Notes under the pieces: generated by a model | Told to the model about the DNA's origin: nothing | Database searches by the model: none | The model's input: the letters and a program-made list of their open reading frames with translations, nothing else | From: a virus | Length of the DNA stretch: 48,434 nucleotides | Reading direction: 5' to 3' (one strand) | IMG/VR virus record: IMGVR_UViG_3300023434_000001 | Coordinates: 1-48,434 of that record | Made by a program: the position numbers and the translations under genes | In this document: piece after piece, positions 1 to 48,434 of the stretch | Position numbering within the stretch: position 1 is the first letter of the stretch | How the letters are laid out: each line of letters opens with the position of its first letter

Positions 1-126
1 GACATTCAAAAAAGCGCAGATAAAAATAACGAAGGTGTATTCGACAGAGAATTACGAGACTTAATCCAAATCGGTTTGAAAAACCGAAAAGGGAAGGGGA
101 AAATATTAAAAATTAATTGCAGGTAA
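1..126 (+). CDS. 3' part of the RHH-like protein gene (second copy of the 48230-48412 gene)
   Basis: These bases repeat 48287-48412 exactly. They encode the last 41 residues and the stop codon of the ribbon-helix-helix-like protein whose start lies at 48230, so in a circular map this is the same gene. The stop TAA at 124-126 falls inside an AGGTAAC box that would open the cassette's attC site. Here the sequence runs into CTAGGGG and ordinary phage DNA, with no second arm of the palindrome. The attC is therefore truncated at the array's right edge. Confidence 0.8.
   Translation, partial: DIQKSADKNNEGVFDRELRDLIQIGLKNRKGKGKILKINCR
1..126. repeat. Terminal direct repeat, left copy (circular-map overlap)
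   Basis: A 126-bp perfect repeat of 48287-48412. An exact repeat at both contig ends is the usual sign of a circular or circularly permuted genome assembled with a k-mer overlap. A true short terminal repeat is possible but less likely, because the repeat lies inside a coding gene and the right copy is followed by 22 extra non-matching bases. Confidence 0.85.
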
Positions 127-156
127 CTAGGGGATATGTGTATCTAAATAGTCAAA

Positions 157-450
157 ATGATTGATTTTATTGACATAGCAGAAGATTTACAGGTGAATAC
201 ATATCTGAGGATAAAGTTTAGATATAAATTGCTCAAACACATTGTTGCTGATAAGTATGGAAATCTTTTTATCCTACCTCATTGTCCATATAAAAGAACA
301 ATTGAACTTAGTCAGTTGTCAGTATTCGATAATATGGGAAAGAAAGCAATTAAGTATCATGGATCAAATGTTTCGTTTAAACAATTGAAAAAATTTGCCT
401 ATGAAGTTAGCGAGTTAATTTTTTGGGAAATAAAAAAGCCAGACTATTAA
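157..450 (+). CDS. Hypothetical protein (97 aa)
   Basis: I do not recognise this protein. It is a 97-aa basic soluble protein with no membrane segment or clear motif. It is the first plus-strand gene after the truncated array end, and it faces the minus-strand lysis genes. The ATG at 157 is preceded by an AT-rich leader without Shine-Dalgarno, as usual in Bacteroidetes. Its stop codon lies in the loop of the terminator hairpin shared with the opposing operon. It could be the last early gene or a remnant of the insertion point for the array. Confidence 0.6.
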   Translation: MIDFIDIAEDLQVNTYLRIKFRYKLLKHIVADKYGNLFILPHCPYKRTIELSQLSVFDNMGKKAIKYHGSNVSFKQLKKFAYEVSELIFWEIKKPDY

Positions 451-470
451 CCTGGCTTAATGTTTCTTTC
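431..470 (-). terminator. Terminator between convergent operons
   Basis: Stem AAGCCAG (436-442) and CTGGCTT (452-458) with a 9-nt loop. Read on the minus strand the hairpin is followed by TTTTTT, so it should end the 27-kb late transcript just after the gene at 480-755. On the plus strand the tail is AATGTTTC, weaker but possibly also functional. The stop codon of the 157-450 gene lies in the loop. Confidence 0.75.
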
Positions 471-479
471 CTGGTGGGG

Positions 480-755
480 TTACTCGGTTTTTTTCTCAAG
501 TAATCCGCCGTACTTTTCAACTAAGAATTCCAATATTTGCTGGGCTTCAGTTGGATCAACGTCTTTCAATTCTGCTACAAATTCAGGCAGCGATTTTGCT
601 GCTTTCCATACAGTCGGAATTTTAAAGGCTAACGATATTCCTTCCCCAGGAGTTACCTTTTTATCTTTTAATATTTCAGCAACTTGGAGTCCAAGATCAA
701 TAAAGATTCCTAAGTCTTGCTTGATTGTCTCCACTCCTAATTTTTCTTTTTCCAT
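480..755 (-). CDS. Hypothetical protein in the lysis region (91 aa)
   Basis: A 91-aa acidic, mostly helical soluble protein without membrane segment or signal peptide. It is the last gene of the late operon, just before the terminator and downstream of the endolysin. Genes of this size and position occur near lysis modules of Bacteroidetes phages, but I cannot name the family. The start ATG at 755 follows an AAAACAGCATTATT leader. Confidence 0.65.
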   Translation of the reverse strand: MEKEKLGVETIKQDLGIFIDLGLQVAEILKDKKVTPGEGISLAFKIPTVWKAAKSLPEFVAELKDVDPTEAQQILEFLVEKYGGLLEKKTE

Positions 756-781
756 AATAATGCTGTTTTAAACGTTTAAAT

Positions 782-982
782 TTATTTATCAATTGATTCC
801 GGTGCTTCCGGTTTAATAATTTCAGTATTGGATAAAGGTTTATTTTTAGTGAATAATCTTTTAACCTTTTCATAGCCTTTAATTACATAAGGTTTTGCAA
901 ACTTATATCCTTGTTGGATTGCAGGAATAGTCCAAGCTTTGTTTTTCCAAATGAATTTCGCTATTGTTAATATCCATTTCAT
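782..982 (-). CDS. Small basic membrane-associated protein, lysis region (66 aa)
   Basis: A 66-aa protein with an amphipathic, aromatic N-terminal half (about residues 1-35, rich in W, I, K) and a charged C-terminus. Its ATG overlaps the stop of the endolysin gene upstream, so the two are translationally coupled. Together with the 146-aa membrane protein it makes up the membrane part of the lysis cassette. A holin or spanin-like role is inferred from position only. Confidence 0.6.
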   Translation of the reverse strand: MKWILTIAKFIWKNKAWTIPAIQQGYKFAKPYVIKGYEKVKRLFTKNKPLSNTEIIKPEAPESIDK

Positions 983-1536
983 ATCTCTATTGGGTGTATA
1001 AAACTGCTTAATACTAATGAATTTGGTTTTATCTCAAAACTAAACTTGCGCTTTTTAGGTAAAACTAATTTACCCTCTCTCTCCCCAACTACATTTGTAT
1101 TCCCTTCTATTGTATGTAAAAAGTCATTGTCAAACCGTTTAAGTATTCCAGTATGTCCAAATTTAGTAAAATTTCTATCCTTGTCCGTTTTAAGCCATAT
1201 AACGATACTTCCTATCTTTGGGGTATTGTGTGTCATGAAATCATTAGATGATTGAAAATTTGCCTCCGTCTGTGCAACTGAGCCGCTAAATAACTTGTTG
1301 TATTTGACAGGAAATCCAGAATCATAAATAGTATATGCGTATTTCCATACAGCCTCAACAAAAAAAGAACACCATGCAAAGCCTTTTTCCCATCCCATTG
1401 TTTCCATGAACTCTTGTGGGTGCATTCCGGTTAATTGGCGTATTTTTTCATGATCCTTAAATCCTGAGTTGTTCGGTAATTCTTCAAGTCCTATGAATTG
1501 ATTGGCTATTTTTACTATATGATTGCTTATGTCCAT
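979..1536 (-). CDS. Endolysin, CHAP/NlpC-P60-like cysteine peptidoglycan hydrolase
   Basis: A 185-aa enzyme expected to cut peptide bonds in host peptidoglycan at lysis. The motif FAWCSFF places the nucleophile cysteine at residue 56 on a helix N-terminus. GHTGI gives the catalytic histidine at about 128, and the strand TIEGNTN (about 142-148) supplies the polar third residue. This order C, H, E/N is that of CHAP/NlpC-P60-like amidases and peptidases. No signal peptide is present, so a holin is needed for release. It overlaps both neighbours by a few bases, which indicates one tightly coupled lysis cassette. The exact bond cleaved cannot be told. Confidence 0.8.
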   Translation of the reverse strand: MDISNHIVKIANQFIGLEELPNNSGFKDHEKIRQLTGMHPQEFMETMGWEKGFAWCSFFVEAVWKYAYTIYDSGFPVKYNKLFSGSVAQTEANFQSSNDFMTHNTPKIGSIVIWLKTDKDRNFTKFGHTGILKRFDNDFLHTIEGNTNVVGEREGKLVLPKKRKFSFEIKPNSLVLSSFIHPIEI

Positions 1537-1976
1537 TATTCAGTTCCTTTTGTATCTCCACTTCTATTAATGTCACCAATCCATATTTCTCTTATTTTTT
1601 GCAGATCATTCGCAAACTTTTCATCACTTACTTTTTCACCATCTGCTGCCTTATCAATTGCTTTCTTAAAAACTTCAGCTTCTTCATTGTGAAGGTACAG
1701 CCCTTTATGCTTGTACATTACTTCATTTCGATTTGGCTTTGCACTTACTTCTAAAAATAAATAACTAATAGGCGTTCCAAAAATTAATAATATCAATATC
1801 ACAAATAAACGAAGAAATGTAATCATTTTATCAGCTTTAGCCTCAACTTTCTTAAATATTTCACCCCCGCTGGTTTCGAGATTAGTTATTGACTCTAGTG
1901 ATAAGTCATTAAAATCTTTTAATGCGGTTCTATGCTCTATTGCTAGTTGCCTAAGTTCTTCTTTTATTTCGCACAT
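1536..1976 (-). CDS. Membrane protein, holin candidate (146 aa)
   Basis: An N-terminal helical stretch (about 1-50) is followed by one strong hydrophobic segment around residues 51-75 and a charged C-terminal half. The topology (a coiled-coil-like domain plus one membrane anchor) and the position directly upstream of the endolysin, with overlapping start and stop, suggest a holin or lysis regulator. A spanin-like role is the alternative. No sequence family is recognised. Confidence 0.6.
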   Translation of the reverse strand: MCEIKEELRQLAIEHRTALKDFNDLSLESITNLETSGGEIFKKVEAKADKMITFLRLFVILILLIFGTPISYLFLEVSAKPNRNEVMYKHKGLYLHNEEAEVFKKAIDKAADGEKVSDEKFANDLQKIREIWIGDINRSGDTKGTE

Positions 1977-2010
1977 CCGTATTCATTTTAACCATTTATT
2001 ATAAAAAATA

Positions 2011-2109
2011 CCACAGAATTATCAAAGAGTTTCATTATATCGACCTGAACAAGTTTAAGAATAAAAGTATTAAAACTAAATCAAAAGAACTACTAACTTT
2101 GTTCTGTGG
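2011..2109. other. Long imperfect inverted repeat in a 180-bp non-coding gap
   Basis: CCACAGAA (2011-2018) plus CAAAG (2023-2027) pairs with CTTTG (2097-2101) plus TTCTGTGG (2102-2109). That is 13 base pairs interrupted by four unpaired bases, enclosing about 70 nt. It lies between the small membrane peptide gene and the holin-like gene, in late mRNA. It could be an mRNA processing or translational control structure. There is no T-run beside it, so it is not a standard terminator. Confidence 0.5.
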
Positions 2110-2160
2110 CATTTCTTATATCTTCCCTTTTATTTTACTAAATTACAATAAATTTCCCAA

Positions 2161-2262
2161 TTAAAAACTATAAATTCCGTTTCTGAAATAATACACTACT
2201 AAGCCAATTGCAATTATAATTATTGCGGCTGCTATTATCCCTGTTATTTTATTTATTTTCAT
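2161..2262 (-). CDS. Single-span membrane peptide (33 aa)
   Basis: A 33-codon ORF with ATG at 2262 and TAA at 2161. After a KINK head comes an uninterrupted hydrophobic span of about 18 residues (ITGIIAAAIIIIAIGLVV), then a short tail. It lies in the lysis part of the late operon and is a plausible second holin or antiholin. The clean membrane-helix design argues for a real gene despite its length. Confidence 0.5.
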   Translation of the reverse strand: MKINKITGIIAAAIIIIAIGLVVYYFRNGIYSF

Positions 2263-2272
2263 ATCTCAGATT

Positions 2273-2785
2273 TTAAATGTTTAAATCAACTACTGCTACT
2301 CCGTTTATCTCAGTTACGTTTACTCCGTTACGTTCTATTGCGGTTGCTGTTGCACCTGTTCCATTAATACTCAGAATAAGGTTATTTATATTGCTGTAAG
2401 TTTGTTCTCCATTCGACATATTATCCCCACTTTTGTAATGCGTGGGAAAACCGCTTGATATCACTGCCTCCCCGAGTCCTGTAGTATTATAAACTCCTAG
2501 GAAATCCCCTACAATAACAGTGCAATCTAAGCCAGTAAATGTCTGCTTTGAGCCACTTGTCACGCTGCCTATATTCTCGTAATCTCTACCTGTATATTTT
2601 AAAGTATCCGTATTCTCAAATGTCCCAATTTTAACTCCGGTGGCACTAGCTATGAACCACATAGACATAGATGTCAATACACCAGAATCATTCGCGGATG
2701 ACCTTAGGCATATAAACGTAGTTGCTGCGCTCCAGCCTGTACCCCCATCAACAACATTGATAGCTCCTATTGTTATTACAGCCAT
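2273..2785 (-). CDS. Beta-rich virion-type protein (170 aa)
   Basis: A 170-aa protein rich in G, T, S, N and V with alternating hydrophobic pattern and no predicted helices, as in beta-sandwich or receptor-binding tip domains of tail proteins. It starts ten bases inside the end of the 192-aa gene. It lies downstream of the fibre gene, so it is probably an accessory tail or fibre-tip protein. No family recognised. Confidence 0.6.
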   Translation of the reverse strand: MAVITIGAINVVDGGTGWSAATTFICLRSSANDSGVLTSMSMWFIASATGVKIGTFENTDTLKYTGRDYENIGSVTSGSKQTFTGLDCTVIVGDFLGVYNTTGLGEAVISSGFPTHYKSGDNMSNGEQTYSNINNLILSINGTGATATAIERNGVNVTEINGVAVVDLNI

Positions 2786-3354
2786 GATTTATTATTTTTA
2801 ATTTGGTTAACTCTATCGTCAGTATCTAAACGCCCTTTTGATGAAACTTTATCATGGTTAAATTTATGCGTTTCTTTTATTTTTATTTGACCTTTCTTAT
2901 CATAGTCTCCGTTTTCGTACCATACAGCAACTTTTGCTAAATAAGCATTACCCATAGCAGTTAAAAACTCATCGGTTGCCAAACGTGCCGGAACTCTGAT
3001 TAAATGACAGTGAAAAGGTGGGTTCACTATTTCACCTTCAATCGGAACGTATTTGTATTTTTGAACGGTTTTATTTATAGTTTTGTCAACTTTAAATCCA
3101 TCCTTTACGGCTTTAGTTTTCTTAAATAATCTTTTATTATAATTAAGTCCAGACGGTTTTAAAAAGAAATCATACCGTATTTGAATACAAACTTCGCCGT
3201 GTTTAATTCTGGTCATTGTTCCTGACGGTTCAATTTTCCAAAACATATCACTAGCTCCTTGGATTTTTTTATCCTTAGTTAAAATGTATGTTCCTGTTAA
3301 GGCGGTTACCCCGAACAATACACCTGTGCTTTTTATAAAGTCTCGTCTTTTCAT
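2776..3354 (-). CDS. Protein with Tat-like signal, tail-fibre neighbourhood (192 aa)
   Basis: The N-terminus MKRRDFIKSTGVLFG has a twin-arginine motif (RRDFIK) followed by a hydrophobic stretch to about residue 26, as in Tat signal peptides of host proteins. The rest is basic and contains the segment NPPFHCHLIRVP. No enzyme family is recognised. It starts just after the stop of the 1,680-aa fibre gene, which carries a Sec signal. Both proteins may therefore be exported by the infected cell, or the RR stretch may be coincidental. Transfer of an N-terminus from a host gene is possible. Confidence 0.6.
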   Translation of the reverse strand: MKRRDFIKSTGVLFGVTALTGTYILTKDKKIQGASDMFWKIEPSGTMTRIKHGEVCIQIRYDFFLKPSGLNYNKRLFKKTKAVKDGFKVDKTINKTVQKYKYVPIEGEIVNPPFHCHLIRVPARLATDEFLTAMGNAYLAKVAVWYENGDYDKKGQIKIKETHKFNHDKVSSKGRLDTDDRVNQIKNNKSWL

Positions 3355-3355
3355 A

Positions 3356-6300
3356 TTATTGAACTTTTGCGTAGTCTGGTGAAGGGTTAAATTCTAATTC
3401 TGTTGTACTTAATGCAAACCCTATTTTCCGTTGGAAATCATCAGTTGTTGTTGGCGAATCTTTTAGTATTGCCCCTGCTGTTGTGCTTACAAAGTAAGGT
3501 GATCCGGCTGTTAGTCCTGTTGTTGTATAAATCCCTTGTTTTAGAAATAAGCCCGCAGCATCAGCACTTATTGTTGCTAAAGCTATTAATAATACTCCAT
3601 CCGTAGTAGCAGCCGCATCAGCATCAGTTTTCCAGTACTTACCATCAGATTTTAAATAAACTAAGTTTCCGGCAACTAATGATTCCCCAGCGGTTGCAGT
3701 TTCTACTATTTTTATATCTTCTTCAAAATATGCATCACCAGCGACTTCTAATGTATGAGTTGGTACGTTTGTAGTTGCTCCATCATCTCCAATTCTCATT
3801 TGCCCTTGTGAAACTCTCCATCCTCCATAAGTTGTTGATGCTTCTATTGTTCGTAACATAGCTCCACCAGTAGTATCTTTTAATTCAGTATAATGAGTAC
3901 CATGAATTGTTAAAGATGACATTCTTATACCATCAGTCCAGCCATACGCATACATACCAGTAGGGGACAATGACATCATTTCAGTTTCAGCACCTCCTGA
4001 AGATGACATTTGATTAAATGTAAGCAGAGTTGCATTATGCTCAATATTCCAATAATTACCGGGAGATGATCCTGTTCCTGTTATTTCAATTTTATTTCCA
4101 TTAATAATTTTCTGAAGTGCATCCCACGTTGTTACTCCGGCTACCGTATTAGTAGTTGATTTATCAAAAGCATTGGTTACCTGTGCTGCTGTATAATCTC
4201 CTATTGTAGCCACTACTGCACCTGCTCTTGTAAATACTGAGGTCACATCGCCAGTCGCTAAGTCTGCAATAGACTGCGCTGTTACTGTTTTGATATTGTC
4301 CGAATCTGTAATATCCTGAATTATAACTTTATCACCAGTCGCAACGGTAACCCCTGTTATTGTTGCCCCATCTAAAGCAGCAACAACATTAGTTTCATTT
4401 GCGGTTAATTTATCACTATTAGCTTCTAATGCAGTAATTTGTGCGGCTGTTGCAAGTCCCGGTTGTGCATTAGTAGCTTTTTGACCATTAACGTAATCTA
4501 TGCTAATATTTCCAGTTGTTGCATTAAAATCATTGGCTGTAAAGCTTGCAACTCCCTGAGTTGAACCATCAGCAACCGCATCTGTGATTGCATGGGTATG
4601 ACTTGTAGTTGTTACCGCATTTGTACTTGTTCCGGTAGTTGTCGAAGGTGTTCCCATCGTAACGCTTCCAGTACCTGTAATGGTTGTGAAATCTAGTCCA
4701 TTTCCGGCTGCTACGCTGGTAACACCGTCTATTGGAGCATCAATCCAATTCGTACCATTACCAACTGCAAGTGATGATAGTATTTGCCCAGCCGTTCCAC
4801 TATCTCCACTTATATCTTTTAAGTCGGCTTCAAATTGAGCATTTTTATTAAAGGCGACTAAACTTTGACCGATTGTAATATAATCTTCCAAACCACCAGT
4901 CCCAGTACTTATGGTATTACCTTGTAGTTTAGAAAATCCATCTTTTACATAGTTTCCAAAGGTCAAAACACCAGCCCCTCCATAAAGCAAAGCTTCATTT
5001 TGAATAAGAATATCAGTTGCATTATCTCCAAACCTTCCATAATCACCTATTATAGCACCTGTGGTTTCAAGTGATCCTGTAATATCTAATTTTGTTCCAC
5101 TCCATGTAAAATTAGCATCACCTTCAAGTGTGCCGTCACCTGTCCATACTCCAACTTGATTGTCTACTGGTGTTCCTACTTTTGTAACGTCACCACCACC
5201 AGCAGGAGTTGAATAAGCCCCATTTGCATTTAAGAATTTAGTTGTAGTTCCGTCGCCCTTTGGTGCAAATCCATGTTTAGCTGAAGAAACATTTCCAGTT
5301 GTAATATCAGTAAATGTAATTGTGGCATCGCTTATTGTTTGGTCACCTGGATAAGTAACTTTATCATTATTAGTTTCTATATTGCCAACTAAAGCCGCTG
5401 TCATATAACCTGTTTGTGCGTTCGTTGCCGCCCTGTTACTGATTTCCTGAGTAGAGATACTCATTCCCCCTGTTGTTGCAGATGCGTTTAAAGTTACTGC
5501 TGTACTGTTGTCTGTTCCGGCTTGGTCAACATCTAAAGTGCTTCTCGCATTTATTGCAGCAACATCATCTATTAATGAAGCTCCAAATGTACTTATCGTT
5601 GTGCTTGCTGGCAAAACTAAAGTTTTAATATCGGCATCTACCTCTGAATCCATTAATGCCCCTGCTGCTGTTACGTTTGTAACATCTGCTGTTAATTTTG
5701 TAGTATTTACTACAACTTCATCAAACTTAGCTTTCGTTAATAGACCAGCCCTTGACGTACTTGCAGCAACTAATGTCGCATTTGTTCCATCTGAAGAATC
5801 AACATCTACTGTGGTTGTAGTTGCTGTTCCTTCTGATAAATTAGTTGAAACGTTTGTTGCTTTCGCATTATTTGCTGTATGTTGATCAAATATAGTTTTT
5901 GTCATTATGCCAGCGTCAGATGTGGTTGCACTACCTATTGTGGCATTTGTACCCGTACTTGAATTAATTGCAACAGCATTTGTTCCAGTAGATAGTGATA
6001 AATCTGTTCCTGTAATATCAGAAGTCATTGCAAATGTTCCAGTTTTTGCGGGAATTGTATTCGTGTAAGATGTTGCAGAAGTATTAGCAACAGAAATAGT
6101 ATTAACCCCCGTAGAAGTTCCCTTCATTGCTAATTTATCCTTATCGAAAGTCTTTAACCCAGTTACAGATTGTACAGAAGATAAAACCATGTCCCCAACA
6201 CCACCAGTTGCCCAGCTTAATTTCCTTGCTCCATCAGTAGTCATAACCTGATTAACTGTTCCGTCAGTGTTCGGCAGTTCATATACCGCGCTTTCTGATA

Positions 6301-8398
6301 TTGCTGCTGCCTTAAATCCATCATAACCAGAAGTTCCACCTAGTAGAGTTAATGCTCCAACTGCTCTTACATCTCCATTTACCAATATTTGAATTCCCTG
6401 GTCTTGTACTATTGAATTACCCTGAGTAGTTGAACTAGTCCATTTAGACATATATCCATTCGTTCCTGTTCCTGTTATGCCCGTGGCTGGTGTTTCCCAT
6501 GTAGCTAATCCAGTAGCGTCAGAGGTTAAAACTTTCCCTAGTGCTGCTCCTGTTGATAATTTTATAGAGGGAATAGTCAAAAGACCTGTATTTGTCTGAT
6601 TTCCTGCACCATTGAAAATAAAGTTTTCGGCTATTGCTGTATTATTACGTGTCCATAATGAAAATTTAGATGTATATGAGCCAGTTGTTGCATCAGTCAG
6701 TGTATTAGTTATTCTACCTGAGTGTAGCGTTGAACCTGTTGTAGACTCTGCCTCAAAATAAATACCAGTACCTATTCCATTTGCTGCTGTTCCTGTTGTT
6801 TCTCTTCCAAGAACTAAGGGATACAAGACAGTGTTTGTAGACGCATCACGTGTTTCAAAATTAGCAGCCTGCACTCCTGCTGTATTATTACCAATAAATG
6901 CAGCCGTGGTATTAGTATTGCTTATGAATCTATTGGCAGTTAAATCATCAACTCCGGTTATATTATCACTATCATCAATTTCAACGCCACCTACTGTAAA
7001 AGTCCCATCAACTAACAAGTTTGTTGTAATGTGTTCTGATCCTACTATGTGTACAGTTGAGTCAGGGGTTGCTGTTCCAATTCCTAATCTTTTATTTGTA
7101 TCATCCCAGAGTAATTCTGTTGTTTCTGTGGGAGTCCATTCATTATTTGTAGCATCCCAAAAAGTCATTTGTCCTTCTACTGTTCCATCAATAATATTTG
7201 TAGAAGTAGGTACAACTCCACCACCGCTTCCATCACCCGTCTCTTCAATAAAATATATTCCTGATCCTGCTTCAGGGACTTCTTGCAATTCATCATTTGC
7301 ATCATTTTTTATTACGATTCTACATCTAGGCACAAATAAATTCTTTAGAAATGGATCAGATGGTGCTGTTTTTATTGCTTGATATTTGTTTTCCATCGCT
7401 TGCTTAATATTCTTATATTCTTTACCAGCAGGAATAACATCACCAGCCTGAACTATTGCCATTATATAACTAGTGTGTACATCTGAAATTACACCAAGAG
7501 TAACCCAATAAAATTTATCAGCTGAAATAGCTTCACCCGTTGAATATTCAGTAAAAGCAAAATTATTCAAACTATTATATGTACCATCACTTTTAATATA
7601 AAACAACCCGTTCGCAATAACCGCTTTCAATGTTGTTGTAACATCTTCAAACAACGTTTTAACAACACCAGCTGAAATTGAAACATCTGTTGCTATTGCA
7701 GTCACATCCATCCCAGAATAATAATCTGTTCCAGCATCCCAAAATTTATGATAAGCATTATTTACAAATTCAAGCTGCGTTATTATTGACGAAAATTCGC
7801 CATAAATAGTAACATCTGAAGCTGAAACTGTACCAGCTTTAAAATTAGCAACTTCAACACAATTTAATACCCCGTCAGGATTTGTATTTGAAGCCACCAA
7901 CTCTGGTACATCAGCACCATCATTTTGAACATATACATATACCTGTTTCGGATTTAAGTCTGTACCTGCAAATGTTTGCATTTCTACTGACATAACAGAA
8001 CCGGGATAAATTAGTTCTTCTTCATTAATGTTAAATTTCAATTCGCCTGTTGCCCCCACTTCTGTAATAGTATATGTCCAAACACTTGCAACAATTGTTT
8101 CCGCGTGAGAATATTCAGTAAGTGCTATATTCTTTCTGAGTGACTTATTATCAATTTCACCATTATTATCATCTACATATTTCTTTGTTGCTGCATCCTG
8201 AGCATACACTGGATCAGATATGTTTTTCAACTTGAATTGTCCTAAAATATCAGGATTAGCGAATAATACAGTATCAATACTACCTGAGGCAGTATTATAA
8301 ATCATATTCCTGAGTTTCATTGTTTCGACATCAGGATTTGTTTGTGCATTAACTAAAAATGCACTAAATACGAATATTATAAGTAATATCTTTTTCAT
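3356..8398 (-). CDS. Giant tail fibre with N-terminal Sec signal peptide (1,680 aa)
   Basis: The largest gene. Residues 1-19 (MKKILLIIFVFSAFLVNAQ) are a textbook Bacteroidetes signal peptide. Soon after comes the tail-fibre motif DAATKKYVDD (about 68-77). The body is repetitive and visibly rich in T, N, G, A and S, with recurring blocks such as GTNATL, TTTGNVS and ATNAQTG, typical of trimeric fibre shafts. The C-terminal part after residue about 1,480 (KIVETATAGESLVAGNLVY) resembles phage spike or fibre tip domains. It should bind the host surface. The signal peptide is odd, because tail fibres are normally assembled in the cytoplasm. It sits at the end of the tail gene block, one base before the Tat-like gene. 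Confidence 0.8.
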   Translation of the reverse strand: MKKILLIIFVFSAFLVNAQTNPDVETMKLRNMIYNTASGSIDTVLFANPDILGQFKLKNISDPVYAQDAATKKYVDDNNGEIDNKSLRKNIALTEYSHAETIVASVWTYTITEVGATGELKFNINEEELIYPGSVMSVEMQTFAGTDLNPKQVYVYVQNDGADVPELVASNTNPDGVLNCVEVANFKAGTVSASDVTIYGEFSSIITQLEFVNNAYHKFWDAGTDYYSGMDVTAIATDVSISAGVVKTLFEDVTTTLKAVIANGLFYIKSDGTYNSLNNFAFTEYSTGEAISADKFYWVTLGVISDVHTSYIMAIVQAGDVIPAGKEYKNIKQAMENKYQAIKTAPSDPFLKNLFVPRCRIVIKNDANDELQEVPEAGSGIYFIEETGDGSGGGVVPTSTNIIDGTVEGQMTFWDATNNEWTPTETTELLWDDTNKRLGIGTATPDSTVHIVGSEHITTNLLVDGTFTVGGVEIDDSDNITGVDDLTANRFISNTNTTAAFIGNNTAGVQAANFETRDASTNTVLYPLVLGRETTGTAANGIGTGIYFEAESTTGSTLHSGRITNTLTDATTGSYTSKFSLWTRNNTAIAENFIFNGAGNQTNTGLLTIPSIKLSTGAALGKVLTSDATGLATWETPATGITGTGTNGYMSKWTSSTTQGNSIVQDQGIQILVNGDVRAVGALTLLGGTSGYDGFKAAAISESAVYELPNTDGTVNQVMTTDGARKLSWATGGVGDMVLSSVQSVTGLKTFDKDKLAMKGTSTGVNTISVANTSATSYTNTIPAKTGTFAMTSDITGTDLSLSTGTNAVAINSSTGTNATIGSATTSDAGIMTKTIFDQHTANNAKATNVSTNLSEGTATTTTVDVDSSDGTNATLVAASTSRAGLLTKAKFDEVVVNTTKLTADVTNVTAAGALMDSEVDADIKTLVLPASTTISTFGASLIDDVAAINARSTLDVDQAGTDNSTAVTLNASATTGGMSISTQEISNRAATNAQTGYMTAALVGNIETNNDKVTYPGDQTISDATITFTDITTGNVSSAKHGFAPKGDGTTTKFLNANGAYSTPAGGGDVTKVGTPVDNQVGVWTGDGTLEGDANFTWSGTKLDITGSLETTGAIIGDYGRFGDNATDILIQNEALLYGGAGVLTFGNYVKDGFSKLQGNTISTGTGGLEDYITIGQSLVAFNKNAQFEADLKDISGDSGTAGQILSSLAVGNGTNWIDAPIDGVTSVAAGNGLDFTTITGTGSVTMGTPSTTTGTSTNAVTTTSHTHAITDAVADGSTQGVASFTANDFNATTGNISIDYVNGQKATNAQPGLATAAQITALEANSDKLTANETNVVAALDGATITGVTVATGDKVIIQDITDSDNIKTVTAQSIADLATGDVTSVFTRAGAVVATIGDYTAAQVTNAFDKSTTNTVAGVTTWDALQKIINGNKIEITGTGSSPGNYWNIEHNATLLTFNQMSSSGGAETEMMSLSPTGMYAYGWTDGIRMSSLTIHGTHYTELKDTTGGAMLRTIEASTTYGGWRVSQGQMRIGDDGATTNVPTHTLEVAGDAYFEEDIKIVETATAGESLVAGNLVYLKSDGKYWKTDADAAATTDGVLLIALATISADAAGLFLKQGIYTTTGLTAGSPYFVSTTAGAILKDSPTTTDDFQRKIGFALSTTELEFNPSPDYAKVQ

Positions 8399-9570
8399 TA
8401 TGTCGTTGTTGTTACGGTGTCAAAATTAACTATTATATTCATTTTCGCCCCTGCTCCTGCAACGGAAAAATATAGGGTTGACGCATTATCAGGATCTTTC
8501 AAGTAATGTCGTGGAATTATTTTCCATTTAGTGACGTAAGTAACCTTGCTTATGCTGCCCTGAACGGCATCAATTATATCTGTTCCGGCTATGGTAGTTC
8601 CAAGGGTCACCACTGCGATTGCTGCTGCGCTGGTTGAATCATGTTTAATCCATACAGAGTGCAACATATATCCTTCAGGATTTTCAACCTCCCACCCTGC
8701 GCTTGTTACTTCATCATTTCTTTTTGTTACTATCATGTTTTCCGGTGTTACTGATCCATCAGATCCAAGATCATCACTGTTTAATCCAACAGCATAAGTC
8801 TCAGTCATGTCAATAGACATTTTCATCAAAGTATTACCGTCAATTGGTTCTGGATCACCAATTTCAGGAACATTATATTGAATTTCATTTATTGTAAAGA
8901 AGTCTAATATAGAAGCGGCAATTATCTTTTCGCATAAATACCACGGTATATTTCCGGTCAGGAATATTTGACCTCTATATAACTTCGATGCAATGTTTGT
9001 TTTTGTATCAACATCTTCCAGTATGTCTACGCTACCATCAGGCTTATAAACGTCTCTGCTTTCCACATAGAAAAACATTTTGTCTAAAACAGTCCAATCG
9101 ATATATTGACCATCAGTAGATACATTAAAATCAAAATTAGTGTATTGAATTAACTTAATATCGCCATTTTCAATGTCTTCAGAAATATCAGATACACAAA
9201 TAGGCTCGCTCGTCAATGTATCAGAGCCTACTTGCTCTAATGTAAATGACACTATTTTATCATGATAATCTGCGGACATTTCAACCTCAAAATTCCAATA
9301 ATAACGAATATCAGAAGTCCCTCTGGTGGCAGCAAGTGTCCCGTTTATTGATTCCTTTTCGTAAGCAATAAATGTTTTGAGAATTGGCACTGTTGCAGAA
9401 TCACTTTCAAACTGAAGATAAATAGTATTGCTATTATTATACTTCTGCCAATATTTACCAACAGTTAGTCCGCCCTCTTTTTTATCGTTATAAAGACGAT
9501 TTGATCTGTTTGGATAGTTACCCGACAAATCCCAAAACGTAACGCTATTTAATACTGAACTAGCTAACAT
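8398..9570 (-). CDS. Tail-tip or baseplate-type structural protein (390 aa)
   Basis: A 390-aa beta-rich protein without enzyme motifs, between the 746-aa tail protein and the fibre, overlapping both by a few bases. The composition (many D, T, S, Y, V) and the position fit a tail-tip protein linking the distal tail to the fibre. Segment 100-130 and the C-terminal 80 residues look like separate beta domains. The exact role is inferred from gene order. Confidence 0.6.
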   Translation of the reverse strand: MLASSVLNSVTFWDLSGNYPNRSNRLYNDKKEGGLTVGKYWQKYNNSNTIYLQFESDSATVPILKTFIAYEKESINGTLAATRGTSDIRYYWNFEVEMSADYHDKIVSFTLEQVGSDTLTSEPICVSDISEDIENGDIKLIQYTNFDFNVSTDGQYIDWTVLDKMFFYVESRDVYKPDGSVDILEDVDTKTNIASKLYRGQIFLTGNIPWYLCEKIIAASILDFFTINEIQYNVPEIGDPEPIDGNTLMKMSIDMTETYAVGLNSDDLGSDGSVTPENMIVTKRNDEVTSAGWEVENPEGYMLHSVWIKHDSTSAAAIAVVTLGTTIAGTDIIDAVQGSISKVTYVTKWKIIPRHYLKDPDNASTLYFSVAGAGAKMNIIVNFDTVTTTT

Positions 9571-11800
9571 ATTTCTTTATTATAGATATTTCTGCCTCGT
9601 CACTGGCAACTTCTTGTCTAAACTTCATTAACCAGCCTGATAAATCATCTGTAAAAATAATTTTTTTTAATGGGCTGGCTATTAATAATTTTCTTTCTGC
9701 AAATGTTAATTTAACTCTGACTGTAAATACTTCAATTTCAAATATTGGATCATCTAAATTATCTACTAATATATTTTCATTTTCTGAAATTGTATAACCC
9801 TCTCCGGTTGTTCTTAGTGTTTGTAGTTTTTCAGAAGTTTGGAATAAGAACTTGCTTGATTTGTTCTTTACTAATGGTGATACTATTGCTGATACTAATT
9901 TATTGCTATGTCTTATTAAATTTCTTGTTGGTGAATAATATAGGTTAAAGGTTGAATCGCCAAAAATTGATGAATTATCTTCAATCGCAATATTTTCTTC
10001 AGCTTCAGGTTTCCACCAGGCATCAAAGTTCCTTTGAGTCTTAGTTATAAATAGCTCATTATCGCCTTTACTGTCTGTTGTTCCGGTTGTTCCTATTTCT
10101 TGACCTAAAAGCTTTAATATGCCCATTGTATCGGCTCTAATATCACTTACATTATCAAATTCAGTGTCAACCTTATTTATGGTTGTTCTAATTGATTCAG
10201 TATTAAATTCCCCACGCCCGTTTTTTTCTTCGTAATCATACTTTTTATACCCTGATTTCAAAGTAATATATGCAAGTTCCGGTAATACTTCGCTCTCAAT
10301 ATCAAGCGCGTTAATTCTGTCTGATAAATCCAGAACAGTATCATCTTGGAAAAACCATGCGTAATCTTCTATTCTTAGCCTGTTAGATCCATCGATAACC
10401 TGAAAAGTATAACCAATATTATCCATTGCATTTATACTTGAAAAGGCTTTTTCAAAACTAGTTGACAATGGGATATTTTCATCTCTTAATAAACCACCTC
10501 TGATATTTAACCCTGACTGTATTCCGGCAAATGTTGTCTGATCTTCAGTTAAATATTTATCCTTATCTAAATTATAAATAACATCTTCACGCCCGTATTT
10601 TTCACTGTAAAATGGAAATTGTGAATCGAATATGTGTTGACATAAACGCTCGAAAAATTCATATTTAGGCATACAATCTACCGTCCTGGCTGAAGTATTA
10701 GCGATTGTTTGCTTGAAAAACACCTCTGTATAAAGAGTAACATACGAACCGCTTCTATATACTGCTATATCATCCCAAAAACTTGCACCTAAATCAGCCC
10801 TATCCTGAACCTCCACAACCAGCTTGAATGAATTACCTTGTGTTATTGAAATATCAAAACTACCGTCATAAATTATTCTTTCGTCAGTAGTTCCAAACGA
10901 TTGAATAGTTCTAGTATTCTGAATAACACCACTAGCATCAGTTTCAAGTAGCTTAATAGACCATGCATTCGTTGAATCTTTATCGAAGATATTAATTACA
11001 AACTGATATTGAAAATTAAGATCATAATTAACCAATGCAGTATCAAAGATTGATTGAATATCGTTTAAATCTGTTTTTTGAACCACGTGAGGGACTGTGG
11101 TTAATTCTGATGGGAAATCAGAAAATAAAGTTTCTAATGGAACTGAACAATATGAAACACCCCCAGCAAGTCTTGGTAGTAAATATCCATCTTCACTTGT
11201 TGGCGTTCTTGATTGGCTAGTGTCTGTCAAGTTAGTAGCTGGATAGTTTATATACTTTTTAAATATCTCATATCCTAATGGATTGCTTTCGATTAATGAA
11301 TGCGGATAATCAATAATATCATAACCTCCAATAGAGACAGTTTTAGTCAAGTCGACATCAACACCTTTGCGATTTTCAAAGTTTACTAATTCATTACTAT
11401 TTTGGACTGTAAGATTAACTCCTATTTGAATTTTAGTATCTCCAACCCTTACAGCATGCCATGTGGAGAAAATTACAGCAAATCGAACCGGAAATTCTTC
11501 ATATTCGCGATCTTCACCATTAAACTCTTCAATTTTAAGTTCACAAGTTGCATTTATTCCATAAGTATCTTTTAGTCCTTTTAAGAAATTATATCCTTCT
11601 TTGATAAAAGTTAAGTTATCCAAAGCAAAGTTAATAAAAACACCACCAAATTTAATTTTACGTTCAAATTCTAAAACCCCTTTATTCCATTCTAAAGGTG
11701 AGTTTGTTAATACTTTAGAACCATCAGGCGATATAAGCGTGAACTTATACCGTGGAGGGGTGTTTGAAATGTATGCTTTTACCCATTCCTTAATTGCCAT
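9560..11800 (-). CDS. Distal tail or tail-associated protein (746 aa)
   Basis: Encoded directly after the tape measure, the standard place for distal tail and tail-associated (Tal-like) proteins of siphophages. The first about 130 residues (starting MAIKEWVKAY, with PRYKFTLISPDG) are beta-rich as in Dit-like domains. The middle resembles the multidomain baseplate hub pattern. No peptidase motif was found. It overlaps the tape measure gene by 11 bases and the next gene by 11. Confidence 0.65.
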   Translation of the reverse strand: MAIKEWVKAYISNTPPRYKFTLISPDGSKVLTNSPLEWNKGVLEFERKIKFGGVFINFALDNLTFIKEGYNFLKGLKDTYGINATCELKIEEFNGEDREYEEFPVRFAVIFSTWHAVRVGDTKIQIGVNLTVQNSNELVNFENRKGVDVDLTKTVSIGGYDIIDYPHSLIESNPLGYEIFKKYINYPATNLTDTSQSRTPTSEDGYLLPRLAGGVSYCSVPLETLFSDFPSELTTVPHVVQKTDLNDIQSIFDTALVNYDLNFQYQFVINIFDKDSTNAWSIKLLETDASGVIQNTRTIQSFGTTDERIIYDGSFDISITQGNSFKLVVEVQDRADLGASFWDDIAVYRSGSYVTLYTEVFFKQTIANTSARTVDCMPKYEFFERLCQHIFDSQFPFYSEKYGREDVIYNLDKDKYLTEDQTTFAGIQSGLNIRGGLLRDENIPLSTSFEKAFSSINAMDNIGYTFQVIDGSNRLRIEDYAWFFQDDTVLDLSDRINALDIESEVLPELAYITLKSGYKKYDYEEKNGRGEFNTESIRTTINKVDTEFDNVSDIRADTMGILKLLGQEIGTTGTTDSKGDNELFITKTQRNFDAWWKPEAEENIAIEDNSSIFGDSTFNLYYSPTRNLIRHSNKLVSAIVSPLVKNKSSKFLFQTSEKLQTLRTTGEGYTISENENILVDNLDDPIFEIEVFTVRVKLTFAERKLLIASPLKKIIFTDDLSGWLMKFRQEVASDEAEISIIKKYVS

Positions 11801-14800
11801 AACGATACCTATTAATTAAATTAACTTTCCCGTTTTTGAATCTGTACCCGGTTTCAATTCCTTTATTATTTATTGGTTGTTTTTGTTTTTCGCTTACTTT
11901 TATCAATCTATCTAACTTTGACACTATTCTATCATCAGTCATTTGCTTCCCTACAAATTCTGAGCGTCTGCCTGATGAAATTATCTTTTCAGTTTCTGGA
12001 TTGGATTTAATTCCAAATCCCTTAAACTCTTTTCCATCAAATAATGTAGGTTCATTGACCATGAAGGCCACGTTGTTTTTATACATTAATTCACGCCCTT
12101 TTTCTCCGGCAATAAATCTTTCAGGTGTTGAAACTACTCCTGTTGCATATTCAGGGATAGGTTGCGCTGCGATTAATGCTGCTTGAATAGCTCCCTGCGC
12201 AATGATAAAAGGAACTAACGGAGCAGTCACTACTTTAGATAATGCGTTTGTTACTCCCATAGCTGTATTTATAGCCACCTGAAACAACGCATTTAGTTTA
12301 TCACTTTTAGCCTGTTTGGCTTTTATCTCATTTGCTCGTTGTGTATATTCAGCTTCTATTGCTGATCTCTCTTCTTGTGTTAAATTTTCATTTGCTAATC
12401 TTGCGTCTTTTTCAACTTGGAGTTGATTTAATTCCTTTTCGAATTTAAAGCCATTGAGTGTAAATAATGCTTCTACACCTTGCGCAGCAATATCCCATTT
12501 TGCATTTTTTAAATTTTCAGCAATTTCAGTTTGTTGCGCTGCTGATTTTTCGTCAGATTCTATATTTGTCTTTTCACGTTTTTTTGCAAACTTTTCTTCA
12601 TCAGATAATCCTTTTTTTAATCCTTCTAAATTGATTTCACGCCTTGTTTCAGACCGTTTTTCTTCATTGTCGCTAAACTCTTCATTTGAATCATCAATCA
12701 ATTTTAAAGCCCTTGCCCTTGCAGCAACTAATTTGTCTTGTGCAGATTGAAATTGTTTTTCTTCTTTTATTTCACGCTTTAATTTTGCTTTTGATGTTTC
12801 TTCTTCAGCTTCTAATATTGTTTTTTGATCTGATACAATTGAATCAGCGGTTGATGTTGACTCTTCTTTTATTCCCTTTAGTCCTCTAATTGTTTTTTCA
12901 GTTGATTCCTTTGATAATTGAACATCATTTAAAGCTTTCTCTAACCCTTCTATTTCTTTTGCCGTCAATACTACTTCATCGCTTATAGGGGCAGCAAATT
13001 GTCCCATGTAGACGGATATTGTTTTTGTCCCTTTGTTTAAACTAAAGTTTATATCTTCTATAGTGTCGTTGTATCCTGATAATGCTTTCTCTTGTTCAGT
13101 AATTGCGTCTGCATTTAATAATTCATTTTGCCTCTGCCAGACTTCAATTGATCTTCTGCCAGCGACTGTGGAAATATCAACAGCTTCTCCGTATTTATTC
13201 CATTGGGTTATGGTAGTAGGTAAAGAAAGCCCTACTTGCTTAATAACAGTGTTTAGTTCTTCCTGCTCGTCTTTATTTAGTTCAGATTTTGTTTTTAACT
13301 CATCATACCTATCTAAAAGAGGGATTATATTTTCTTCAAGGTCGGTAACTTTCTTTGATTGTTCATCGAATTTTTCAGTTACTGTTTTAACCGGAGTTAC
13401 TAATGCTGTAAAAAGTTTCAATGTGTTCCTAATAACTCTAGAAATTACTCCATCTCCTGAATCTATATTTAATATCCATTTCTGCCATGCAGAACTAGCT
13501 ATTTTAGTTTGAGCTGAAATTGACTTTAATTGCTCGTCAGTTAATTTCTTTAATGAACCACTAGAAAGATTATCAAATTCACCACCTAATTTTTTTACTT
13601 TATCTATATTTTTTGCTAAAATTAGTCCTAATCCAAAGGCTCGTTTACCAAATAGCTCTGATGATGTCTTGACTTTATCAGTTGAATTATTTATTTTACC
13701 TAGTGCATCATCTAATGTAAGCCCTTTACCAACCAATCGAGCGAATGCCGTATTTAGTAAAGCCCCAGCCCTTGCAGCCTTAACCCCGTTGTCCTGCAAA
13801 ATACCAATTAACGCACCCGTATCTCCAAGTGTTAAATTCAATGCACTTGCTGTTGGTGCTAAGAATCCAAGTGCATCTTTTATCCTTTCGAAATTTAACG
13901 CTGTGGATGTACGCATATTTGCAATAATATCAGCAAATTCCCCTGCGCTTTCTGCTCCCTTACCGAATGCATTTAGTGTTTGCCCTAATAATTCAGCCGC
14001 GTTTTCAGATGTAGTCTCTAATCCTATCGATAAATCATTGACAGGTTTAAGCATCAAAACAACTTCTTCTTTTGTCTTTCCTAACGTAAATAGAACTTCA
14101 GCTAATTTTGCAACCTCATTTGATGTCCTTATAGATGCCCCTGCAACATCCTTGATAGTTTTTTCAACTTCTTTTAATTCACTTCTGCTAGTGCCAGTAA
14201 TACCAGCAATATTTTGCATTGCAGCATCAAATTGAACTATACTAGCAACTGCCTTTTTTATTCCATTTACGAATAGAAATATAACGCTAGTTAATCCTAA
14301 TGCTCCGGCAAATTGTAGCGCAAACGCCTTGACTTTAGCTCCAACCCCCTGCAATGCAGAGCCATAATTCCCTATATTACGCTTTAGCTTTGTCATTGCA
14401 GTGCCTTGCGCTGTTATCTTAGCATTTAATTTATCAAGTGCAGACCTTAATGTATCTGCTTTCTTTTTCCCTATTTCTGTTGTTTGGTTAACTTTTGATA
14501 GTCGGGTGTTCAATATTGAAACAACTGCATTTAATTGCTTAGTACTTCCACTCTCTGCATTTTTAGCATTTATTAATTGCTTAGTTGCTGCTGCTAATTT
14601 TTGAGTTTCAACTCTATTTTCTATTATTGTTTTAGTTCGCTTGTCTTCAAATTCCTTTAGTGCTACTTCTGAATTTTTTAATTTGGTTGCTACCTTATCT
14701 AATTCAACAGATGATTTTTTTACACTATCCTGCGCTTTCTTAACATTATTAAATGTGATAGCGTTTTCTTTGAGTATTTTTTGTGCATTAACTAGCTTAT

Positions 14801-14903
14801 CAAGCATAGGAACTAGTATTTTATCTAGCTCTCCTAAAGATGTCGCAACCTTTTTTATGTTTTCCGACTCCTTTGGATTAAATATATTAGGTACTTCAGC
14901 CAT
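11790..14903 (-). CDS. Tail tape measure protein (1,037 aa)
   Basis: A long helical protein. Residues about 40-180 are coiled coil rich in K, A, E and L. There are hydrophobic segments at about 190-220 (ALQFAGALGLTSVIFLF) and in the C-terminal third (MGVTNALSKVVTAPLVPFII), as needed for membrane insertion at DNA entry. Residues about 205-420 resemble the TP901-type tape measure core with the GITGTSRSELKE and LGQTLNAFGKGA segments. At about 1.5 angstrom per residue the length predicts a tail of roughly 150 nm. A second coiled coil lies at about 700-850 (EEKQFQSAQDKL, then EERSAIEAEYTQ). Confidence 0.9.
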   Translation of the reverse strand: MAEVPNIFNPKESENIKKVATSLGELDKILVPMLDKLVNAQKILKENAITFNNVKKAQDSVKKSSVELDKVATKLKNSEVALKEFEDKRTKTIIENRVETQKLAAATKQLINAKNAESGSTKQLNAVVSILNTRLSKVNQTTEIGKKKADTLRSALDKLNAKITAQGTAMTKLKRNIGNYGSALQGVGAKVKAFALQFAGALGLTSVIFLFVNGIKKAVASIVQFDAAMQNIAGITGTSRSELKEVEKTIKDVAGASIRTSNEVAKLAEVLFTLGKTKEEVVLMLKPVNDLSIGLETTSENAAELLGQTLNAFGKGAESAGEFADIIANMRTSTALNFERIKDALGFLAPTASALNLTLGDTGALIGILQDNGVKAARAGALLNTAFARLVGKGLTLDDALGKINNSTDKVKTSSELFGKRAFGLGLILAKNIDKVKKLGGEFDNLSSGSLKKLTDEQLKSISAQTKIASSAWQKWILNIDSGDGVISRVIRNTLKLFTALVTPVKTVTEKFDEQSKKVTDLEENIIPLLDRYDELKTKSELNKDEQEELNTVIKQVGLSLPTTITQWNKYGEAVDISTVAGRRSIEVWQRQNELLNADAITEQEKALSGYNDTIEDINFSLNKGTKTISVYMGQFAAPISDEVVLTAKEIEGLEKALNDVQLSKESTEKTIRGLKGIKEESTSTADSIVSDQKTILEAEEETSKAKLKREIKEEKQFQSAQDKLVAARARALKLIDDSNEEFSDNEEKRSETRREINLEGLKKGLSDEEKFAKKREKTNIESDEKSAAQQTEIAENLKNAKWDIAAQGVEALFTLNGFKFEKELNQLQVEKDARLANENLTQEERSAIEAEYTQRANEIKAKQAKSDKLNALFQVAINTAMGVTNALSKVVTAPLVPFIIAQGAIQAALIAAQPIPEYATGVVSTPERFIAGEKGRELMYKNNVAFMVNEPTLFDGKEFKGFGIKSNPETEKIISSGRRSEFVGKQMTDDRIVSKLDRLIKVSEKQKQPINNKGIETGYRFKNGKVNLINRYRYGN

Positions 14904-15519
14904 TATCTTTTAGTGCTGCTTTTCGTGAATCTTCATCTATTGATTGCTTTAATTCTATAAACAAAAGAAACCTATCAGTTTCTTTTATTCCGCTATTTGA
15001 ATGTCGCATATAGCTTACGAATATCTTTGCAAATGTTGGCGACTTCTTTTTCTCATCTTCTTTTTTCTCAGGATATCTTTCATTAAACTTATCCTGCTTA
15101 AATATCCTGTGCGCTTCAAATTTCTTAAAGCCGCCTTCATCTAAAACATCAATTCCGGTATGTTCTTTTACCAGTTCGATCAAATGAATGAAGCTTTCGT
15201 ATTCTTTAGGCTTTTCACCCATCAATATTTTAAAAGCATTGAACCTTGTCTTTATTCCAAATTCTGCTATTAAACCGTAATAGAATGCATCTAACAACTG
15301 TAATTTTTGATAGGCTAATGTTTTCTCATATTCTTCTTGTAATCCATCGCGTGTTTTCTTGTCTCCTAGCCTATCATTAATCTCTCGTACAAGTTTATTG
15401 AGCTTATCCTTTACCACAAAGAAAGGAATCCATCTAAAACGCTTTAAATGACTTGCGCTTTGTGTTTCTTCTAATAGAATCACATCCTTACTTGTTATTT
15501 CGAATAAACTTTTGATCAT
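14896..15519 (-). CDS. Tail assembly protein, chaperone position (207 aa)
   Basis: A charged, helical 207-aa protein directly upstream of the tape measure gene and overlapping it by 8 bases. This is the position of the tail assembly chaperones. No slippery sequence joining it to the neighbouring gene was seen, so if it is a chaperone it is made without frameshifting. Family not recognised. Confidence 0.5.
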   Translation of the reverse strand: MIKSLFEITSKDVILLEETQSASHLKRFRWIPFFVVKDKLNKLVREINDRLGDKKTRDGLQEEYEKTLAYQKLQLLDAFYYGLIAEFGIKTRFNAFKILMGEKPKEYESFIHLIELVKEHTGIDVLDEGGFKKFEAHRIFKQDKFNERYPEKKEDEKKKSPTFAKIFVSYMRHSNSGIKETDRFLLFIELKQSIDEDSRKAALKDNG

Positions 15520-15989
15520 CTTTTGAATACTTTTATCTTTAAGTCTTGTCCTATTGCCTTGTGTGTTATTCTTTGCGCTTTTGGTGAATCCTTTTTTGCT
15601 ATGCCATAAATATTACCACCATAATTTCCACTGAAAAACTTACCATAGAATTCAGCATCTGGGGAAAGTGACAGTTTGAAAAACATAGAATACTCAGCCA
15701 TACTAAATACAGATAATGCAATACCATCAAAATGCAACCCCGTTTCAAATAAATTTGGTCTTTTCTTACCTGTTATTTTTGCATAAGCCTTTGTTAGTGT
15801 AGTTTTGCCTGTTGATTCATGTCTTAGTAAACTTCCATCTACATTCCTATTTCTCAACAACTGTTGTTGATTAAGAATGATCAACTTATCACTAACTGTC
15901 TTAGATTCGATAACTCTGATTATGTTGTTATCTAAATTAGCCACATAAGCACTAAGCTTTACTGATATCTGATGAACCCTTGATGCCAT
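15516..15989 (-). CDS. Tail or connector protein (157 aa)
   Basis: A basic 157-aa protein with a helical N-terminus and a Gly/Phe-rich middle (EFYGKFFSGNYGGNIYG). Its stop overlaps the start of the 207-aa gene by 4 bases (ATGA). It lies between the tail tube and the tape measure, so a tail completion or assembly role is likely. I cannot assign a family. Confidence 0.55.
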   Translation of the reverse strand: MASRVHQISVKLSAYVANLDNNIIRVIESKTVSDKLIILNQQQLLRNRNVDGSLLRHESTGKTTLTKAYAKITGKKRPNLFETGLHFDGIALSVFSMAEYSMFFKLSLSPDAEFYGKFFSGNYGGNIYGIAKKDSPKAQRITHKAIGQDLKIKVFKR

Positions 15990-16025
15990 AGTATAAAAAT
16001 AAAGGGGGCATCAAACCCCCTGTTA

Positions 16026-16196
16026 TTATTTAAGTTCGTCTTTTTCTTTTTTAGGAACTTCAATCCCTAACTTCTTTGCCAACTCCAGTATCGAAATACC
16101 TGTTTTTAGTTTGGCTGATTTTACATAAGCTTCAAACTCTTTATAATTCCAACCAAGGAAAAAATCCTTATTAATGCTTTCTTGTCCTACTAACAT
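16026..16196 (-). CDS. Small hypothetical protein after the tail tube gene (56 aa)
   Basis: 56 codons, ATG at 16196, sharing one base with the stop of the tail tube gene (TAATG-type coupling). It begins MLVGQESINKDFFLGWNYKE, is helical, and ends in a charged EVPKKEKDELK tail. It may be a tail chaperone fragment or assembly factor, given its place between tube and tape measure. Close coupling and coding-like composition support a real gene. Confidence 0.55.
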   Translation of the reverse strand: MLVGQESINKDFFLGWNYKEFEAYVKSAKLKTGISILELAKKLGIEVPKKEKDELK

Positions 16197-17098
16197 CACG
16201 CTACAATTTTAAACATTTTCGAAACGTAAGTCCTATTTGTAGCCTCTACACTTATTCGCGCCCACACAGGACCATTTAGTGCAGCAGTAAGAGCAACTTC
16301 GTAACTACCGATATCCTTACTTCCCTGCGCTACCGTAGCAACAGCCGCGACCGCATCATTAATAGCCTCTACGATCTGAATATTAGCAGGAGCAGCAACA
16401 CCAGCATAAGGGGTTGTCGCATTACGACTAGTCACCTTAATAGTAACGTTTGGAGTTGCATAAGCAGTAGTAACCTCCACATCTAATCCAGCCGGACAAA
16501 CATCGAGCAAATCAGTAAATGTAAATTCGCTTTCAATTTCAACAATATTTTCCCACTCTTCAGCATCATCAAAAATTACCCTAAACTCACACTCTTTTTG
16601 AAGATCAGCGCCTGTCTTTGGTATTGTTCCTTTATTTACAAAAATCCGACCCCTGAAGCCTTTGTAAGTCCCAGCGGTTGAAGTTTCAGATACAATAGGA
16701 TTGCCATTTTCTGCAATTAATGCAATATCGAATGTTTTCCCATGCGCTCTAAAAAATGCGCTGTACTCTGAATAACTCATACGTCCATAAGCTATCATTT
16801 TAGGAGCAGGATTATTTGTCTGCTCTTCGAACAATAGATTTGAAGCTGTCATTTCTGGTGCATCACTGTTTACTTCATAGCCACGTTTGAAGTCTACGAG
16901 GCTTCCTGTCTCGTATGTTGAAGTAGCAATAAGTGGAGCTAAAATACTAGCCCACCCAGATGAGTCTACTCCTATTATTTTGGCGTTCGCAAGAGTTATA
17001 GTCGTACCCTTATCAGATATAACCATGCCCCTGACAGAGTTTCTGAGAGCATCGCACTCTCCAAACCCAGGCGATTTAAATGTTTTACAATCACTCAT
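16196..17098 (-). CDS. Major tail tube protein (300 aa)
   Basis: A 300-aa protein beginning MSDCKTFKSPGFGECDALRN, beta-rich through residue about 200. A separate C-terminal domain of about 90 residues (starting DVEVTTAYATPNVTI) resembles an Ig-like add-on often fused to tube proteins. It follows the tail-terminator-type gene and precedes the chaperone and tape measure genes, the normal order in siphophages. The assignment rests on position, size and the two-domain layout. Confidence 0.65.
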   Translation of the reverse strand: MSDCKTFKSPGFGECDALRNSVRGMVISDKGTTITLANAKIIGVDSSGWASILAPLIATSTYETGSLVDFKRGYEVNSDAPEMTASNLLFEEQTNNPAPKMIAYGRMSYSEYSAFFRAHGKTFDIALIAENGNPIVSETSTAGTYKGFRGRIFVNKGTIPKTGADLQKECEFRVIFDDAEEWENIVEIESEFTFTDLLDVCPAGLDVEVTTAYATPNVTIKVTSRNATTPYAGVAAPANIQIVEAINDAVAAVATVAQGSKDIGSYEVALTAALNGPVWARISVEATNRTYVSKMFKIVA

Positions 17099-17108
17099 AT
17101 TAATGTTT

Positions 17109-17603
17109 TTAACAATTTATTATATATTCTATTTCAGTATCGAACCTGCACAAATACCAAGGCTCCATGTTGTCAATTTCCTTTACAAAACCAAACTCTT
17201 CAAACGCTGACATATCCGTTTCTATGTGAGTCAATTTAAACCTTGATTCATGTATAATTTTAATCACATCCCTGTGCAAATAATCAACAGCCCGTTCTGT
17301 TACGTTAGGATAAAGAGTATCGAGATTAACCGAAAAGTAAATCCCTACTTTAGCGATCAAATCACTTCCGGCCTCAATTCCTGTTTGTGCTAAAAAGAAA
17401 CTATGCCCATGTGTTTTATTGTTTGGCAATACTTCCTGATAACGTTTAGTGCTAGCTATTTGAATCTCAGGTTTTGCCTCCCCTTTTCTTTCAAGCCAGA
17501 AAGCCCTACCAAAAGAAGTATAAGTATTACTTGCAATATCAGTAAACAACTTAGCTGCAAACCTATCTTTCAATGTTTCTATTTTAGCACTTAATCCAAT
17601 CAT
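17109..17603 (-). CDS. Tail terminator or head-tail joining protein (164 aa)
   Basis: A 164-aa protein starting MIGLSAKIETLKDRFAAKLF, of the size and position of the tail terminator or neck proteins just upstream of the tail tube. Mixed alpha/beta character. It overlaps the upstream 404-aa gene by 4 bases. Family recognition is by context only. Confidence 0.55.
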   Translation of the reverse strand: MIGLSAKIETLKDRFAAKLFTDIASNTYTSFGRAFWLERKGEAKPEIQIASTKRYQEVLPNNKTHGHSFFLAQTGIEAGSDLIAKVGIYFSVNLDTLYPNVTERAVDYLHRDVIKIIHESRFKLTHIETDMSAFEEFGFVKEIDNMEPWYLCRFDTEIEYIINC

Positions 17604-18814
17604 ATTGAGCCTATCGTAAAGTTATCTTCTTCGTTTGCTACAAAAGCATTGTCTTTATATCCAAGCTTAGATAACGTAGCCTTTAATCGCTTCTTAGCAT
17701 TGCTAAGTTTTCGAACTACCGTGTCAAAATCAAAACTTTTCAATTCAAGGACTAATCTTTCATAATCGAGATTTCTTTCTCTCAAAGAACTAACAGCATC
17801 AGGATTATAAACAAACATTCCTAATATATCAAACTCAAATTGCCTCTGAAAACATTCCGCAAACTGCAACATGTGTTGCTTGATGAAGCTGGTCATATCG
17901 TAGCTTATTGAAAAGTTAAGATTAAGACCGTAATTTTTACTCAGAGTAATGTTTGAATTATCAATGTTTGGTAAGTCTGAAATACTATCCATTTCGAAAG
18001 GTGAAACATTCGCATAGTTAAACATGCAATTATAGAACGTGGTGTTATTCCCTATTGCTCGACCTGTAAGTTCAGATTGATCATAGAATAAGTACCAAGC
18101 CCCTGTATTGCTTGTTATTTCTAATTGAGTAATATCCATCCATTCGAATAGTTTTGCCGTTGCATCAAGCGAAAACGTACTAATTAATTTATTTTGATTA
18201 TAAAGCTTAAATTCAATCGTTTCGTCTTTTTCAAAGTCAAGTCCTATTTGATTAATAACAAAAAGTAAGTGGTCAGATGAAATAGGATTTATCCTGTACC
18301 CGACCAGCTTACTTGTATTTTCTATCAAATCATCTGTTGCATCAGCAACCCTAAACATATAGACATTGTCCATAATAAAGTTAGGCGTTATTAATTCGCT
18401 TAATACAACTTCGATTGAACTTCTTATTTTATCCTTTATAACCAACGACTCCAAAGTAGTTTCTTTCCAGAATGCAGCTTCTGTAACAGCATTGCCAGTA
18501 TTTGTCGATACAATTGAAATATAATACTTACTATTGGCAGTTACCACATCATTCAAACTAAACGTGTTATTATAGTTATCGTATGTAGTAGCACCAACAT
18601 AAGCGGCTATGGTATATGTTGACAAATCAGGTAAAAATGCTTCAATGTTTTCAAGATTAACAACAGGATGAACACCCGTGTTAAGGTATCTCTTTGACGT
18701 TGAAACGCCTGTTATGTCAGCATCCAATACCGTAGTATTACTATTCAGTGAATCCTTAAACGTTAATAGTTTATCGGAAAAAAACTTTGTCTGTATGTCG
18801 TTTAAATCGTACAT
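17600..18814 (-). CDS. Head-tail connector region protein (404 aa)
   Basis: A 404-aa mixed protein starting MYDLNDIQTKFFSDK, in the connector block between the capsid and tail genes. The C-terminal 100 residues are helical and basic (LSNAKKRLKATLSKLGYK). No family recognised. Position argues for a neck or adaptor component. The start codon overlaps the stop of the 59-aa gene upstream by one base. Confidence 0.5.
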   Translation of the reverse strand: MYDLNDIQTKFFSDKLLTFKDSLNSNTTVLDADITGVSTSKRYLNTGVHPVVNLENIEAFLPDLSTYTIAAYVGATTYDNYNNTFSLNDVVTANSKYYISIVSTNTGNAVTEAAFWKETTLESLVIKDKIRSSIEVVLSELITPNFIMDNVYMFRVADATDDLIENTSKLVGYRINPISSDHLLFVINQIGLDFEKDETIEFKLYNQNKLISTFSLDATAKLFEWMDITQLEITSNTGAWYLFYDQSELTGRAIGNNTTFYNCMFNYANVSPFEMDSISDLPNIDNSNITLSKNYGLNLNFSISYDMTSFIKQHMLQFAECFQRQFEFDILGMFVYNPDAVSSLRERNLDYERLVLELKSFDFDTVVRKLSNAKKRLKATLSKLGYKDNAFVANEEDNFTIGSI

Positions 18815-18993
18815 TATTCTTTTTTAGCTTTAATGGAATCCGCATCCACTTTTCCGGCTTTAGTAATTTGTTCTTTTGCCTCTTTGTCCAGTTTTAAGAT
18901 AAAATCCATTGATTTTCTTGCAGGTAATTCTAATAATCCCTCTATTGCCAAATTGAATTCTTCTCTTGTAAATTTAATAGTTACAGTTTCCAT
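18814..18993 (-). CDS. Small helical protein in the connector block (59 aa)
   Basis: ATG at 18993, TAA at 18814-18816. The protein begins METVTIKFTREEFNLAIEGL and is charged and helical. It shares its last base with the start of the 404-aa gene (TAATG), a sign of translational coupling. Unknown function, possibly a head completion or assembly factor. Confidence 0.6.
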   Translation of the reverse strand: METVTIKFTREEFNLAIEGLLELPARKSMDFILKLDKEAKEQITKAGKVDADSIKAKKE

Positions 18994-19011
18994 ATTTACT
19001 AAATTAAATAA

Positions 19012-19848
19012 TTAAGCTACTCCCATGTATTGCCATTTGCTTCCATCAGATACAAACAATTTGCCTCTACCTGTTGCGTTTGAAGTAAGAGCCATTGAGC
19101 CAACTGTCTTAGTTGTTGTTGTAGTATTAGCAGTAATAGCAGTTGTTAAAGCTACGACTGATAATCCATTACTCAATATAATATCAGCACCAGAATAATT
19201 AGCTGAACTCATATTAATACCATTAGTAACATCACCTGCTGTATTTGACATTAAAATATCATTTACAACCGCAGTTTTTGAATTATTTTCATTTTCAAGA
19301 AAGATATTAGCAGTACTGATACCTTGATTTTGAATACGAAGTCCATAGTCCATTCTTACGCCAGCACTTGTAGTTTTTGCAGTAAGTTTTATTCCATGAG
19401 TATCAACACTCATATTTGTTTCTGGAAGAAAAACAAGGTCAACAACACTAAGAGTTCCGCCGGCAGTTGTTGCAACATCGCCAGCGTTATATGGTCCGAG
19501 ATAACCACCTATTGAAGAAATATCATCCAACACACCTATATCATAAGTTGATGAAAGGTCAATCCCTCCTTCAATACCTCTACATTGATTTACAACTTTA
19601 GCACTAGAAGCTAAATCTCCAAAGTACACATGTCCTTTTGTTCCAAGAGCATTTTGTACTGAGTGCCCTACTCTGGCTAAACCCCAAATTCCATAAGAGC
19701 CCCCAGCAGTCATATCTGCTCCTGTTCTCCATACGGTGTATTGTGGTCTAGCATAATCATCCGATATTTGTGTTTTATCCTGACCTGTTCGCTCAGTGGA
19801 TACTCTGGTTCCTTTCCCGTCTGTTCCTATTTTTACATATTCTGACAT
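19012..19848 (-). CDS. Head fibre or decoration-like protein (278 aa)
   Basis: A 278-aa Gly/Ser/Thr-rich beta protein directly after the major capsid gene. Its C-terminus (GRGKLFVSDGSKWQYMGVA) is the type seen at the tips of phage fibres and spikes. Residues 60-210 look like beta-helix or shaft material. Placed beside the capsid gene, it could be a head fibre or decoration protein rather than a tail protein. Confidence 0.5.
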   Translation of the reverse strand: MSEYVKIGTDGKGTRVSTERTGQDKTQISDDYARPQYTVWRTGADMTAGGSYGIWGLARVGHSVQNALGTKGHVYFGDLASSAKVVNQCRGIEGGIDLSSTYDIGVLDDISSIGGYLGPYNAGDVATTAGGTLSVVDLVFLPETNMSVDTHGIKLTAKTTSAGVRMDYGLRIQNQGISTANIFLENENNSKTAVVNDILMSNTAGDVTNGINMSSANYSGADIILSNGLSVVALTTAITANTTTTTKTVGSMALTSNATGRGKLFVSDGSKWQYMGVA

Positions 19849-19860
19849 ATCTTTTGATTA

Positions 19861-20931
19861 TTAAGTTGTTGCACCTGTTGTTTTAACAATGTCATTAACC
19901 CTTGTGGTTAAATCTGAATTATAGTTCGTTACTAAAAAGAACTTATCTAAGAATCCCCACTCTTCATAAGAAGTCATTCTTAATTCCCCAGTAGTTTCAC
20001 CTAGAGCTGAAGCGTCTGTTGCCTCGCGATTATGGAATACATTTAATTTCTCACCTATATAAGGTGCAGGAGTTGGTGTAATTCCCCAAACTTTAGAGTC
20101 AACAACTGTTCCGGTTCTGAAATCAAAAGGATAGTTTTGTACTGATCCAATAGCTCCATCTCTTAATAGATAAGCTACAAATTGGAATGAACTTGGAGCA
20201 ATACCTAAAGTCTCGAAAAACATTGGCAATTGGTTCAATGCAAATTGTCTGTTTTCAGCATTGACAGCACCAAACTTTAAAATCTCGTTAATTGCAAGAT
20301 TAAAACCCCCTTCATTAACAACCATATTATAATTACCAACCTTTTTGTTGATTCTCATAATAGTTTTAAGGTTGCTAAATAAAACATCTTTCTGAGCTGC
20401 TAAGTCACAAGTCAAAGTATCAAGCGCGCCATCAAACGCAAAAGCACCATCTCCATGATTAATCTGAGCTTCACCATCTAATACTTGTGTTTTATAAGTA
20501 CTCAATGCTGTTGCAATTTGAGTTTCCTTTGCGGCTGCCATTGCGGAAAATACCTCGTCATACTTATTTGCTAAGTATGTTTCCATTTCAATAGTATTGT
20601 TCACGAAATAGCCCGGGTAAACTCTGAAGCCTGAAAAAATCGAAACTGAAGTCAATGTCTTCTGTTCTGATACTGATAAATGTTCTGGAATGGTAAAACT
20701 CTCTACGGAAGTAGTAGTAATAACATCCTCTTTAAGTCCGGTATATTGAGTTGTTTGTCCTTGCACTGTTTGTAAATGTGCTTTTAATGCAGGACTTGCT
20801 AGCACCTTATTCTTAGGTGAATTGTGCTTCAAACACTCAATTAGGCCGTACCTTTGATTTTCTTTTTCTGTTTGCGTTACCTTGTCTTGGTAAGCGTTAT
20901 AAACAGAAAAATCAATATACCTGTCTGCCAT
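19861..20931 (-). CDS. Major capsid protein (356 aa)
   Basis: A 356-aa protein between the scaffold-like gene and the connector block, in the order portal, scaffold, capsid. Size fits the HK97-fold family. Features include the helical central part (KETQIATALSTYKTQVL, about 135-151) and the C-terminal motif with RMTSYEEWGF (about 315-325). No N-terminal protease domain is seen, so scaffolding is probably supplied by the upstream gene. Recognition is by context and general pattern. Confidence 0.7.
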   Translation of the reverse strand: MADRYIDFSVYNAYQDKVTQTEKENQRYGLIECLKHNSPKNKVLASPALKAHLQTVQGQTTQYTGLKEDVITTTSVESFTIPEHLSVSEQKTLTSVSIFSGFRVYPGYFVNNTIEMETYLANKYDEVFSAMAAAKETQIATALSTYKTQVLDGEAQINHGDGAFAFDGALDTLTCDLAAQKDVLFSNLKTIMRINKKVGNYNMVVNEGGFNLAINEILKFGAVNAENRQFALNQLPMFFETLGIAPSSFQFVAYLLRDGAIGSVQNYPFDFRTGTVVDSKVWGITPTPAPYIGEKLNVFHNREATDASALGETTGELRMTSYEEWGFLDKFFLVTNYNSDLTTRVNDIVKTTGATT

Positions 20932-20979
20932 AATTAAAAATTTAAATTGTTAATAATTGGTACTAGCAATAGTCTGTTA

Positions 20980-21834
20980 TTATAGTACGTTGTTTTCCTT
21001 ACAAAGCTCCTTAAATCTATCAGAGAATTTGTCGTCAAGAAGTTTAATTCCTTCATTACCGACAATATACGCCTGAATGATGTTTTGAGCCATTCCTTTT
21101 GCTGTTCCTTCAGGAATTGATAGTACAGTAGTCTTTTTTTTGTTTCCTGCTCCACCGCCTCCCTTGTCCTGATCTATCAGGATTAAATCTTTTAATTCTT
21201 CGTCACCTTTCAATAAGTCAGATACTAAAAACTTTTGATAGTCTTTTGTTCCAATTAATTTACCATTGTCATCAAAAGACAATTCATATACTTCTTTAAT
21301 ACGGTCTATCGCATTTGTTTTCTTTGCTTCTAATTCGAACTGATTAACGCTGTCATCAAACTTAGGCATTGAATCCTTTAATGATCGGTTTAATTCAGTT
21401 GTAGAGTACTTTGTTTCAAGTGTATCATACTTAGCTTTCCATTCCGTATCTTTTGCTTCTAGTAGCCCTGGTATCTTTTTAAGTTCCTCCTGCGCTATTT
21501 GTAAATCTGCCTTTAAAGTTTCATCTCCTTTGTGGTTGGCAAACTTTTCTTCTGCAATCCTTACCTTTTCTTCTGCAGCCGTGATCTTTTGCGCTGAAGC
21601 TGTTGGTAACCATTCAGCACCTAGTCTTTCGAAATAGGTTGAATATTTTTCGCCTTCATTTTTATTAATCCCTGTTAAGGTTTTTAGTTTTTCGGCAGCA
21701 CCATTAAAAATACCATCAGCATTTTTATTTGCCAATGACTTTAATTCAGTTTCTTTTGCCGCGTAAACACTATTTACAACCTCAATCTGTTCAGGTGTAA
21801 ATGCTTTTTCTTTTATTTGTTCTTCTGATAACAT
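20980..21834 (-). CDS. Scaffold-like capsid assembly protein (284 aa)
   Basis: A strongly charged coiled-coil protein (residues 60-180 rich in E, K and A, e.g. EEKVRIAEEKFANHK), as in phage scaffolding or minor structural GP20-type proteins. It contains a GGGGAGNKKK linker near residue 225. It sits immediately upstream of the capsid gene. An overlapping ORF on the same strand at 20934-21155 is a frame shadow. Confidence 0.7.
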   Translation of the reverse strand: MLSEEQIKEKAFTPEQIEVVNSVYAAKETELKSLANKNADGIFNGAAEKLKTLTGINKNEGEKYSTYFERLGAEWLPTASAQKITAAEEKVRIAEEKFANHKGDETLKADLQIAQEELKKIPGLLEAKDTEWKAKYDTLETKYSTTELNRSLKDSMPKFDDSVNQFELEAKKTNAIDRIKEVYELSFDDNGKLIGTKDYQKFLVSDLLKGDEELKDLILIDQDKGGGGAGNKKKTTVLSIPEGTAKGMAQNIIQAYIVGNEGIKLLDDKFSDRFKELCKENNVL

Positions 21835-21858
21835 AGTCTATTATGTTTTTGTATTAAT

Positions 21859-22365
21859 TTATACTGTAAATTCCGGTTCAATTGCTTGGATTTTCTCCAA
21901 TAACTTAGCATCTCCAATGTTTTCCCTAAACTTAATTTTTAATTCAGTCGCCTTTGATTCCATTGCTAATCTGCCCGGTGTCTTTACTGGGATAGCAGCT
22001 TTTTCAAGATCCTCAATCTTCTGAGCCATTTTAGCCATCATTTCAGATTGCTCTTCAATCTTTTGCGCTGATGTCTTAGGCTTAGTTCCTGCCTTGGTGC
22101 TTTTCTTAATCATTGCATTAATTTCATCCTTACGGGCATCATCAGGAATTGAGATAGCCTCTTTAGTCTTTGTTGCTGGTGTGTAATTAATACAACTCAA
22201 ACATTCAATTTCGCACATTCCGAGCTTCTTCCAGTTACTATCAGTAATGATATTGGTCATCTCAAACTCATCGTACTTAGGCGTTATCACCTGATTTTTC
22301 AGCTTCCCGCTCGCGTTATATTGGGTTTCTTTGCCCATTACCATTTTCATTTTGTAAACTCTCAT
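21859..22365 (-). CDS. Head morphogenesis-region protein with coiled coil (168 aa)
   Basis: Begins MRVYKMKMVMGKETQYNA, with several possible ATG starts (22365, 22350, 22344, 22338). Residues about 8-60 are beta-rich and carry three cysteines (CEIECLSC), a possible metal site. Residues 90-125 form a coiled coil (EEQSEMMAKMAQKIEDL). The first start overlaps the portal gene's 3' end by 50 bases, which is long for this genome, so a later ATG may be used. Unknown function in capsid assembly. Confidence 0.55.
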   Translation of the reverse strand: MRVYKMKMVMGKETQYNASGKLKNQVITPKYDEFEMTNIITDSNWKKLGMCEIECLSCINYTPATKTKEAISIPDDARKDEINAMIKKSTKAGTKPKTSAQKIEEQSEMMAKMAQKIEDLEKAAIPVKTPGRLAMESKATELKIKFRENIGDAKLLEKIQAIEPEFTV

Positions 22366-24070
22366 AGTCTATTATGATTAAATTATTTAATAGTGTTCTT
22401 GCTGTATTTAATTTCTGTACTCCTGATACATTGTCTCCAAAATAATCAGTGTAAAATATATTCAGTTCTCCATAGTTAGATTCAAATAAATCTACATAGT
22501 AATTAAAGTTTAGCCTCAATTCTCTCATTTTAGGATCAACTGGCTGTAATGATATAAACTCCTTATCGGTTAATGTAGAATATGGAAGTAGTTTATATAG
22601 AAGATTATTCCTTAGTAATTCGCTTGGATTATTTTTGTAAATAGAATAATTAATCCTGCTAATGATATTCTCTTTATCAATAGGATCAATAGCCTTTTCT
22701 AATGAGTCCCGTAATTCAAATTCAGTCTCCAAATAAAAATCAGTCCCTTTGTCAATAAAGGCTTCTTTAAATGACTTCTCAAAAACAATAGTAAGCATTT
22801 TACTATCTAATGATGTTTGTAGCTCTGATAACTGACCGCTTAATTCAATTAATGTATTCTCAAGTGTTTGGTTTCCCCTTGCAATCTGATCCTTATTCTT
22901 AGCTTGACTATTTGAATCTTCAACTCCCCTTCCTACAATTTGATACTTTATCTCACTGTATTTTTTATCTACAAACTCATCCCACCATTTCAGAATATCA
23001 GTAGGTATATAATGGAACTTAACGAAATTAGCATTCAGATCAAATGGCCTTTCTCCATTTTCCCCAAACTTAGGCACTGGCATTCCTACAACTGTTCCTG
23101 CTTGTATTATTGTATTTGAATTACATATAGGACATTTAACTAACTTATCCTTATTGCTTAATACTCCATTACTACTTGCTAAATATCCTTTTTGGCATAC
23201 AGTTCCATTTTCAAACTTAGTATTACATGCCTCGTTGTTTTTCTTATAATGTGTAATAACAGGCATTGCACCGTTCGGCAAACACATTTTTTGAAGCGTA
23301 TAATAATTCACATAGTTCTCAAACTTCTCTAAAAAGTTAGAAAATATGCTTTTCCGAATTACAAATCTTTCTGAGTTTAACGGATTAACTGAAATAAAAT
23401 CAGCAGGACATTGTTCTATTTTGTGTGTGTTCTGTGATTCAAATACATACTCCTCTTCATACTTCGTATATACTGAATAAAACTCATCAGTATAATAGTA
23501 ATATCTTATCTCACCATCTTTATTTAATCCCTCGAATGCTATCTTTTTAATCTTACCGTCAGCGGTTGGCTCAATTGCTAATACTGAAGATATGCTTATA
23601 AAGTATCGATAAGGCTTTTTGCTCTCTATATAATCGGTTATGATTATTGAATTATGAGCATTAATCAGTCGTTTAAAAACTTCATCTTTGTAAAAACCTG
23701 CGTACTCTTTAAGTAAATCTTCTGATTTTAGCTTGCTGGCATTAGATGAAAATACATAATCGTAATAAGCATTAGTAGCATCAAATACCTTTTTGAGTTC
23801 TGGGATTATATCATCTTGGATCAATGATGCTGTTGGCAGTGGGTGTCTAAGATACTTCATGAAGGAAGTGAAATTCTCTTTTCTCATCCATCCTTTAACC
23901 CAATTAATAAAAGGATTAGAGGTGTCCCATAACCTATCTATTGATTCTAAATTATTAGCATAACACTCAGAGTTCAAGTGCGTTTGTATAAAATAAGCAA
24001 GCTGCTTTTCGTAAGAAATAGCCTCTTTTATCTCACCCTTATGCTTACAACTCTCTAAAAATTCCTTCAT
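22316..24070 (-). CDS. Portal protein with an embedded Cys4 zinc-binding insert (584 aa)
   Basis: Placed between the terminase and scaffold/capsid genes and of portal size. The long helical stem region lies around residues 400-490 (NQTLENTLIELSGQLSELQ). An unusual element is a Cys4 site: C282, C292, C313 and C316 (the latter two in KCPICNS), resembling a zinc ribbon inserted in the wing or clip region. It begins a new transcription block, since a terminator separates it from TerL. Confidence 0.8.
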   Translation of the reverse strand: MKEFLESCKHKGEIKEAISYEKQLAYFIQTHLNSECYANNLESIDRLWDTSNPFINWVKGWMRKENFTSFMKYLRHPLPTASLIQDDIIPELKKVFDATNAYYDYVFSSNASKLKSEDLLKEYAGFYKDEVFKRLINAHNSIIITDYIESKKPYRYFISISSVLAIEPTADGKIKKIAFEGLNKDGEIRYYYYTDEFYSVYTKYEEEYVFESQNTHKIEQCPADFISVNPLNSERFVIRKSIFSNFLEKFENYVNYYTLQKMCLPNGAMPVITHYKKNNEACNTKFENGTVCQKGYLASSNGVLSNKDKLVKCPICNSNTIIQAGTVVGMPVPKFGENGERPFDLNANFVKFHYIPTDILKWWDEFVDKKYSEIKYQIVGRGVEDSNSQAKNKDQIARGNQTLENTLIELSGQLSELQTSLDSKMLTIVFEKSFKEAFIDKGTDFYLETEFELRDSLEKAIDPIDKENIISRINYSIYKNNPSELLRNNLLYKLLPYSTLTDKEFISLQPVDPKMRELRLNFNYYVDLFESNYGELNIFYTDYFGDNVSGVQKLNTARTLLNNLIIIDYESLQNENGNGQRNPI

Positions 24071-24170
24071 AATCTTTAAATGACGTTGTAAAAATAAACT
24101 TTTTTTTTCACTTTATGACTAAAATCATAGATAATGTTAAAATAATTTTGTATGTGAACGCTTAGGCATG

Positions 24171-24195
24171 GAAAAGCCCGATCCTTTGATCGGGC
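24171..24195 (-). terminator. Rho-independent terminator after TerL
   Basis: Perfect 8-bp stem GCCCGATC (24176-24183) / GATCGGGC (24188-24195) with a 4-nt loop. On the minus strand it is followed by TTTT. It lies in the 188-bp gap between TerL and the portal gene and should reduce read-through from the terminase genes. The rest of the gap is very AT-rich and probably holds the promoter for the structural genes, but no good consensus was seen. Confidence 0.8.
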
Positions 24196-24258
24196 AAAAC
24201 CTAAACTAATTAACAAAACCTAAAACTAATTTATGAAAGGTTAAATATACAACTTTTT

Positions 24259-25581
24259 TTAACTAAAATCAATATCTGAATAGTATTCGTCTATTTCTCC
24301 ATTCCTAACTTCAAATATCATTGCCATTAATAGCATGTCTAAATAATCCGGTGAGTGTCCAAGATATTCTTTCATTTTATCTTTTGAAATCAACTGCTTT
24401 TTACCTTCATCTTTATCGATACTATCGCGCTTCAGGCACATTGAAATTTCTTTCTTGATTTCCTCCTTCTGTTCATTCGAACATTTAATAAATATCTCGC
24501 GGTTGTTTATTTTCTCAGCTAATTTAAACCCGCATTCAGACTTAAGCTTGGCAAATTCCTTTTTGTTAATTGCCGAAGCTCCACCATGAAATGTTTTAAT
24601 ATTCTGAATGTAGCTTTCAAGATATGCACCAAGACCGTCGCTATCTGCAACTATATTTGAATTGCCAACCCCTTTTGAATTTTTTAGTTCTTTTAAATCT
24701 AATTCAATGCTTCTGCCTGTGCTTTTAGCCTTATCTAAGGCAATAGAACAAATCAACCCCTCCCAGTATCCAGCAATAAACTTATCGCGTCCTTGCATGG
24801 CTAAGTCGGCACTAATTCGTTTTACTCCTGGCTTAACATGGGTATTTGTGAACATGTCGCAAATTGCATCATAATTACATAGAATACTGGGGTCATCATT
24901 GTAATCCCAGTTTCCGAATAACAGCCTTTGTTTACTTGCATCATCTAACTGATTAAGGTTATCAATGTATGATGGGTCAATGTCTGGATTATCGGTTACG
25001 AGAGATTGAATAAATTTATAATTAGGTGGTAGTTTATTGTCTTTATTCGCCTTGAAAAAATCTGAGTAAGCCCAATTCTTAGAAGGGTTACATGTCATTA
25101 ATAGTTTTGGCACTAGATTATTTTGTGAAAGCTTATACCGTATTCTTGACCTTACGATTTGTTTTGCCTTTCTTGTTACCTGATTGGCTTCATCTATAAA
25201 GGCATCTGTTATTTCTAATGATCCAAGTTCGTCAAAGTCTGGATCTGAAGGGTAAGCAAATAAATCTTTTAGTAATATCTCAGATCCATTATAAAAAGAT
25301 ATTACGCCTGATTGCTGGTTGTATTTAAAATGAACGTTCGGCTTTACTTGCTGCATTTTAGCAACCTCAAAAAATGTATTTAAAGTTGTTTCTTTTAAGG
25401 TCTTTAATTTTGATCTGCCAATCAACCCCCTAGTTTCTGGATATTTTAATCTATTCTTTAATTGCCAATAACAACCGATTACCGATTTCCCGCCACCTGC
25501 ACCACCTCCAAAAAGAAGCTCATTAATAACATCATCTTCAAGGTAATCAATAGCCAGTGTTTGTTTTTTACTTAGAATCAT
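24259..25581 (-). CDS. terL: Terminase large subunit (440 aa)
   Basis: The ATP-driven DNA packaging motor and headful or end-cutting nuclease. Walker A is GGAGGGKS at residues 26-33. Walker B ends in DE at 130-131 (ITDAFIDEA). The coupling motif is MTCNPS (162-167). The nuclease domain has acidic residues D259 (ISADLAMQG), D313 (IVADSDG) and D412/D415 (HSPDYLDM), the classic RNase H-like triad pattern. Length is normal. Its start overlaps the small subunit gene by 14 bases. Confidence 0.93.
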   Translation of the reverse strand: MILSKKQTLAIDYLEDDVINELLFGGGAGGGKSVIGCYWQLKNRLKYPETRGLIGRSKLKTLKETTLNTFFEVAKMQQVKPNVHFKYNQQSGVISFYNGSEILLKDLFAYPSDPDFDELGSLEITDAFIDEANQVTRKAKQIVRSRIRYKLSQNNLVPKLLMTCNPSKNWAYSDFFKANKDNKLPPNYKFIQSLVTDNPDIDPSYIDNLNQLDDASKQRLLFGNWDYNDDPSILCNYDAICDMFTNTHVKPGVKRISADLAMQGRDKFIAGYWEGLICSIALDKAKSTGRSIELDLKELKNSKGVGNSNIVADSDGLGAYLESYIQNIKTFHGGASAINKKEFAKLKSECGFKLAEKINNREIFIKCSNEQKEEIKKEISMCLKRDSIDKDEGKKQLISKDKMKEYLGHSPDYLDMLLMAMIFEVRNGEIDEYYSDIDFS

Positions 25582-25939
25582 AGGTTTTTGTTTCGTCCCA
25601 TGATATATTTATATTATCTGTATTTTCAATTCTATCAGTCCATCTATAATTAGACTTCAAATTAACAATTGCAGTAGCCTCTTTTATCTTTCCTTTTTTA
25701 GCGTTTCTAAAACAATTTGTTTCACAGTTCTCTAATATCTGGTTATATATAGGTTTTAAGTCTGTAAATTTATCAGCAACATAATTTATTTGAGATCGCC
25801 CTATCCTTAGTTTCTGACATATTTCACCAACAAAATCATAATCTTCATCATACGATAATTCAAGAGCTTGTTCTATCAATCCTTTAGCTGTTATTAAGTC
25901 CCATTTTTCAGCGTTTGTATTTCCTTTAGGTGCTGCCAT
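25568..25939 (-). CDS. terS: Terminase small subunit (123 aa)
   Basis: Begins MAAPKGNTNAEKW, an N-terminal pattern typical of small terminase subunits of Bacteroidetes phages. A helix-turn-helix-like region around residues 38-60 (VGEICQKLRIGRSQINYVA) would bind the pac or cos site. It lies directly upstream of TerL with a 14-base overlap, as usual. Confidence 0.8.
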   Translation of the reverse strand: MAAPKGNTNAEKWDLITAKGLIEQALELSYDEDYDFVGEICQKLRIGRSQINYVADKFTDLKPIYNQILENCETNCFRNAKKGKIKEATAIVNLKSNYRWTDRIENTDNINISWDETKTYDSK

Positions 25940-25949
25940 AGCTATTATT

Positions 25950-26099
25950 TTATCTGATTAAAAAATAAAGTCCAATGCAAATAAATATAGATGCAATCGA
26001 AATAACGCCAATTACTACTATCTTATATGATTTATAATATCCATCTATAATGTCTTTTCTTGACTCTAAATGGTGTTTATAGTTTCCGTGTTGGCTCAT
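25950..26099 (-). CDS. Small membrane protein (49 aa; 53 aa from the upstream ATG)
   Basis: Starts MSQHGNYKHHLESRK; an in-frame ATG at 26111 would add MQYQ. The N-terminal 25 residues are polar and a single membrane span follows (YKIVVIGVISIASIFICIGL). It overlaps the end of the 59-aa gene upstream. Unknown function, small single-span proteins being common before terminase genes. Confidence 0.55.
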   Translation of the reverse strand: MSQHGNYKHHLESRKDIIDGYYKSYKIVVIGVISIASIFICIGLYFLIR

Positions 26100-26275
26100 T
26101 TGATATTGCATTTAAGTGATTTCACGTCAATAAACTTATTCTTATAGCTCCTGAATAAATATCCAACTATCTTTTGAAACCGGGTTGTTTTATCCCATCT
26201 TGTTTTATCAGCACTTCCTATAATGCCTCCGCTTTCTGTTATAAAGATAACTCCGTATTCTTTAGCCTCTGTCAT
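26096..26275 (-). CDS. Small basic protein (59 aa)
   Basis: ATG at 26275, TGA at 26096-26098. Begins MTEAKEYGVIFITESGGIIG, then a basic stretch (DKTRWDKTTRFQK). The start overlaps the stop of the 270-aa gene by 4 bases and the stop overlaps the next small gene. It is thus embedded in a coupled series. Function unknown. Confidence 0.55.
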   Translation of the reverse strand: MTEAKEYGVIFITESGGIIGSADKTRWDKTTRFQKIVGYLFRSYKNKFIDVKSLKCNIK

Positions 26276-27084
26276 TTTGTTTCTTTATTTGGTGCTAAGA
26301 TAGACCATTTAGAGCCGCTAAATATATGCATTAATTCCATGAGTTGATCGAAGTTTAAATTAAACTTTTCGCTTAGTTCTCGAAAGTATTTAATCTCTCT
26401 GGATATTTTGAGAGGTGTTCGACCAATTTTTAATAAGTACAAAAATAGCTTTCTTTCGCTTACAGGAAGTTCTTTCACCCATCCATTGTGTTGTTTCCAT
26501 TCTTTGGGATTGATTATTGTTTTGCAATCTTCTTTGAATTGCTTGGCTTCTTTTTTAGCGAATTTATCAAAGCCATTGATTACTTTACTTATTTCACTAG
26601 CAGTAGGTGCATTTGGATGAAAATTAAAGCCAGTAGGCATTTGTATTTGCTCTGGTTCTTTAGATTTATCTAAATTTTCTAATAATTTAGAAGTCTGTTT
26701 TATTGCATCGTTATAATCTTTGTAGGTTTTCCATATGGATGATATGATTGATCTTTCTTTTACATCAGCAACAACCTCACATACATAACTTCCAGGATTA
26801 ACACAAGACCATCTTGAAATTGAACTACAAAAACCTTGTGGACTTTCATTTCCACGCCCATCAATAGATTCGTATTCTTCTCTTGCGAGGTATTTAGAAT
26901 GAAATCCTGATTCTTTTACTGCTGCAGTTAGTGATAGACCTTCAGATACTAGTTTCTTAGCCTTCTTCACTCTCTTTATACGCTTATGCCTTTCGGTGAA
27001 CTCCCTTAATAGGTCATAGCCTTTATTATTAGTAATTAAAGTTCCTGCTATTTTATCCAGCTCTTTTATGTTTTTGCTTTTCAT
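26272..27084 (-). CDS. Hypothetical protein with an HTH-like segment (270 aa)
   Basis: Residues about 35-66 (KKAKKLVSEGLSLTAAVKES and following) look like a helix-turn-helix of the resolvase or transposase type. Residues 75-110 hold several cysteines and an SPQGFCSS segment. The C-terminal half is helical. It is the second gene of the minus-strand operon and could be a DNA-binding regulator of late expression. That is inference from the HTH-like pattern and position. Confidence 0.55.
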   Translation of the reverse strand: MKSKNIKELDKIAGTLITNNKGYDLLREFTERHKRIKRVKKAKKLVSEGLSLTAAVKESGFHSKYLAREEYESIDGRGNESPQGFCSSISRWSCVNPGSYVCEVVADVKERSIISSIWKTYKDYNDAIKQTSKLLENLDKSKEPEQIQMPTGFNFHPNAPTASEISKVINGFDKFAKKEAKQFKEDCKTIINPKEWKQHNGWVKELPVSERKLFLYLLKIGRTPLKISREIKYFRELSEKFNLNFDQLMELMHIFSGSKWSILAPNKETK

Positions 27085-27114
27085 TAGTTTAATTCTTTTG
27101 GTTTTTAGTTTAAG

Positions 27115-27441
27115 CTAAGCATCTTCTAAAATGATTTCTTTAAATACAATCTGAGAATATCCAAGTTTATTCAGTATATCTTCAGCGTAGATTAAATATT
27201 TTCCATAAATACCATCTCCGGTTAATCCTTTTCCTGTAAGTTCTTTGGTAGTCTCATTAATCAGATCAGCATCAATTACCCTTTTGATTTTAGTCTTTGT
27301 AATTAGCTCGCATTGCCTTATTGCTGATTCTATCTTGCTGCATTCTTCGTAGTTTTCAATATCAGTAAGATAATCCAAAACAAGCAATACGGAAAGAATC
27401 CCATATTCGAATATTAATCTATAATAATCCCTGTCAGTCAT
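27115..27441 (-). CDS. Hypothetical protein, first gene of the late operon (108 aa)
   Basis: An acidic helical 108-aa protein starting MTDRDYYRLIFEYGI. The ATG lies 7 bases after the -7 element of a good Bacteroidetes promoter (27448-27479), so the transcript is nearly leaderless. No family recognised. Confidence 0.6.
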   Translation of the reverse strand: MTDRDYYRLIFEYGILSVLLVLDYLTDIENYEECSKIESAIRQCELITKTKIKRVIDADLINETTKELTGKGLTGDGIYGKYLIYAEDILNKLGYSQIVFKEIILEDA

Positions 27442-27447
27442 AGTGTG

Positions 27448-27479
27448 CTAAGTTAATGAATTTCAAGTTACTTTCAAAA
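27448..27479 (-). promoter_or_regulatory. Bacteroidetes-type promoter for the late (minus) operon
   Basis: On the minus strand: -33 TTTTG (27475-27479), a 19-nt spacer, and -7 TAACTTAG (27448-27455; consensus TAnnTTTG). It lies immediately upstream of the 108-aa gene that opens the rightward-to-leftward series of packaging, structural and lysis genes. Confidence 0.65.
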
Positions 27480-27485
27480 TTTAAT

Positions 27486-27512
27486 AAAGGCCAGTGTCCT
27501 TAACTGACCTTT
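27486..27512 (-). terminator. Hairpin between the tRNA and the late promoter
   Basis: Stem AAAGG.CAGT / ACTG.CCTTT with a 7-nt loop and one mismatch. On the plus strand AAGTTTTTT follows; on the minus strand AUUAAAUUUU follows. It lies just downstream of the tRNA on the minus strand, so it may end the tRNA transcript before the late promoter. Confidence 0.4.
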
Positions 27513-27693
27513 AAGTTTTTTAAGCCATTCTCGTTCTTTGTTTTCATTAAGTCATCATCTACACCTACCATTTCAATTATCGAAGCCAAGCAAATAGATG
27601 TACGTTGTGTCAATCGGCTACGGTAGAGTTTTTAAAATAATTACTTGCAGAGAATGTCAATGAACGGCTTTCGCTATTCTCTCTTTTGGGTTG

Positions 27694-27766
27694 AGCCGAA
27701 AGCAGGAATCAAACCCGCGACCTCCTGAGTACAAATCAGGCGCTCTGTCAACTGAGCTACTCCGGC
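27694..27766 (-). tRNA. tRNA-Thr(UGU)
   Basis: Complete cloverleaf on the minus strand: acceptor GCCGGAG/TTTCGGC, D-stem GCTC/GAGC, anticodon stem CCTGA/TCAGG with loop TTTGTAC (anticodon TGT, reading ACA), T-stem GCGGG/CCTGC. It has 73 nt, discriminator U, and no encoded CCA. The AT-rich phage would use ACA often, and the long fibre protein is rich in threonine, so the tRNA may aid late protein synthesis. Confidence 0.93.
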
Positions 27767-27948
27767 ATATTCCCGTACAGTGAACAAAGATGAGTACGGG
27801 AACTTAAATCTAAACTAGAAAACTTTTGCGCAATTTAGCTCCTTTCTTTTTAGTTAGACAACTTTTTTTGCAATCGTGAATACAAATATAAGCCTTATAT
27901 TTTTACCAGGAGGTGACTTTTATCATGCTTTTTGTGCTTTTAGTGTTT

Positions 27949-27956
27949 TATCTTTG
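27949..27956 (+). promoter_or_regulatory. -7 element for the first early gene
   Basis: TATCTTTG matches the Bacteroidetes -7 consensus TAnnTTTG and lies 27 bases before the ATG at 27984. The nearest TTTTG upstream gives a spacer of only 14 nt, so the -33 element is weak. It supports the shorter start of the following gene. Confidence 0.4.
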
Positions 27957-27983
27957 GTGTATAGAAATTTAAAAATTGACAAA

Positions 27984-28418
27984 ATGGGCGTAGATACAAA
28001 AACAAAAGCAATTAAGCAACATGAGTTCGAAAATTTCATGTTAGAATTACCAAAGGCGTTAAAATTGGCCTTTAAAGATAAATACATTGAGTCTTCATTA
28101 AATGTAAGTGTTAACCATAAACCAAGGGTAGGCGTTAAGTATATGAATTATATTCATGCATCTATTTATTTTCATTTGGATTACGAATGTAGTCATTACG
28201 ACAATAACAAAGAATGCCGAACATTGAGCCTTTATTACGACTATTCTAAAATGGGTTCATTCTATTCATTATCAACTGGAGCATGGGGACATAGCAAGGA
28301 TATATCCAAGGCAATAGTAGATTATTTCGGTGGGTACTCAGATTTCAGCAATTGTGATTCTATTGAAATGGATTATTGCGTACCTCAGAATGAATCTAAA
28401 ATTGGAATAATAACTTAA
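27984..28418 (+). CDS. First early gene, hypothetical protein (144 aa)
   Basis: The ATG at 27984 (MGVDTKTKAIKQHEFE) follows a promoter-like -7 box. The reading frame stays open upstream to 27876, but that part would lie inside the promoter. The protein is soluble, rich in Y, H, S and D in the second half, with GAWGHSKDISKAIVDYFGGY near the C-terminus. No family recognised. An early host-takeover role is a guess from position. Confidence 0.6.
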   Translation: MGVDTKTKAIKQHEFENFMLELPKALKLAFKDKYIESSLNVSVNHKPRVGVKYMNYIHASIYFHLDYECSHYDNNKECRTLSLYYDYSKMGSFYSLSTGAWGHSKDISKAIVDYFGGYSDFSNCDSIEMDYCVPQNESKIGIIT

Positions 28419-28452
28419 CCGTCAGTTTCCGTCAATTCTGGCGGCAATACTT

Positions 28453-28483
28453 AACCGGATATCGTAATTGATTCCGGTTTTGG
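28453..28483 (+). terminator. Possible terminator after the first early gene
   Basis: Stem AACCGGA (28453-28459) / TCCGGTT (28473-28479), 13-nt loop, followed by TTGG only. Weak T-run, so it may be an attenuator. A second imperfect repeat (CCGTCAGTTTCCGTCAATT) lies just upstream at 28419-28437. Confidence 0.4.
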
Positions 28484-28514
28484 TAGTATAGAATATTAAT
28501 TAATAAATGAAAAT

Positions 28515-28892
28515 ATGAAAGTAACAAATGAAAATATCAACTTAGTAATGTTTAGGTTAAGAAAGCTTTGCCCAAATGGCCTTACGCATCAATACTTTTA
28601 CCCAAGTGCTAAACGAAGAAACTCGATAGGCAATGAAGTTGGAATATTTCTTGATCAAATAGAAAATAGTACTAAGCCTACGTTTTGTGCCACCATAGTT
28701 GAATCAGATGACATGCCGTGGAGTCAAAAATTTATTAGGGTTCGCAATAGCGAGTTTGATTATCATGACTACATGGCGTTTATTATTCACGCTGGAGATA
28801 CTATTGAGTTTCATAAAAATCATGCAGTTCATTGTTGCAATTTGGCTATTAGCCCAGAAAAGGCTATCAACATTATTAAATCTATTAACTAA
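28515..28892 (+). CDS. Hypothetical protein (125 aa)
   Basis: A 125-aa soluble protein starting MKVTNENINLVMFRLRKL, with a C-terminal helix (SPEKAINIIKSIN). It has an AT-rich leader without Shine-Dalgarno and a six-base gap to the next gene, so they form an operon. Family unknown. Confidence 0.6.
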   Translation: MKVTNENINLVMFRLRKLCPNGLTHQYFYPSAKRRNSIGNEVGIFLDQIENSTKPTFCATIVESDDMPWSQKFIRVRNSEFDYHDYMAFIIHAGDTIEFHKNHAVHCCNLAISPEKAINIIKSIN

Positions 28893-28898
28893 TAACCT

Positions 28899-29138
28899 AT
28901 GGGAAAGAAATTAAATGACTGTGAAAAAGCTCAGAAAAAGCTTGAATACTCAGGAAAGGCTTTAATTAGATCAATGATTGAAGTAAGTAAGGCAACCAAG
29001 GGATTATCAGAATATTTTGATACTATTGAAGCTATCAAAAAAGAAAAGAAACGACTTGCGCGAATCAAGAGAATTAAAAATTTAAAATCTTTTTTTAGTA
29101 ATCCTATTAAACACATCAAAGAACGGCTAAATAATTAG
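28899..29138 (+). CDS. Small basic coiled-coil protein (79 aa)
   Basis: A 79-aa lysine-rich helical protein (CEKAQKKLEYSGKALIRSM; IKKEKKRLARIKRIKNLK). It probably binds nucleic acid or membranes through its basic C-terminal half. Unknown family. Part of the early operon of small genes. Confidence 0.6.
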   Translation: MGKKLNDCEKAQKKLEYSGKALIRSMIEVSKATKGLSEYFDTIEAIKKEKKRLARIKRIKNLKSFFSNPIKHIKERLNN

Positions 29139-29169
29139 CTAAAGTTAATAATTTTTAATAACTTTCACA

Positions 29170-29313
29170 ATGAAAAGCAAACTATTACGCTGCGAATTAG
29201 CAAAAGAAAAGGACTGGAAAAAGATACTTAAAAGATCGGTTAAAACTACCGTATTTATCCTTATTGGATTATCAATATTGTTATTCACTTTATATCAAAT
29301 TTGGAAACCATGA
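29170..29313 (+). CDS. Small membrane protein (47 aa)
   Basis: Starts MKSKLLRCELAKEKDWKK and has one membrane span near the C-terminus (TTVFILIGLSILLFTLYQI). Its stop overlaps the ATG of the next membrane protein gene (ATGA), so the two are probably made together. Function unknown. Confidence 0.6.
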   Translation: MKSKLLRCELAKEKDWKKILKRSVKTTVFILIGLSILLFTLYQIWKP

Positions 29314-29621
29314 GCTTAAAACAAACTATACTTTTATGGATAGCATTTATAGCTGTCATGTTTTTCTTTCTATTTATGGCTATTACTGAAAGCGTATGTC
29401 TAAAGAAAGAAAAGCCAGCCGGAGAATTAAGGATTGAAGCACCAGTAAGATCATGTACCTGCATAAGTATTGATTGTTCAAAATTTAAAGAACTGGATTT
29501 TGTATTCTTTAATAAGGATGGCGAATTAGAATACAAAGAAGCAGATGAGTACGATTTATGGAAAGACACTAGAATTGGTCTTGTTATGAATGATAGTACT
29601 TTATTGGTTTATGAAAATTGA
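29310..29621 (+). CDS. Membrane-anchored small protein (103 aa)
   Basis: The ATG at 29310 overlaps the previous stop; a TTG three codons upstream is less likely. N-terminal membrane anchor at about 5-26 (QTILLWIAFIAVMFFFLFMA) followed by a soluble domain with CTCISIDC, a possible disulfide or metal site. Superinfection exclusion is one possible role for such early membrane proteins, but nothing specific supports it. Confidence 0.55.
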   Translation: MSLKQTILLWIAFIAVMFFFLFMAITESVCLKKEKPAGELRIEAPVRSCTCISIDCSKFKELDFVFFNKDGELEYKEADEYDLWKDTRIGLVMNDSTLLVYEN

Positions 29622-29639
29622 CTTTGTGAAGTGAGTCAT

Positions 29640-29696
29640 AGGGTAGTGCAATTGTTCCTTTTTGATTGATTGGAGGTTTGAGCTACCCTTTTTTAT
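29640..29696 (+). terminator. Long-loop terminator
   Basis: Stem AGGGTAG (29640-29646) / CTACCCT (29683-29689) followed by TTTTT. The loop is 36 nt. It follows the membrane protein pair and ends the first early operon. Confidence 0.65.
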
Positions 29697-29783
29697 TTTG
29701 ATAAAACTTCATAAACCTGTAATAAGTCATATATTTTGACATTATTAAGATCTATTTTTGAATCAAATTAAAAACTAAATGAT

Positions 29784-29903
29784 ATGATCGAATCAGGAGA
29801 TTACCCAGAAGGAGCAGAGTTTGATCTAAATGCACCTTGGAATCAAGACCAAAACGAGGATGATAATAATAATTTTGAACCAGAATTTGAACAGGAGGAC
29901 TAA
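29784..29903 (+). CDS. Very acidic small protein (39 aa)
   Basis: 39 residues, with D, E and N making up a large share (NQDQNEDDNNN, EPEFEQED). The stop overlaps the next ATG (TAATG). Such acidic peptides can mimic DNA. An early DNA-mimic or SSB-tail-like role is a guess. It follows a possible -7 box TATTTTTG at about 29752. Confidence 0.5.
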   Translation: MIESGDYPEGAEFDLNAPWNQDQNEDDNNNFEPEFEQED

Positions 29904-30097
29904 TGACACCACACGACAAAGAAGAACTAAGATTTAGCCTTAGTAGTTGGAATCATAAGCATCAAACACAATTTACATTAAAGAGTGTTATAAGGATTGC
30001 CAGAGAGCTAAAAAACCATGTAGGAAATGAGTTTATTGCAGACCTTGAAACTGAATACGAAGGTGAATACGGACTTGAAGAATTAAAAAAGATATGA
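29903..30097 (+). CDS. Hypothetical protein (64 aa)
   Basis: A helical 64-aa protein starting MTPHDKEELRFSLSSWN. It is coupled to both neighbours by overlapping stop and start codons. Unknown function. It belongs to the operon leading into the recombination genes. Confidence 0.55.
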   Translation: MTPHDKEELRFSLSSWNHKHQTQFTLKSVIRIARELKNHVGNEFIADLETEYEGEYGLEELKKI

Positions 30098-30495
30098 AAA
30101 AGAAAAACATTTTTGAAACGCTCGAAGAAAAGAAAATATTATATGCAGTCGGGCGTTCACGCATAGGGTTTAAATTAAAGACCTTGGAAGAAAGCGAAGT
30201 TGAATACTATGTTATTATTCAAAGAAAAGATAAGGATTCATTAAAGTGTTTCCGTAGTGATCATGATAATAAATTTATTGGACTTCGAACACTTAATCGG
30301 ACTGAAGTTCTATTATTCAAATCAAATCTATCTAAATACGATGTTTTAATAGATAACGAGGACGGTAAAATATTTGAATTGAAAGGTGTAAATTTCAATC
30401 AGAAGTATAGTAAATATGCCAAAGAACAAGCGATTAAAGACAGTAAAATAGCTGCTAAAAAAGCTAAGAAAAAGAAACAAATTAACACTAAATAA
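30094..30495 (+). CDS. Basic hypothetical protein (133 aa)
   Basis: A 133-aa lysine-rich protein with a beta-rich middle (FKLKTLEESEVEYYVII) and a C-terminal basic helix ending KKAKKKKQINTK. It lies two bases before the Rad52-like gene. Nucleic acid binding is plausible from charge only. Confidence 0.55.
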   Translation: MKKKNIFETLEEKKILYAVGRSRIGFKLKTLEESEVEYYVIIQRKDKDSLKCFRSDHDNKFIGLRTLNRTEVLLFKSNLSKYDVLIDNEDGKIFELKGVNFNQKYSKYAKEQAIKDSKIAAKKAKKKKQINTK

Positions 30496-30497
30496 AG

Positions 30498-31028
30498 ATG
30501 GATATTAAAAACCTAAGAACACCGCTTGATATTAAGGATATTGATTTTCGTATTCAATCTATAAACAAAGGCGGTTATGCAACTATTTTAGCGTATAAGA
30601 ACGCAAGAGTTGACATGAATAGGCTTGATGATGTTTGTGGTGCTGAAAACTGGCAACGTGACCACAAAGAGCTTAAAAACGTTATCTATGCCGGAATAGG
30701 TATTTACTTTAAAGATTCAGAACAATGGGTTTGGAAATGGGATGCAGGATCAGAATCATTTACTGAAAAACAAAAAGGCGAATCATCAGACAGTTTTAAA
30801 CGCTCTGGCTTTAATTGGGGCATTGGTAGGGAATTATACGACTATCCAGTAATTCAAGTAAAATTGAATGCTGACGAGTTTGAATTGAAAGATAATAAAG
30901 CCAGAGCCACATGGAATTTAAAGTTAAAACAATGGCGGTGGCATTCTGAATTTAAAGACGGCAAATTGGTTCGATTGGCAGCAAAAGACGAAAACAGTAA
31001 ATTAAGATTTAACTTTAAAACAGAATAA
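30498..31028 (+). CDS. Rad52-family single-strand annealing protein (Sak-like), 176 aa
   Basis: A recombinase that anneals complementary single strands in phage recombination. Family signs are the N-terminal NRLDDVCGAENWQ (41-53) and the segment SSDSFKRSGFNWGIGREL (96-113), matching the conserved K-R-A...F-G-I-G-R-x-L-Y core of Rad52/Sak annealases. The next two genes are its usual partners: a small conserved protein and an SSB-like protein. Confidence 0.82.
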   Translation: MDIKNLRTPLDIKDIDFRIQSINKGGYATILAYKNARVDMNRLDDVCGAENWQRDHKELKNVIYAGIGIYFKDSEQWVWKWDAGSESFTEKQKGESSDSFKRSGFNWGIGRELYDYPVIQVKLNADEFELKDNKARATWNLKLKQWRWHSEFKDGKLVRLAAKDENSKLRFNFKTE

Positions 31029-31029
31029 A

Positions 31030-31497
31030 ATGGAATCAGCAATAAGTATTTTCAGTAAATTACCTGAAACAAAAGAGCAAGTAAGTAGCTATGCTAAACT
31101 ACTGAGAGAATCGGTACTAAATGGTGAAGTAGAGCCGTTAAAATTCATGGCGCAAGTATCTGCATTCGAATTAATGTTAAAGCAGCTTAAAAACGATCAT
31201 TTGATTAAAGACTGCGCACTTGAAGAAGCTGAGAAACATGGTGCAAAATCATTCGAGCTAGGAAATGCAAAATACCAAATTAAAGAAGTTGGTACGAAGT
31301 ATGATTTTACCGGATGTCAAGACACTGAATGGGAAACATACCAGTCAAATGAATCTGACGCAAAGCTAAAAAGAACTGAAAGGGAAAAGCTTTTAAAATC
31401 CCTTACTCCTAACATGGAATTATTTAATTCCGATGGTGTGCAATTAGAATTACCAAAAAAAACATCTACAACTCAGGTTGTAATAATACTTAAATAA
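31030..31497 (+). CDS. Recombination-operon protein (155 aa)
   Basis: A helical acidic protein starting MESAISIFSKLPETKEQVS. It lies between the annealase and SSB-like genes with a one-base gap on each side. This type of protein commonly accompanies phage annealases in Bacteroidetes, possibly as an accessory factor, but I cannot name its family. Confidence 0.6.
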   Translation: MESAISIFSKLPETKEQVSSYAKLLRESVLNGEVEPLKFMAQVSAFELMLKQLKNDHLIKDCALEEAEKHGAKSFELGNAKYQIKEVGTKYDFTGCQDTEWETYQSNESDAKLKRTEREKLLKSLTPNMELFNSDGVQLELPKKTSTTQVVIILK

Positions 31498-31875
31498 ATG
31501 AGCAACTTATCAGAACAAGGGAAAATAACACAAGTATTAACTCCACAGGCAGGAACAAGTAAGGCGGGTAAGGAATGGAACAAACAAGATTTCGTTATCG
31601 AAACCCTTGACCAATACCCTAAAAGTATTTGCTTTACTTTATTTGGGGACAAAACAAGTTTGTTGAATAATTTAAAACAAGGCGACAATGTAGAAGTATT
31701 TTTTAACCTTGAATCCAGAGAATTTAATGAAAAGTGGTATCATAACGTTAATGCGTGGAAAGTTGAAACATTAGTTTCTGAACCTGTAAATGAAACACAA
31801 CAGAGCGTGCCGGATGCATTTAAAAACGAGCCGGAAGATAATAGCCAACAAGAAGAAGATGACCTTCCGTTTTGA
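31498..31875 (+). CDS. SSB-like OB-fold protein (DUF3127 type), 125 aa
   Basis: Binds single-stranded DNA to support the annealase and replication. The first about 100 residues fit the OB-fold pattern of DUF3127 (GKITQVLTPQAG; KSICFTLFGDK; WYHNVNAWKVE). The C-terminus EEDDLPF is the acidic tip that in SSBs recruits partner proteins. DUF3127 is characteristic of Bacteroidetes and their phages. Confidence 0.8.
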   Translation: MSNLSEQGKITQVLTPQAGTSKAGKEWNKQDFVIETLDQYPKSICFTLFGDKTSLLNNLKQGDNVEVFFNLESREFNEKWYHNVNAWKVETLVSEPVNETQQSVPDAFKNEPEDNSQQEEDDLPF

Positions 31876-31901
31876 TATTAATTAATAATTTTCTATATTT
31901 G
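31870..31901 (+). promoter_or_regulatory. Consensus Bacteroidetes promoter
   Basis: -33 TTTTG (31870-31874), a 19-nt spacer, -7 TATATTTG (31894-31901), the best match to the consensus in the window. The -33 box overlaps the end of the SSB-like gene. The predicted start is near 31908, one base before the ATG at 31909. The transcript begins with two strong hairpins. Confidence 0.8.
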
Positions 31902-31903
31902 CA

Positions 31904-32016
31904 ATGATATGAAATTTGAGATTACCAATATTATGTTTTTAAATCTTCAGTTGACAGAGGTCGACCGAATTTCATATCATATAAACCCGTTAGACGTTCA
32001 ACCGACTAGCGGGTTT
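31904..32016 (+). other. Structured 5' region: two inverted repeats after the promoter
   Basis: A perfect 13-bp pair ATGATATGAAATT (31904-31916) / AATTTCATATCAT (31968-31980), then AAACCCGTTAG (31983-31993) / CTAGCGGGTTT (about 32006-32016) with one mismatch. Both lie at the start of the predicted transcript. They may form a regulatory leader or a small RNA, and they overlap the first 36 codons of the 108-aa ORF. Confidence 0.5.
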
Positions 32017-32235
32017 GCTTATATAGGGAGTTTGGTAAAGTCTTCCGGTGCTGATTGTATCGAGTGCAAAACAAAGCAGAAGAAAACACCTTCCAGTAAA
32101 TTGAATGAAATCGTGATGTTAGCTACCAATCTAATCACGTCTTGCAACCTGTTCCAATTTACTGACGTTAAAAACTGTTCATTTATTGCTTGGCAGAACT
32201 TCGGAATGAAGTTAGGGTTACGAATTGAAGGTTAG
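31909..32235 (+). CDS. Hypothetical ORF over a structured leader (108 aa)
   Basis: Open for 108 codons with an ATG close to the predicted transcription start, so it would be nearly leaderless. A second ATG at 31933 (MFLNLQLTEV) is possible. It has C..C (DCIECK) near residue 50. The codons overlap two inverted repeats, so the locus could instead be a non-coding RNA or both. Family unknown. Confidence 0.45.
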   Translation: MKFEITNIMFLNLQLTEVDRISYHINPLDVQPTSGFAYIGSLVKSSGADCIECKTKQKKTPSSKLNEIVMLATNLITSCNLFQFTDVKNCSFIAWQNFGMKLGLRIEG

Positions 32236-32340
32236 TAAGTTTTCTGATTATTCCCTTTATTGGGATTAAGATTCTCTCAGGCATATTGCAAGGGTTATTG
32301 GGGTTTACTATGAATGGATTAAAAATTTAAAATAAAAGAG

Positions 32341-32676
32341 ATGGAGCCAATTATTACAAGAACAGAATATTTAAAAGCACTTGATACGGTTAATCAGTAT
32401 CAGTTTCAGCTTACAGGTAAGATATCAATACTTGAAAAAGTAGTATTTGAAATGGAAAACAAGGCTAATATTTATACTGGGCTTAAAATAGAAAACCTTG
32501 CGCTTTCAAAACGCCCACGTAGCGCATTGAAGTATTGTAATATAACTCATATTGAACAATTGACTGAGCTATCCAGTAAGGATTTAATAAAATTTAGGAA
32601 TATGGGTGCTCGATCTATAGTTGAAATATCTCATGCGTTAAAGGAATTCAACTTATCATTGGCGGATGGATTTTAA
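32341..32676 (+). CDS. RNA polymerase alpha C-terminal domain-like protein (111 aa)
   Basis: Residues 48-108 match the alpha-CTD fold: GLKIENLALSKRPRSALKYC, ITHIEQLTELS, LIKFRNMGARSIVEI, ALKEFNLSL follow the pattern of bacterial RpoA C-termini (EDL-LS-RA-NALK..., LL-I-NLGKKSL-EI). The first 47 residues are a separate helical region. It may bind UP elements or activators and steer host polymerase, or serve as a decoy for host regulators. Such stand-alone domains are known in Bacteroidetes phages, but their function is unclear. Confidence 0.78.
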   Translation: MEPIITRTEYLKALDTVNQYQFQLTGKISILEKVVFEMENKANIYTGLKIENLALSKRPRSALKYCNITHIEQLTELSSKDLIKFRNMGARSIVEISHALKEFNLSLADGF

Positions 32677-32758
32677 CAGCCTCTAAGTAAAGCAATAAAG
32701 CTATTATCATGAAAAACAAAATAGAAGAAATAGTAAATAAAACTTAAAACTATTAATC

Positions 32759-32959
32759 ATGAGAAAAAGACTAATATTTTCACTACTATTTGCAATCGGA
32801 GTAGCTTCGTTATTTTACTTTGCTACTGCATTTCAGGTATGGAGTTTAAACCCTGATGTTTGGGGTGAACTAATAAGAGAAGATGCTGCGTGGATGATGG
32901 TTTTCTCTGGACTTATTACTTTTATAATTATGTTTTCAACTTATAAAAAGATAAAATGA
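32759..32959 (+). CDS. Two-span membrane protein (66 aa)
   Basis: MRKRLIFSLLFAIGVASLF opens a first membrane span (about 4-24), and MMVFSGLITFIIMFSTY near the end is a second. Between them is a short polar loop. The stop overlaps the next ATG (ATGA). Unknown early membrane protein. A short upstream ORF (MKNKIEEIVNKT, 32709) is not called. Confidence 0.55.
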   Translation: MRKRLIFSLLFAIGVASLFYFATAFQVWSLNPDVWGELIREDAAWMMVFSGLITFIIMFSTYKKIK

Positions 32960-33147
32960 TATACTGCAACCACTGTAAACACTTCCCTTCAGCTTTACGA
33001 GAGCTAGGGATTAAGGTATCTAAGAAAGATGAAGGATATTGCAAAGCCGGAATTTATATGCGCTATAAACGTCCTAAGAATGCAAATGATACTAATTTTG
33101 GCTTTGCCCTCGGACATTGTAAAGGGTATTGTGCAAATGGTCAATAA
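32956..33147 (+). CDS. Small Cys-rich, zinc-binding-like protein (63 aa)
   Basis: Starts MIYCNHCKHFPS with CNHC, then further cysteines (GYCKAG, HCKGYC), a likely zinc site C-x2-C ... C ... C. It is coupled to the membrane protein gene. Similar small Cys-rich proteins occur in early regions of Bacteroidetes phages. Function unknown. Confidence 0.55.
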   Translation: MIYCNHCKHFPSALRELGIKVSKKDEGYCKAGIYMRYKRPKNANDTNFGFALGHCKGYCANGQ

Positions 33148-33156
33148 ATAAAAGCT

Positions 33157-33672
33157 ATGAAAAAGATTGAAACTTGGTTCGATAAAATAGGTAATAAGAA
33201 GATTTGGGAAAACTTTAATGATTATAAAACTCAGATTGATTCATTGCCAGACGGTCGTTATATTATTAGAACTGACAAGGTTCAAAATAATAGATCACTG
33301 GAACAAAATAATTCATTTTGGGCTATTCCTTATAAGTATTTTCAACATGCGTTAACTGAGTCAGGTCAATTACACAATCCATCAAAACAGCAAATCCATG
33401 AATGGTGCATGCATTATTGCTTACCGGAAACATACAAGGAACGAATACAGACAGAATGGAAAGCGAACGAGCCACTTATTGATGTTCGCACCGGAGAATT
33501 ATTTAAGACTGCATTCCGGCTTACAACTACAAAAATGACTACGGTTGAATCAATGGAATATTATGAAAACATGCAGAACTTCTACGCTGAATATTTTAGC
33601 TCTGGAGAAGAAAAGGATGTTATACCAGATCCAGATAAAGGGTATAAGAATAAAAAACAAAAGGAATCGTAG
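33157..33672 (+). CDS. NinB-like recombination protein (171 aa)
   Basis: NinB (Orf) of lambda binds single strands and helps recombination. Here RSLEQNNSFW (about 47-56) matches the conserved RSL-[ED]-QN-x2-LW motif. The segment MTTVESMEYYENMQNFYAEY (about 127-146) matches the C-terminal helix with the M-x-x-x-E-x-x-x-Y/L-x-E pattern. The position among recombination genes agrees. Distant similarity, so assigned by motif. Confidence 0.7.
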   Translation: MKKIETWFDKIGNKKIWENFNDYKTQIDSLPDGRYIIRTDKVQNNRSLEQNNSFWAIPYKYFQHALTESGQLHNPSKQQIHEWCMHYCLPETYKERIQTEWKANEPLIDVRTGELFKTAFRLTTTKMTTVESMEYYENMQNFYAEYFSSGEEKDVIPDPDKGYKNKKQKES

Positions 33673-33702
33673 TTGATTATTTGTTTAAAACTGTTAACTT
33701 TA
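33673..33702 (+). promoter_or_regulatory. Promoter for the DnaA-like gene
   Basis: -33 TTG (33673-33675), a 19-nt spacer, -7 TAACTTTA (33695-33702), close to TAnnTTTG. The ATG at 33719 follows after 16 bases of AT-rich leader. Confidence 0.55.
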
Positions 33703-33718
33703 CTCTAAGTTATTAACA

Positions 33719-34258
33719 ATGAAAGAAATATTTGAAACATCACATATCCTATTCCCTGAGTCAGAACATGGGCTTATTGGATTTGGTGAAATACGTTATA
33801 GGCTTGATAGGGTCAGTGAAACACTTGAAATATACACTAACTATAATCACCATAAAAAAGACAACAAGCCATTCAAGATATTAACAGGTAATTCAGCACG
33901 TGTTGTTTATGCTGAAATGCAAAAGCCAAAAGAAAACACACTTCTCACTGATGATGAAATAGCAGCAATAGGACTACTAGCCACAAGAGTTGACATGATA
34001 GATGCAACTAATAAAACAAGGAAACAAGAAGTTGTATTCGCAAGGTATCTAATAATGTGGGGACTAAAGGAATATTTAAAATATTCACTAGCCAAATCAG
34101 GGGCGTATTTTAATCTTGACCACGCAACAGCACTTCATGGGAATAATATCATAAATGAAAAAGCTAAATATTTGAGTGACGACCAATTGTTTATGAAAAA
34201 AAGCTTCAAGAAAAGAGTTGCTTACGAAGCCAATAAAAAGAAAAGAGATTACACTTAA
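33719..34258 (+). CDS. DnaA domain IV-like DNA-binding protein (179 aa)
   Basis: Residues about 100-150 carry the DnaA C-terminal signature: RKQEVVFARYLIMW, KYSLAKSGAYFN, then DHATALHG at 134-141 (consensus DHTTVLHA). No AAA+ domain is present. The N-terminal 95 residues are unrelated. It may bind DnaA boxes at the phage or host origin, helping phage replication or blocking the host. Confidence 0.75.
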   Translation: MKEIFETSHILFPESEHGLIGFGEIRYRLDRVSETLEIYTNYNHHKKDNKPFKILTGNSARVVYAEMQKPKENTLLTDDEIAAIGLLATRVDMIDATNKTRKQEVVFARYLIMWGLKEYLKYSLAKSGAYFNLDHATALHGNNIINEKAKYLSDDQLFMKKSFKKRVAYEANKKKRDYT

Positions 34259-34267
34259 TCAACCACA

Positions 34268-34459
34268 ATGAGCAAACAAAAGACCAGCGCACCAAAAGAT
34301 AACTGGGCAAAAGGGAAAAAGAAAAAGCTAGATGACAAACAACTAGCATTGAAGGAAAAGAAAAAGTTTGACGACTCAAACAAAGGCAAGAAAGAAGTAT
34401 TTAGAAAGCATCCTACTTCACCTAGATGTTTAATTGTAACTTATGAAATAATTAAATGA
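34268..34459 (+). CDS. Small lysine-rich protein (63 aa)
   Basis: A very basic, low-complexity protein (KGKKKKLDDKQLALKEKKK). The C-terminus (HPTSPRCLIVTYEIIK) is less charged. Probably nucleic-acid binding. It overlaps the next ATG by four bases. Function unknown. Confidence 0.5.
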   Translation: MSKQKTSAPKDNWAKGKKKKLDDKQLALKEKKKFDDSNKGKKEVFRKHPTSPRCLIVTYEIIK

Positions 34460-34614
34460 CCGACATACAATCACTAAAAGAAATGTATCTTAAGATAAGA
34501 TTAAACTTTGTATCCTGCAATCACTTAATAGGAAGTACTGTAACTATTTCAACAGGTACTAAAGAACTGGATTTTGAATTTGATACTGAAGGTAAATTTT
34601 TAAGGATAGTTTAA
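34456..34614 (+). CDS. Hypothetical protein (52 aa)
   Basis: ATG at 34456, overlapping the previous stop (ATGA), TAA at 34612-34614, overlapping the next ATG (TAATG). Starts MTDIQSLKEMYLKIRLN, with a beta-like second half. The tight coupling at both ends supports a real gene. Function unknown. Confidence 0.5.
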   Translation: MTDIQSLKEMYLKIRLNFVSCNHLIGSTVTISTGTKELDFEFDTEGKFLRIV

Positions 34615-34712
34615 TGGCTAAAGTAAAAAAGTGCAGTTACCCAGAATGCGAAAAGGAAAGGAAAGGATATGAAGAAACACACAAAAATATATTTCGACTT
34701 CTTCAATATTGA
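34614..34712 (+). CDS. Short zinc-knuckle-like ORF before the HNH gene (32 aa)
   Basis: MAKVKKCSYPECEKERKGY then ends after 32 codons, overlapping the start of the HNH gene in another frame. The CSYPEC pair looks like half of a treble-clef zinc site as found in NinG/HNH proteins. It may be a small separate gene or the N-terminal part of the HNH protein joined by frameshifting or split by mutation. Confidence 0.4.
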   Translation: MAKVKKCSYPECEKERKGYEETHKNIFRLLQY

Positions 34713-34953
34713 ATTTGATCCGGTTTCCGGCTGGCATAATGCTATCAGTGAAATATCAGGGCTTCCGGCTGTTGACATAAATCACATTGAATGTCGTGGA
34801 ATGGGTGGGAGTAAAGAAAAAGACAATATAGAAAATCTCATGGCAATGACCAGAGATGAACACATCGAATACGGTGACAAAGAACAACACAAAGAATATT
34901 TAAAACAAATACATGAGACTTTTATTAGAAGATTTACCCAAAGTAAGTCTTAA
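34669..34953 (+). CDS. Small HNH endonuclease-like protein (94 aa)
   Basis: HNH pattern: DINHIECRG (36-44) with H39, then ENLMAMTRDEHIEYG (55-69) with N56 and H65. The enzyme may nick DNA in recombination or packaging, as with NinG-type proteins. The start is preceded by GGAAAGGAT, a good ribosome site. The upstream 32-aa ORF carries a Cys pair that could once have been its zinc-binding N-terminus. Confidence 0.65.
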   Translation: MKKHTKIYFDFFNIEFDPVSGWHNAISEISGLPAVDINHIECRGMGGSKEKDNIENLMAMTRDEHIEYGDKEQHKEYLKQIHETFIRRFTQSKS

Positions 34954-35248
34954 TTTATTTTATGCTGGCTGCCATTGGACAAAGCGCAATAAGCTAAAGG
35001 ATCAATATACATGGATTATAAAAAGCCAGTTTAAGGGCAAATTAAGCCGCGAAAAGAAATACACATGCAAATATATGTTTCAATTCAAAAACAACCCGCT
35101 TGATGCCTCAAATTGCATAGCGATGGTTAAAATGATCGAGGATTGTTTATTTGAAAACGATAAATATGACATTGTACTTGAAATATCGGTATCGAGCCGA
35201 AAAGGTAAAAAAGAATTGGTTGATATTATTATTACTGAAGTTGATTAA
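34913..35248 (+). CDS. RusA-like Holliday junction resolvase candidate (111 aa)
   Basis: Length, position and the C-terminal half fit the RusA family. A D-x-x-N pair with a lysine and downstream acidic residues appears in LDASNCIAMVKMIEDCLFE (about 69-87), followed by ENDKYDIVLEISV. In RusA these aspartates bind the metal used to resolve branched DNA. The N-terminus (RLLLEDLPKVSLNLFYAGCH) has the substrate-binding strand pattern. Assignment is tentative. It overlaps the HNH gene by 41 bases. Confidence 0.55.
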   Translation: MRLLLEDLPKVSLNLFYAGCHWTKRNKLKDQYTWIIKSQFKGKLSREKKYTCKYMFQFKNNPLDASNCIAMVKMIEDCLFENDKYDIVLEISVSSRKGKKELVDIIITEVD

Positions 35249-35342
35249 AATACTTGTAATTATCTTTCTACTTATATTCTGCATTTATTGCACTATAAAG
35301 CTAAACTTATTGTGGTTTATGACTTATATCATGTTTTACTAA
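35241..35342 (+). CDS. Possible membrane peptide with TTG start (33 aa)
   Basis: A TTG at 35241 overlaps the end of the RusA-like gene. The peptide IKILVIIFLLIFCIYCTIK is a membrane span. It ends at TAA 35340-35342, just before a terminator. Real only if the TTG start is used. Confidence 0.35.
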   Translation: MIKILVIIFLLIFCIYCTIKLNLLWFMTYIMFY

Positions 35343-35369
35343 ATAGTAATAATCTAAATTTGAATAACC

Positions 35370-35435
35370 GAAAGGATAACACAGCACTACACTAATTATT
35401 GGGTCTCTTAAACTCTTTGTGTTGTCCTTTCTTTT
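35370..35435 (+). terminator. Long-stem terminator
   Basis: GAAAGGATAACACA (35370-35383) pairs with TGTGTTGTCCTTTC (35418-35431), 14 bp with a single A.C mismatch, 34-nt loop, followed by TTTT. It closes the recombination gene operon. Confidence 0.7.
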
Positions 35436-35445
35436 AACTGAAAAA

Positions 35446-35811
35446 ATGAGTGAACCACTATATATATCACTACACATAACAACCAAAAATCAGTCTTTAA
35501 TCGAAATAGATTCAAAGATTAGCTCATGGTTGAAAGAAAGCGGAAATTCTGATTCGTTTATTGATAGATGTTTTTTGCCAGCGGAAATAAAGACTGATCC
35601 TGAATTTAAAAAATGTAAGCTACTAAATAGTTTGATTGGTATTTGCTGGTATAACGAAACTGATAAGCTAAAAGATTGCCGAATAATAATCCTTCAGAAT
35701 GTTAAAATGTGGAAAGGAACATCTTTATTTGTAGGCGAAATAATAGGACAAACAAAAGAGGACTACGATATTGCAATGAAGTTTGAAATTGATTGCGTAT
35801 GTATTCCTTGA
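35446..35811 (+). CDS. Hypothetical protein (121 aa)
   Basis: The ATG at 35446 lies just after the terminator hairpin; an upstream in-frame start inside the hairpin is unlikely. The protein begins MSEPLYISLHITTKNQSL and is mixed alpha/beta, with several cysteines (DRCF, KCKLL, GICW, DCRII, DCVCIP). Unknown function. Confidence 0.55.
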   Translation: MSEPLYISLHITTKNQSLIEIDSKISSWLKESGNSDSFIDRCFLPAEIKTDPEFKKCKLLNSLIGICWYNETDKLKDCRIIILQNVKMWKGTSLFVGEIIGQTKEDYDIAMKFEIDCVCIP

Positions 35812-35839
35812 TTTTAAATATTAACTTAAAACTAAAGTG

Positions 35840-36094
35840 ATGAAACCAAAGAAAGCAAAAGAATCTTGTATTAAAATTACAAGGCGAGTGCTTAGTGAAA
35901 TGCCAGTTTATTTCAATGGTATTGAGCTAATAAATAAAGTTAGGATAGAAGCTAAGAAGCAAAAGCAGAAAAGATATTTCGACTGTTATATCTTACGTGA
36001 AATGCGTAAACTACGAAAAGAAAAAGGCAGCAACTTTATATGTCTGAGTAAACCAGAATCTAAATACTTAAAAGTTAGCTATGACTATATTTAA
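35840..36094 (+). CDS. Small basic protein (84 aa)
   Basis: Starts MKPKKAKESCIKITRRVL. Residues 20-60 resemble a winged-helix pattern (YFNGIELINKVRIEAKK, then CYILREMRKLRKEKG), so a DNA-binding role is plausible. It overlaps the next gene by 14 bases. Confidence 0.5.
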   Translation: MKPKKAKESCIKITRRVLSEMPVYFNGIELINKVRIEAKKQKQKRYFDCYILREMRKLRKEKGSNFICLSKPESKYLKVSYDYI

Positions 36095-36389
36095 ACTATT
36101 CCGGAGCATCTTCGAAATAAAAAGATGGTGCAAAACAAATAACATCAAAACTATCGAAAAAATAAAAAGCCTTTTAGATAAAGGTGCTGATCATTCGTCA
36201 GACCCTGATATTCCACTGCCTTCAGATGAACAACTTATTAAACTAAGTGAAACTACCGATAAATACATATATGAGGGAGTTGAAGACGGCTTCCATTTAT
36301 CACACAAAGGAATAACAGCTCTTTTAAAGCACTGGCATAATATTGGTTTGTTATTATTGCCGATGATATTTGTTATCATATCAAATTAA
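36081..36389 (+). CDS. Tail-anchored membrane protein (102 aa)
   Basis: The soluble N-terminal part (FKLFRSIFEIKRWCKTNNI) is basic, the middle acidic, and one C-terminal span (NIGLLLLPMIFVIIS) anchors it with the soluble part inside. Unknown early function. Confidence 0.55.
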   Translation: MTIFKLFRSIFEIKRWCKTNNIKTIEKIKSLLDKGADHSSDPDIPLPSDEQLIKLSETTDKYIYEGVEDGFHLSHKGITALLKHWHNIGLLLLPMIFVIISN

Positions 36390-36469
36390 AACGTGTCAAA
36401 GAACGAAAATAAAGCACTTAATGTGCTGTAATTCAGTATAAAAGTAGTAAATTTAATGGTGAAAAACTA

Positions 36470-36772
36470 ATGAAGAAACAAGAATTATTCAAAAAATATT
36501 CAATTAATGAATCTCATTCTGAATGGAATGATAAAATTGATAATTGGGTCAGTGTGGAGATTTATAGAATTATGCACGATGGCAACTTGCCGCCAGCAGA
36601 TGATGTATCTATTTTATGGGTGCTGGATTTTATGGATAAGTTCAAAAGCGATACTTTATTTAAAGTTAAACTAATGAAAAGAGATGATTTTGGGAGTCTT
36701 TACCTAACATCTAAAAGACTGATATTTTCTTTAACTGACCAAATCTTAAATGACTTGAAAAATAAGAATTAG
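36470..36772 (+). CDS. Hypothetical protein (100 aa)
   Basis: An alpha-helical 100-aa soluble protein starting MKKQELFKKYSINESHSE. A hairpin AGCAC/GTGCT lies upstream in the 80-bp gap. No family recognised. Confidence 0.55.
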   Translation: MKKQELFKKYSINESHSEWNDKIDNWVSVEIYRIMHDGNLPPADDVSILWVLDFMDKFKSDTLFKVKLMKRDDFGSLYLTSKRLIFSLTDQILNDLKNKN

Positions 36773-36795
36773 AAATAAACCTTAATGATTAAACA

Positions 36796-36948
36796 ATGAC
36801 TAAAAAAGAGCAAAGGGAATTTATATTTAATAAATACAAATGCATTCATTGTGGTGAAATAGTCACCAGAGAAAGTAGTAAGCAATGGATAAAAAGCTAT
36901 TGTGATAAAACGGATAGGTATGTTAGATTGCAATTAATTAAAGATTAA
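36796..36948 (+). CDS. Small zinc-finger-like protein (50 aa)
   Basis: ATG at 36796, TAA at 36946-36948. It contains KCIHCGE (C-x2-C) near residue 17 and one further cysteine (SYCDKTD). It is basic at both ends. Likely a small zinc-binding DNA-associated protein, unrecognised. Confidence 0.5.
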   Translation: MTKKEQREFIFNKYKCIHCGEIVTRESSKQWIKSYCDKTDRYVRLQLIKD

Positions 36949-36967
36949 AAACGTTAATATATAAGAT

Positions 36968-37174
36968 ATGGAATATTGTCCAGAATGTATAATCGAACTA
37001 AATAAGCAGAAAAAGAAGCTCGGAGGACTTACAAATTGGCTTGTATGCCCTGGGTGTGGGTTCAGAAAACGACCAACTATTGAGTGGCAAGAAAGTAATA
37101 ATTATTTACAGCGAAAGGAAAATCATGCAAATGCAAAAAGAAAAGCAGATATTCTAAGAGAAGAATCCGATTAG
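36968..37174 (+). CDS. Zinc-ribbon protein (68 aa)
   Basis: Two CxxC knuckles: CPEC at residues 4-7 and CPGC at about 27-30, with a basic C-terminal helix (QRKENHANAKRKADILR). Probably binds nucleic acid. A hairpin-like GATTAG/CTAATC follows the stop. Confidence 0.55.
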   Translation: MEYCPECIIELNKQKKKLGGLTNWLVCPGCGFRKRPTIEWQESNNYLQRKENHANAKRKADILREESD

Positions 37175-37233
37175 TTTGCTAATCAAAATAAATAGTCTAT
37201 CTTAGTAGTGCCTTTAGGGGTTTATTTTTTTAT

Positions 37234-37241
37234 TAAATTTG
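37234..37241 (+). promoter_or_regulatory. -7 element before the HTH gene
   Basis: TAAATTTG (37234-37241) fits the -7 consensus. The -33 region shows TTTAG (37213-37217), an 18-19-nt spacing. Transcription would begin at or next to the ATG at 37248, giving a leaderless or near-leaderless mRNA. Confidence 0.5.
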
Positions 37242-37247
37242 TACTAA

Positions 37248-37424
37248 ATGAAGCATATAACAAAGATTACTGCAACAATAAGGGTTAACGCCTTAATAAA
37301 TTCAGACAGAAAAACAAAAACTGAATTATCTGAGTTGTTAGGTATTGGGAGAACTACTCTTGATAGAAGATTATATTTAAATAATTGGAAGAATGGTGAG
37401 CTTGAAATAATTAAGTCATTGTAA
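37248..37424 (+). CDS. Small helix-turn-helix DNA-binding protein (58 aa)
   Basis: Residues 23-42 (KTKTELSELLGIGRTTLDRR) form a clear helix-turn-helix like Xre/Fis-type. Too short for a full repressor with a dimerisation domain. It precedes the replication genes and is likely a regulator of them or of the switch to late genes. Confidence 0.65.
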   Translation: MKHITKITATIRVNALINSDRKTKTELSELLGIGRTTLDRRLYLNNWKNGELEIIKSL

Positions 37425-37458
37425 AAAAAATTTATACCAATTTGTAACATTTAAAGCA

Positions 37459-38205
37459 ATGGCAGGAAGAAAAGATAAAAATACAGTTGATTATTTCCCT
37501 CACTTTGTAGAGTCTGGCAAAACAATATTTATACTTGAATCTGAATTTGATAATGGTTATAAAATATGGTTTAAAACTCTTGAAATGCTCGGTAAAAGTG
37601 AAAACCACCACATAGATCTAAGGGATGATACTGACTTGTTGTTTTTGATTTCAAAACTAAAAACAACAGAACAGGAATTAAACTCAATATATGATCTACT
37701 TTCAAAACTTGGAGCTATTGATAGTTTTATGTGGTCTAAAAAAATAATATTTTCAGAGAACTTCATAAAGAATATTGAGGACGCATATAAACGTAGAAAT
37801 AATAAATGTATGAATAAATGTGATTTATGCATGTTTTTATTTGATTCATGTGATGATAATATAAATAAATGTGGACTTAAATCAACAAAGAAAAGTAAAG
37901 GAAATAAAAGTAAACAATATATCTATTCAGAATTTTACGATTCAGAGATTAAAAAATCAAAAAATGATGCTAATTATATAAAGGTAGTTAAAATACTATT
38001 TGGAGAAAATGATATTGATAAACCACTTTCAGGAATTTTGAAAATGGAAAGTCAATTATCATTTGATCAATTTACAAAACTACTATCTAATGCAGCTAAA
38101 AACGATAAGTCATTAACTAAAATGATCCATAACTTTGAAAACGGAAATTATTATAAAGGCAAAAAGTCTGTATATTTATCAATTAATAACTGGATGAACA
38201 AATGA
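37459..38205 (+). CDS. Replication initiator / replisome organizer, DUF4373 (Lin1244/Lin1753) type (248 aa)
   Basis: The N-terminus matches this family: DKNTVDYFPHFVESGKTIFI (6-25), then WFKTLEMLGKSENHHIDL. This winged-helix domain binds the phage origin and loads helicase. The middle contains a Cys-rich part (NKCMNKCDLCMFLFDSC) that may bind metal. Its stop overlaps the ATG of the ATPase gene (ATGA), so the two form a replication pair. Confidence 0.78.
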   Translation: MAGRKDKNTVDYFPHFVESGKTIFILESEFDNGYKIWFKTLEMLGKSENHHIDLRDDTDLLFLISKLKTTEQELNSIYDLLSKLGAIDSFMWSKKIIFSENFIKNIEDAYKRRNNKCMNKCDLCMFLFDSCDDNINKCGLKSTKKSKGNKSKQYIYSEFYDSEIKKSKNDANYIKVVKILFGENDIDKPLSGILKMESQLSFDQFTKLLSNAAKNDKSLTKMIHNFENGNYYKGKKSVYLSINNWMNK

Positions 38206-39176
38206 AAAGCGATGATTATATAGATGGATTCAGTTCACAGTCAAAAGACTTTGATAAAATCAAGCCTTATATGAATGATATTATCTGTAAGGATGTATCT
38301 AATTGGTCAAATGAATGGTACGACTCAATACTGCCTGAAAACAACAAACTAAGCCTTAAGTTCAAGCAATGGGATGCGGAGTTCAAAGGTAAGTTAAGAG
38401 GGATGCTTGTTCCTATAATTGGATATGGAGGCACAAAGAAAAGTTTATTGAGTTTAAATATTGCTTACGAGAATATAACTAGGGGACTTGGGAAGTGTAT
38501 TTATTCTACAATGGAAATGGGAGCAACCCAAATAATAAATAGATTGATTGATATGCACGTGAAGCCTAATAGTGATGAACACAATGCGCACGCTGAATTA
38601 GAATACCACAATAATGTAACCAGAAGTTTAAATGCAAAAAAGTTTTTTGATAGTGAATTTTCTCCTGCATTTAAAGGTAATTTCCATATAACCGAAAATA
38701 CATCATTGCAAACTGAATCTTACGACAAACTATTAACTAAATTTAAAGATAATAATATACAAATAGATATTTTAATAGTTGACGGATTGGCTGGGATGGG
38801 TGGTAAGGGTAGTGAAGTGGAGTTATATTCTAAGCATTCAAAAGAATTAAAAGACCTTGCAAATAAATGGAAAATATTAGTATTTCTTATTTGTCACGTA
38901 TCTAAGGGAGGGAAGAAAACAGACAGGGATTTATCTGGATTAGTTCGTAGCTCTGAGAAAATTATAGATAATTGTGATTTTTATATAACTGCAAGCTTAT
39001 TCGAAGATAAAAACAATAATAATGAATACGATAAAAATTATGGAGCATTAAGATTAATAAACAAGAGAGGCACTGGAAACACTATCGATGTTGTTTATGA
39101 TTTCTATATGCGTAGGTTATTAATGGAGGGAACAGATATGGATTTTGCGCAATTTGAAAAAACAAACGGAATGTAA
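38202..39176 (+). CDS. DnaB/RecA-fold replicative helicase-like ATPase (324 aa)
   Basis: A RecA-core ATPase following the initiator. The P-loop at 74-81 reads GYGGTKKS, deviating from GxxxxGK[ST] by a K at the sixth position. Walker B is IDILIVDGLAGM with D194. FLICHVSKGG (about 228-237) supplies the sensor histidine H232. There is no N-terminal DnaB domain, so it resembles the short phage helicases. The likely role is unwinding DNA at the fork. Confidence 0.7.
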   Translation: MKSDDYIDGFSSQSKDFDKIKPYMNDIICKDVSNWSNEWYDSILPENNKLSLKFKQWDAEFKGKLRGMLVPIIGYGGTKKSLLSLNIAYENITRGLGKCIYSTMEMGATQIINRLIDMHVKPNSDEHNAHAELEYHNNVTRSLNAKKFFDSEFSPAFKGNFHITENTSLQTESYDKLLTKFKDNNIQIDILIVDGLAGMGGKGSEVELYSKHSKELKDLANKWKILVFLICHVSKGGKKTDRDLSGLVRSSEKIIDNCDFYITASLFEDKNNNNEYDKNYGALRLINKRGTGNTIDVVYDFYMRRLLMEGTDMDFAQFEKTNGM

Positions 39177-39490
39177 TGGTAGATCAAAAAGCATATATAT
39201 CAGAACTTCAAATAACAGCTGACGAATTAGCTTATAAGATAATCAATGAGCGTGAATTATTTATTAGATTATCAATTATTCAAAGTGTATGTGATTTTAA
39301 TATAGCTTGGCTTTATCAGATACCATATACTGTAATTCGAAGTGACTTTGTTTATTTTATGGCTGAAAATATCAATAAATTTAAGCGTAAAATAAGCATA
39401 AAAGAGGCGTTAAAAATTGATACTATTTTGTATTTTAATGATATAAAAACATTTGAAGATTTAAAGAGATGTTTAACTTCATCGAAATAA
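39176..39490 (+). CDS. Hypothetical protein, last fixed early gene (104 aa)
   Basis: Overlaps the helicase stop by one base. Helical 104-aa protein starting MVDQKAYISELQITADEL. It is the last gene before the cassette array, whose first core box begins 36 bases after its stop. No family recognised. Confidence 0.55.
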   Translation: MVDQKAYISELQITADELAYKIINERELFIRLSIIQSVCDFNIAWLYQIPYTVIRSDFVYFMAENINKFKRKISIKEALKIDTILYFNDIKTFEDLKRCLTSSK

Positions 39491-39562
39491 AAGGGAATAG
39501 CTTTAGGTGAAGTCACGTCAGTCATTGTTGTATGGCGAAGCGAACCGTTTAAAATTAAACTA

Positions 39563-39823
39563 ATGATAGATGATTTTGATTTAGAAAAAGAAGAGCGTAA
39601 ATTTAGCGCAAAGATGCTAAAAGGCACGAAAGTAGCCCGTGCAAACAACATGAACCTAACTAAGTTTAAAACAGAGATAGAAAAAGGGCTTTTAACAACA
39701 AACGATGAAGACCAATGGACTTTTGATTATCAAAGCTTCCTTGGTGCAATATCAAACGGTATTTATGAAAGCCCGACCGAATGGGCAGAAGAATACTTTA
39801 ACGGGCGGTGGTCATTAGTTTAA
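39563..39823 (+). CDS. Cassette 1 protein (86 aa), unknown
   Basis: First cassette gene (cassette opens at 39528, TTGTAT...). An 86-aa acidic protein starting MIDDFDLEKEERKF and ending EEYFNGRWSLV, with W and Y at the C-terminus. Possibly a small interaction domain. The preceding leader has no Shine-Dalgarno. No family recognised. Confidence 0.6.
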   Translation: MIDDFDLEKEERKFSAKMLKGTKVARANNMNLTKFKTEIEKGLLTTNDEDQWTFDYQSFLGAISNGIYESPTEWAEEYFNGRWSLV

Positions 39824-39834
39824 TTTTTAATGGC

Positions 39835-39929
39835 ATACAACGGTTTGTGTAAGATTATGTAGCACAACCACAAATGATGATTAAAAGTACAAAGGCTGTA
39901 TGTGCTATTAATTTTACACTTTGTTATAG
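39835..39929 (+). repeat. attC1 (95 bp)
   Basis: R'' ATACAAC (39835-39841), L'' GGTTTGTGTAAGATT, L' AATTTTACACTTT, R' GTTATAG (39923-39929). The inner arms GTAGCACAACC and GGCTGTATGTGCT also pair. R'' pairs with the opening TTGTAT of cassette 1. Confidence 0.75.
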
Positions 39930-39948
39930 CCAGTTATTATTACGTACA

Positions 39949-40179
39949 ATGAAAATTGAAATGCAGAAAAGAAAGGCGGGAATATATGCCCAATGGTTTA
40001 GTATAGACGGATTGAGCGGTGGAAAAAGAACTACCTACTTAATATATGCGAACCAAGCCAAGACCTACGCACAAGCTGTTAGATTTTGGAATAAAACGTG
40101 GGGTGGACGTAATGGGAACAAAGCCTTTGTATTGAGAAATGCCGAGCCGTATAACCCTAGTTCATATTTAGCCTGTTAA
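39949..40179 (+). CDS. Cassette 2 protein (76 aa), unknown
   Basis: Start at 39949 is chosen because the longer frame would begin inside attC1. Sequence begins MKIEMQKRKAGIYAQWFSID, a compact alpha/beta protein ending YNPSSYLAC. No family. Cassette opens TTATAGCC at 39924 and closes with GGCTATAC(C). Confidence 0.55.
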   Translation: MKIEMQKRKAGIYAQWFSIDGLSGGKRTTYLIYANQAKTYAQAVRFWNKTWGGRNGNKAFVLRNAEPYNPSSYLAC

Positions 40180-40183
40180 TTGG

Positions 40184-40225
40184 CTATACCGGACGGGTGT
40201 ATGTTTAGTTTTTTAACGGATAAAT
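40184..40225 (+). repeat. attC2 remnant
   Basis: CTATACCGGACGGGTGTATG: R''-like box with C in place of A (CTATACC, 40184-40190; expected CTATAAC from the cassette's start). No clear R' follows, so the site looks truncated and the next cassette's opening bases are missing too. Confidence 0.45.
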
Positions 40226-40233
40226 AAAAAGAT

Positions 40234-40476
40234 ATGATTAAAGAAGATGAATTAAGAGCTGAAATAACAAAGCTATTGGATGCTCACAATAGTAACGAGA
40301 TAGACAGCAGAGATGAATGGTATAGGGAAATGGTATATTTTAGAGATGCAGTAGTTAAAAAATTAAATATACACATTGTTAGCAATTCTGTTAAATGCGG
40401 CAATTGTGATGTAGAAATAAAACAAGGAGAAGTTTCTTATTGTGAAGAATGTTATGAAAGAGCGGTAAAATGGTAG
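40234..40476 (+). CDS. Cassette 3 zinc-ribbon protein (80 aa)
   Basis: Helical N-terminus (MIKEDELRAEITKLLDAHN) then a zinc ribbon: CGNC (about 57-60) and CEEC (about 72-75). Probably a small nucleic-acid or protein binding factor. Its cassette lacks the normal start box because attC2 is degraded. Confidence 0.55.
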   Translation: MIKEDELRAEITKLLDAHNSNEIDSRDEWYREMVYFRDAVVKKLNIHIVSNSVKCGNCDVEIKQGEVSYCEECYERAVKW

Positions 40477-40487
40477 CATTTAATTGT

Positions 40488-40546
40488 TGCTAACTGAAAG
40501 TATAAGATACGTTGCTTTTCGCAATGGATTTTATACGGTGTTACCT
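40488..40546 (+). repeat. attC3 (59 bp)
   Basis: R'' TGCTAAC (40488-40494), L'' GTATAAGATACG, terminal hairpin TTGC-TTTTC-GCAA, L' GGATTTTATACG, R' GTTACCT (40540-40546). Compact and well paired. Confidence 0.7.
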
Positions 40547-40590
40547 GAGCGAAGCGGACTGTTAAATTAAAATTTTAAAGCGTAGGAAAT

Positions 40591-40947
40591 ATGAATTATT
40601 ATAGAGTTTACACAGCCATAAAAGATGGTGAAAAAGTACCAAGGAAAGCAAAGAAAGTGATATTAGGTAAGCTAATGAATAAGGCAAAATTAAAAAAACT
40701 GCTTGATAGTGTGATAATAGGAGAGCAGGCACATACGATGTATGAGACCGCAGACATTAAGCCTTATTTATTTTGCCCACATTGCGGATGCCAACAAACA
40801 AGAAGTAGTGGTAATCTAACTGCACACCCTGAGCATTGGGAATATGAATACTGCTTGAGATGCAATAAGGTTGTTGGTTACATTGATAACAGCCCATATA
40901 CACATGCTTTAGAATGCAAGGACAATGATTATGACCCTGTTTTTTAG
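40591..40947 (+). CDS. Cassette 4 zinc-ribbon protein (118 aa)
   Basis: A basic N-terminal half (KDGEKVPRKAKKVILGKLMN) precedes CPHC (about 62-65) and CLRC (about 90-93), a zinc ribbon like those in restriction alleviation (Lar-type) or DNA-binding proteins. Cassette opens TTACCTG (40541) and closes with CAGGTAA. Confidence 0.55.
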   Translation: MNYYRVYTAIKDGEKVPRKAKKVILGKLMNKAKLKKLLDSVIIGEQAHTMYETADIKPYLFCPHCGCQQTRSSGNLTAHPEHWEYEYCLRCNKVVGYIDNSPYTHALECKDNDYDPVF

Positions 40948-40972
40948 TGTGGTGGCATTTTAATTTAATTGC

Positions 40973-41115
40973 AGGTAATGTTCGACTGCTAAGTTTCGTT
41001 TTGCCCGCCTTTCAAGGAAAGGATTGAGGGTAAAATGAAATTTAACACTGGTTAAGGATTGTTGGGTTTCGCTTACCCACTGCACTTTTAAGTAATAGGC
41101 AGTCGAACATTAAGG
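40973..41115 (+). repeat. attC4, long branched variant with A|TT core (143 bp)
   Basis: R'' AGGTAAT and R' ATTAAGG replace the usual AAC/GTT. P1 is TAATGTTCGACTGC (40976-40989) / GCAGTCGAACATTA (41099-41112), 14 bp. Inside: hairpin TTTCGTTTTGCCC / GGGTAAAATGAAA with CCTTTC/GAAAGG tip, a conserved AATTTAAC, then GGGTTTCGCTTACCC. It shares this plan with attC14. The sequence up to 41000 also forms the window's last 22 bases. Confidence 0.7.
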
Positions 41116-41156
41116 CTAATAGTTGGATTGGGAATTATTAATTTAAACTTACATAT

Positions 41157-41408
41157 ATGTCTAAGAATAGTAAAGAAAACTACAAAGTACACGCCCATTT
41201 TCATGGCGAAGTAACACCTGAATTTGCAGAGGTGTTTAATAAAATGGTTGTAGCTGGTGCAAAATTTGCAGATAGCGGAATTAATAATGGAGATACAAAA
41301 AAGAGAACGAGTAAACCATTTTGCAACTTTACTGTAAAAAATTCTCACTTTTGCCGTCGATGTCATAGGTGCGATATGTGCGACCAACAACCAAAAAATG
41401 GTTTGTGA
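41157..41408 (+). CDS. Cassette 5 protein with Cys cluster (83 aa)
   Basis: Starts MSKNSKENYKVHAHFHGEV. The C-terminus has HFCRRCHRCDMCDQQ, a likely metal site of four cysteines. The cassette is the clearest of all: opening TTAAGGCTAATAG (41110) and closing CTATTAGCCTTAAC (41417-41430), 13 complementary bases. Function unknown. Confidence 0.55.
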   Translation: MSKNSKENYKVHAHFHGEVTPEFAEVFNKMVVAGAKFADSGINNGDTKKRTSKPFCNFTVKNSHFCRRCHRCDMCDQQPKNGL

Positions 41409-41423
41409 AGCGAACGCTATTAG

Positions 41424-41487
41424 CCTTAACGGTACTCAGCTATGAAGCGGCTGAGGAACGAAGCTGATTTATGAGCTGATGTTATAG
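41424..41487 (+). repeat. attC5 (64 bp)
   Basis: R'' CCTTAAC (41424-41430), GGTACTCAGCTATG ... GGCTGAG, AAGCTGATTTATGAGCTGAT, R' GTTATAG (41481-41487). Arms pair as CTCAGC/GCTGAG with further AGCT repeats. Confidence 0.7.
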
Positions 41488-41524
41488 TGAGTTTTTTGAG
41501 TGGAAATGATTTAATAATTTATAT

Positions 41525-42025
41525 ATGAGAAAAGGAATAGGATCCCATCAATCCGCAAATATGAAAAAAGATGAATGGCTTACGCCTCCCGAAATTATTA
41601 AAGCATTGGGGGAATTTACCCTTGATCCTTGCGCCCCAGTGGTGCGCCCGTGGGAAATGGCAAATAAGCATTTAACCACAGAAGATGATGGACTGAAACA
41701 GCCGTGGGAGGGCAGGGTATGGTGTAACCCACCCTACGGACTTGAAGCAGCGAAATGGCTTGACAAGTTGAGCGAACACGGCAACGGAATAGCTTTAATA
41801 TTTGCCAGAACCGAAACCAGGATGTTTTTCGAATATGTGTGGAAACGTGCAACTGCCGTGTTGTTTATTGAGGGCAGGCTTTACTTCCACCATGTTGACG
41901 GATCCAAAGCCCGAGCGAATGCAGGCGCACCTTCGGTATTAATAGCTTATGGTAACAATAACGCAGAAACCTTGAAGAATTGTACAATCAAGGGTAAATT
42001 TTTGGCGTTGGGAAATTCACTATAA
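41525..42025 (+). CDS. Cassette 6: phage Dam-type DNA N6-adenine methyltransferase (166 aa)
   Basis: Matches the short phage Dam family (PF05869 type): WLTPPEIIKALGEFTLDPCA (18-37) contains the AdoMet-binding DPCA, and CNPPYG (67-72) is the catalytic NPPY. It would methylate adenine, protecting phage DNA or marking it. The gene is visibly richer in G and C than its neighbours, a sign of transfer. The cassette opens TTATAGTGA and closes TCACTATAAC, nine complementary bases. Confidence 0.85.
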   Translation: MRKGIGSHQSANMKKDEWLTPPEIIKALGEFTLDPCAPVVRPWEMANKHLTTEDDGLKQPWEGRVWCNPPYGLEAAKWLDKLSEHGNGIALIFARTETRMFFEYVWKRATAVLFIEGRLYFHHVDGSKARANAGAPSVLIAYGNNNAETLKNCTIKGKFLALGNSL

Positions 42026-42050
42026 CGGTAAGTTGTATGCTTTGTTGGCG
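42020..42050 (+). repeat. attC6 (31 bp, minimal)
   Basis: R'' CTATAAC (42020-42026), AAG, loop TTGTATG, CTT, R' GTTGGCG (42044-42050). AAC-GGT-AAG pairs with CTT-T-GTT. Much shorter than the rest; perhaps deleted in its stem. R'' overlaps the stop codon of the methyltransferase. Confidence 0.6.
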
Positions 42051-42080
42051 TACCAAATATTAATAAATAAAATTTAAAAA

Positions 42081-42431
42081 ATGAAAGATTCAAATTTACA
42101 CCCACTTTTCAATGAAATACTTAATAGCCAATTAAGTATACAAAATGTTACCAACTTTCAATTTACGGATGAAATGCAATGGCTAAGTAACCTTTTGCCA
42201 AAACGTTACAACTGTGAATTAAGAAAAAAAGGCGTGCATTGCTACGATACTACTGGCGAAGGTATCAGTGATGACCACATGACGCACGATAAATACAACC
42301 CTGAAACAGACAACCAATGGATGCTAATAACGAAAGCCATTAAACAGAAGTTTGGCAAAAGGTTGATGGAAATATATAGCCAAGAGACACAATACAACTC
42401 TAAGTTTACCGTATACCTACGACCTGAGTAA
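42081..42431 (+). CDS. Cassette 7 protein (116 aa), unknown
   Basis: A mixed alpha/beta soluble protein starting MKDSNLHPLFNEILNSQ. It contains RYNCELRKKGVHCYD and ends SKFTVYLRPE. Family unknown. Its cassette opens TTGGCG but closes TGGTAAT, which do not match, so this cassette may be recombinant. Confidence 0.55.
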   Translation: MKDSNLHPLFNEILNSQLSIQNVTNFQFTDEMQWLSNLLPKRYNCELRKKGVHCYDTTGEGISDDHMTHDKYNPETDNQWMLITKAIKQKFGKRLMEIYSQETQYNSKFTVYLRPE

Positions 42432-42440
42432 ATTTATTGT

Positions 42441-42509
42441 TGGTAATGACTAGTGTATGTTGTCGGAATTTGTTTTTCACAAATTATGCACTATGACACG
42501 TTGTTACCT
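42441..42509 (+). repeat. attC7 (69 bp)
   Basis: R'' TGGTAAT (42441-42447), loop hairpin AATTTGT-TTTTC-ACAAATT, R' GTTACCT (42503-42509). The only site where a T in R'' faces a G in R' (a G.T pair), breaking the covariation rule. Confidence 0.6.
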
Positions 42510-42571
42510 GTCTTTGTTTTATTTTTTTTTAGGGAGGGTTTAATTTTCTTTAAAAATAAATAGCAATACAC

Positions 42572-42602
42572 TTGCATATGTAATACAATTGCTATATATT
42601 CG
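42572..42602 (+). promoter_or_regulatory. Promoter inside cassette 8
   Basis: -33 TTG (42572-42574), a 20-nt spacer, -7 TATATTCG (42595-42602; one base from consensus). Shows that this cassette carries its own promoter, as toxin-antitoxin cassettes usually do. Confidence 0.55.
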
Positions 42603-42634
42603 CAGTATTAAATTATTAATTAAAAATTATTCAA

Positions 42635-42814
42635 ATGAAAACATTTAAAACAAAAGGATTGCCTTATTATGTAAAAGGATGTAATAATGTATTTAATGCA
42701 GCAACAACACTTATCGAAAATAAGATAGGGGTAACAGAAAATGACTTAGAAGAAGTGACTACTGATTTAATACCTATTGGAGCAACTATATTCTGTTACA
42801 CTAAAAAACTATAA
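42635..42814 (+). CDS. Cassette 8 first protein (59 aa), TA-like partner
   Basis: ATG at 42635, TAA at 42812-42814, one base before the next ATG. Starts MKTFKTKGLPYYVKGCNNVF. A small basic/hydrophobic protein preceding a ribbon-helix-helix protein. It could be the partner (toxin or target) in a toxin-antitoxin pair. No toxin family recognised. Confidence 0.5.
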   Translation: MKTFKTKGLPYYVKGCNNVFNAATTLIENKIGVTENDLEEVTTDLIPIGATIFCYTKKL

Positions 42815-42815
42815 A

Positions 42816-42974
42816 ATGAGTAAAGTACAACTACCAGTAAGGATTGAGCAAGATGATTTAAACACCTTAAAGGAACTTGCGGAACAAGACAATAGACCAC
42901 TAAGCAATTATGTTGATACTGTGCTTAAAAACCATATTGCTTTGAAAAAGCAAAAGAGCGTTGGCAAAAAATAA
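42816..42974 (+). CDS. Cassette 8 ribbon-helix-helix protein (52 aa)
   Basis: ATG at 42816; a longer frame from 42777 would overlap the upstream gene. LPVRIEQDDLNTLKELAEQ then RPLSNYVDTVLKNHI is the RHH fold (strand, helix A, helix B) typical of antitoxin DNA-binding domains. Probably represses its own promoter at 42572-42602. Confidence 0.65.
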   Translation: MSKVQLPVRIEQDDLNTLKELAEQDNRPLSNYVDTVLKNHIALKKQKSVGKK

Positions 42975-42982
42975 AATATTGC

Positions 42983-43050
42983 AGGTAACGGTTTGGCTAT
43001 GAAGCGGATTTTGTTTTTCACAAAATATGATTTATGAGCCGTTGTTATAC
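42983..43050 (+). repeat. attC8 (68 bp)
   Basis: R'' AGGTAAC (42983-42989), L'' GGTTTGGCTATGAAGCGG, hairpin ATTTTGT-TTTTC-ACAAAAT, then ATTTATGAGCCGTT and R' GTTATAC (43044-43050). Cassette opens TTACCTG and closes CAGGTAA. Confidence 0.75.
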
Positions 43051-43101
43051 ACTGGCACTTTACCCACAGAAATTAAATACGAACTAAAAGAAAAAATAGA
43101 G

Positions 43102-43392
43102 ATGGCAACTTACGAATTACCAGACACAGTAAAAGAACTATTTGAACAAGGAGAAAACCAGTACAGAATAATTGACTATGCGCCAGAGATGGAAATGGAT
43201 AATAACCAAAGTATGGAATGCTTCCTTGACCATATTGGAGCAACTGGAGACAATATTAAGTGCCACGATGGTACACAGGTTACATTAATACATCCAGATT
43301 ATGGAATGATGTACGTAGTTGACGCAGGAGGGTTGGGGGATTTTTTCTCTCACGGATTTGAGGTAAGTTTACACGAGAGCGATAATGATTAG
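43102..43392 (+). CDS. Cassette 9 acidic protein (96 aa)
   Basis: The ATG at 43102 is preferred over one at 43027, which lies inside attC8. The acidic protein starts MATYELPDTVKELFEQGENQ and ends HESDND. It contains DYGMMYVVDAGGLGDFF. Family unknown; possibly an anti-defence or regulatory acidic protein. Opens TTATACAC, closes GTGTATAAC. Confidence 0.55.
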   Translation: MATYELPDTVKELFEQGENQYRIIDYAPEMEMDNNQSMECFLDHIGATGDNIKCHDGTQVTLIHPDYGMMYVVDAGGLGDFFSHGFEVSLHESDND

Positions 43393-43399
43393 TGCTTGT

Positions 43400-43460
43400 G
43401 TATAACGAATGGTTGTATGTGGCGTGGCTTTTCGCCATGACACATGACAACGTGTTAGGT
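43400..43460 (+). repeat. attC9 (61 bp)
   Basis: R'' GTATAAC (43400-43406), GTTGTATGTGGCGTGGC, loop TTTTC, GCCATGACACATGACAAC, R' GTTAGGT (43454-43460). Long, well-paired arms (GTTGTATGTG/CACATGACAAC). Confidence 0.75.
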
Positions 43461-43511
43461 GCTTTTAAATAAAAAAATAGGGAAGGAATTTTTAATTTAA
43501 AATATAAAACA

Positions 43512-44117
43512 ATGAGAACTAATTTAGAGAAATGGAATTATTACTTATCAATTGTTAAAAAGCGTGAAGAAGAGTATATTAAGAATAATGTGGATAAAAT
43601 GCCAGAATACGTTTATTTTATTTATCCTACAGGTAAGATTAGAAAGTTGCAGATAACATATATAAGTTATAGTAACCGATTGTATTTTTATGGCAAAAAA
43701 CCAACAAGGGACGATGTTAAGAAAATAAACGACTATGTAATTGATAACAGCCCAATGACCTTAGATAATGTTCATGTAGGATGGAAAAGTATTGGTGAAA
43801 AATACAATAGCAGTAGTGCTTTTAAATATACCGAAAGAGACCAATATTTAAGCAAACAGGAGGTTGAAATAAAGAGCAAGGAAGCGACTAAGAAAAAGGA
43901 AGATGAAGAAATATTATTAAACAATGGACACATAAGATGTGTATACTGCAATAAGGTTGTTCCAGAAAAAGATTCAATTAGCCATACTATTATATTTCAA
44001 AATAGCAGACAAGACCCATACAGTAGAACTGGGTGGAAAAAGTTTGTTGATAGAAAGACAAATAAATACTGTTCTGGCAAATGTGGAGGTAATGACCAAA
44101 TGGCACACGAAGGTTAA
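43512..44117 (+). CDS. Cassette 10 protein with C-terminal zinc motif (201 aa)
   Basis: The largest cassette protein of unknown type. Starts MRTNLEKWNYYLSIVKKREE; a beta-rich segment YFIYPTGKIRKLQITYI; a charged helix around 110-130; then CVYCNK (about 142-147) and a C-terminal YCSGKCGG, probably a zinc site of two knuckles. Opens TTAGGTGC, closes GCACCTAAC. Confidence 0.6.
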   Translation: MRTNLEKWNYYLSIVKKREEEYIKNNVDKMPEYVYFIYPTGKIRKLQITYISYSNRLYFYGKKPTRDDVKKINDYVIDNSPMTLDNVHVGWKSIGEKYNSSSAFKYTERDQYLSKQEVEIKSKEATKKKEDEEILLNNGHIRCVYCNKVVPEKDSISHTIIFQNSRQDPYSRTGWKKFVDRKTNKYCSGKCGGNDQMAHEG

Positions 44118-44169
44118 TCTAATGGTTTTGCAAAAACCAAAGTGCGGTGGGATTATTTTATTTTATTGC

Positions 44170-44263
44170 ACCTAACGGTCTATGTAAGATTTGAAGCGTA
44201 ACCAGTACCGATGATTAATTGCGTAAACGCCATATACGCTTTTAATTTTACATTTTGTTATGG
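44170..44263 (+). repeat. attC10 (94 bp)
   Basis: R'' ACCTAAC (44170-44176), L'' GGTCTATGTAAGAT, inner GAAGCGTAACC...GCGTAAACGCC, L' AATTTTACATTTT, R' GTTATGG (44257-44263). Same architecture as attC1. Confidence 0.75.
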
Positions 44264-44279
44264 CGAGTTAATTAGATAG

Positions 44280-44528
44280 ATGAAAAAAATTGAATTTGAA
44301 ACTTACCGGGATTTAACAAGTGGCTACAATATTGCAGGTATGAAATCAGAGAATCCGAGTGCTATAAATTTTTTGAGCTACAAGAAATATAAGGTTACAA
44401 TTGAAGAGATAGAAGAACCTAAAGCCGTTTTGATTAAAAGATTACGAGAGCTATTGAAAAAAACTACTGGATTCAACCAAGCAAGTAGCATTAAAGATGA
44501 AATTAAACGGCTTGAACTACTACCCTAA
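44280..44528 (+). CDS. Cassette 11 protein (82 aa), unknown
   Basis: ATG at 44280, only 22 bases after the cassette start. A basic protein starting MKKIEFETYRDLTSGYNIAG; C-terminal amphipathic helix (AVLIKRLRELLKKTTGF). Opens TTATGGCG and closes CGCCATAAC, eight complementary bases. Family unknown. Confidence 0.55.
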   Translation: MKKIEFETYRDLTSGYNIAGMKSENPSAINFLSYKKYKVTIEEIEEPKAVLIKRLRELLKKTTGFNQASSIKDEIKRLELLP

Positions 44529-44532
44529 TTCG

Positions 44533-44597
44533 CCATAACGGTTCGTGTAAGTTGCGTTGAACACAGACGTTGATTAGTTGAACTGACTTAGTTTTAG
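44533..44597 (+). repeat. attC11 (65 bp)
   Basis: R'' CCATAAC (44533-44539), GGTTCGTGTAAGT ... ACTTA, R' GTTTTAG (44591-44597). Divergent R' box but it pairs with the closing box of the next cassette (AAAACTTTTAAAAC). Confidence 0.6.
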
Positions 44598-44641
44598 AAG
44601 TTTTTGGGAGGGATTTTTTTTTAATTTTTAAATATATAATT

Positions 44642-45067
44642 ATGAATATACCACAATTTAGAGTTTGGGACAAAAGTAAATATAGAATGATTCAGGGCGA
44701 TTTACTTAATATTTCTTTTGGAGGGAATAATTTTGGAGTATATTATCTTGAAGAAAGCGAATTATGTTTAGGCAATGAAGAAGATTTTATATTAATGATG
44801 TGGACTGGATTAACCGACCAAAACAATACCAGAATATATGATGGGGATATTATTGAATTTATTGAGTTTAATTTTGAACATGGAATGGAGGTTGAATACG
44901 AAAGAAAAGGAGTGGTTAGTGTTGATTTTGGATGTGACGGAGTTTGTACATCTTTTACTATATTGGGAGAAAAAATGGAAATTCCATTAACTTTTATCAC
45001 GGAGATTGCGAGTGATACTATCCTTGTAATTGGAAATACAATGAAGGAGAAACCATTGAATGTGTAA
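44642..45067 (+). CDS. Cassette 12 YopX-family protein (141 aa)
   Basis: YopX (PF09643) small phage/plasmid protein of unknown role. Signatures: FRVWDKSKYRM at the N-terminus (6-16), MMWTGLTDQNNTRIYDGDII (about 52-71), and the C-terminal VIGNTMKEKPLN. Length matches the family. Found in a cassette coupled with the next gene. Confidence 0.8.
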   Translation: MNIPQFRVWDKSKYRMIQGDLLNISFGGNNFGVYYLEESELCLGNEEDFILMMWTGLTDQNNTRIYDGDIIEFIEFNFEHGMEVEYERKGVVSVDFGCDGVCTSFTILGEKMEIPLTFITEIASDTILVIGNTMKEKPLNV

Positions 45068-45401
45068 CTGCAAAAACATAATACCACAAAGCAAAGAATG
45101 TTATTCTAATATGATTACGGTAGAAATACCTGAACACATGAAAGAATATAGAGACAATCGAGTAAATGCTGGACTAAGCAGTAAAATTTCAATTGACCCA
45201 TGTATTTATAATGAAATATGCGAATTGTGGAAACTTGAAATTATAACTTATGGTTCTTGTTGTGGACACAATAAACGGGAATCATTTGTTAATGTTGCCG
45301 ATGAAAATATTTCCCAAATGTTAGAAATGGGATATATTCAGAATCACCATGACAAAAATCGTAAGGATACGTTTCGTCTTAAAAGTTTTGAAAAAACTTA
45401 G
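45060..45401 (+). CDS. Cassette 12 second protein (113 aa)
   Basis: ATG at 45060 overlaps the YopX stop by 8 bases; an alternative start is 45111 (MITVEIPEHMKEYRDNR). The core, VEIPEHMKEYRDNRVNAG and TYGSCCGHNKRE, resembles small phage proteins often encoded near YopX genes. The short Cys-rich N-terminus (MCNCKN) is optional. Unknown function. Confidence 0.6.
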   Translation: MCNCKNIIPQSKECYSNMITVEIPEHMKEYRDNRVNAGLSSKISIDPCIYNEICELWKLEIITYGSCCGHNKRESFVNVADENISQMLEMGYIQNHHDKNRKDTFRLKSFEKT

Positions 45402-45417
45402 TGCGGTTGGAAAACTT

Positions 45418-45486
45418 TTAAAACGGTCAAACTTATGCAAACTTTGATTAAACGCTTGACACAATGCAATTTACACTTTGTTATAA
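45418..45486 (+). repeat. attC12 (69 bp)
   Basis: R'' TTAAAAC (45418-45424), GGTCAAACTTATGC, inner GATTAAACGCTTGACACAATGC, L' AATTTACACTTT, R' GTTATAA (45480-45486). Cassette start TTTTAGAAGTTTT pairs with AAAACTTTTAAAA (12 of 13). Confidence 0.65.
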
Positions 45487-45577
45487 GCCGTTGTTTGTCT
45501 AAAAGTTCGTCTAAAGTTTAACTAATTAGACGTTGCTTAGACATTTTTAGCTGAACTTTAGACAATGGCTTTATAAC
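45481..45577 (+). other. Cassette 13, ORF-less structured cassette (~97 bp plus attC)
   Basis: Opens TTATAAGCC and closes GGCTTTATAAC with no ORF between. Instead it holds nested inverted repeats: TTGTCTAAAAGTTC (45495-45508) / GAACTTTAGACAA (45553-45565) and CGTCTAA (45508-45514) / TTAGACG (45526-45532). A small RNA, a regulatory element or a decayed cassette are the options. Confidence 0.6.
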
Positions 45578-45630
45578 GTTTGGGTAAGTTTAGTGCGCCA
45601 ATTACGCAGAATTTTGATAAAAGAGATAAA
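45571..45630 (+). repeat. attC13 remnant
   Basis: R'' TTATAAC (45571-45577) and L'' GTTTGGGTAAGTTT are present, followed by GCGCCAATTACGC. No R' partner is found before the next gene, so the site appears truncated. The start box of cassette 14 is missing as well. Confidence 0.45.
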
Positions 45631-45658
45631 GTAATAATAACCTAATTAGTGAACGGAT

Positions 45659-45982
45659 ATGAAAAAAGCAGATGCAAAATACATACTTGAAGCAATAGAG
45701 TGGATGAATAAAAATACAACTGTTGCAAGTGTAGATATGGAAACATACGGCAATTTATTTATGAATAGCCAAAATTTATTAATGGATGAAGTGAACGATG
45801 CCGAAAAAAGCGATGAACCAGCATTAAATTTACCCGTTGTTAACGGCTGTGCTTTGTTAAATGAAGTACTAGACCACCAGCAGGAGGTAATAAGCAGCCC
45901 TATTCGCTTCAATGGAGTACATATAGATACAATTAAGCAACTATTTGGCAAGTACGGAATAATGTACAAGGATATGTTTTAG
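45659..45982 (+). CDS. Cassette 14 protein (107 aa), unknown
   Basis: An acidic helical protein starting MKKADAKYILEAIEWMNKN; segments NLPVVNGCALLNEVLDHQ and GVHIDTIKQLFGKYGIMYKD. No family recognised. Its 5' box is lost but it ends with the long attC14. Confidence 0.55.
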   Translation: MKKADAKYILEAIEWMNKNTTVASVDMETYGNLFMNSQNLLMDEVNDAEKSDEPALNLPVVNGCALLNEVLDHQQEVISSPIRFNGVHIDTIKQLFGKYGIMYKDMF

Positions 45983-45988
45983 CATTGC

Positions 45989-46130
45989 CGTTAATGTCTC
46001 TGAGCTAAATACTGTTAACCCCGCATTTGGGACAAATGAGATAGGGGTTAATGGAATTTAACTCCTTGTTAGGATTACGTTCGATTGCGAACAGGAAAGG
46101 CTACTAGATCACGGCTCAGAGACATTAGGA
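45989..46130 (+). repeat. attC14, long branched variant with A|TT core (142 bp)
   Basis: R'' CGTTAAT and R' ATTAGGA. P1 TAATGTCTCTGAGC (45992-46005) / GCTCAGAGACATTA (46114-46127), 14 bp. Inner P2 TTAACCCC/GGGGTTAA capped by CATTTGGGACAAATG, conserved GAATTTAAC and TTGTTAGGATT, and TTCGATTGCGAA. It aligns with attC4 end to end, differing by compensatory changes in each stem. Confidence 0.7.
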
Positions 46131-46165
46131 GTTATTCTAAATACTGAAAATTAAAAATTATTGAT

Positions 46166-46300
46166 ATGTCGAAGAAATTAACAAAAGATGAAGCCGCAAA
46201 AAAGCGAGACTTTCACAGAAAAAGAGCTAAATATTACGATAAGAAATACATTGAATGCAAAGCCAAAGAGAAGCGCATAGGCTTCAAGTGGTATGATTAA
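46166..46300 (+). CDS. Cassette 15 small basic protein (44 aa)
   Basis: ATG at 46166, TAA at 46298-46300. MSKKLTKDEAAKKRDFHRKR; lysine- and arginine-rich, helical, ending RIGFKWYD. Cassette opens TTAGGAGTTA and closes TAACTCCTAA (10 complementary bases). Probably nucleic-acid binding. Confidence 0.55.
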   Translation: MSKKLTKDEAAKKRDFHRKRAKYYDKKYIECKAKEKRIGFKWYD

Positions 46301-46350
46301 TTTTTGATGAAAGGATTTATAGATTGAGAGGCACGAGCAATCGTATTAAC

Positions 46351-46445
46351 TCCTAACGGTTTGGCTATGTTTAGTTGCCGAACGATAAACTTCAAAAACT
46401 AAGCACAAATTTTCAGCGGCAATTAAATATGAGCCGTTGTTATAA
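46351..46445 (+). repeat. attC15 (95 bp)
   Basis: R'' TCCTAAC (46351-46357), L'' GGTTTGGCTATGTTTAGTTGCCG, L' CGGCAATTAAATATGAGCC, R' GTTATAA (46439-46445). Arms GGTTTGGCT/GAGCC and TTGCCG/CGGCAA pair. Confidence 0.75.
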
Positions 46446-46459
46446 AACGTTTTTTAGCG

Positions 46460-46726
46460 ATGGGAAAATATACAGGAATTACAGGAAAGTTAAGTATTGG
46501 CGATGTTATCCATGTAGGTAATCCAATACGAAAAGAAGAATATTGCTACTACGGAGTAACCGACATTGACGGCAATAAAGCCAAGACTGGATTTAGAACA
46601 TTTAATGCTAATATTTATCACGATAAGTTTATTTATGAGTACGGAAAGAAAGATTCGCAATATGATAATTGCTATACAGTAAGTAGTTTGGAAGCCGCAA
46701 AAGAAGCGGGGGCAAATGTTTTATAA
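46460..46726 (+). CDS. Cassette 16 protein (88 aa), unknown
   Basis: A beta-rich protein starting MGKYTGITGKLSIGDVIHVG; segment EEYCYYGVTDIDGNKAKTG; C-terminal helix SSLEAAKEAGANVL. SH3-like barrel is possible. The stop lies within R'' of attC16. Opens TTATAAAAC, closes GTTTTATAA. Confidence 0.55.
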   Translation: MGKYTGITGKLSIGDVIHVGNPIRKEEYCYYGVTDIDGNKAKTGFRTFNANIYHDKFIYEYGKKDSQYDNCYTVSSLEAAKEAGANVL

Positions 46727-47052
46727 TGGCCTTGCTAAACGTAGTTTCTGGGTATGTAAGAATTTAAAATTGAAATGATGGAAGAAACACAAAAGATTCT
46801 AAAAAAACTTGCTGCTGCTGGACTATTTCATCCAGATGGATTTAACGAACAAATACAAGATGATTTTCTAGAGGACTTAAAACCCTTTAGCTCTGTAACT
46901 GAAAATGATATTTCAATTTTAGAGGCTGAGAATACCAAGGAAACTCAAAAAGACCAGAAGTAGCTATGCTCCAATTACGTTTAGCTATTGTTAGAAAATC
47001 GGTAATCCCGTTTACCCGGGAAAACTTTTTGAGGTTAGCAAGGCCATTAGAA
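46721..47052 (+). repeat. attC16, A|TT variant split by a gene (332 bp)
   Basis: Outer arms TAATGGCCTTGCTAA (46724-46738) and TTAGCAAGGCCATTA (47035-47049) are exact complements, 15 bp. R'' is TTATAAT and R' is ATTAGAA. Between them sits a 62-aa ORF, and then a 3' half (TTTAGCTATTGTTAG...GTTTACCCGGGAAAAC) that aligns with attC4 and attC14. The gene thus lies where the first internal stem-loop of the long attC would be. Confidence 0.6.
46775..46963 (+). CDS. ORF nested within attC16 (62 aa)
   Basis: ATG at 46775 (or 46778). Acidic helical protein starting MMEETQKILKKLAAAGLFHP, ending ENTKETQKDQK. Preceded by an AT-rich leader like other cassette genes. It lies inside the palindrome of attC16; secondary insertion of a cassette, or a gene carried in an attC loop, would explain it. 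Function unknown. Confidence 0.5.
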   Translation: MMEETQKILKKLAAAGLFHPDGFNEQIQDDFLEDLKPFSSVTENDISILEAENTKETQKDQK

Positions 47053-47105
47053 AACAGACAGCCTGAGAATTGAGGCACGAAATGAAGGGATTTCTGTTTT
47101 CTAAC
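47047..47105 (+). other. Cassette 18, ~59-bp ORF-less mini-cassette
   Basis: Opens TTAGAAAACAG (47047) and closes CTGTTTTCTAAC (47094-47105), 11 complementary bases. There is no room for a gene. It contains ATTGAGGCACGA, nearly the same as ATTGAGAGGCACGA (46324-46337) at the tail of cassette 15, so it may be a deleted relative of that cassette. Confidence 0.6.
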
Positions 47106-47145
47106 GGACAGCGGTATGTTGCGTTTTTTATTTACGGATTAAAAA
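47099..47145 (+). repeat. attC18 remnant
   Basis: R'' TTCTAAC (47099-47105) and GGACAGCGGTATGTTGCG, then AT-rich DNA without an R' box. Looks truncated, and the next cassette lacks the opening box expected from its closing TGCTAAC. Confidence 0.45.
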
Positions 47146-47160
47146 CTAAAAATTAATTAT

Positions 47161-47421
47161 ATGACACGAGATGAAATAGTAGATTTCTTAGAATGGGCAA
47201 AGGAAGAAGGACAATTGCAGTTCCCAGAAAGCAAAAAAGTAGATATGGCAGAAATGTACATAAAAGAGCATGATGTAGTAAATAAAACATGCAATATACC
47301 GTATGTTAGCAATAACGAAGTGGCGGTTTGCCCTAAATGCAAAGGTGCTTCAAATAGCTACATACATGGATTTCGGACATACTGTGATAGATGTGGAGGA
47401 ACTGGGCAAACTGATTGCTAA
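47161..47421 (+). CDS. Cassette 19 zinc-ribbon protein (86 aa)
   Basis: Helical N-terminus (MTRDEIVDFLEWAKEEGQLQ) and a C-terminal zinc ribbon with CPKCKG (about 57-62) and CDRCGG (about 75-80), the CxxCxG pattern of DnaJ-like zinc domains. Likely a small protein-binding or nucleic-acid-binding factor. The TAA stop is part of the R'' box. Confidence 0.6.
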   Translation: MTRDEIVDFLEWAKEEGQLQFPESKKVDMAEMYIKEHDVVNKTCNIPYVSNNEVAVCPKCKGASNSYIHGFRTYCDRCGGTGQTDC

Positions 47422-47476
47422 CGGTTCGGCTGTATGTGGCGCGGTTTTTCACCGTGACATATAAAGCTTGTTACCT
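47416..47476 (+). repeat. attC19 (61 bp)
   Basis: R'' TGCTAAC (47416-47422), GGTTCGGCTGTATGTGGCGCGG, loop TTTTTC, CACCGTGACATATAAAGC, R' GTTACCT (47470-47476). Shares its design with attC9. Confidence 0.7.
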
Positions 47477-47542
47477 GCTTTTTGTTTTTAATATTTTTAG
47501 GGATGGCAAACTAATTTTGAAAAAATTAATCTTTTCTTGGAT

Positions 47543-47588
47543 TATATTTGTATATACAAAATAAAGAACTATATTTGTGTATACAAAA
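47543..47588 (+). promoter_or_regulatory. Promoter overlapped by two operator-like palindromes
   Basis: Promoter -33 TTTG (47547-47550), 19-nt spacer, -7 TATATTTG (47570-47577). A 19-bp motif TATATTTGTnTATACAAAA occurs twice (47543-47561, 47570-47588; one difference). Each copy contains the palindrome TTTGTATATACAAA (first copy perfect), 27 bp apart. One covers the -33 box, the other covers the -7 and start site. Ideal operators for the RHH repressor at the end of this cassette. Confidence 0.65.
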
Positions 47589-47599
47589 ACGATAAAGAC

Positions 47600-47788
47600 A
47601 TGAAAAACGAAACAAGATTTAACGAAATAAGCAGCAAACTAAACGAAATGTTTAAAGGTAAAAGTGAAACTAAAAAAGATGAATTAGTAAAAGGTTTAAA
47701 AAACTGGTGTAAGATAAACGCAAACTCAGCAGACAAAGCCAAATTAGAGGCTATTAAAAGCTTTTTGGCTGACAATAATATTTTTTAA
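47600..47788 (+). CDS. Cassette 20 first protein (62 aa), small helical
   Basis: ATG at 47600 just after the operators; a longer frame from 47537 would overlap the promoter. Starts MKNETRFNEISSKLNEMFKG, helical and lysine-rich, ending SFLADNNIF. First gene of a three-gene operon in the last cassette. Function unknown; possibly an antitoxin or a small structural partner. Confidence 0.5.
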   Translation: MKNETRFNEISSKLNEMFKGKSETKKDELVKGLKNWCKINANSADKAKLEAIKSFLADNNIF

Positions 47789-47790
47789 TT

Positions 47791-48237
47791 ATGAAAATAC
47801 CTGAAATAAAAGGAAAGAATATACTTATAATCGGATGCCCTGCTAGTGGCAAAACATTTATGAGTGCATTGTTTAATTCTAATGATCATGAAATATTTCA
47901 CACTGACGACTACATAAAGTTTGGCTACAAAGAAAGCATGTATCAGTGTTTGAGTGATGTTATAAAATGCAAAAAGAATACAATTACTGAAGGTGTACAA
48001 GGATATAGAATGCTTAGAAAAGGAGTAGAATTAAATAACTATTACCCAGATATGATTATTGAGTTAAAAATAACTGAGCAGCTAATGTTCTCTACTTACA
48101 AGAAAGAGAGAAGCGCAAAAAAAATTAAGTACTTGGCAGGATTTAATAAGATGCACGATAAAATATTGACTGACTACAAAAATATGGCAAACAACAAAAA
48201 GCCTGAATGGATAATAATAAATAACGATTATGACTAA
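47791..48237 (+). CDS. Cassette 20 P-loop kinase-like protein, toxin candidate (148 aa)
   Basis: Walker A GCPASGKT at residues 15-22, followed by HTDDY (37-41), like the acidic pair after the P-loop in zeta-toxin and nucleotide kinases. TITEGVQGYRML is the next conserved-looking segment. It could phosphorylate a nucleotide, nucleic acid end or cell wall precursor. The companion RHH gene overlaps its end by 8 bases, which makes a toxin-antitoxin pairing likely but unproven. Confidence 0.6.
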   Translation: MKIPEIKGKNILIIGCPASGKTFMSALFNSNDHEIFHTDDYIKFGYKESMYQCLSDVIKCKKNTITEGVQGYRMLRKGVELNNYYPDMIIELKITEQLMFSTYKKERSAKKIKYLAGFNKMHDKILTDYKNMANNKKPEWIIINNDYD

Positions 48238-48412
48238 AGAAAACCTAAAGCCCAAAATGACACGAATGACTGACACGATGAAATCGGACATTCAAAAAAG
48301 CGCAGATAAAAATAACGAAGGTGTATTCGACAGAGAATTACGAGACTTAATCCAAATCGGTTTGAAAAACCGAAAAGGGAAGGGGAAAATATTAAAAATT
48401 AATTGCAGGTAA
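48230..48412 (+). CDS. Cassette 20 ribbon-helix-helix (Arc-like) protein (60 aa)
   Basis: RMTDTMKSDIQKSADKNNEG then RELRDLIQIGLKNRKG follow the Arc/RHH pattern: a strand, helix A, helix B with basic tail. It would bind the tandem palindromes at 47543-47588 and repress the operon. The gene continues across the contig ends (same as 1-126). The stop TAA is inside the AGGTAA box that closes the cassette. Confidence 0.65.
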   Translation: MTKENLKPKMTRMTDTMKSDIQKSADKNNEGVFDRELRDLIQIGLKNRKGKGKILKINCR

Positions 48413-48434
48413 TGTTCGACTGCTAAGTTTCGTT
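48287..48434. repeat. Right terminal repeat plus 22-base alternative junction
   Basis: 48287-48412 equals 1-126. At 48413 the two copies part: the left copy goes on with CTAGGGG, the right copy with TGTTCGACTGCTAAG. Bases 48399-48434 match 40965-41000 exactly (36 bases), i.e. the end of cassette 4 and the first arm of attC4. So the cassette 20 end has been joined to a long attC of the attC4 type in some molecules. Confidence 0.8.

Follow-up and report, generated by a model that had tools for sequence, protein, structure and literature searches.

The window, by which we mean the whole 48,434-nt stretch analysed here, is an IMG/VR virus record that encodes a portal protein, a large terminase, a tape measure protein and a DnaB-like helicase. 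Bases 1-126 repeat bases 48287-48412 exactly, and the molecule is therefore circular or terminally redundant. From 39527 onward the window holds an integron-type cassette array without an integrase gene, carried by a phage; no match to the PF00589 recombinases was found in the window, a record that may be incomplete. We find 18 imperfect hairpin sites in the array, as opposed to the 15 counted in the original prediction, which gives 18 whole cassettes. These are 153 to 991 nt long, and the cassette at 45424-45576 is without an ORF. The leftmost cassette has no recognisable hairpin at its left. Among known phages we found no relative of the array, apart from distant matches to its methyltransferase, and none of the helicase that neighbours it. 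The array, its two annotated cassette genes and its attC sites are as follows.

39527..48412, ORFs on the + strand and recombination polarity on the - strand: cassette array, one partial (left) and 18 whole cassettes
41525..42025, + strand: cassette gene, Dam-type DNA N6-adenine methyltransferase (PF05869)
44642..45067, + strand: cassette gene, YopX family (PF09643)
39841..39923, - strand: attC S1
40189..40378, - strand: attC S2; its loop contains the start of ORF 40234-40476, which spans the right foot
40494..40540, - strand: attC S3
40979..41051, - strand: attC S4 proper, with feet AA|T (left) and G|TTAAGG at 41052 (right)
41430..41481, - strand: attC S5
42026..42147, - strand: attC S6; its loop contains the start of ORF 42081-42431
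42447..42503, - strand: attC S7; left foot AA|T opposite G, the exception in the original prediction
42989..43044, - strand: attC S8
43406..43454, - strand: attC S9
44176..44257, - strand: attC S10
44539..44591, - strand: attC S11, stem weak
45424..45480, - strand: attC S12, stem weak
45577..45839, - strand: attC S13; its loop contains the start of ORF 45659-45982
45995..46068, - strand: attC S14 proper, with feet AA|T (left) and G|TTAGGA at 46069 (right)
46357..46439, - strand: attC S15
46727..46990, - strand: attC S16 proper, with feet AA|T (left) and G|TTAGAAAA at 46991 (right); its loop contains ORF 46775-46963
47105..47305, - strand: attC S17; its loop contains the start of ORF 47161-47421
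47422..47470, - strand: attC S18

It had been proposed that base pairing between cassette ends fixes the crossover at the right foot, as (G/A)|TT on the + strand. The pairing itself is robust. The six bases after each TT give 108 positions over the 18 sites, and 97 of these match the end of their own cassette. Shuffles averaged 42.9 (SD 5.9) with a maximum of 69, and none of 20,000 reached 97, so shuffled sequence does not pair equally often. Only 39 of these positions match the end of the preceding cassette, and the pairs first put forward as examples (TTAAGGCTAATAG, TTAGAAAACAG and TTATACAC) are all exact. What the pairing cannot do is locate the cut, because a cut at G|TT and a cut at AA|C both leave the TTxxx and the xxxAA of a cassette on the same piece; the pattern is mirror-symmetric. 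A right-foot crossover, with each gene lying upstream of its own attC, fits it just as well as a left-foot one, and a table of foot bases could be read in its favor: using the feet originally assigned, we reproduced 14 C-G pairs, three T-A pairs (41109, 46124 and 47046) and one T-G pair (42447/42503), with a Fisher p of 0.005. When the feet of the attC sites proper are used, this covariation is gone (14 C-G, four T-G). The C-G pair lies within one hairpin under either cut, and the foot bases are therefore also uninformative on the crossover.

The T-A pairs have a separate origin. Reading the - strand, we find G just ahead of the cut at 14 left feet and A at four (S4, S7, S14 and S16, cut at 40978|40979, 42446|42447, 45994|45995 and 46726|46727), and in the attC proper T stands opposite G at all four A-type left feet. 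A|TT does therefore occur at four left feet on the - strand, whereas 41109, 46124 and 47046 are not feet of an attC proper. Instead, these three positions fall in exact inverted copies of the cassette's own end-to-start junction, listed here.

41099..41122, no strand assigned: inverted copy of the S4 junction, 24 nt exact, origin of the A|TT at 41109
46114..46134, no strand assigned: inverted copy of the S14 junction, 21 nt exact, origin of the A|TT at 46124
47035..47058, no strand assigned: inverted copy of the S16 junction, 24 nt exact, origin of the A|TT at 47046

The copies lie 55-58 nt past the true right foot (41052, 46069 and 46991) and continue beyond the cut for 11-12 nt on its attC side, compared with 1 nt at normal sites. 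The apparent T-A covariation arises because three cassettes carry such copies. We found none in 24 cassettes of L098, L002 and L160, three related arrays discussed below, in which C comes next at every left foot. It is doubtful that the copies are functional, for instance by locking the cut site away in base pairs, rather than scars of template switching. Three cassettes of unrelated sequence do share one layout (attC, then 55-58 nt with a small hairpin, then the exact inverted copy of 21-24 nt), which speaks for a function; their absence from the 24 other cassettes opposes this, and their perfect identity would equally fit recent snap-back copying.

The crossover is at the left foot, + strand AA|C, which is G|TT on the - strand. 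The evidence for this comes from cassette gain and loss, arm asymmetry, ORF crossings and the side on which recombinases lie in relatives. Two contigs, L002 and L003, are 99.95% identical and differ by exactly two cassettes. The junction in L003 is CTTGCCCCTAA|CTAAGATATATG, and L002 has the same flanks plus the two cassettes, CTTGCCCCTAA|CGGTTTGC ... ATTGCACCTAA|CTAAGATATATG; the boundaries are CCCCTAA|C...CACCTAA|C in L002 versus CCCCTAA|CTAAGATATATG in L003. The insert has its hairpin first and its gene and xxxAA last. The same two-cassette block recurs (99.86%) amid different neighbors in L098, a contig that may not be phage DNA, and a 318-nt cassette common to L002 and L098 (1 mismatch in 320) provides a third junction pair. 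All of these junctions lie inside CTAA|C, with tens of bases separating them from the closest right feet. Each contig comparison resolves the crossover to about 4-7 nt (CTAA|C and its neighbors); within that interval the exact bond would be the one cut in integrons, from which we borrow it. The original prediction also had the cassettes inserted one by one, which is true only in part, since one clean event carried two cassettes together. Scans for further contigs spanning the array ends returned L002 and L003 only, and same-species contigs L008-L011 stop short of the array. A search of genome contigs with an attC pattern gave one match, inside an ORF of L007, that we attribute to chance.

The remaining evidence points to the same foot. 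Of 26 phage sites, 23 have a 5' arm whose spacer is longer than that of the other arm, as do 13 of 15 sites in bacterial integrons with attI and IntI on the right (L134, L135 and L138), while the asymmetry is opposite at six of seven bacterial sites with attI on the left; the extra base sits on the same side as in the attI-right integrons. Of 21 ORFs, none extends over a left foot, whereas four extend over a right foot (40234-40476, 42081-42431, 45659-45982 and 47161-47421), because their start codons lie in attC loops. We had entertained the idea that attC cuts in these four ORFs shuffle protein domains, which was dropped once the polarity was known. Folding energy was also tried as a polarity test, and although the + strand was the more stable at 15 of 18 sites (p = 0.002), the reference integrons had no such bias and the test was abandoned. 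Finally, in the + view of the window, the recombinase is on the right in all linked arrays found with R1, a covariance model built from 13 phage attC sites (L159, L160, L177, L217-L219, L221, L222 and L225-L227). For a right-foot crossover, the shared and missing blocks end and start in the wrong place (at AA|C, with the hairpin), the arm asymmetry is opposed, four ORFs would be split, the recombinases of relatives are on the wrong side, and its T-A pairs are confined to the inverted copies. L002 and L003 already refute it unless both of their junctions are assembly errors, and we consider it extremely improbable. Of the proposed (G/A)|TT cut in an integron-type array, the form of the reaction and the type of array stand, while its place and strand do not.

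With the left-foot polarity, the right end of the array, reached through the terminal repeat, is where an attI would be expected, and the array joins other phage DNA there at 126|127. Two features are found.

127..150, - strand: attI-like site, cut 126|127 (GCAGGTAA|CTAGGGGATATGTGTATCTAAATAG), reached via the 126-bp terminal repeat 1-126 = 48287-48412
48413..48434, no strand assigned: contig-end variant in which the first bases of the S4 cassette (a copy of 40979-41000), not the attI-like sequence, come after the same cassette end

The motif at 127-150 is common to L002 and L003 and similar to the ends of chromosomal arrays. Motifs of the form AA|CTTGTTTATA or AA|CTAGTTATAT occur just before the 3' end of many of the linked recombinase genes, and these resemble the phage ends AA|CTAGGGGATATGTGTATC and AA|CTAAGATATATGTACACC. 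The contig-end variant is possibly a cassette insertion at attI, or else an assembly or read chimera.

The contig differences could be assembly chimeras or the product of ordinary homologous recombination at attC repeats in an otherwise static array: 4-7 nt are common to the junctions, 14 nt of the contig-end variant are shared with 40965-40978, and some contigs stop at or near such junctions. Against this, three separate sets of junctions all fall at the same foot, cassettes that are identical (>99%) occur in a different order in L098 and L002, and the stretches that the junctions have in common are too short for general recombination to act on. We therefore regard a static array as improbable and favor gain, loss and reshuffling of cassettes by site-specific recombination at the left foot.

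Which enzyme would do this is less certain. R1 matches 11 of 390 Bacteroidota genomes. In these, a chromosomal array with eight or more cassettes (L160) adjoins a 375-aa tyrosine recombinase, L177 together with L161 forms a second chromosomal recombinase-linked array, and a prophage with terminase, portal and head proteins that is also an IMG/VR record (L159) carries a 268-aa recombinase directly behind an attI-like AA|CTATTATATATC. Among homologues of the L160 recombinase, eight of the 13 loci with usable flank have R1 sites, seven of them at E <= 0.1 and the eighth at 0.16, and the polarity is the same throughout; several other homologue loci have no R1 match. The finder that we used to chain cassette ends performed no better than on shuffles in AT-rich loci, and it served only to pick candidate arrays that were then read by eye. 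The array-linked recombinases of relatives are without the IntI-specific inserts in the catalytic domain, and the distance from KDR to HxLRH is 56-66 aa in most homologues versus 103 in all 39 measurable IntI. Scored against NF040815 (cut-off 220), the array-linked enzyme reaches 218 bits, and against TIGR02249 (cut-off 265) it reaches 211.

A serious rival, which we nonetheless judge the less probable, keeps the same polarity and crossover and makes the enzyme an ordinary IntI of the Bacteroidota host. Such enzymes are available, with IntI above the curated cut-off in 105 of the 395 Bacteroidota genomes sampled. IntI1 is also able to recombine phage attC sites, five of six tested (PMC9892861), and the arm geometry is common to phage sites and IntI arrays. 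However, R1 matches none of 20 IntI loci at E <= 0.1, and R1 arrays adjoin Xer-like recombinases in genomes that lack IntI: none of the genomes with a Xer-like array-linked recombinase is in the IntI-positive set of 107. Since the phage carries no recombinase and related attC sites lie beside Xer-like enzymes in genomes without IntI, the enzyme would be supplied in trans and is unlikely to be a classical IntI. Linkage suggests that the phage array is served by a Xer-like enzyme without the IntI-specific inserts, and the proposal that cassettes move as integron integrases move them is uncertain in its enzyme.

Phage and chromosomal arrays differ strongly in the orientation of their genes. By a simple ORF count, in which L098 is included as phage solely from its IMG/VR listing, phage and prophage arrays have 41 ORFs directed towards attI and three away, whereas chromosomal arrays of the same attC type have 17 towards and 97 away.

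Together this leads us to the following model, to which we assign a probability of about three in four: a phage array without an integrase, cut at the left foot, with an attI-like right end and an enzyme supplied in trans, which we suggest is a Xer-like recombinase of the host. On the + strand, each cassette would open with its attC hairpin and carry its gene behind it. Crossover would be read on the - strand, between G (A at four sites) and TT; on the + strand this corresponds to a left foot that reads AA|C (AA|T). Cassettes would join and leave where the array ends on the right, at the attI-like site (126|127 of the circular genome), and the enzyme would be a tyrosine recombinase of the host that is Xer-like and related to IntI but without IntI-specific inserts, as judged from linkage in chromosomes and one prophage. 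More broadly, we speculate, at roughly even odds, that a second lineage of integrons is common to Bacteroidota and their phages, with an insert-less Xer-like recombinase, hairpin attC sites and an attI at the 3' end of the recombinase gene, from which phages carry attI and cassettes without the enzyme and with genes oriented oppositely to chromosomal ones.

These results correct the cut position and strand of such cassettes, and natural variants give direct evidence that cassettes carried by phages come, go and change order although no integrase is encoded by the phage. If attC-like hairpins are processed by a recombinase that lacks a supposedly essential insert, the origin of integrons becomes testable, and the differing gene orientation of phage and chromosomal pools bears on how usefully genes exchange between them. 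In the open-access literature, preprints excluded, we found no description of phage cassette arrays with an attI and evidence of movement, nor of attC arrays linked to recombinases without IntI inserts.

Three known systems are closest to the one described here. Phage CALINs have been reported in Tetrasphaera phage TJE1, Polaribacter phage P12002L and Pseudoalteromonas phage PH101 (Qi et al. 2023, PMC9892861). Like the present array, these are attC arrays without an integrase that include DNA methyltransferase cassettes, and one is from a Bacteroidota phage. Unlike them, our array has about 18 cassettes, an attI-like site, and natural gain, loss and reshuffling; its genes face attI, coding sequence lies in attC loops, and A is the last base of four cassettes. 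The chromosomal IntI integrons of Bacteroidota (TIGR02249, for example L135) share paired cassette ends, the same arm asymmetry, an attI (attI-like in the phage) at one end and a G|TT crossover. They differ in that their IntI has about 41 extra residues between KDR and HxLRH compared with the array-linked recombinases, their attC sites do not match the phage model, and their cassette genes mostly run away from attI. The third system is that of the Xer-like tyrosine recombinases of the XerA/IntI neighborhood (NF040815; PDB 4a8e and 5hxy; IntI4 2a3v; the 'integron-like subgroup' of PMC8138268), which the array-linked enzyme resembles by the scores given above. In that subgroup the IntI insert is not fully conserved, and it is called essential for integron function (PMC8138268). 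Unlike those enzymes, the array-linked recombinase has an N-terminal extension of about 100 aa and adjoins an attC array and an attI-like site.

Two cassettes, one on a phage contig that also carries cassettes (L002:1405-2177) and one in the window (43394-44176), match each other at either end; the common parts take in a 5′ leader with AAATAGGGAGGGATT as well as a 3′ trailer. The ORFs that they enclose are unrelated, one encoding a DNA methyltransferase and the other a 201-aa protein, as if the gene had been swapped within a cassette frame. Many cassette ORFs are preceded by a recurring leader motif like AGGGAGGG, then a T-rich stretch, at the following positions:

window 42531, 43480, 44604, 47494: leader motif
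L002:856, 1487: leader motif
L098:2760, 3660 (contig sharing cassettes with L002): leader motif

The window ORFs at 40234-40476 and 47161-47421 have a zinc-ribbon-like C-terminal part in common (VSNxxVxCxxC), while their N termini are not alike.

Cassettes of the window's attC type also occur singly or in pairs in other phages (L095:4201-5270, L096:610-1855), where they carry methyltransferase or unknown genes and are flanked by ordinary phage genes, with no long array around them. In a Bacteroidota integron with IntI (L138:6069-7390), several cassette ORFs face attI, as phage cassette genes mostly do.

A group II intron occurs three times in the prophage array L159, each copy encoding an identical 426-aa reverse transcriptase:

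5181-6461, - strand, group II intron
7350-8630, - strand, group II intron
9648-10928, - strand, group II intron

For every copy the insertion point is an attC-like hairpin's right foot, a placement in which these introns resemble group IIC-attC introns.

Follow-up and report, generated by a model that had tools for sequence, protein, structure and literature searches.

The window, i.e. the whole 48,434-nucleotide stretch of DNA that was analysed, is a viral contig with a portal protein, a terminase, a replication initiator and a DnaB-like helicase. Relatives of the portal protein are found in phages of Flavobacterium, Bacteroides, Parabacteroides and Croceibacter. From ∼39.5 kb to the contig end lie some 18 small-gene cassettes. 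Ordinary sites between the cassettes are of the type TAACGGTTYGGCTATG...GCCGTTGTTA, and complementary R boxes are present at both cassette ends, e.g. TTATAGTGA (41482) and TCACTATAA (to 42025). As with integron and phage attC sites, there are R and L boxes, the cut lies next to AAC/GTT and the cleaved AAC is followed by a conserved G. The ordinary sites of the array also share the open spacer and the bulged G, and cassette ends are complementary over 8–14 nt.

The pattern TAACGGTTYGGCTATG matches at least 120 viral and at least 117 genome stretches, the latter mostly from Bacteroidota among the matches listed, and the isolated Polaribacter phage P12002S has a match to one ordinary site of the window. 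Phage attC clusters without an integrase are known, including that of Polaribacter phage P12002L; recombination by an integron integrase in an assay is known only for other phage attC sites (PMC9892861). An integrase with an I2 domain was not found near the window array. The window encodes no tyrosine recombinase, and an enzyme from elsewhere must therefore act. DnaB relatives were dropped as a route to homologous arrays, as no array was found downstream of DnaB in the two contigs read through (L047 and L050).

Three composite sites in the cassette array

Three sites of the array have a more elaborate layout. The features are as follows (positions are those of the window).

39528–48412, + strand: cassette array, about 18 ordinary and composite sites, all genes on the + strand
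40979–41429, + strand: mobile unit 1 (attC4), with core, R box A, segment S′, inverted copy B, gene and terminal R box
40976–40989, + strand: left outer arm of unit 1, the cleaved half-site (R box end, cut point, spacer, start of L″ box); exact inverted repeat of 41099–41112
40979–41051, + strand: core of unit 1, an ordinary attC (spacer, L″, terminal hairpin, L′ GAAATTTAAC and the G that precedes R box A)
41052–41109, + strand: S′ of unit 1, 58 nt, with R box A (TTAAGG), a GGGT...ACCC hairpin and the arm copy
41099–41122, + strand: inverted copy B of unit 1 (arm GCAGTCGAACA and R box TTAAGGCTAATAG)
41157–41408, + strand: gene of unit 1, 83 aa, without a Pfam match
45995–46356, + strand: mobile unit 2 (attC14), with core 45995–46068, S′ 46069–46124 (56 nt), R box B at 46125 and terminal R box 46347–46356
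46727–47104, + strand: mobile unit 3, with core 46727–46990 (gene inside the attC loop) and S′ 46991–47046 (56 nt)
47047 and 47093–47104, + strand: right end of unit 3, R box B and terminal R box, no gene beyond B
46775–46963, + strand: 62-aa open reading frame in the attC loop of unit 3, read from the sequence
48399–48434, + strand: contig end, where the last cassette's terminal R box meets the unit 1 core at AA|T; the same 36 nt as 40965–41000

In all three sites, right half A consists of the L′ box and R box of an ordinary attC (AATTTAAC and GTTA-GGATT), and is followed in order by segment S′, an outer right arm and a second R box, B. R boxes A and B are related direct repeats (TTAAGG at 41052 and 41110, TTAGGA at 46069 and 46125, TTAGAAAA at 46991 and 47047). 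The end of the left R box and the spacer recur, exactly inverted, as the outer right arm; in the third site the outer stem spans 46724–47049. The predicted cut points of unit 1 are 40978|40979 and 41429|41430, and its R boxes TTAAGGCTAATAG (41110) and CTATTAGCCTTAA (41417–41429) are perfectly complementary over 13 nt.

A first-pass annotation had described attC4 and attC14 as long, branched sites whose stems differ in sequence but keep pairing. The elements it listed are all present: perfect 14-bp outer stems in attC4 (TAATGTTCGACTGC, 40976–40989, with GCAGTCGAACATTA, 41099–41112; 137 nt overall) and attC14 (TAATGTCTCTGAGC, 45992–46005, with GCTCAGAGACATTA, 46114–46127; 136 nt overall), inner stems, which are imperfect (TTTTGCCC/GGGTAAAA and TTAACCCC/GGGGTTAA), the shared AATTTAAC and GTTA-GGATT, and a third hairpin in each. 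The arms are not due to chance. Exact TAATG...CATTA arms of at least 11 nt within 450 nt occur in the window only at attC4, attC14 and 46724–47049; the other loci compared have none, the longest being 10 nt. Both DNA strands fold far below dinucleotide shuffles (z −4.5 to −6.0), and the two sites fold well as RNA (z −6.3 and −5.8).

Its proposal of an attC-related recombination site with several arms is borne out, and the anatomy and recombination-site identity of the composite sites are well supported. They are not a distinct long class of attC; each consists of a canonical attC to which an inverted copy of its own cleaved half-site is appended. It is likewise well supported that S′ ends in this exact inverted copy B, which comprises R box and spacer. 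The kinship of attC4 and attC14 is one of shared layout; common descent is not demonstrable. No exact copies of either core were found elsewhere in IMG/VR. When AATTTAAC-N3–8-GTTANGGATT was tried as a family probe, it gave 43 IMG/VR matches, none with the outer stem, and the motif alone is not diagnostic.

Thirteen composite sites in nine records

Sites with this one architecture number 13, in nine records: the window (3), L069, L095 (3), L117, L166, L195, L257, L309 and L318. Three of the 13 thus come from one contig and three from another, and all counts below are to be read with this in mind. The detector was anchored on cassette R boxes and the A/B repeat; an exact 9-nt R-box match was required, and mismatches in the arms were allowed. 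Twelve sites score at least 17, and shuffled sequence reaches a maximum of 15. The thirteenth, L309, was added by an exact-arm scan over more loci. Another stretch that looked like a composite site (L143, 11896–12249) was dropped, since it has no cassette R box.

The arms are 12–17 nt long. Over their first 12 positions, 156 of 156 pairs are Watson–Crick, and pairing is kept despite sequence change, as the first-pass annotation had it: ten of the 12 positions vary, most of them showing three or four bases, and the cross-match of arms between sites is 3.1/9. The A-B box similarity is 6.1/9 versus 2.6/9, and none of 20,000 permutations reaches 6.1/9. When R and L boxes are examined as inverted repeats, half A, with R″ and L boxes, is present in 13/13 sites, and the cassette ends are complementary over 10–14 nt. 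Copy B is perfectly complementary, also over 10–14 nt, to the far-end R box of its own cassette, with which A pairs as well; B matches the neighbouring upstream box at 5–9 of 12 positions. As B is complementary to its own far R box, the inverted copy totals 20–28 bp in the circular unit. By eye, the bulged G (ATGAGCC) seen in ordinary sites is absent from the composite L stems, and the mismatch at position 10 is kept in 9/13 A halves and erased in B. The position of the gene within the unit varies between the attC loop, S′ and the stretch past B, and some units have no gene. A transposon or MITE with terminal repeats was rejected as an identity for these units because each copy has different arms and the boxes follow the rules of cassettes. 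S′ was also considered as a tandem duplicate of the cassette start and this too was rejected, there being no similarity beyond the R box in most sites.

The compensatory changes that the first-pass annotation had read from the two stems are not shown to stem from co-mutation from one ancestor. Pairs were counted directly rather than through a covariance model, because no structure emerged when ordinary sites were aligned with MAFFT and passed to RNAalifold, the halves being misaligned. As no imperfect arm appears in the mismatch-tolerant search, re-copying or strong selection at the DNA level fits better than co-mutation. The perfect arms could also be recent templated copies without function, with B arising by snap-back during failed recombination or hairpin replication and kept by chance. 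This explanation, which we consider unlikely, suits the exactness of the inverted copy, ∼11–14 nt either side of the cut point, and the lack of common sequence in most of the inserted S′. The A-to-B distances (56, 56, 56, 57, 58, 60, 68, 79, 82, 175, 176, 180 and 429 nt), however, cluster at 56–60 nt in six sites of four records. Decayed arms are absent even with mismatches allowed, whereas the A and B boxes have diverged, and three open reading frames read through B in one frame.

A structured RNA, a leader or regulator that happens to overlie the site, had also been raised by the first-pass annotation and is now disfavoured. Both window sites do fold well as RNA and lie upstream of + strand genes. 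On the other hand, the Rfam search of the window returned only a single tRNA, with no match of a curated covariance model at the sites; the arms contain no imperfect pair such as G-U; the paired bases are the recombination boxes and the cut point; and composite sites occur in units without a downstream gene (46727–47104 of the window, and L257). The RNA explanation is very improbable, and a recombination site remains the preferred reading.

The L257 record, an Owenweeksia MAG, contains a gene-less mini-cassette of 86 bp twice (2584–2669 and 3666–3751). Both copies adjoin a GAAGCGCTA arm, and the sequence beyond the arm differs.

Cut points and recombinases

Several lines of sequence comparison indicate that the site is probably cut at AA|Y and that the attC core travels 5′ of the gene. 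Such cutting would place all parts of a composite site in one mobile unit, with the gene inverted relative to attC. In Flavobacteriia arrays beside a recombinase (L363, L364, L366, L367, L369 and L192), R′ is the reverse complement of R″ for nine bases, and at position 10 most cassettes have A in R′ versus G in the reverse complement of R″. This mark is reversed in the window cassettes 41482–42025, 43045–43405 and 44258–44538, from which it follows that the genes of the window have an inverted orientation with respect to attC. Bottom strands of attC have a conserved G (PMC2727003), to which the G that follows the cleaved AAC corresponds. When B is masked in the fold predictions, the window strand has the greater stability in 13/13 sites.

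A comparison of Polaribacter phages P12002S and P12002L (L378, L379) provides a joint. A 914-bp unit is inserted exactly at GCAGGTAA|C, and the flanks are identical: on the left over 613 nt, where the compared fragment ends, and on the right over 969 nt. The end boxes of this unit do not match each other, and it may be fused or the product of several steps. The unit (P12002S, 30775–31689) carries a methyltransferase gene, is absent from that place in P12002L and has an exact AA|C joint; P12002L has a related gene elsewhere, behind a different core.

At the contig end of the window, the terminal R box of the last cassette adjoins the unit 1 core in an AA|T joint, and at the contig start the same R box is next to another core. 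This contig-end joint lies inside a 14-nt repeat, and homology or assembly could be alternative causes. Evidence of recombination at the predicted point comes from the P12002S/L joint for ordinary sites, and for attC4 from the contig-end joint only. The window also has a 126-nt terminal repeat (1–126 is identical to 48287–48412), after which the next base differs (C versus T). The last cassette is followed by two different joints, a pattern that array variants within the population would be expected to give.

The standard parse, with the core in the upstream cassette and a cut at G|TT, was rejected. Under it the arm and R box A would belong to different cassettes; it also conflicts with the P12002S/L joint and splits open reading frames that start inside attC. 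Such frames, starting in an attC loop or S′, are found at 40234–40476, 42081–42431, 45659–45982 and 47161–47421 of the window and also in L069 and L095. They run through the R box, and the cut follows the first base of a codon (GTT or ATT) in 7/7, which would allow protein ends to be exchanged in frame.

An invertible switch has been considered as well, whereby recombination between the inverted copies flips the core and S′ and turns a gene on or off. Inverted copies of 20–28 bp do lie on either side of a segment of the circular unit, the genes point the opposite way to attC, and a start codon lies inside S′ in L069, L095a and L095b. Yet ordinary cassettes without B are likewise inverted, the repeat in the integrated array is only 12–17 nt and no flipped allele was seen, so that a switch of this kind is hardly credible.

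In several Flavobacteriia genomes, the array begins just behind a gene with a two-part match to the integron integrase model. The structures nearest to a Flavobacterium recombinase of this type are XerC-like, XerA and IntI4, and compared with IntI4 (2A3V) ∼42 residues are missing at the I2 position, a stretch that we take to be I2 itself. The arrangement of an I2-less tyrosine recombinase directly before an attC-like array is seen in L363 (7846–14918), L366 (8424–17575), L364, L367, L369 and L192/L297. Searches of the IntegronFinder style that need the extra domain would miss such arrays. In phage contig G003 an integrase-like gene lies directly beside a composite unit; this complete, small integron-like set (L358, 583–1839) comprises the recombinase, a putative attI side and cassettes including the composite unit, with cassette genes and recombinase gene on the same strand. 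Complete integrons are nearly absent from Bacteroidetes according to IntegronFinder 2.0 (PMC9024848). The finding suggests that Flavobacteriia and their phages possess an integron-like platform that is poorly annotated.

Two predicted folds and a proposed lock

The composite site is predicted to be bistable, with two mutually exclusive hairpins. In the circularised unit, the predicted energy minimum pairs the cut half-site with B in 13/13 sites, with a gain of 5–25 kcal/mol; when B is masked, the R box pairs with A in 10/13. These predictions ignore proteins and kinetics. The central spacer is open in the A fold; the predicted B fold, the more stable of the two, seals it.

The element is the attC of an integron-type cassette that also carries, in the same mobile unit, an inverted copy B of its own cleaved half-site, placed 56–60 nt past the normal partner half A (less often 68–180 nt, once 429 nt). 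On the single strand that recombines, pairing of the cleaved half-site (R box, AA|Y, spacer) with A would give a hairpin of the ordinary attC kind, in which the central spacer stays open and the polarity mismatch of the family is kept. Pairing with B would give a perfect duplex of 20–28 bp across the cut point, in a forked (three-way) hairpin. With the spacer sealed and the asymmetry marks lost, recombination of the cassette might be lowered or depolarised. The recombinase that acts on a locked cassette would be a host enzyme in trans.

A bistable, self-locking attC is the best reading of the composite sites, and is given about an even chance of being right. The evidence is comparative or predicted throughout. 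We infer that the B fold arises inside cells and lowers recombination, because it seals the spacer and removes polarity marks, and because spacer pairing has a known effect: in a VCR site without extrahelical bases it lowered integration 8.5x10^4-fold, and loss of extrahelical bases weakened strand choice (Bouvier et al., 2009, PMC2727003). IntI1 data may not be transferable to recombinases that lack the I2 region. The spacer-paired VCR mutants mut20 and mut21 of the same study resemble the composite site in their fully paired spacer beside the cleaved R box. The composite site, unlike these mutants, is natural and would be switchable, since half A is still present.

The strongest alternative to a lock is that the B fold is itself the preferred substrate, a forked active site in which a perfect double-stranded core site is rebuilt from one strand; the functionless copy ranks third. 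The model for the alternative is the filamentous phage CTXphi, whose attP1 and attP2 lie ∼90 bp apart in opposite orientation and form a forked hairpin for XerC/XerD (PMC3089051). As in CTXphi attP(+), inverted core-site copies pair on one strand and internal hairpins are left as prongs (PMC3089051). A forked substrate would also suit the recombinases of the Flavobacteriia arrays, which lack ∼42 residues at I2 and are closest to XerC-like and XerA structures, and the strictly Watson–Crick arms. However, most cassettes of the same arrays have no B and yet evidently recombine, and B shares no sequence across sites. The CTXphi copies have a fixed dif-like sequence, whereas the composite sites differ each time and have an ordinary attC half nested inside; no dif-like XerC/XerD sequence was found in the arms, which differ between sites. 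A forked active site is possible, although on balance doubtful, and the lock is preferred.

The composite sites differ from integron and phage attC sites in their added inverted cleaved half-site, in the absence (by eye) of the bulged G and in their position 5′ of the gene; the cleaved base may also differ, the cut being at AA|T where other sites have AA|C. No description of an attC that carries its own cleaved half-site as an inverted copy was found in the literature searched, most subscription journals being outside it. In described attC sites, strand choice and efficiency rest on asymmetry, i.e. extrahelical bases and an open spacer (PMC2727003). A natural site with an asymmetric half and a perfectly paired alternative would make the role of these marks testable in nature, and would represent control of recombination at the level of the cassette. 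Tentatively, a Bacteroidota integron family with an I2-less recombinase might possess a built-in, sequence-independent switch, in which an inverted copy of the cleaved half-site acts as a rival folding partner and determines if a cassette recombines and with what polarity.

Several composite cassettes (attC14, the third window site and L309) have a recurring GAGGCACGA motif at their 3′ ends, immediately ahead of the terminal R box.

Follow-up and report, generated by a model that had tools for sequence, protein, structure and literature searches.

Whole genes are the units that integrons are known to shuffle. Among the described systems, the closest to the locus presented here are the attC (CALIN) arrays of phages, which likewise combine small genes with hairpin sites bearing R'' and R' boxes and are found without a phage integrase (PMC9892861); five of the six phage attCs tested in that work recombined with IntI1, the source being three phages with a Polaribacter phage among them, and a gene inside or across an attC is not reported in the part of that paper drawn on here. 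Published attC lengths lie between 57 and 142 nt (PMC2727003), whereas the sites discussed below measure 160-340 nt and hold coding DNA in their loops. An ORF inside an attC has a precedent, which as far as the cited part describes it is a short ORF for reinitiation within an attC of the usual kind, aiding translation of the next cassette (PMC8876359); here, in contrast, enlarged loops contain either entire ORFs (about 50-65 aa) or the leading half of the gene that follows. Coding regions joined over a former cassette boundary are also known from fused gene cassettes, but in the fusions described in the section used here the attC is lost and a single moving unit results (PMC4670013), whereas in our arrays the attC is retained within the gene. 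Synthetic attCs placed in coding sequences likewise lie within genes and leave the protein intact (Nivina et al., as summarised in part of PMC8618304), yet these are engineered, while the arrays treated here are natural ones of phages and bacteria. In a study on Vibrio superintegrons, gene-less cassettes were tested as promoters (PMC11014356), and an ORF-less cassette is found in our array as well. Within the open-licence literature, as far as the parts covered go, we found no natural attC with gene halves in a fixed codon phase. At least one survey left out attC-overlapping genes, according to its part cited here (PMC3607928), and because such sites in addition exceed 57-142 nt, standard annotation may miss them.

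The window analysed here, i.e. the whole stretch of 48,434 nt (IMG/VR record IMGVR_UViG_3300023434_000001), is a phage record with terminase and DnaB helicase genes, whose host probably belongs to the Bacteroidota. From about 39.5 kb, 3' of the helicase, a cassette array extends up to the contig end. Arrays were read with a parser scoring two pairings, that of the left with the right half of a site (A) and that of the start with the end of a cassette (B), and the window array gave two parsed chains of 16 nodes apiece. Over 297 loci, 101 chains reached a score of at least 18 and 59 a score of at least 25, compared with 10 and 2, respectively, in dinucleotide shuffles. Reversed sequences gave 30 chains against 79 real ones at a score of at least 14 in an earlier run; since reversal preserves inverted repeats, this control is harsher and less clean than dinucleotide shuffling. 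The parser yields false positives, and it also misses true features, such as the outer R' of L054 (minus) 6180 and ORF80 of the window, both of which were read by hand. No relatives of the array, of its sites E1 and E2 or of the attC at 46357 were found in the phages collection, an 18-mer of E1 is absent from the viral_contigs collection, and Rfam at gathering score returned only tRNA in the window. The start of a second copy of E1 lies at 48391-48434 (plus strand; 44 nt, 93%, matching 40957-41000); as the contig thus ends inside this copy, it is probable that the array goes on beyond it and that the record is cut at a repeat. It was further observed that the first cassette has a start (39545-39566) complementary to its end (39812-39833) over more than 20 nt, far past the usual R box, and that a gene for a Dam-type DNA methyltransferase (PF05869) resides inside the array at 41525-42025.

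Our main subject is the site E3 (46727-47046), which we read as one attC-type recombination site after the ORF88 cassette, carrying an entire small gene in its loop, and as a variant of a coding-loop design that other sites display with genes crossing the cut point; to this explanation as a whole we assign a probability of roughly two in three. The features are collected in Table 1, in which, as in the text, a slash within a motif or between two adjacent positions marks the cut point. Exact 15-bp complements 296 bases apart, with a 62-aa ORF between them, had been reported in the initial annotation and were found again: the 15-mer inverted repeat (46724-47049) is part of the arms TGTTTTATAATGGCCTTGCTAA and TTAGCAAGGCCATTAGAAAACA, which are 95% complementary over 22 nt, are separated by 296 nt and pair perfectly over 12 nt from the cut point. 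Among 300 dinucleotide shuffles of 39491-48434, a single one contained a perfect inverted repeat (15 nt or more, spanning up to 330 nt); two occur in the actual sequence, the E3 arms and a repeat at 39551-39827, the latter being the two ends of another cassette. Folded through the outer stem, the bottom strand of E3 reaches -41.4 kcal/mol as compared with -27.4 +/- 3.8 in shuffles (z -3.7).

Table 1. Features of E3, its neighbourhood and related genes (window coordinates unless a locus is named; A and B, pairing scores)
Feature	Position	Strand	Remarks
ORF80	40234-40476	+	spans R' 40378/40379, phase 1; read by hand, outside parser counts
E1, double-R' class	40979-41109	+	without ORF; fold z -4.0
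attC, 263 nt	45577-45839	+	first part of ORF107 in loop; A 12.4, B 9
ORF107	45659-45982	+	spans R' 45839/45840, phase 1
E2, double-R' class	45995-46124	+	without ORF; fold z -4.6
ORF88 (88 aa), gene of cassette A	46460-46726	+	TAA stop forms R'' end
E3, left outer arm	46717-46738	+	cassette A end, R'' (TAA/TG) and spacer; site starts at 46727
E3, inner (L-box-like) stem, left strand	46733-46744	+	GCTAAACGTAGT, A 11.7
ORF62 (62 aa), complete	46775-46963	+	in loop of inner stem
E3, inner right half	46973-46990	+	terminates at inner R' 46990/46991, G/TTAGAAAA
E3, X segment (56 nt)	46991-47046	+	next cassette's start copied, hairpin, outer right arm
E3, right outer arm	47035-47056	+	contains outer R' 47046/47047, A/TTAGAAAA
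ORF-less cassette (58 bp)	47047-47104	+	start and end pair over 12 nt
Next attC, 201 nt	47105-47305	+	first half of ORF86 in loop; A 19.6, B 8
ORF86	47161-47421	+	spans R' 47305/47306, codon phase 1
Array-adjacent tyrosine recombinase, L258	760-1893		candidate
Array-adjacent tyrosine recombinase, L218	136-1125		candidate
Array-adjacent tyrosine recombinase, L159	192-998		candidate
Array-adjacent tyrosine recombinase, L144 (record of L076)	1456-2268		candidate

Inside the arms, the initial annotation had noticed a second, partly complementary pair, CTAAACGTAG and ATTACGTTTAGC, taken there for the ends of a second cassette. The pair is present, but 11 of 200 shuffles match it, and alone it is weak; we read it as the inner stem of the same site rather than as cassette ends. 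To the right of this stem follows an inner R', whose start TTAGAAAA recurs at the outer R'. From R'' (46726/46727) to the outer R' (47046/47047), E3 measures about 320 nt and is thus outside the published range of 57-142 nt (PMC2727003, in the part cited). The 12 nt left of the cut pair perfectly with the left half, the 12 nt right of it with the end of the next cassette, and the site is situated between cassettes with complementary ends (B 10.5 before, B 12 after), cassette A starting with /TTATAAAACG at 46440 and pairing with its end GTTTTATAA (score 10.5). The halves of E3 pair and its bottom strand folds as expected of an attC, and its arms co-vary in the relative L124. In two other respects E3 differs from the usual attC. 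First, its cut base is A/TT and its R'' is TAAT, giving TAAT ... ATTA ends, instead of G/TT with TAAC and the R''/R' ends AAC ... GTT; GTT and AAC are both found in L124. Second, an unpaired central spacer with extra-helical bases is missing, as the outer arms pair perfectly through the spacer. Pairing of the spacer in a Vibrio attC lowered recombination 27-fold, according to the section cited here (PMC2727003), so that E3 is perhaps weak, slow, silent or dead.

Strong folding, which E1, E2 and E3 have in common, would also be expected of an RNA structure, for example an attenuator or terminator of the array transcript acting independently of recombination. Rfam, however, holds no family in the window besides tRNA, the stems stop exactly at the cassette boundaries, and the constant codon phase together with the recombinant halves of related sites (see below) require an exchange of DNA, which leaves this explanation with very little probability. 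The comparison with self-splicing introns, drawn in the initial annotation, was not borne out by a match to any curated intron RNA family in the window (Rfam, gathering score).

Whether the two arms belong to one site can be judged from relatives. In L124, part of a 45-kb viral contig, the attC upstream of E3, at window position 46357, is matched (97% over 97 nt), and the same cassette end GGCAAATGTTTTATAA is followed by a 324-nt site with a differing loop ORF of 54 aa (53 residues and the stop); its arms have letters other than those of E3 and are again complementary over 14 nt. The same cassette end is followed in L047 by a 50-nt attC without an ORF, and in L138 and L141 by a site with the beginning of an R'-crossing gene in its loop. 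This comparison indicates that the arms of E3 form one site with exchangeable loop content: the relatives do not show them as parts of different, separately acquired sites but the opposite, both arms differing jointly when L124 is set against the window. Sites that have or lack a loop ORF, which the initial annotation had proposed to look for, were found in L124 (another ORF) and in L047 (no ORF). The cassette-end pattern occurs in 15 stretches, of which L131, L133, L135, L136, L137, L139 and L142 do not resemble cassette arrays there and were excluded as relatives. As a separate observation, the genes closed by the end GGCAAATGTTTTATAA differ between the window, L124 and L047, and the cassette start /TTATAAAACG...GCGATGG precedes different genes in the window (46440-46727), L124 (minus; 8439-8861) and L078 (6238-6323).

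Two readings of the loop had been offered, either entry of a cassette into the loop of a pre-existing attC or a class of attC capable of holding an ORF in its loop. For a nested cassette speak the position of ORF62 between the arms, with a leader resembling that of other array genes, and the partly complementary sequences at its sides. Yet neither a G/TT start and AAC end pair nor a direct repeat is found around ORF62 (46740-46775 and 46963-46990), where by inspection there is no R' before the ORF, no R'' after it and no flanking direct repeat; a second copy of ORF62 was not found among the loci compared, and the site recurs with different ORFs. We thus consider the nested insertion very unlikely. 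The other reading, an attC class able to carry loop ORFs, is the one supported: after the same cassette end, the L124 site contains a different ORF, and complete inner-loop ORFs occur in L054 and L255. Searches of viral_contigs, phages and plasmids gave no relative of ORF62, which also lacks a Pfam match, so that its translation is putative; relatives of ORF88 were found neither in viral_contigs nor in phages, and none of ORF86 in viral_contigs.

The suggestion that the 3' part of the interior aligns with the long attC class was right as to design: E3 shares an outer stem, an inner stem, an inner R', a hairpin and an outer arm with E1 and E2, and the likeness is architectural. A search for this double-R' class gave 22 raw matches, of which 11 were kept, six being reverse-strand views of kept sites and five lying outside parsed arrays. 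Four of the accepted sites have a complete ORF in the inner loop (E3, L054 minus 6180 at 6180-6521, L124 minus 8861, and L255 4941 at 4941-5281), three an ORF crossing the outer R' and four no ORF; their sources are phage contigs together with two metagenome-assembled genomes (L208, Owenweeksia; L255, bacterium). The segment between inner and outer R' (X) measures 58, 56 and 56 nt in the three window sites, and in the class 56-82 nt in eight of the 11 sites and 175-180 nt in the other three. Its inner start agrees with the start of the next cassette in 6-11 of 12 letters, the inner point being partly chosen by that similarity; when it is placed by pairing alone, the values are 8, 8, 5, 11, 10, 3, 10, 7, 9, 6 and 6, and the point shifts in three sites. 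The X segment may represent an insertion with target duplication. A further explanation takes the sites for MITE-like mobile elements with terminal inverted repeats TG...CA, inserted into cassette ends, in keeping with the recurrence of E1 at the window end and with the TAA/TG starts and CA/TTA finishes of all three window sites. The arms, however, are wholly different from site to site, the flanks TTTTATAA and TTAGAAAA form no direct repeat and hence no target-site duplication, L124, L054, L076, L208 and L255 carry C...G instead of T...A, and the flanks follow the pairing rule of cassette starts and ends, so that this explanation is hardly probable at all. The E sites were rejected as TG...CA transposons because most sites in other records have C...G at those positions (L028 has T...A).

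The reading of E3 as a site with a gene in its loop draws on a larger group, in which a gene begins in the loop and crosses the cut point. Under a strict filter, which demanded an attC of 160-310 nt, an A of 11 or more and a B of 7 or more and entered junctions identical in the 60 nt around R' a single time, we obtained 37 distinct junctions with crossing genes in 25 loci, among them ORF107 and ORF86 of the window; L028 and L087 belong to a single contig. In 36 of the 37, with L077 as the exception, the cut falls in phase 1, i.e. the G of G/TT is the first codon base, whereas the other [GA]TT sites in those ORFs are spread over the phases as 176/169/137 (P about 4e-15, or 6e-10 when restricted to the two phases in which stops are not frequent). 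Lifting the strict filters gives 96 crossing ORFs, 84 of them in phase 1. ORF80, with site arms at 40197-40217 and 40354-40374, stands outside these counts. The N-parts of the crossing genes comprise 43-66 aa and the C-parts 28-55 aa (5th-95th percentile), and since an in-frame ATG within 40 nt past R' is present at just four of the 37 junctions, most crossing ORFs are not merely genes with a later start. Long sites (170 nt or longer, with A not below 11 and B not below 7) number 71: a phase-1 crossing gene is found in 37, and the remaining 34 include seven with a complete sense ORF of at least 40 aa, E3 being one of them, and two with an antisense ORF. In 27 of the 71 there is neither a sense ORF of at least 40 aa nor a phase-1 crossing gene, which speaks against the explanation preferred here.

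Given these crossing genes, ORF62 could alternatively be a decayed N-half, left in a former ordinary crossing-gene attC, to which the inner right half and the inner R' would have belonged, after a frameshift had closed the frame and the outer R' had become the cassette boundary. The phase-1 frame at the inner R' indeed reads EYQGNSKRPEVAMLQLRLAI/VRKS, overlapping the end of ORF62 in another frame, and similar endings are found in some N-halves, for instance TQQLRIGV/VVGS. The loop ORFs of L054 and L255, on the other hand, stop just before this frame opens and therefore look like complete genes, and with ORF62 an N-half of 72 aa would result, which is above most (95th percentile 65.8). We regard such a decay as unlikely and prefer a complete small gene in the loop.

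Several pairs of crossing genes appear to be recombinant at the cut point. The N-halves of L047 and L103 are 88% alike over 43 aa with unrelated C-halves; conversely, the C-halves are alike and the N-halves unrelated in L087 and L138 (75% of 32 aa) and in ORF107 of the window and the L124 gene (50% of 44 aa). At the DNA level, with 25 nt considered per side, identity changes across G/TT from 96% to 58% in L047 and L103 and from 58% to 88% in L087 and L138; it changes from 62% to 100% in L118 and L255, where the common stretch is just about 25 nt, while in the pair of window and L124 both sides have diverged and a sharp break at R' is absent. Differences in the common halves fall on the three codon positions as 3/2/9, 7/5/11 and 24/22/38, the third being most variable, as in translated DNA. 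It is therefore, in our judgement, quite probable that Bacteroidota phage and bacterial arrays naturally shuffle protein halves, with N-halves supplied by loops, C-halves by cassettes, a phase-fixed G/TT as the junction, by which any N-half could be joined in frame to any C-half, and, perhaps, Xer-type recombinases without the integron-specific insertion as the enzymes. Phase-fixed shuffling of halves would then parallel, in prokaryotes, the phase-matched shuffling of exons; if attCs can lie within genes in one constant codon phase, integron machinery also shuffles parts of proteins, and a natural case of what synthetic attCs have so far engineered would be at hand. The halves and junctions listed make this directly testable. 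A near-identical 25-nt cassette start, TTGTAGGGCGAAGCGAACAGTT (protein VVGxSEQ), was observed before different C-halves at L118:2717, L255:3704 and L054 (minus):4216.

As to the mechanism, the single bottom strand of E3 may fold in vivo into a long hairpin, whose outer stem would consist of R'' and spacer paired with the right arm. Sites would most likely be joined at R' by a tyrosine recombinase, as in integrons, and coding DNA of the loop would travel with the upstream cassette, ORF62 being part of the site of that cassette. Most often, and so in the crossing class, the coding DNA of a loop is the opening 43-66 codons of the gene that follows, which whichever cassette comes after would complete; the G/TT cut thus falls within this gene, behind the first codon base, and an exchange of the downstream cassette would replace the C-terminal half without loss of frame. 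The sequences themselves show the pairing of the arms, the way these change jointly in a relative, a codon phase that is almost constant, and recombinant halves; folding of the single strand in vivo, the recombinase, translation of ORF62 and activity of E3 in particular are presumed.

Regarding the enzyme, no integron integrase at the TIGR02249 cut-off was detected in 40 viral records, which are possibly fragments, or in 27 bacterial genomes, and the cut-off was not reached in any of the 14 control genomes either; an intI gene with the IntI-specific insertion is likewise absent from the record of the window. Tyrosine recombinases without the integron-specific stretch, however, adjoin four arrays (L076, L258, L218 and L159), originating from Sunxiuqinia, Aestuariivivens and Flavobacterium genomes and from one viral record. 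As candidates, these may be the enzyme of the system. For the three that were scanned, those of L076, L258 and L218, the best model is the XerA-type NF040815, and the L076 recombinase matched the solved XerC-like structure 4a8e ahead of IntI4 (2a3v).
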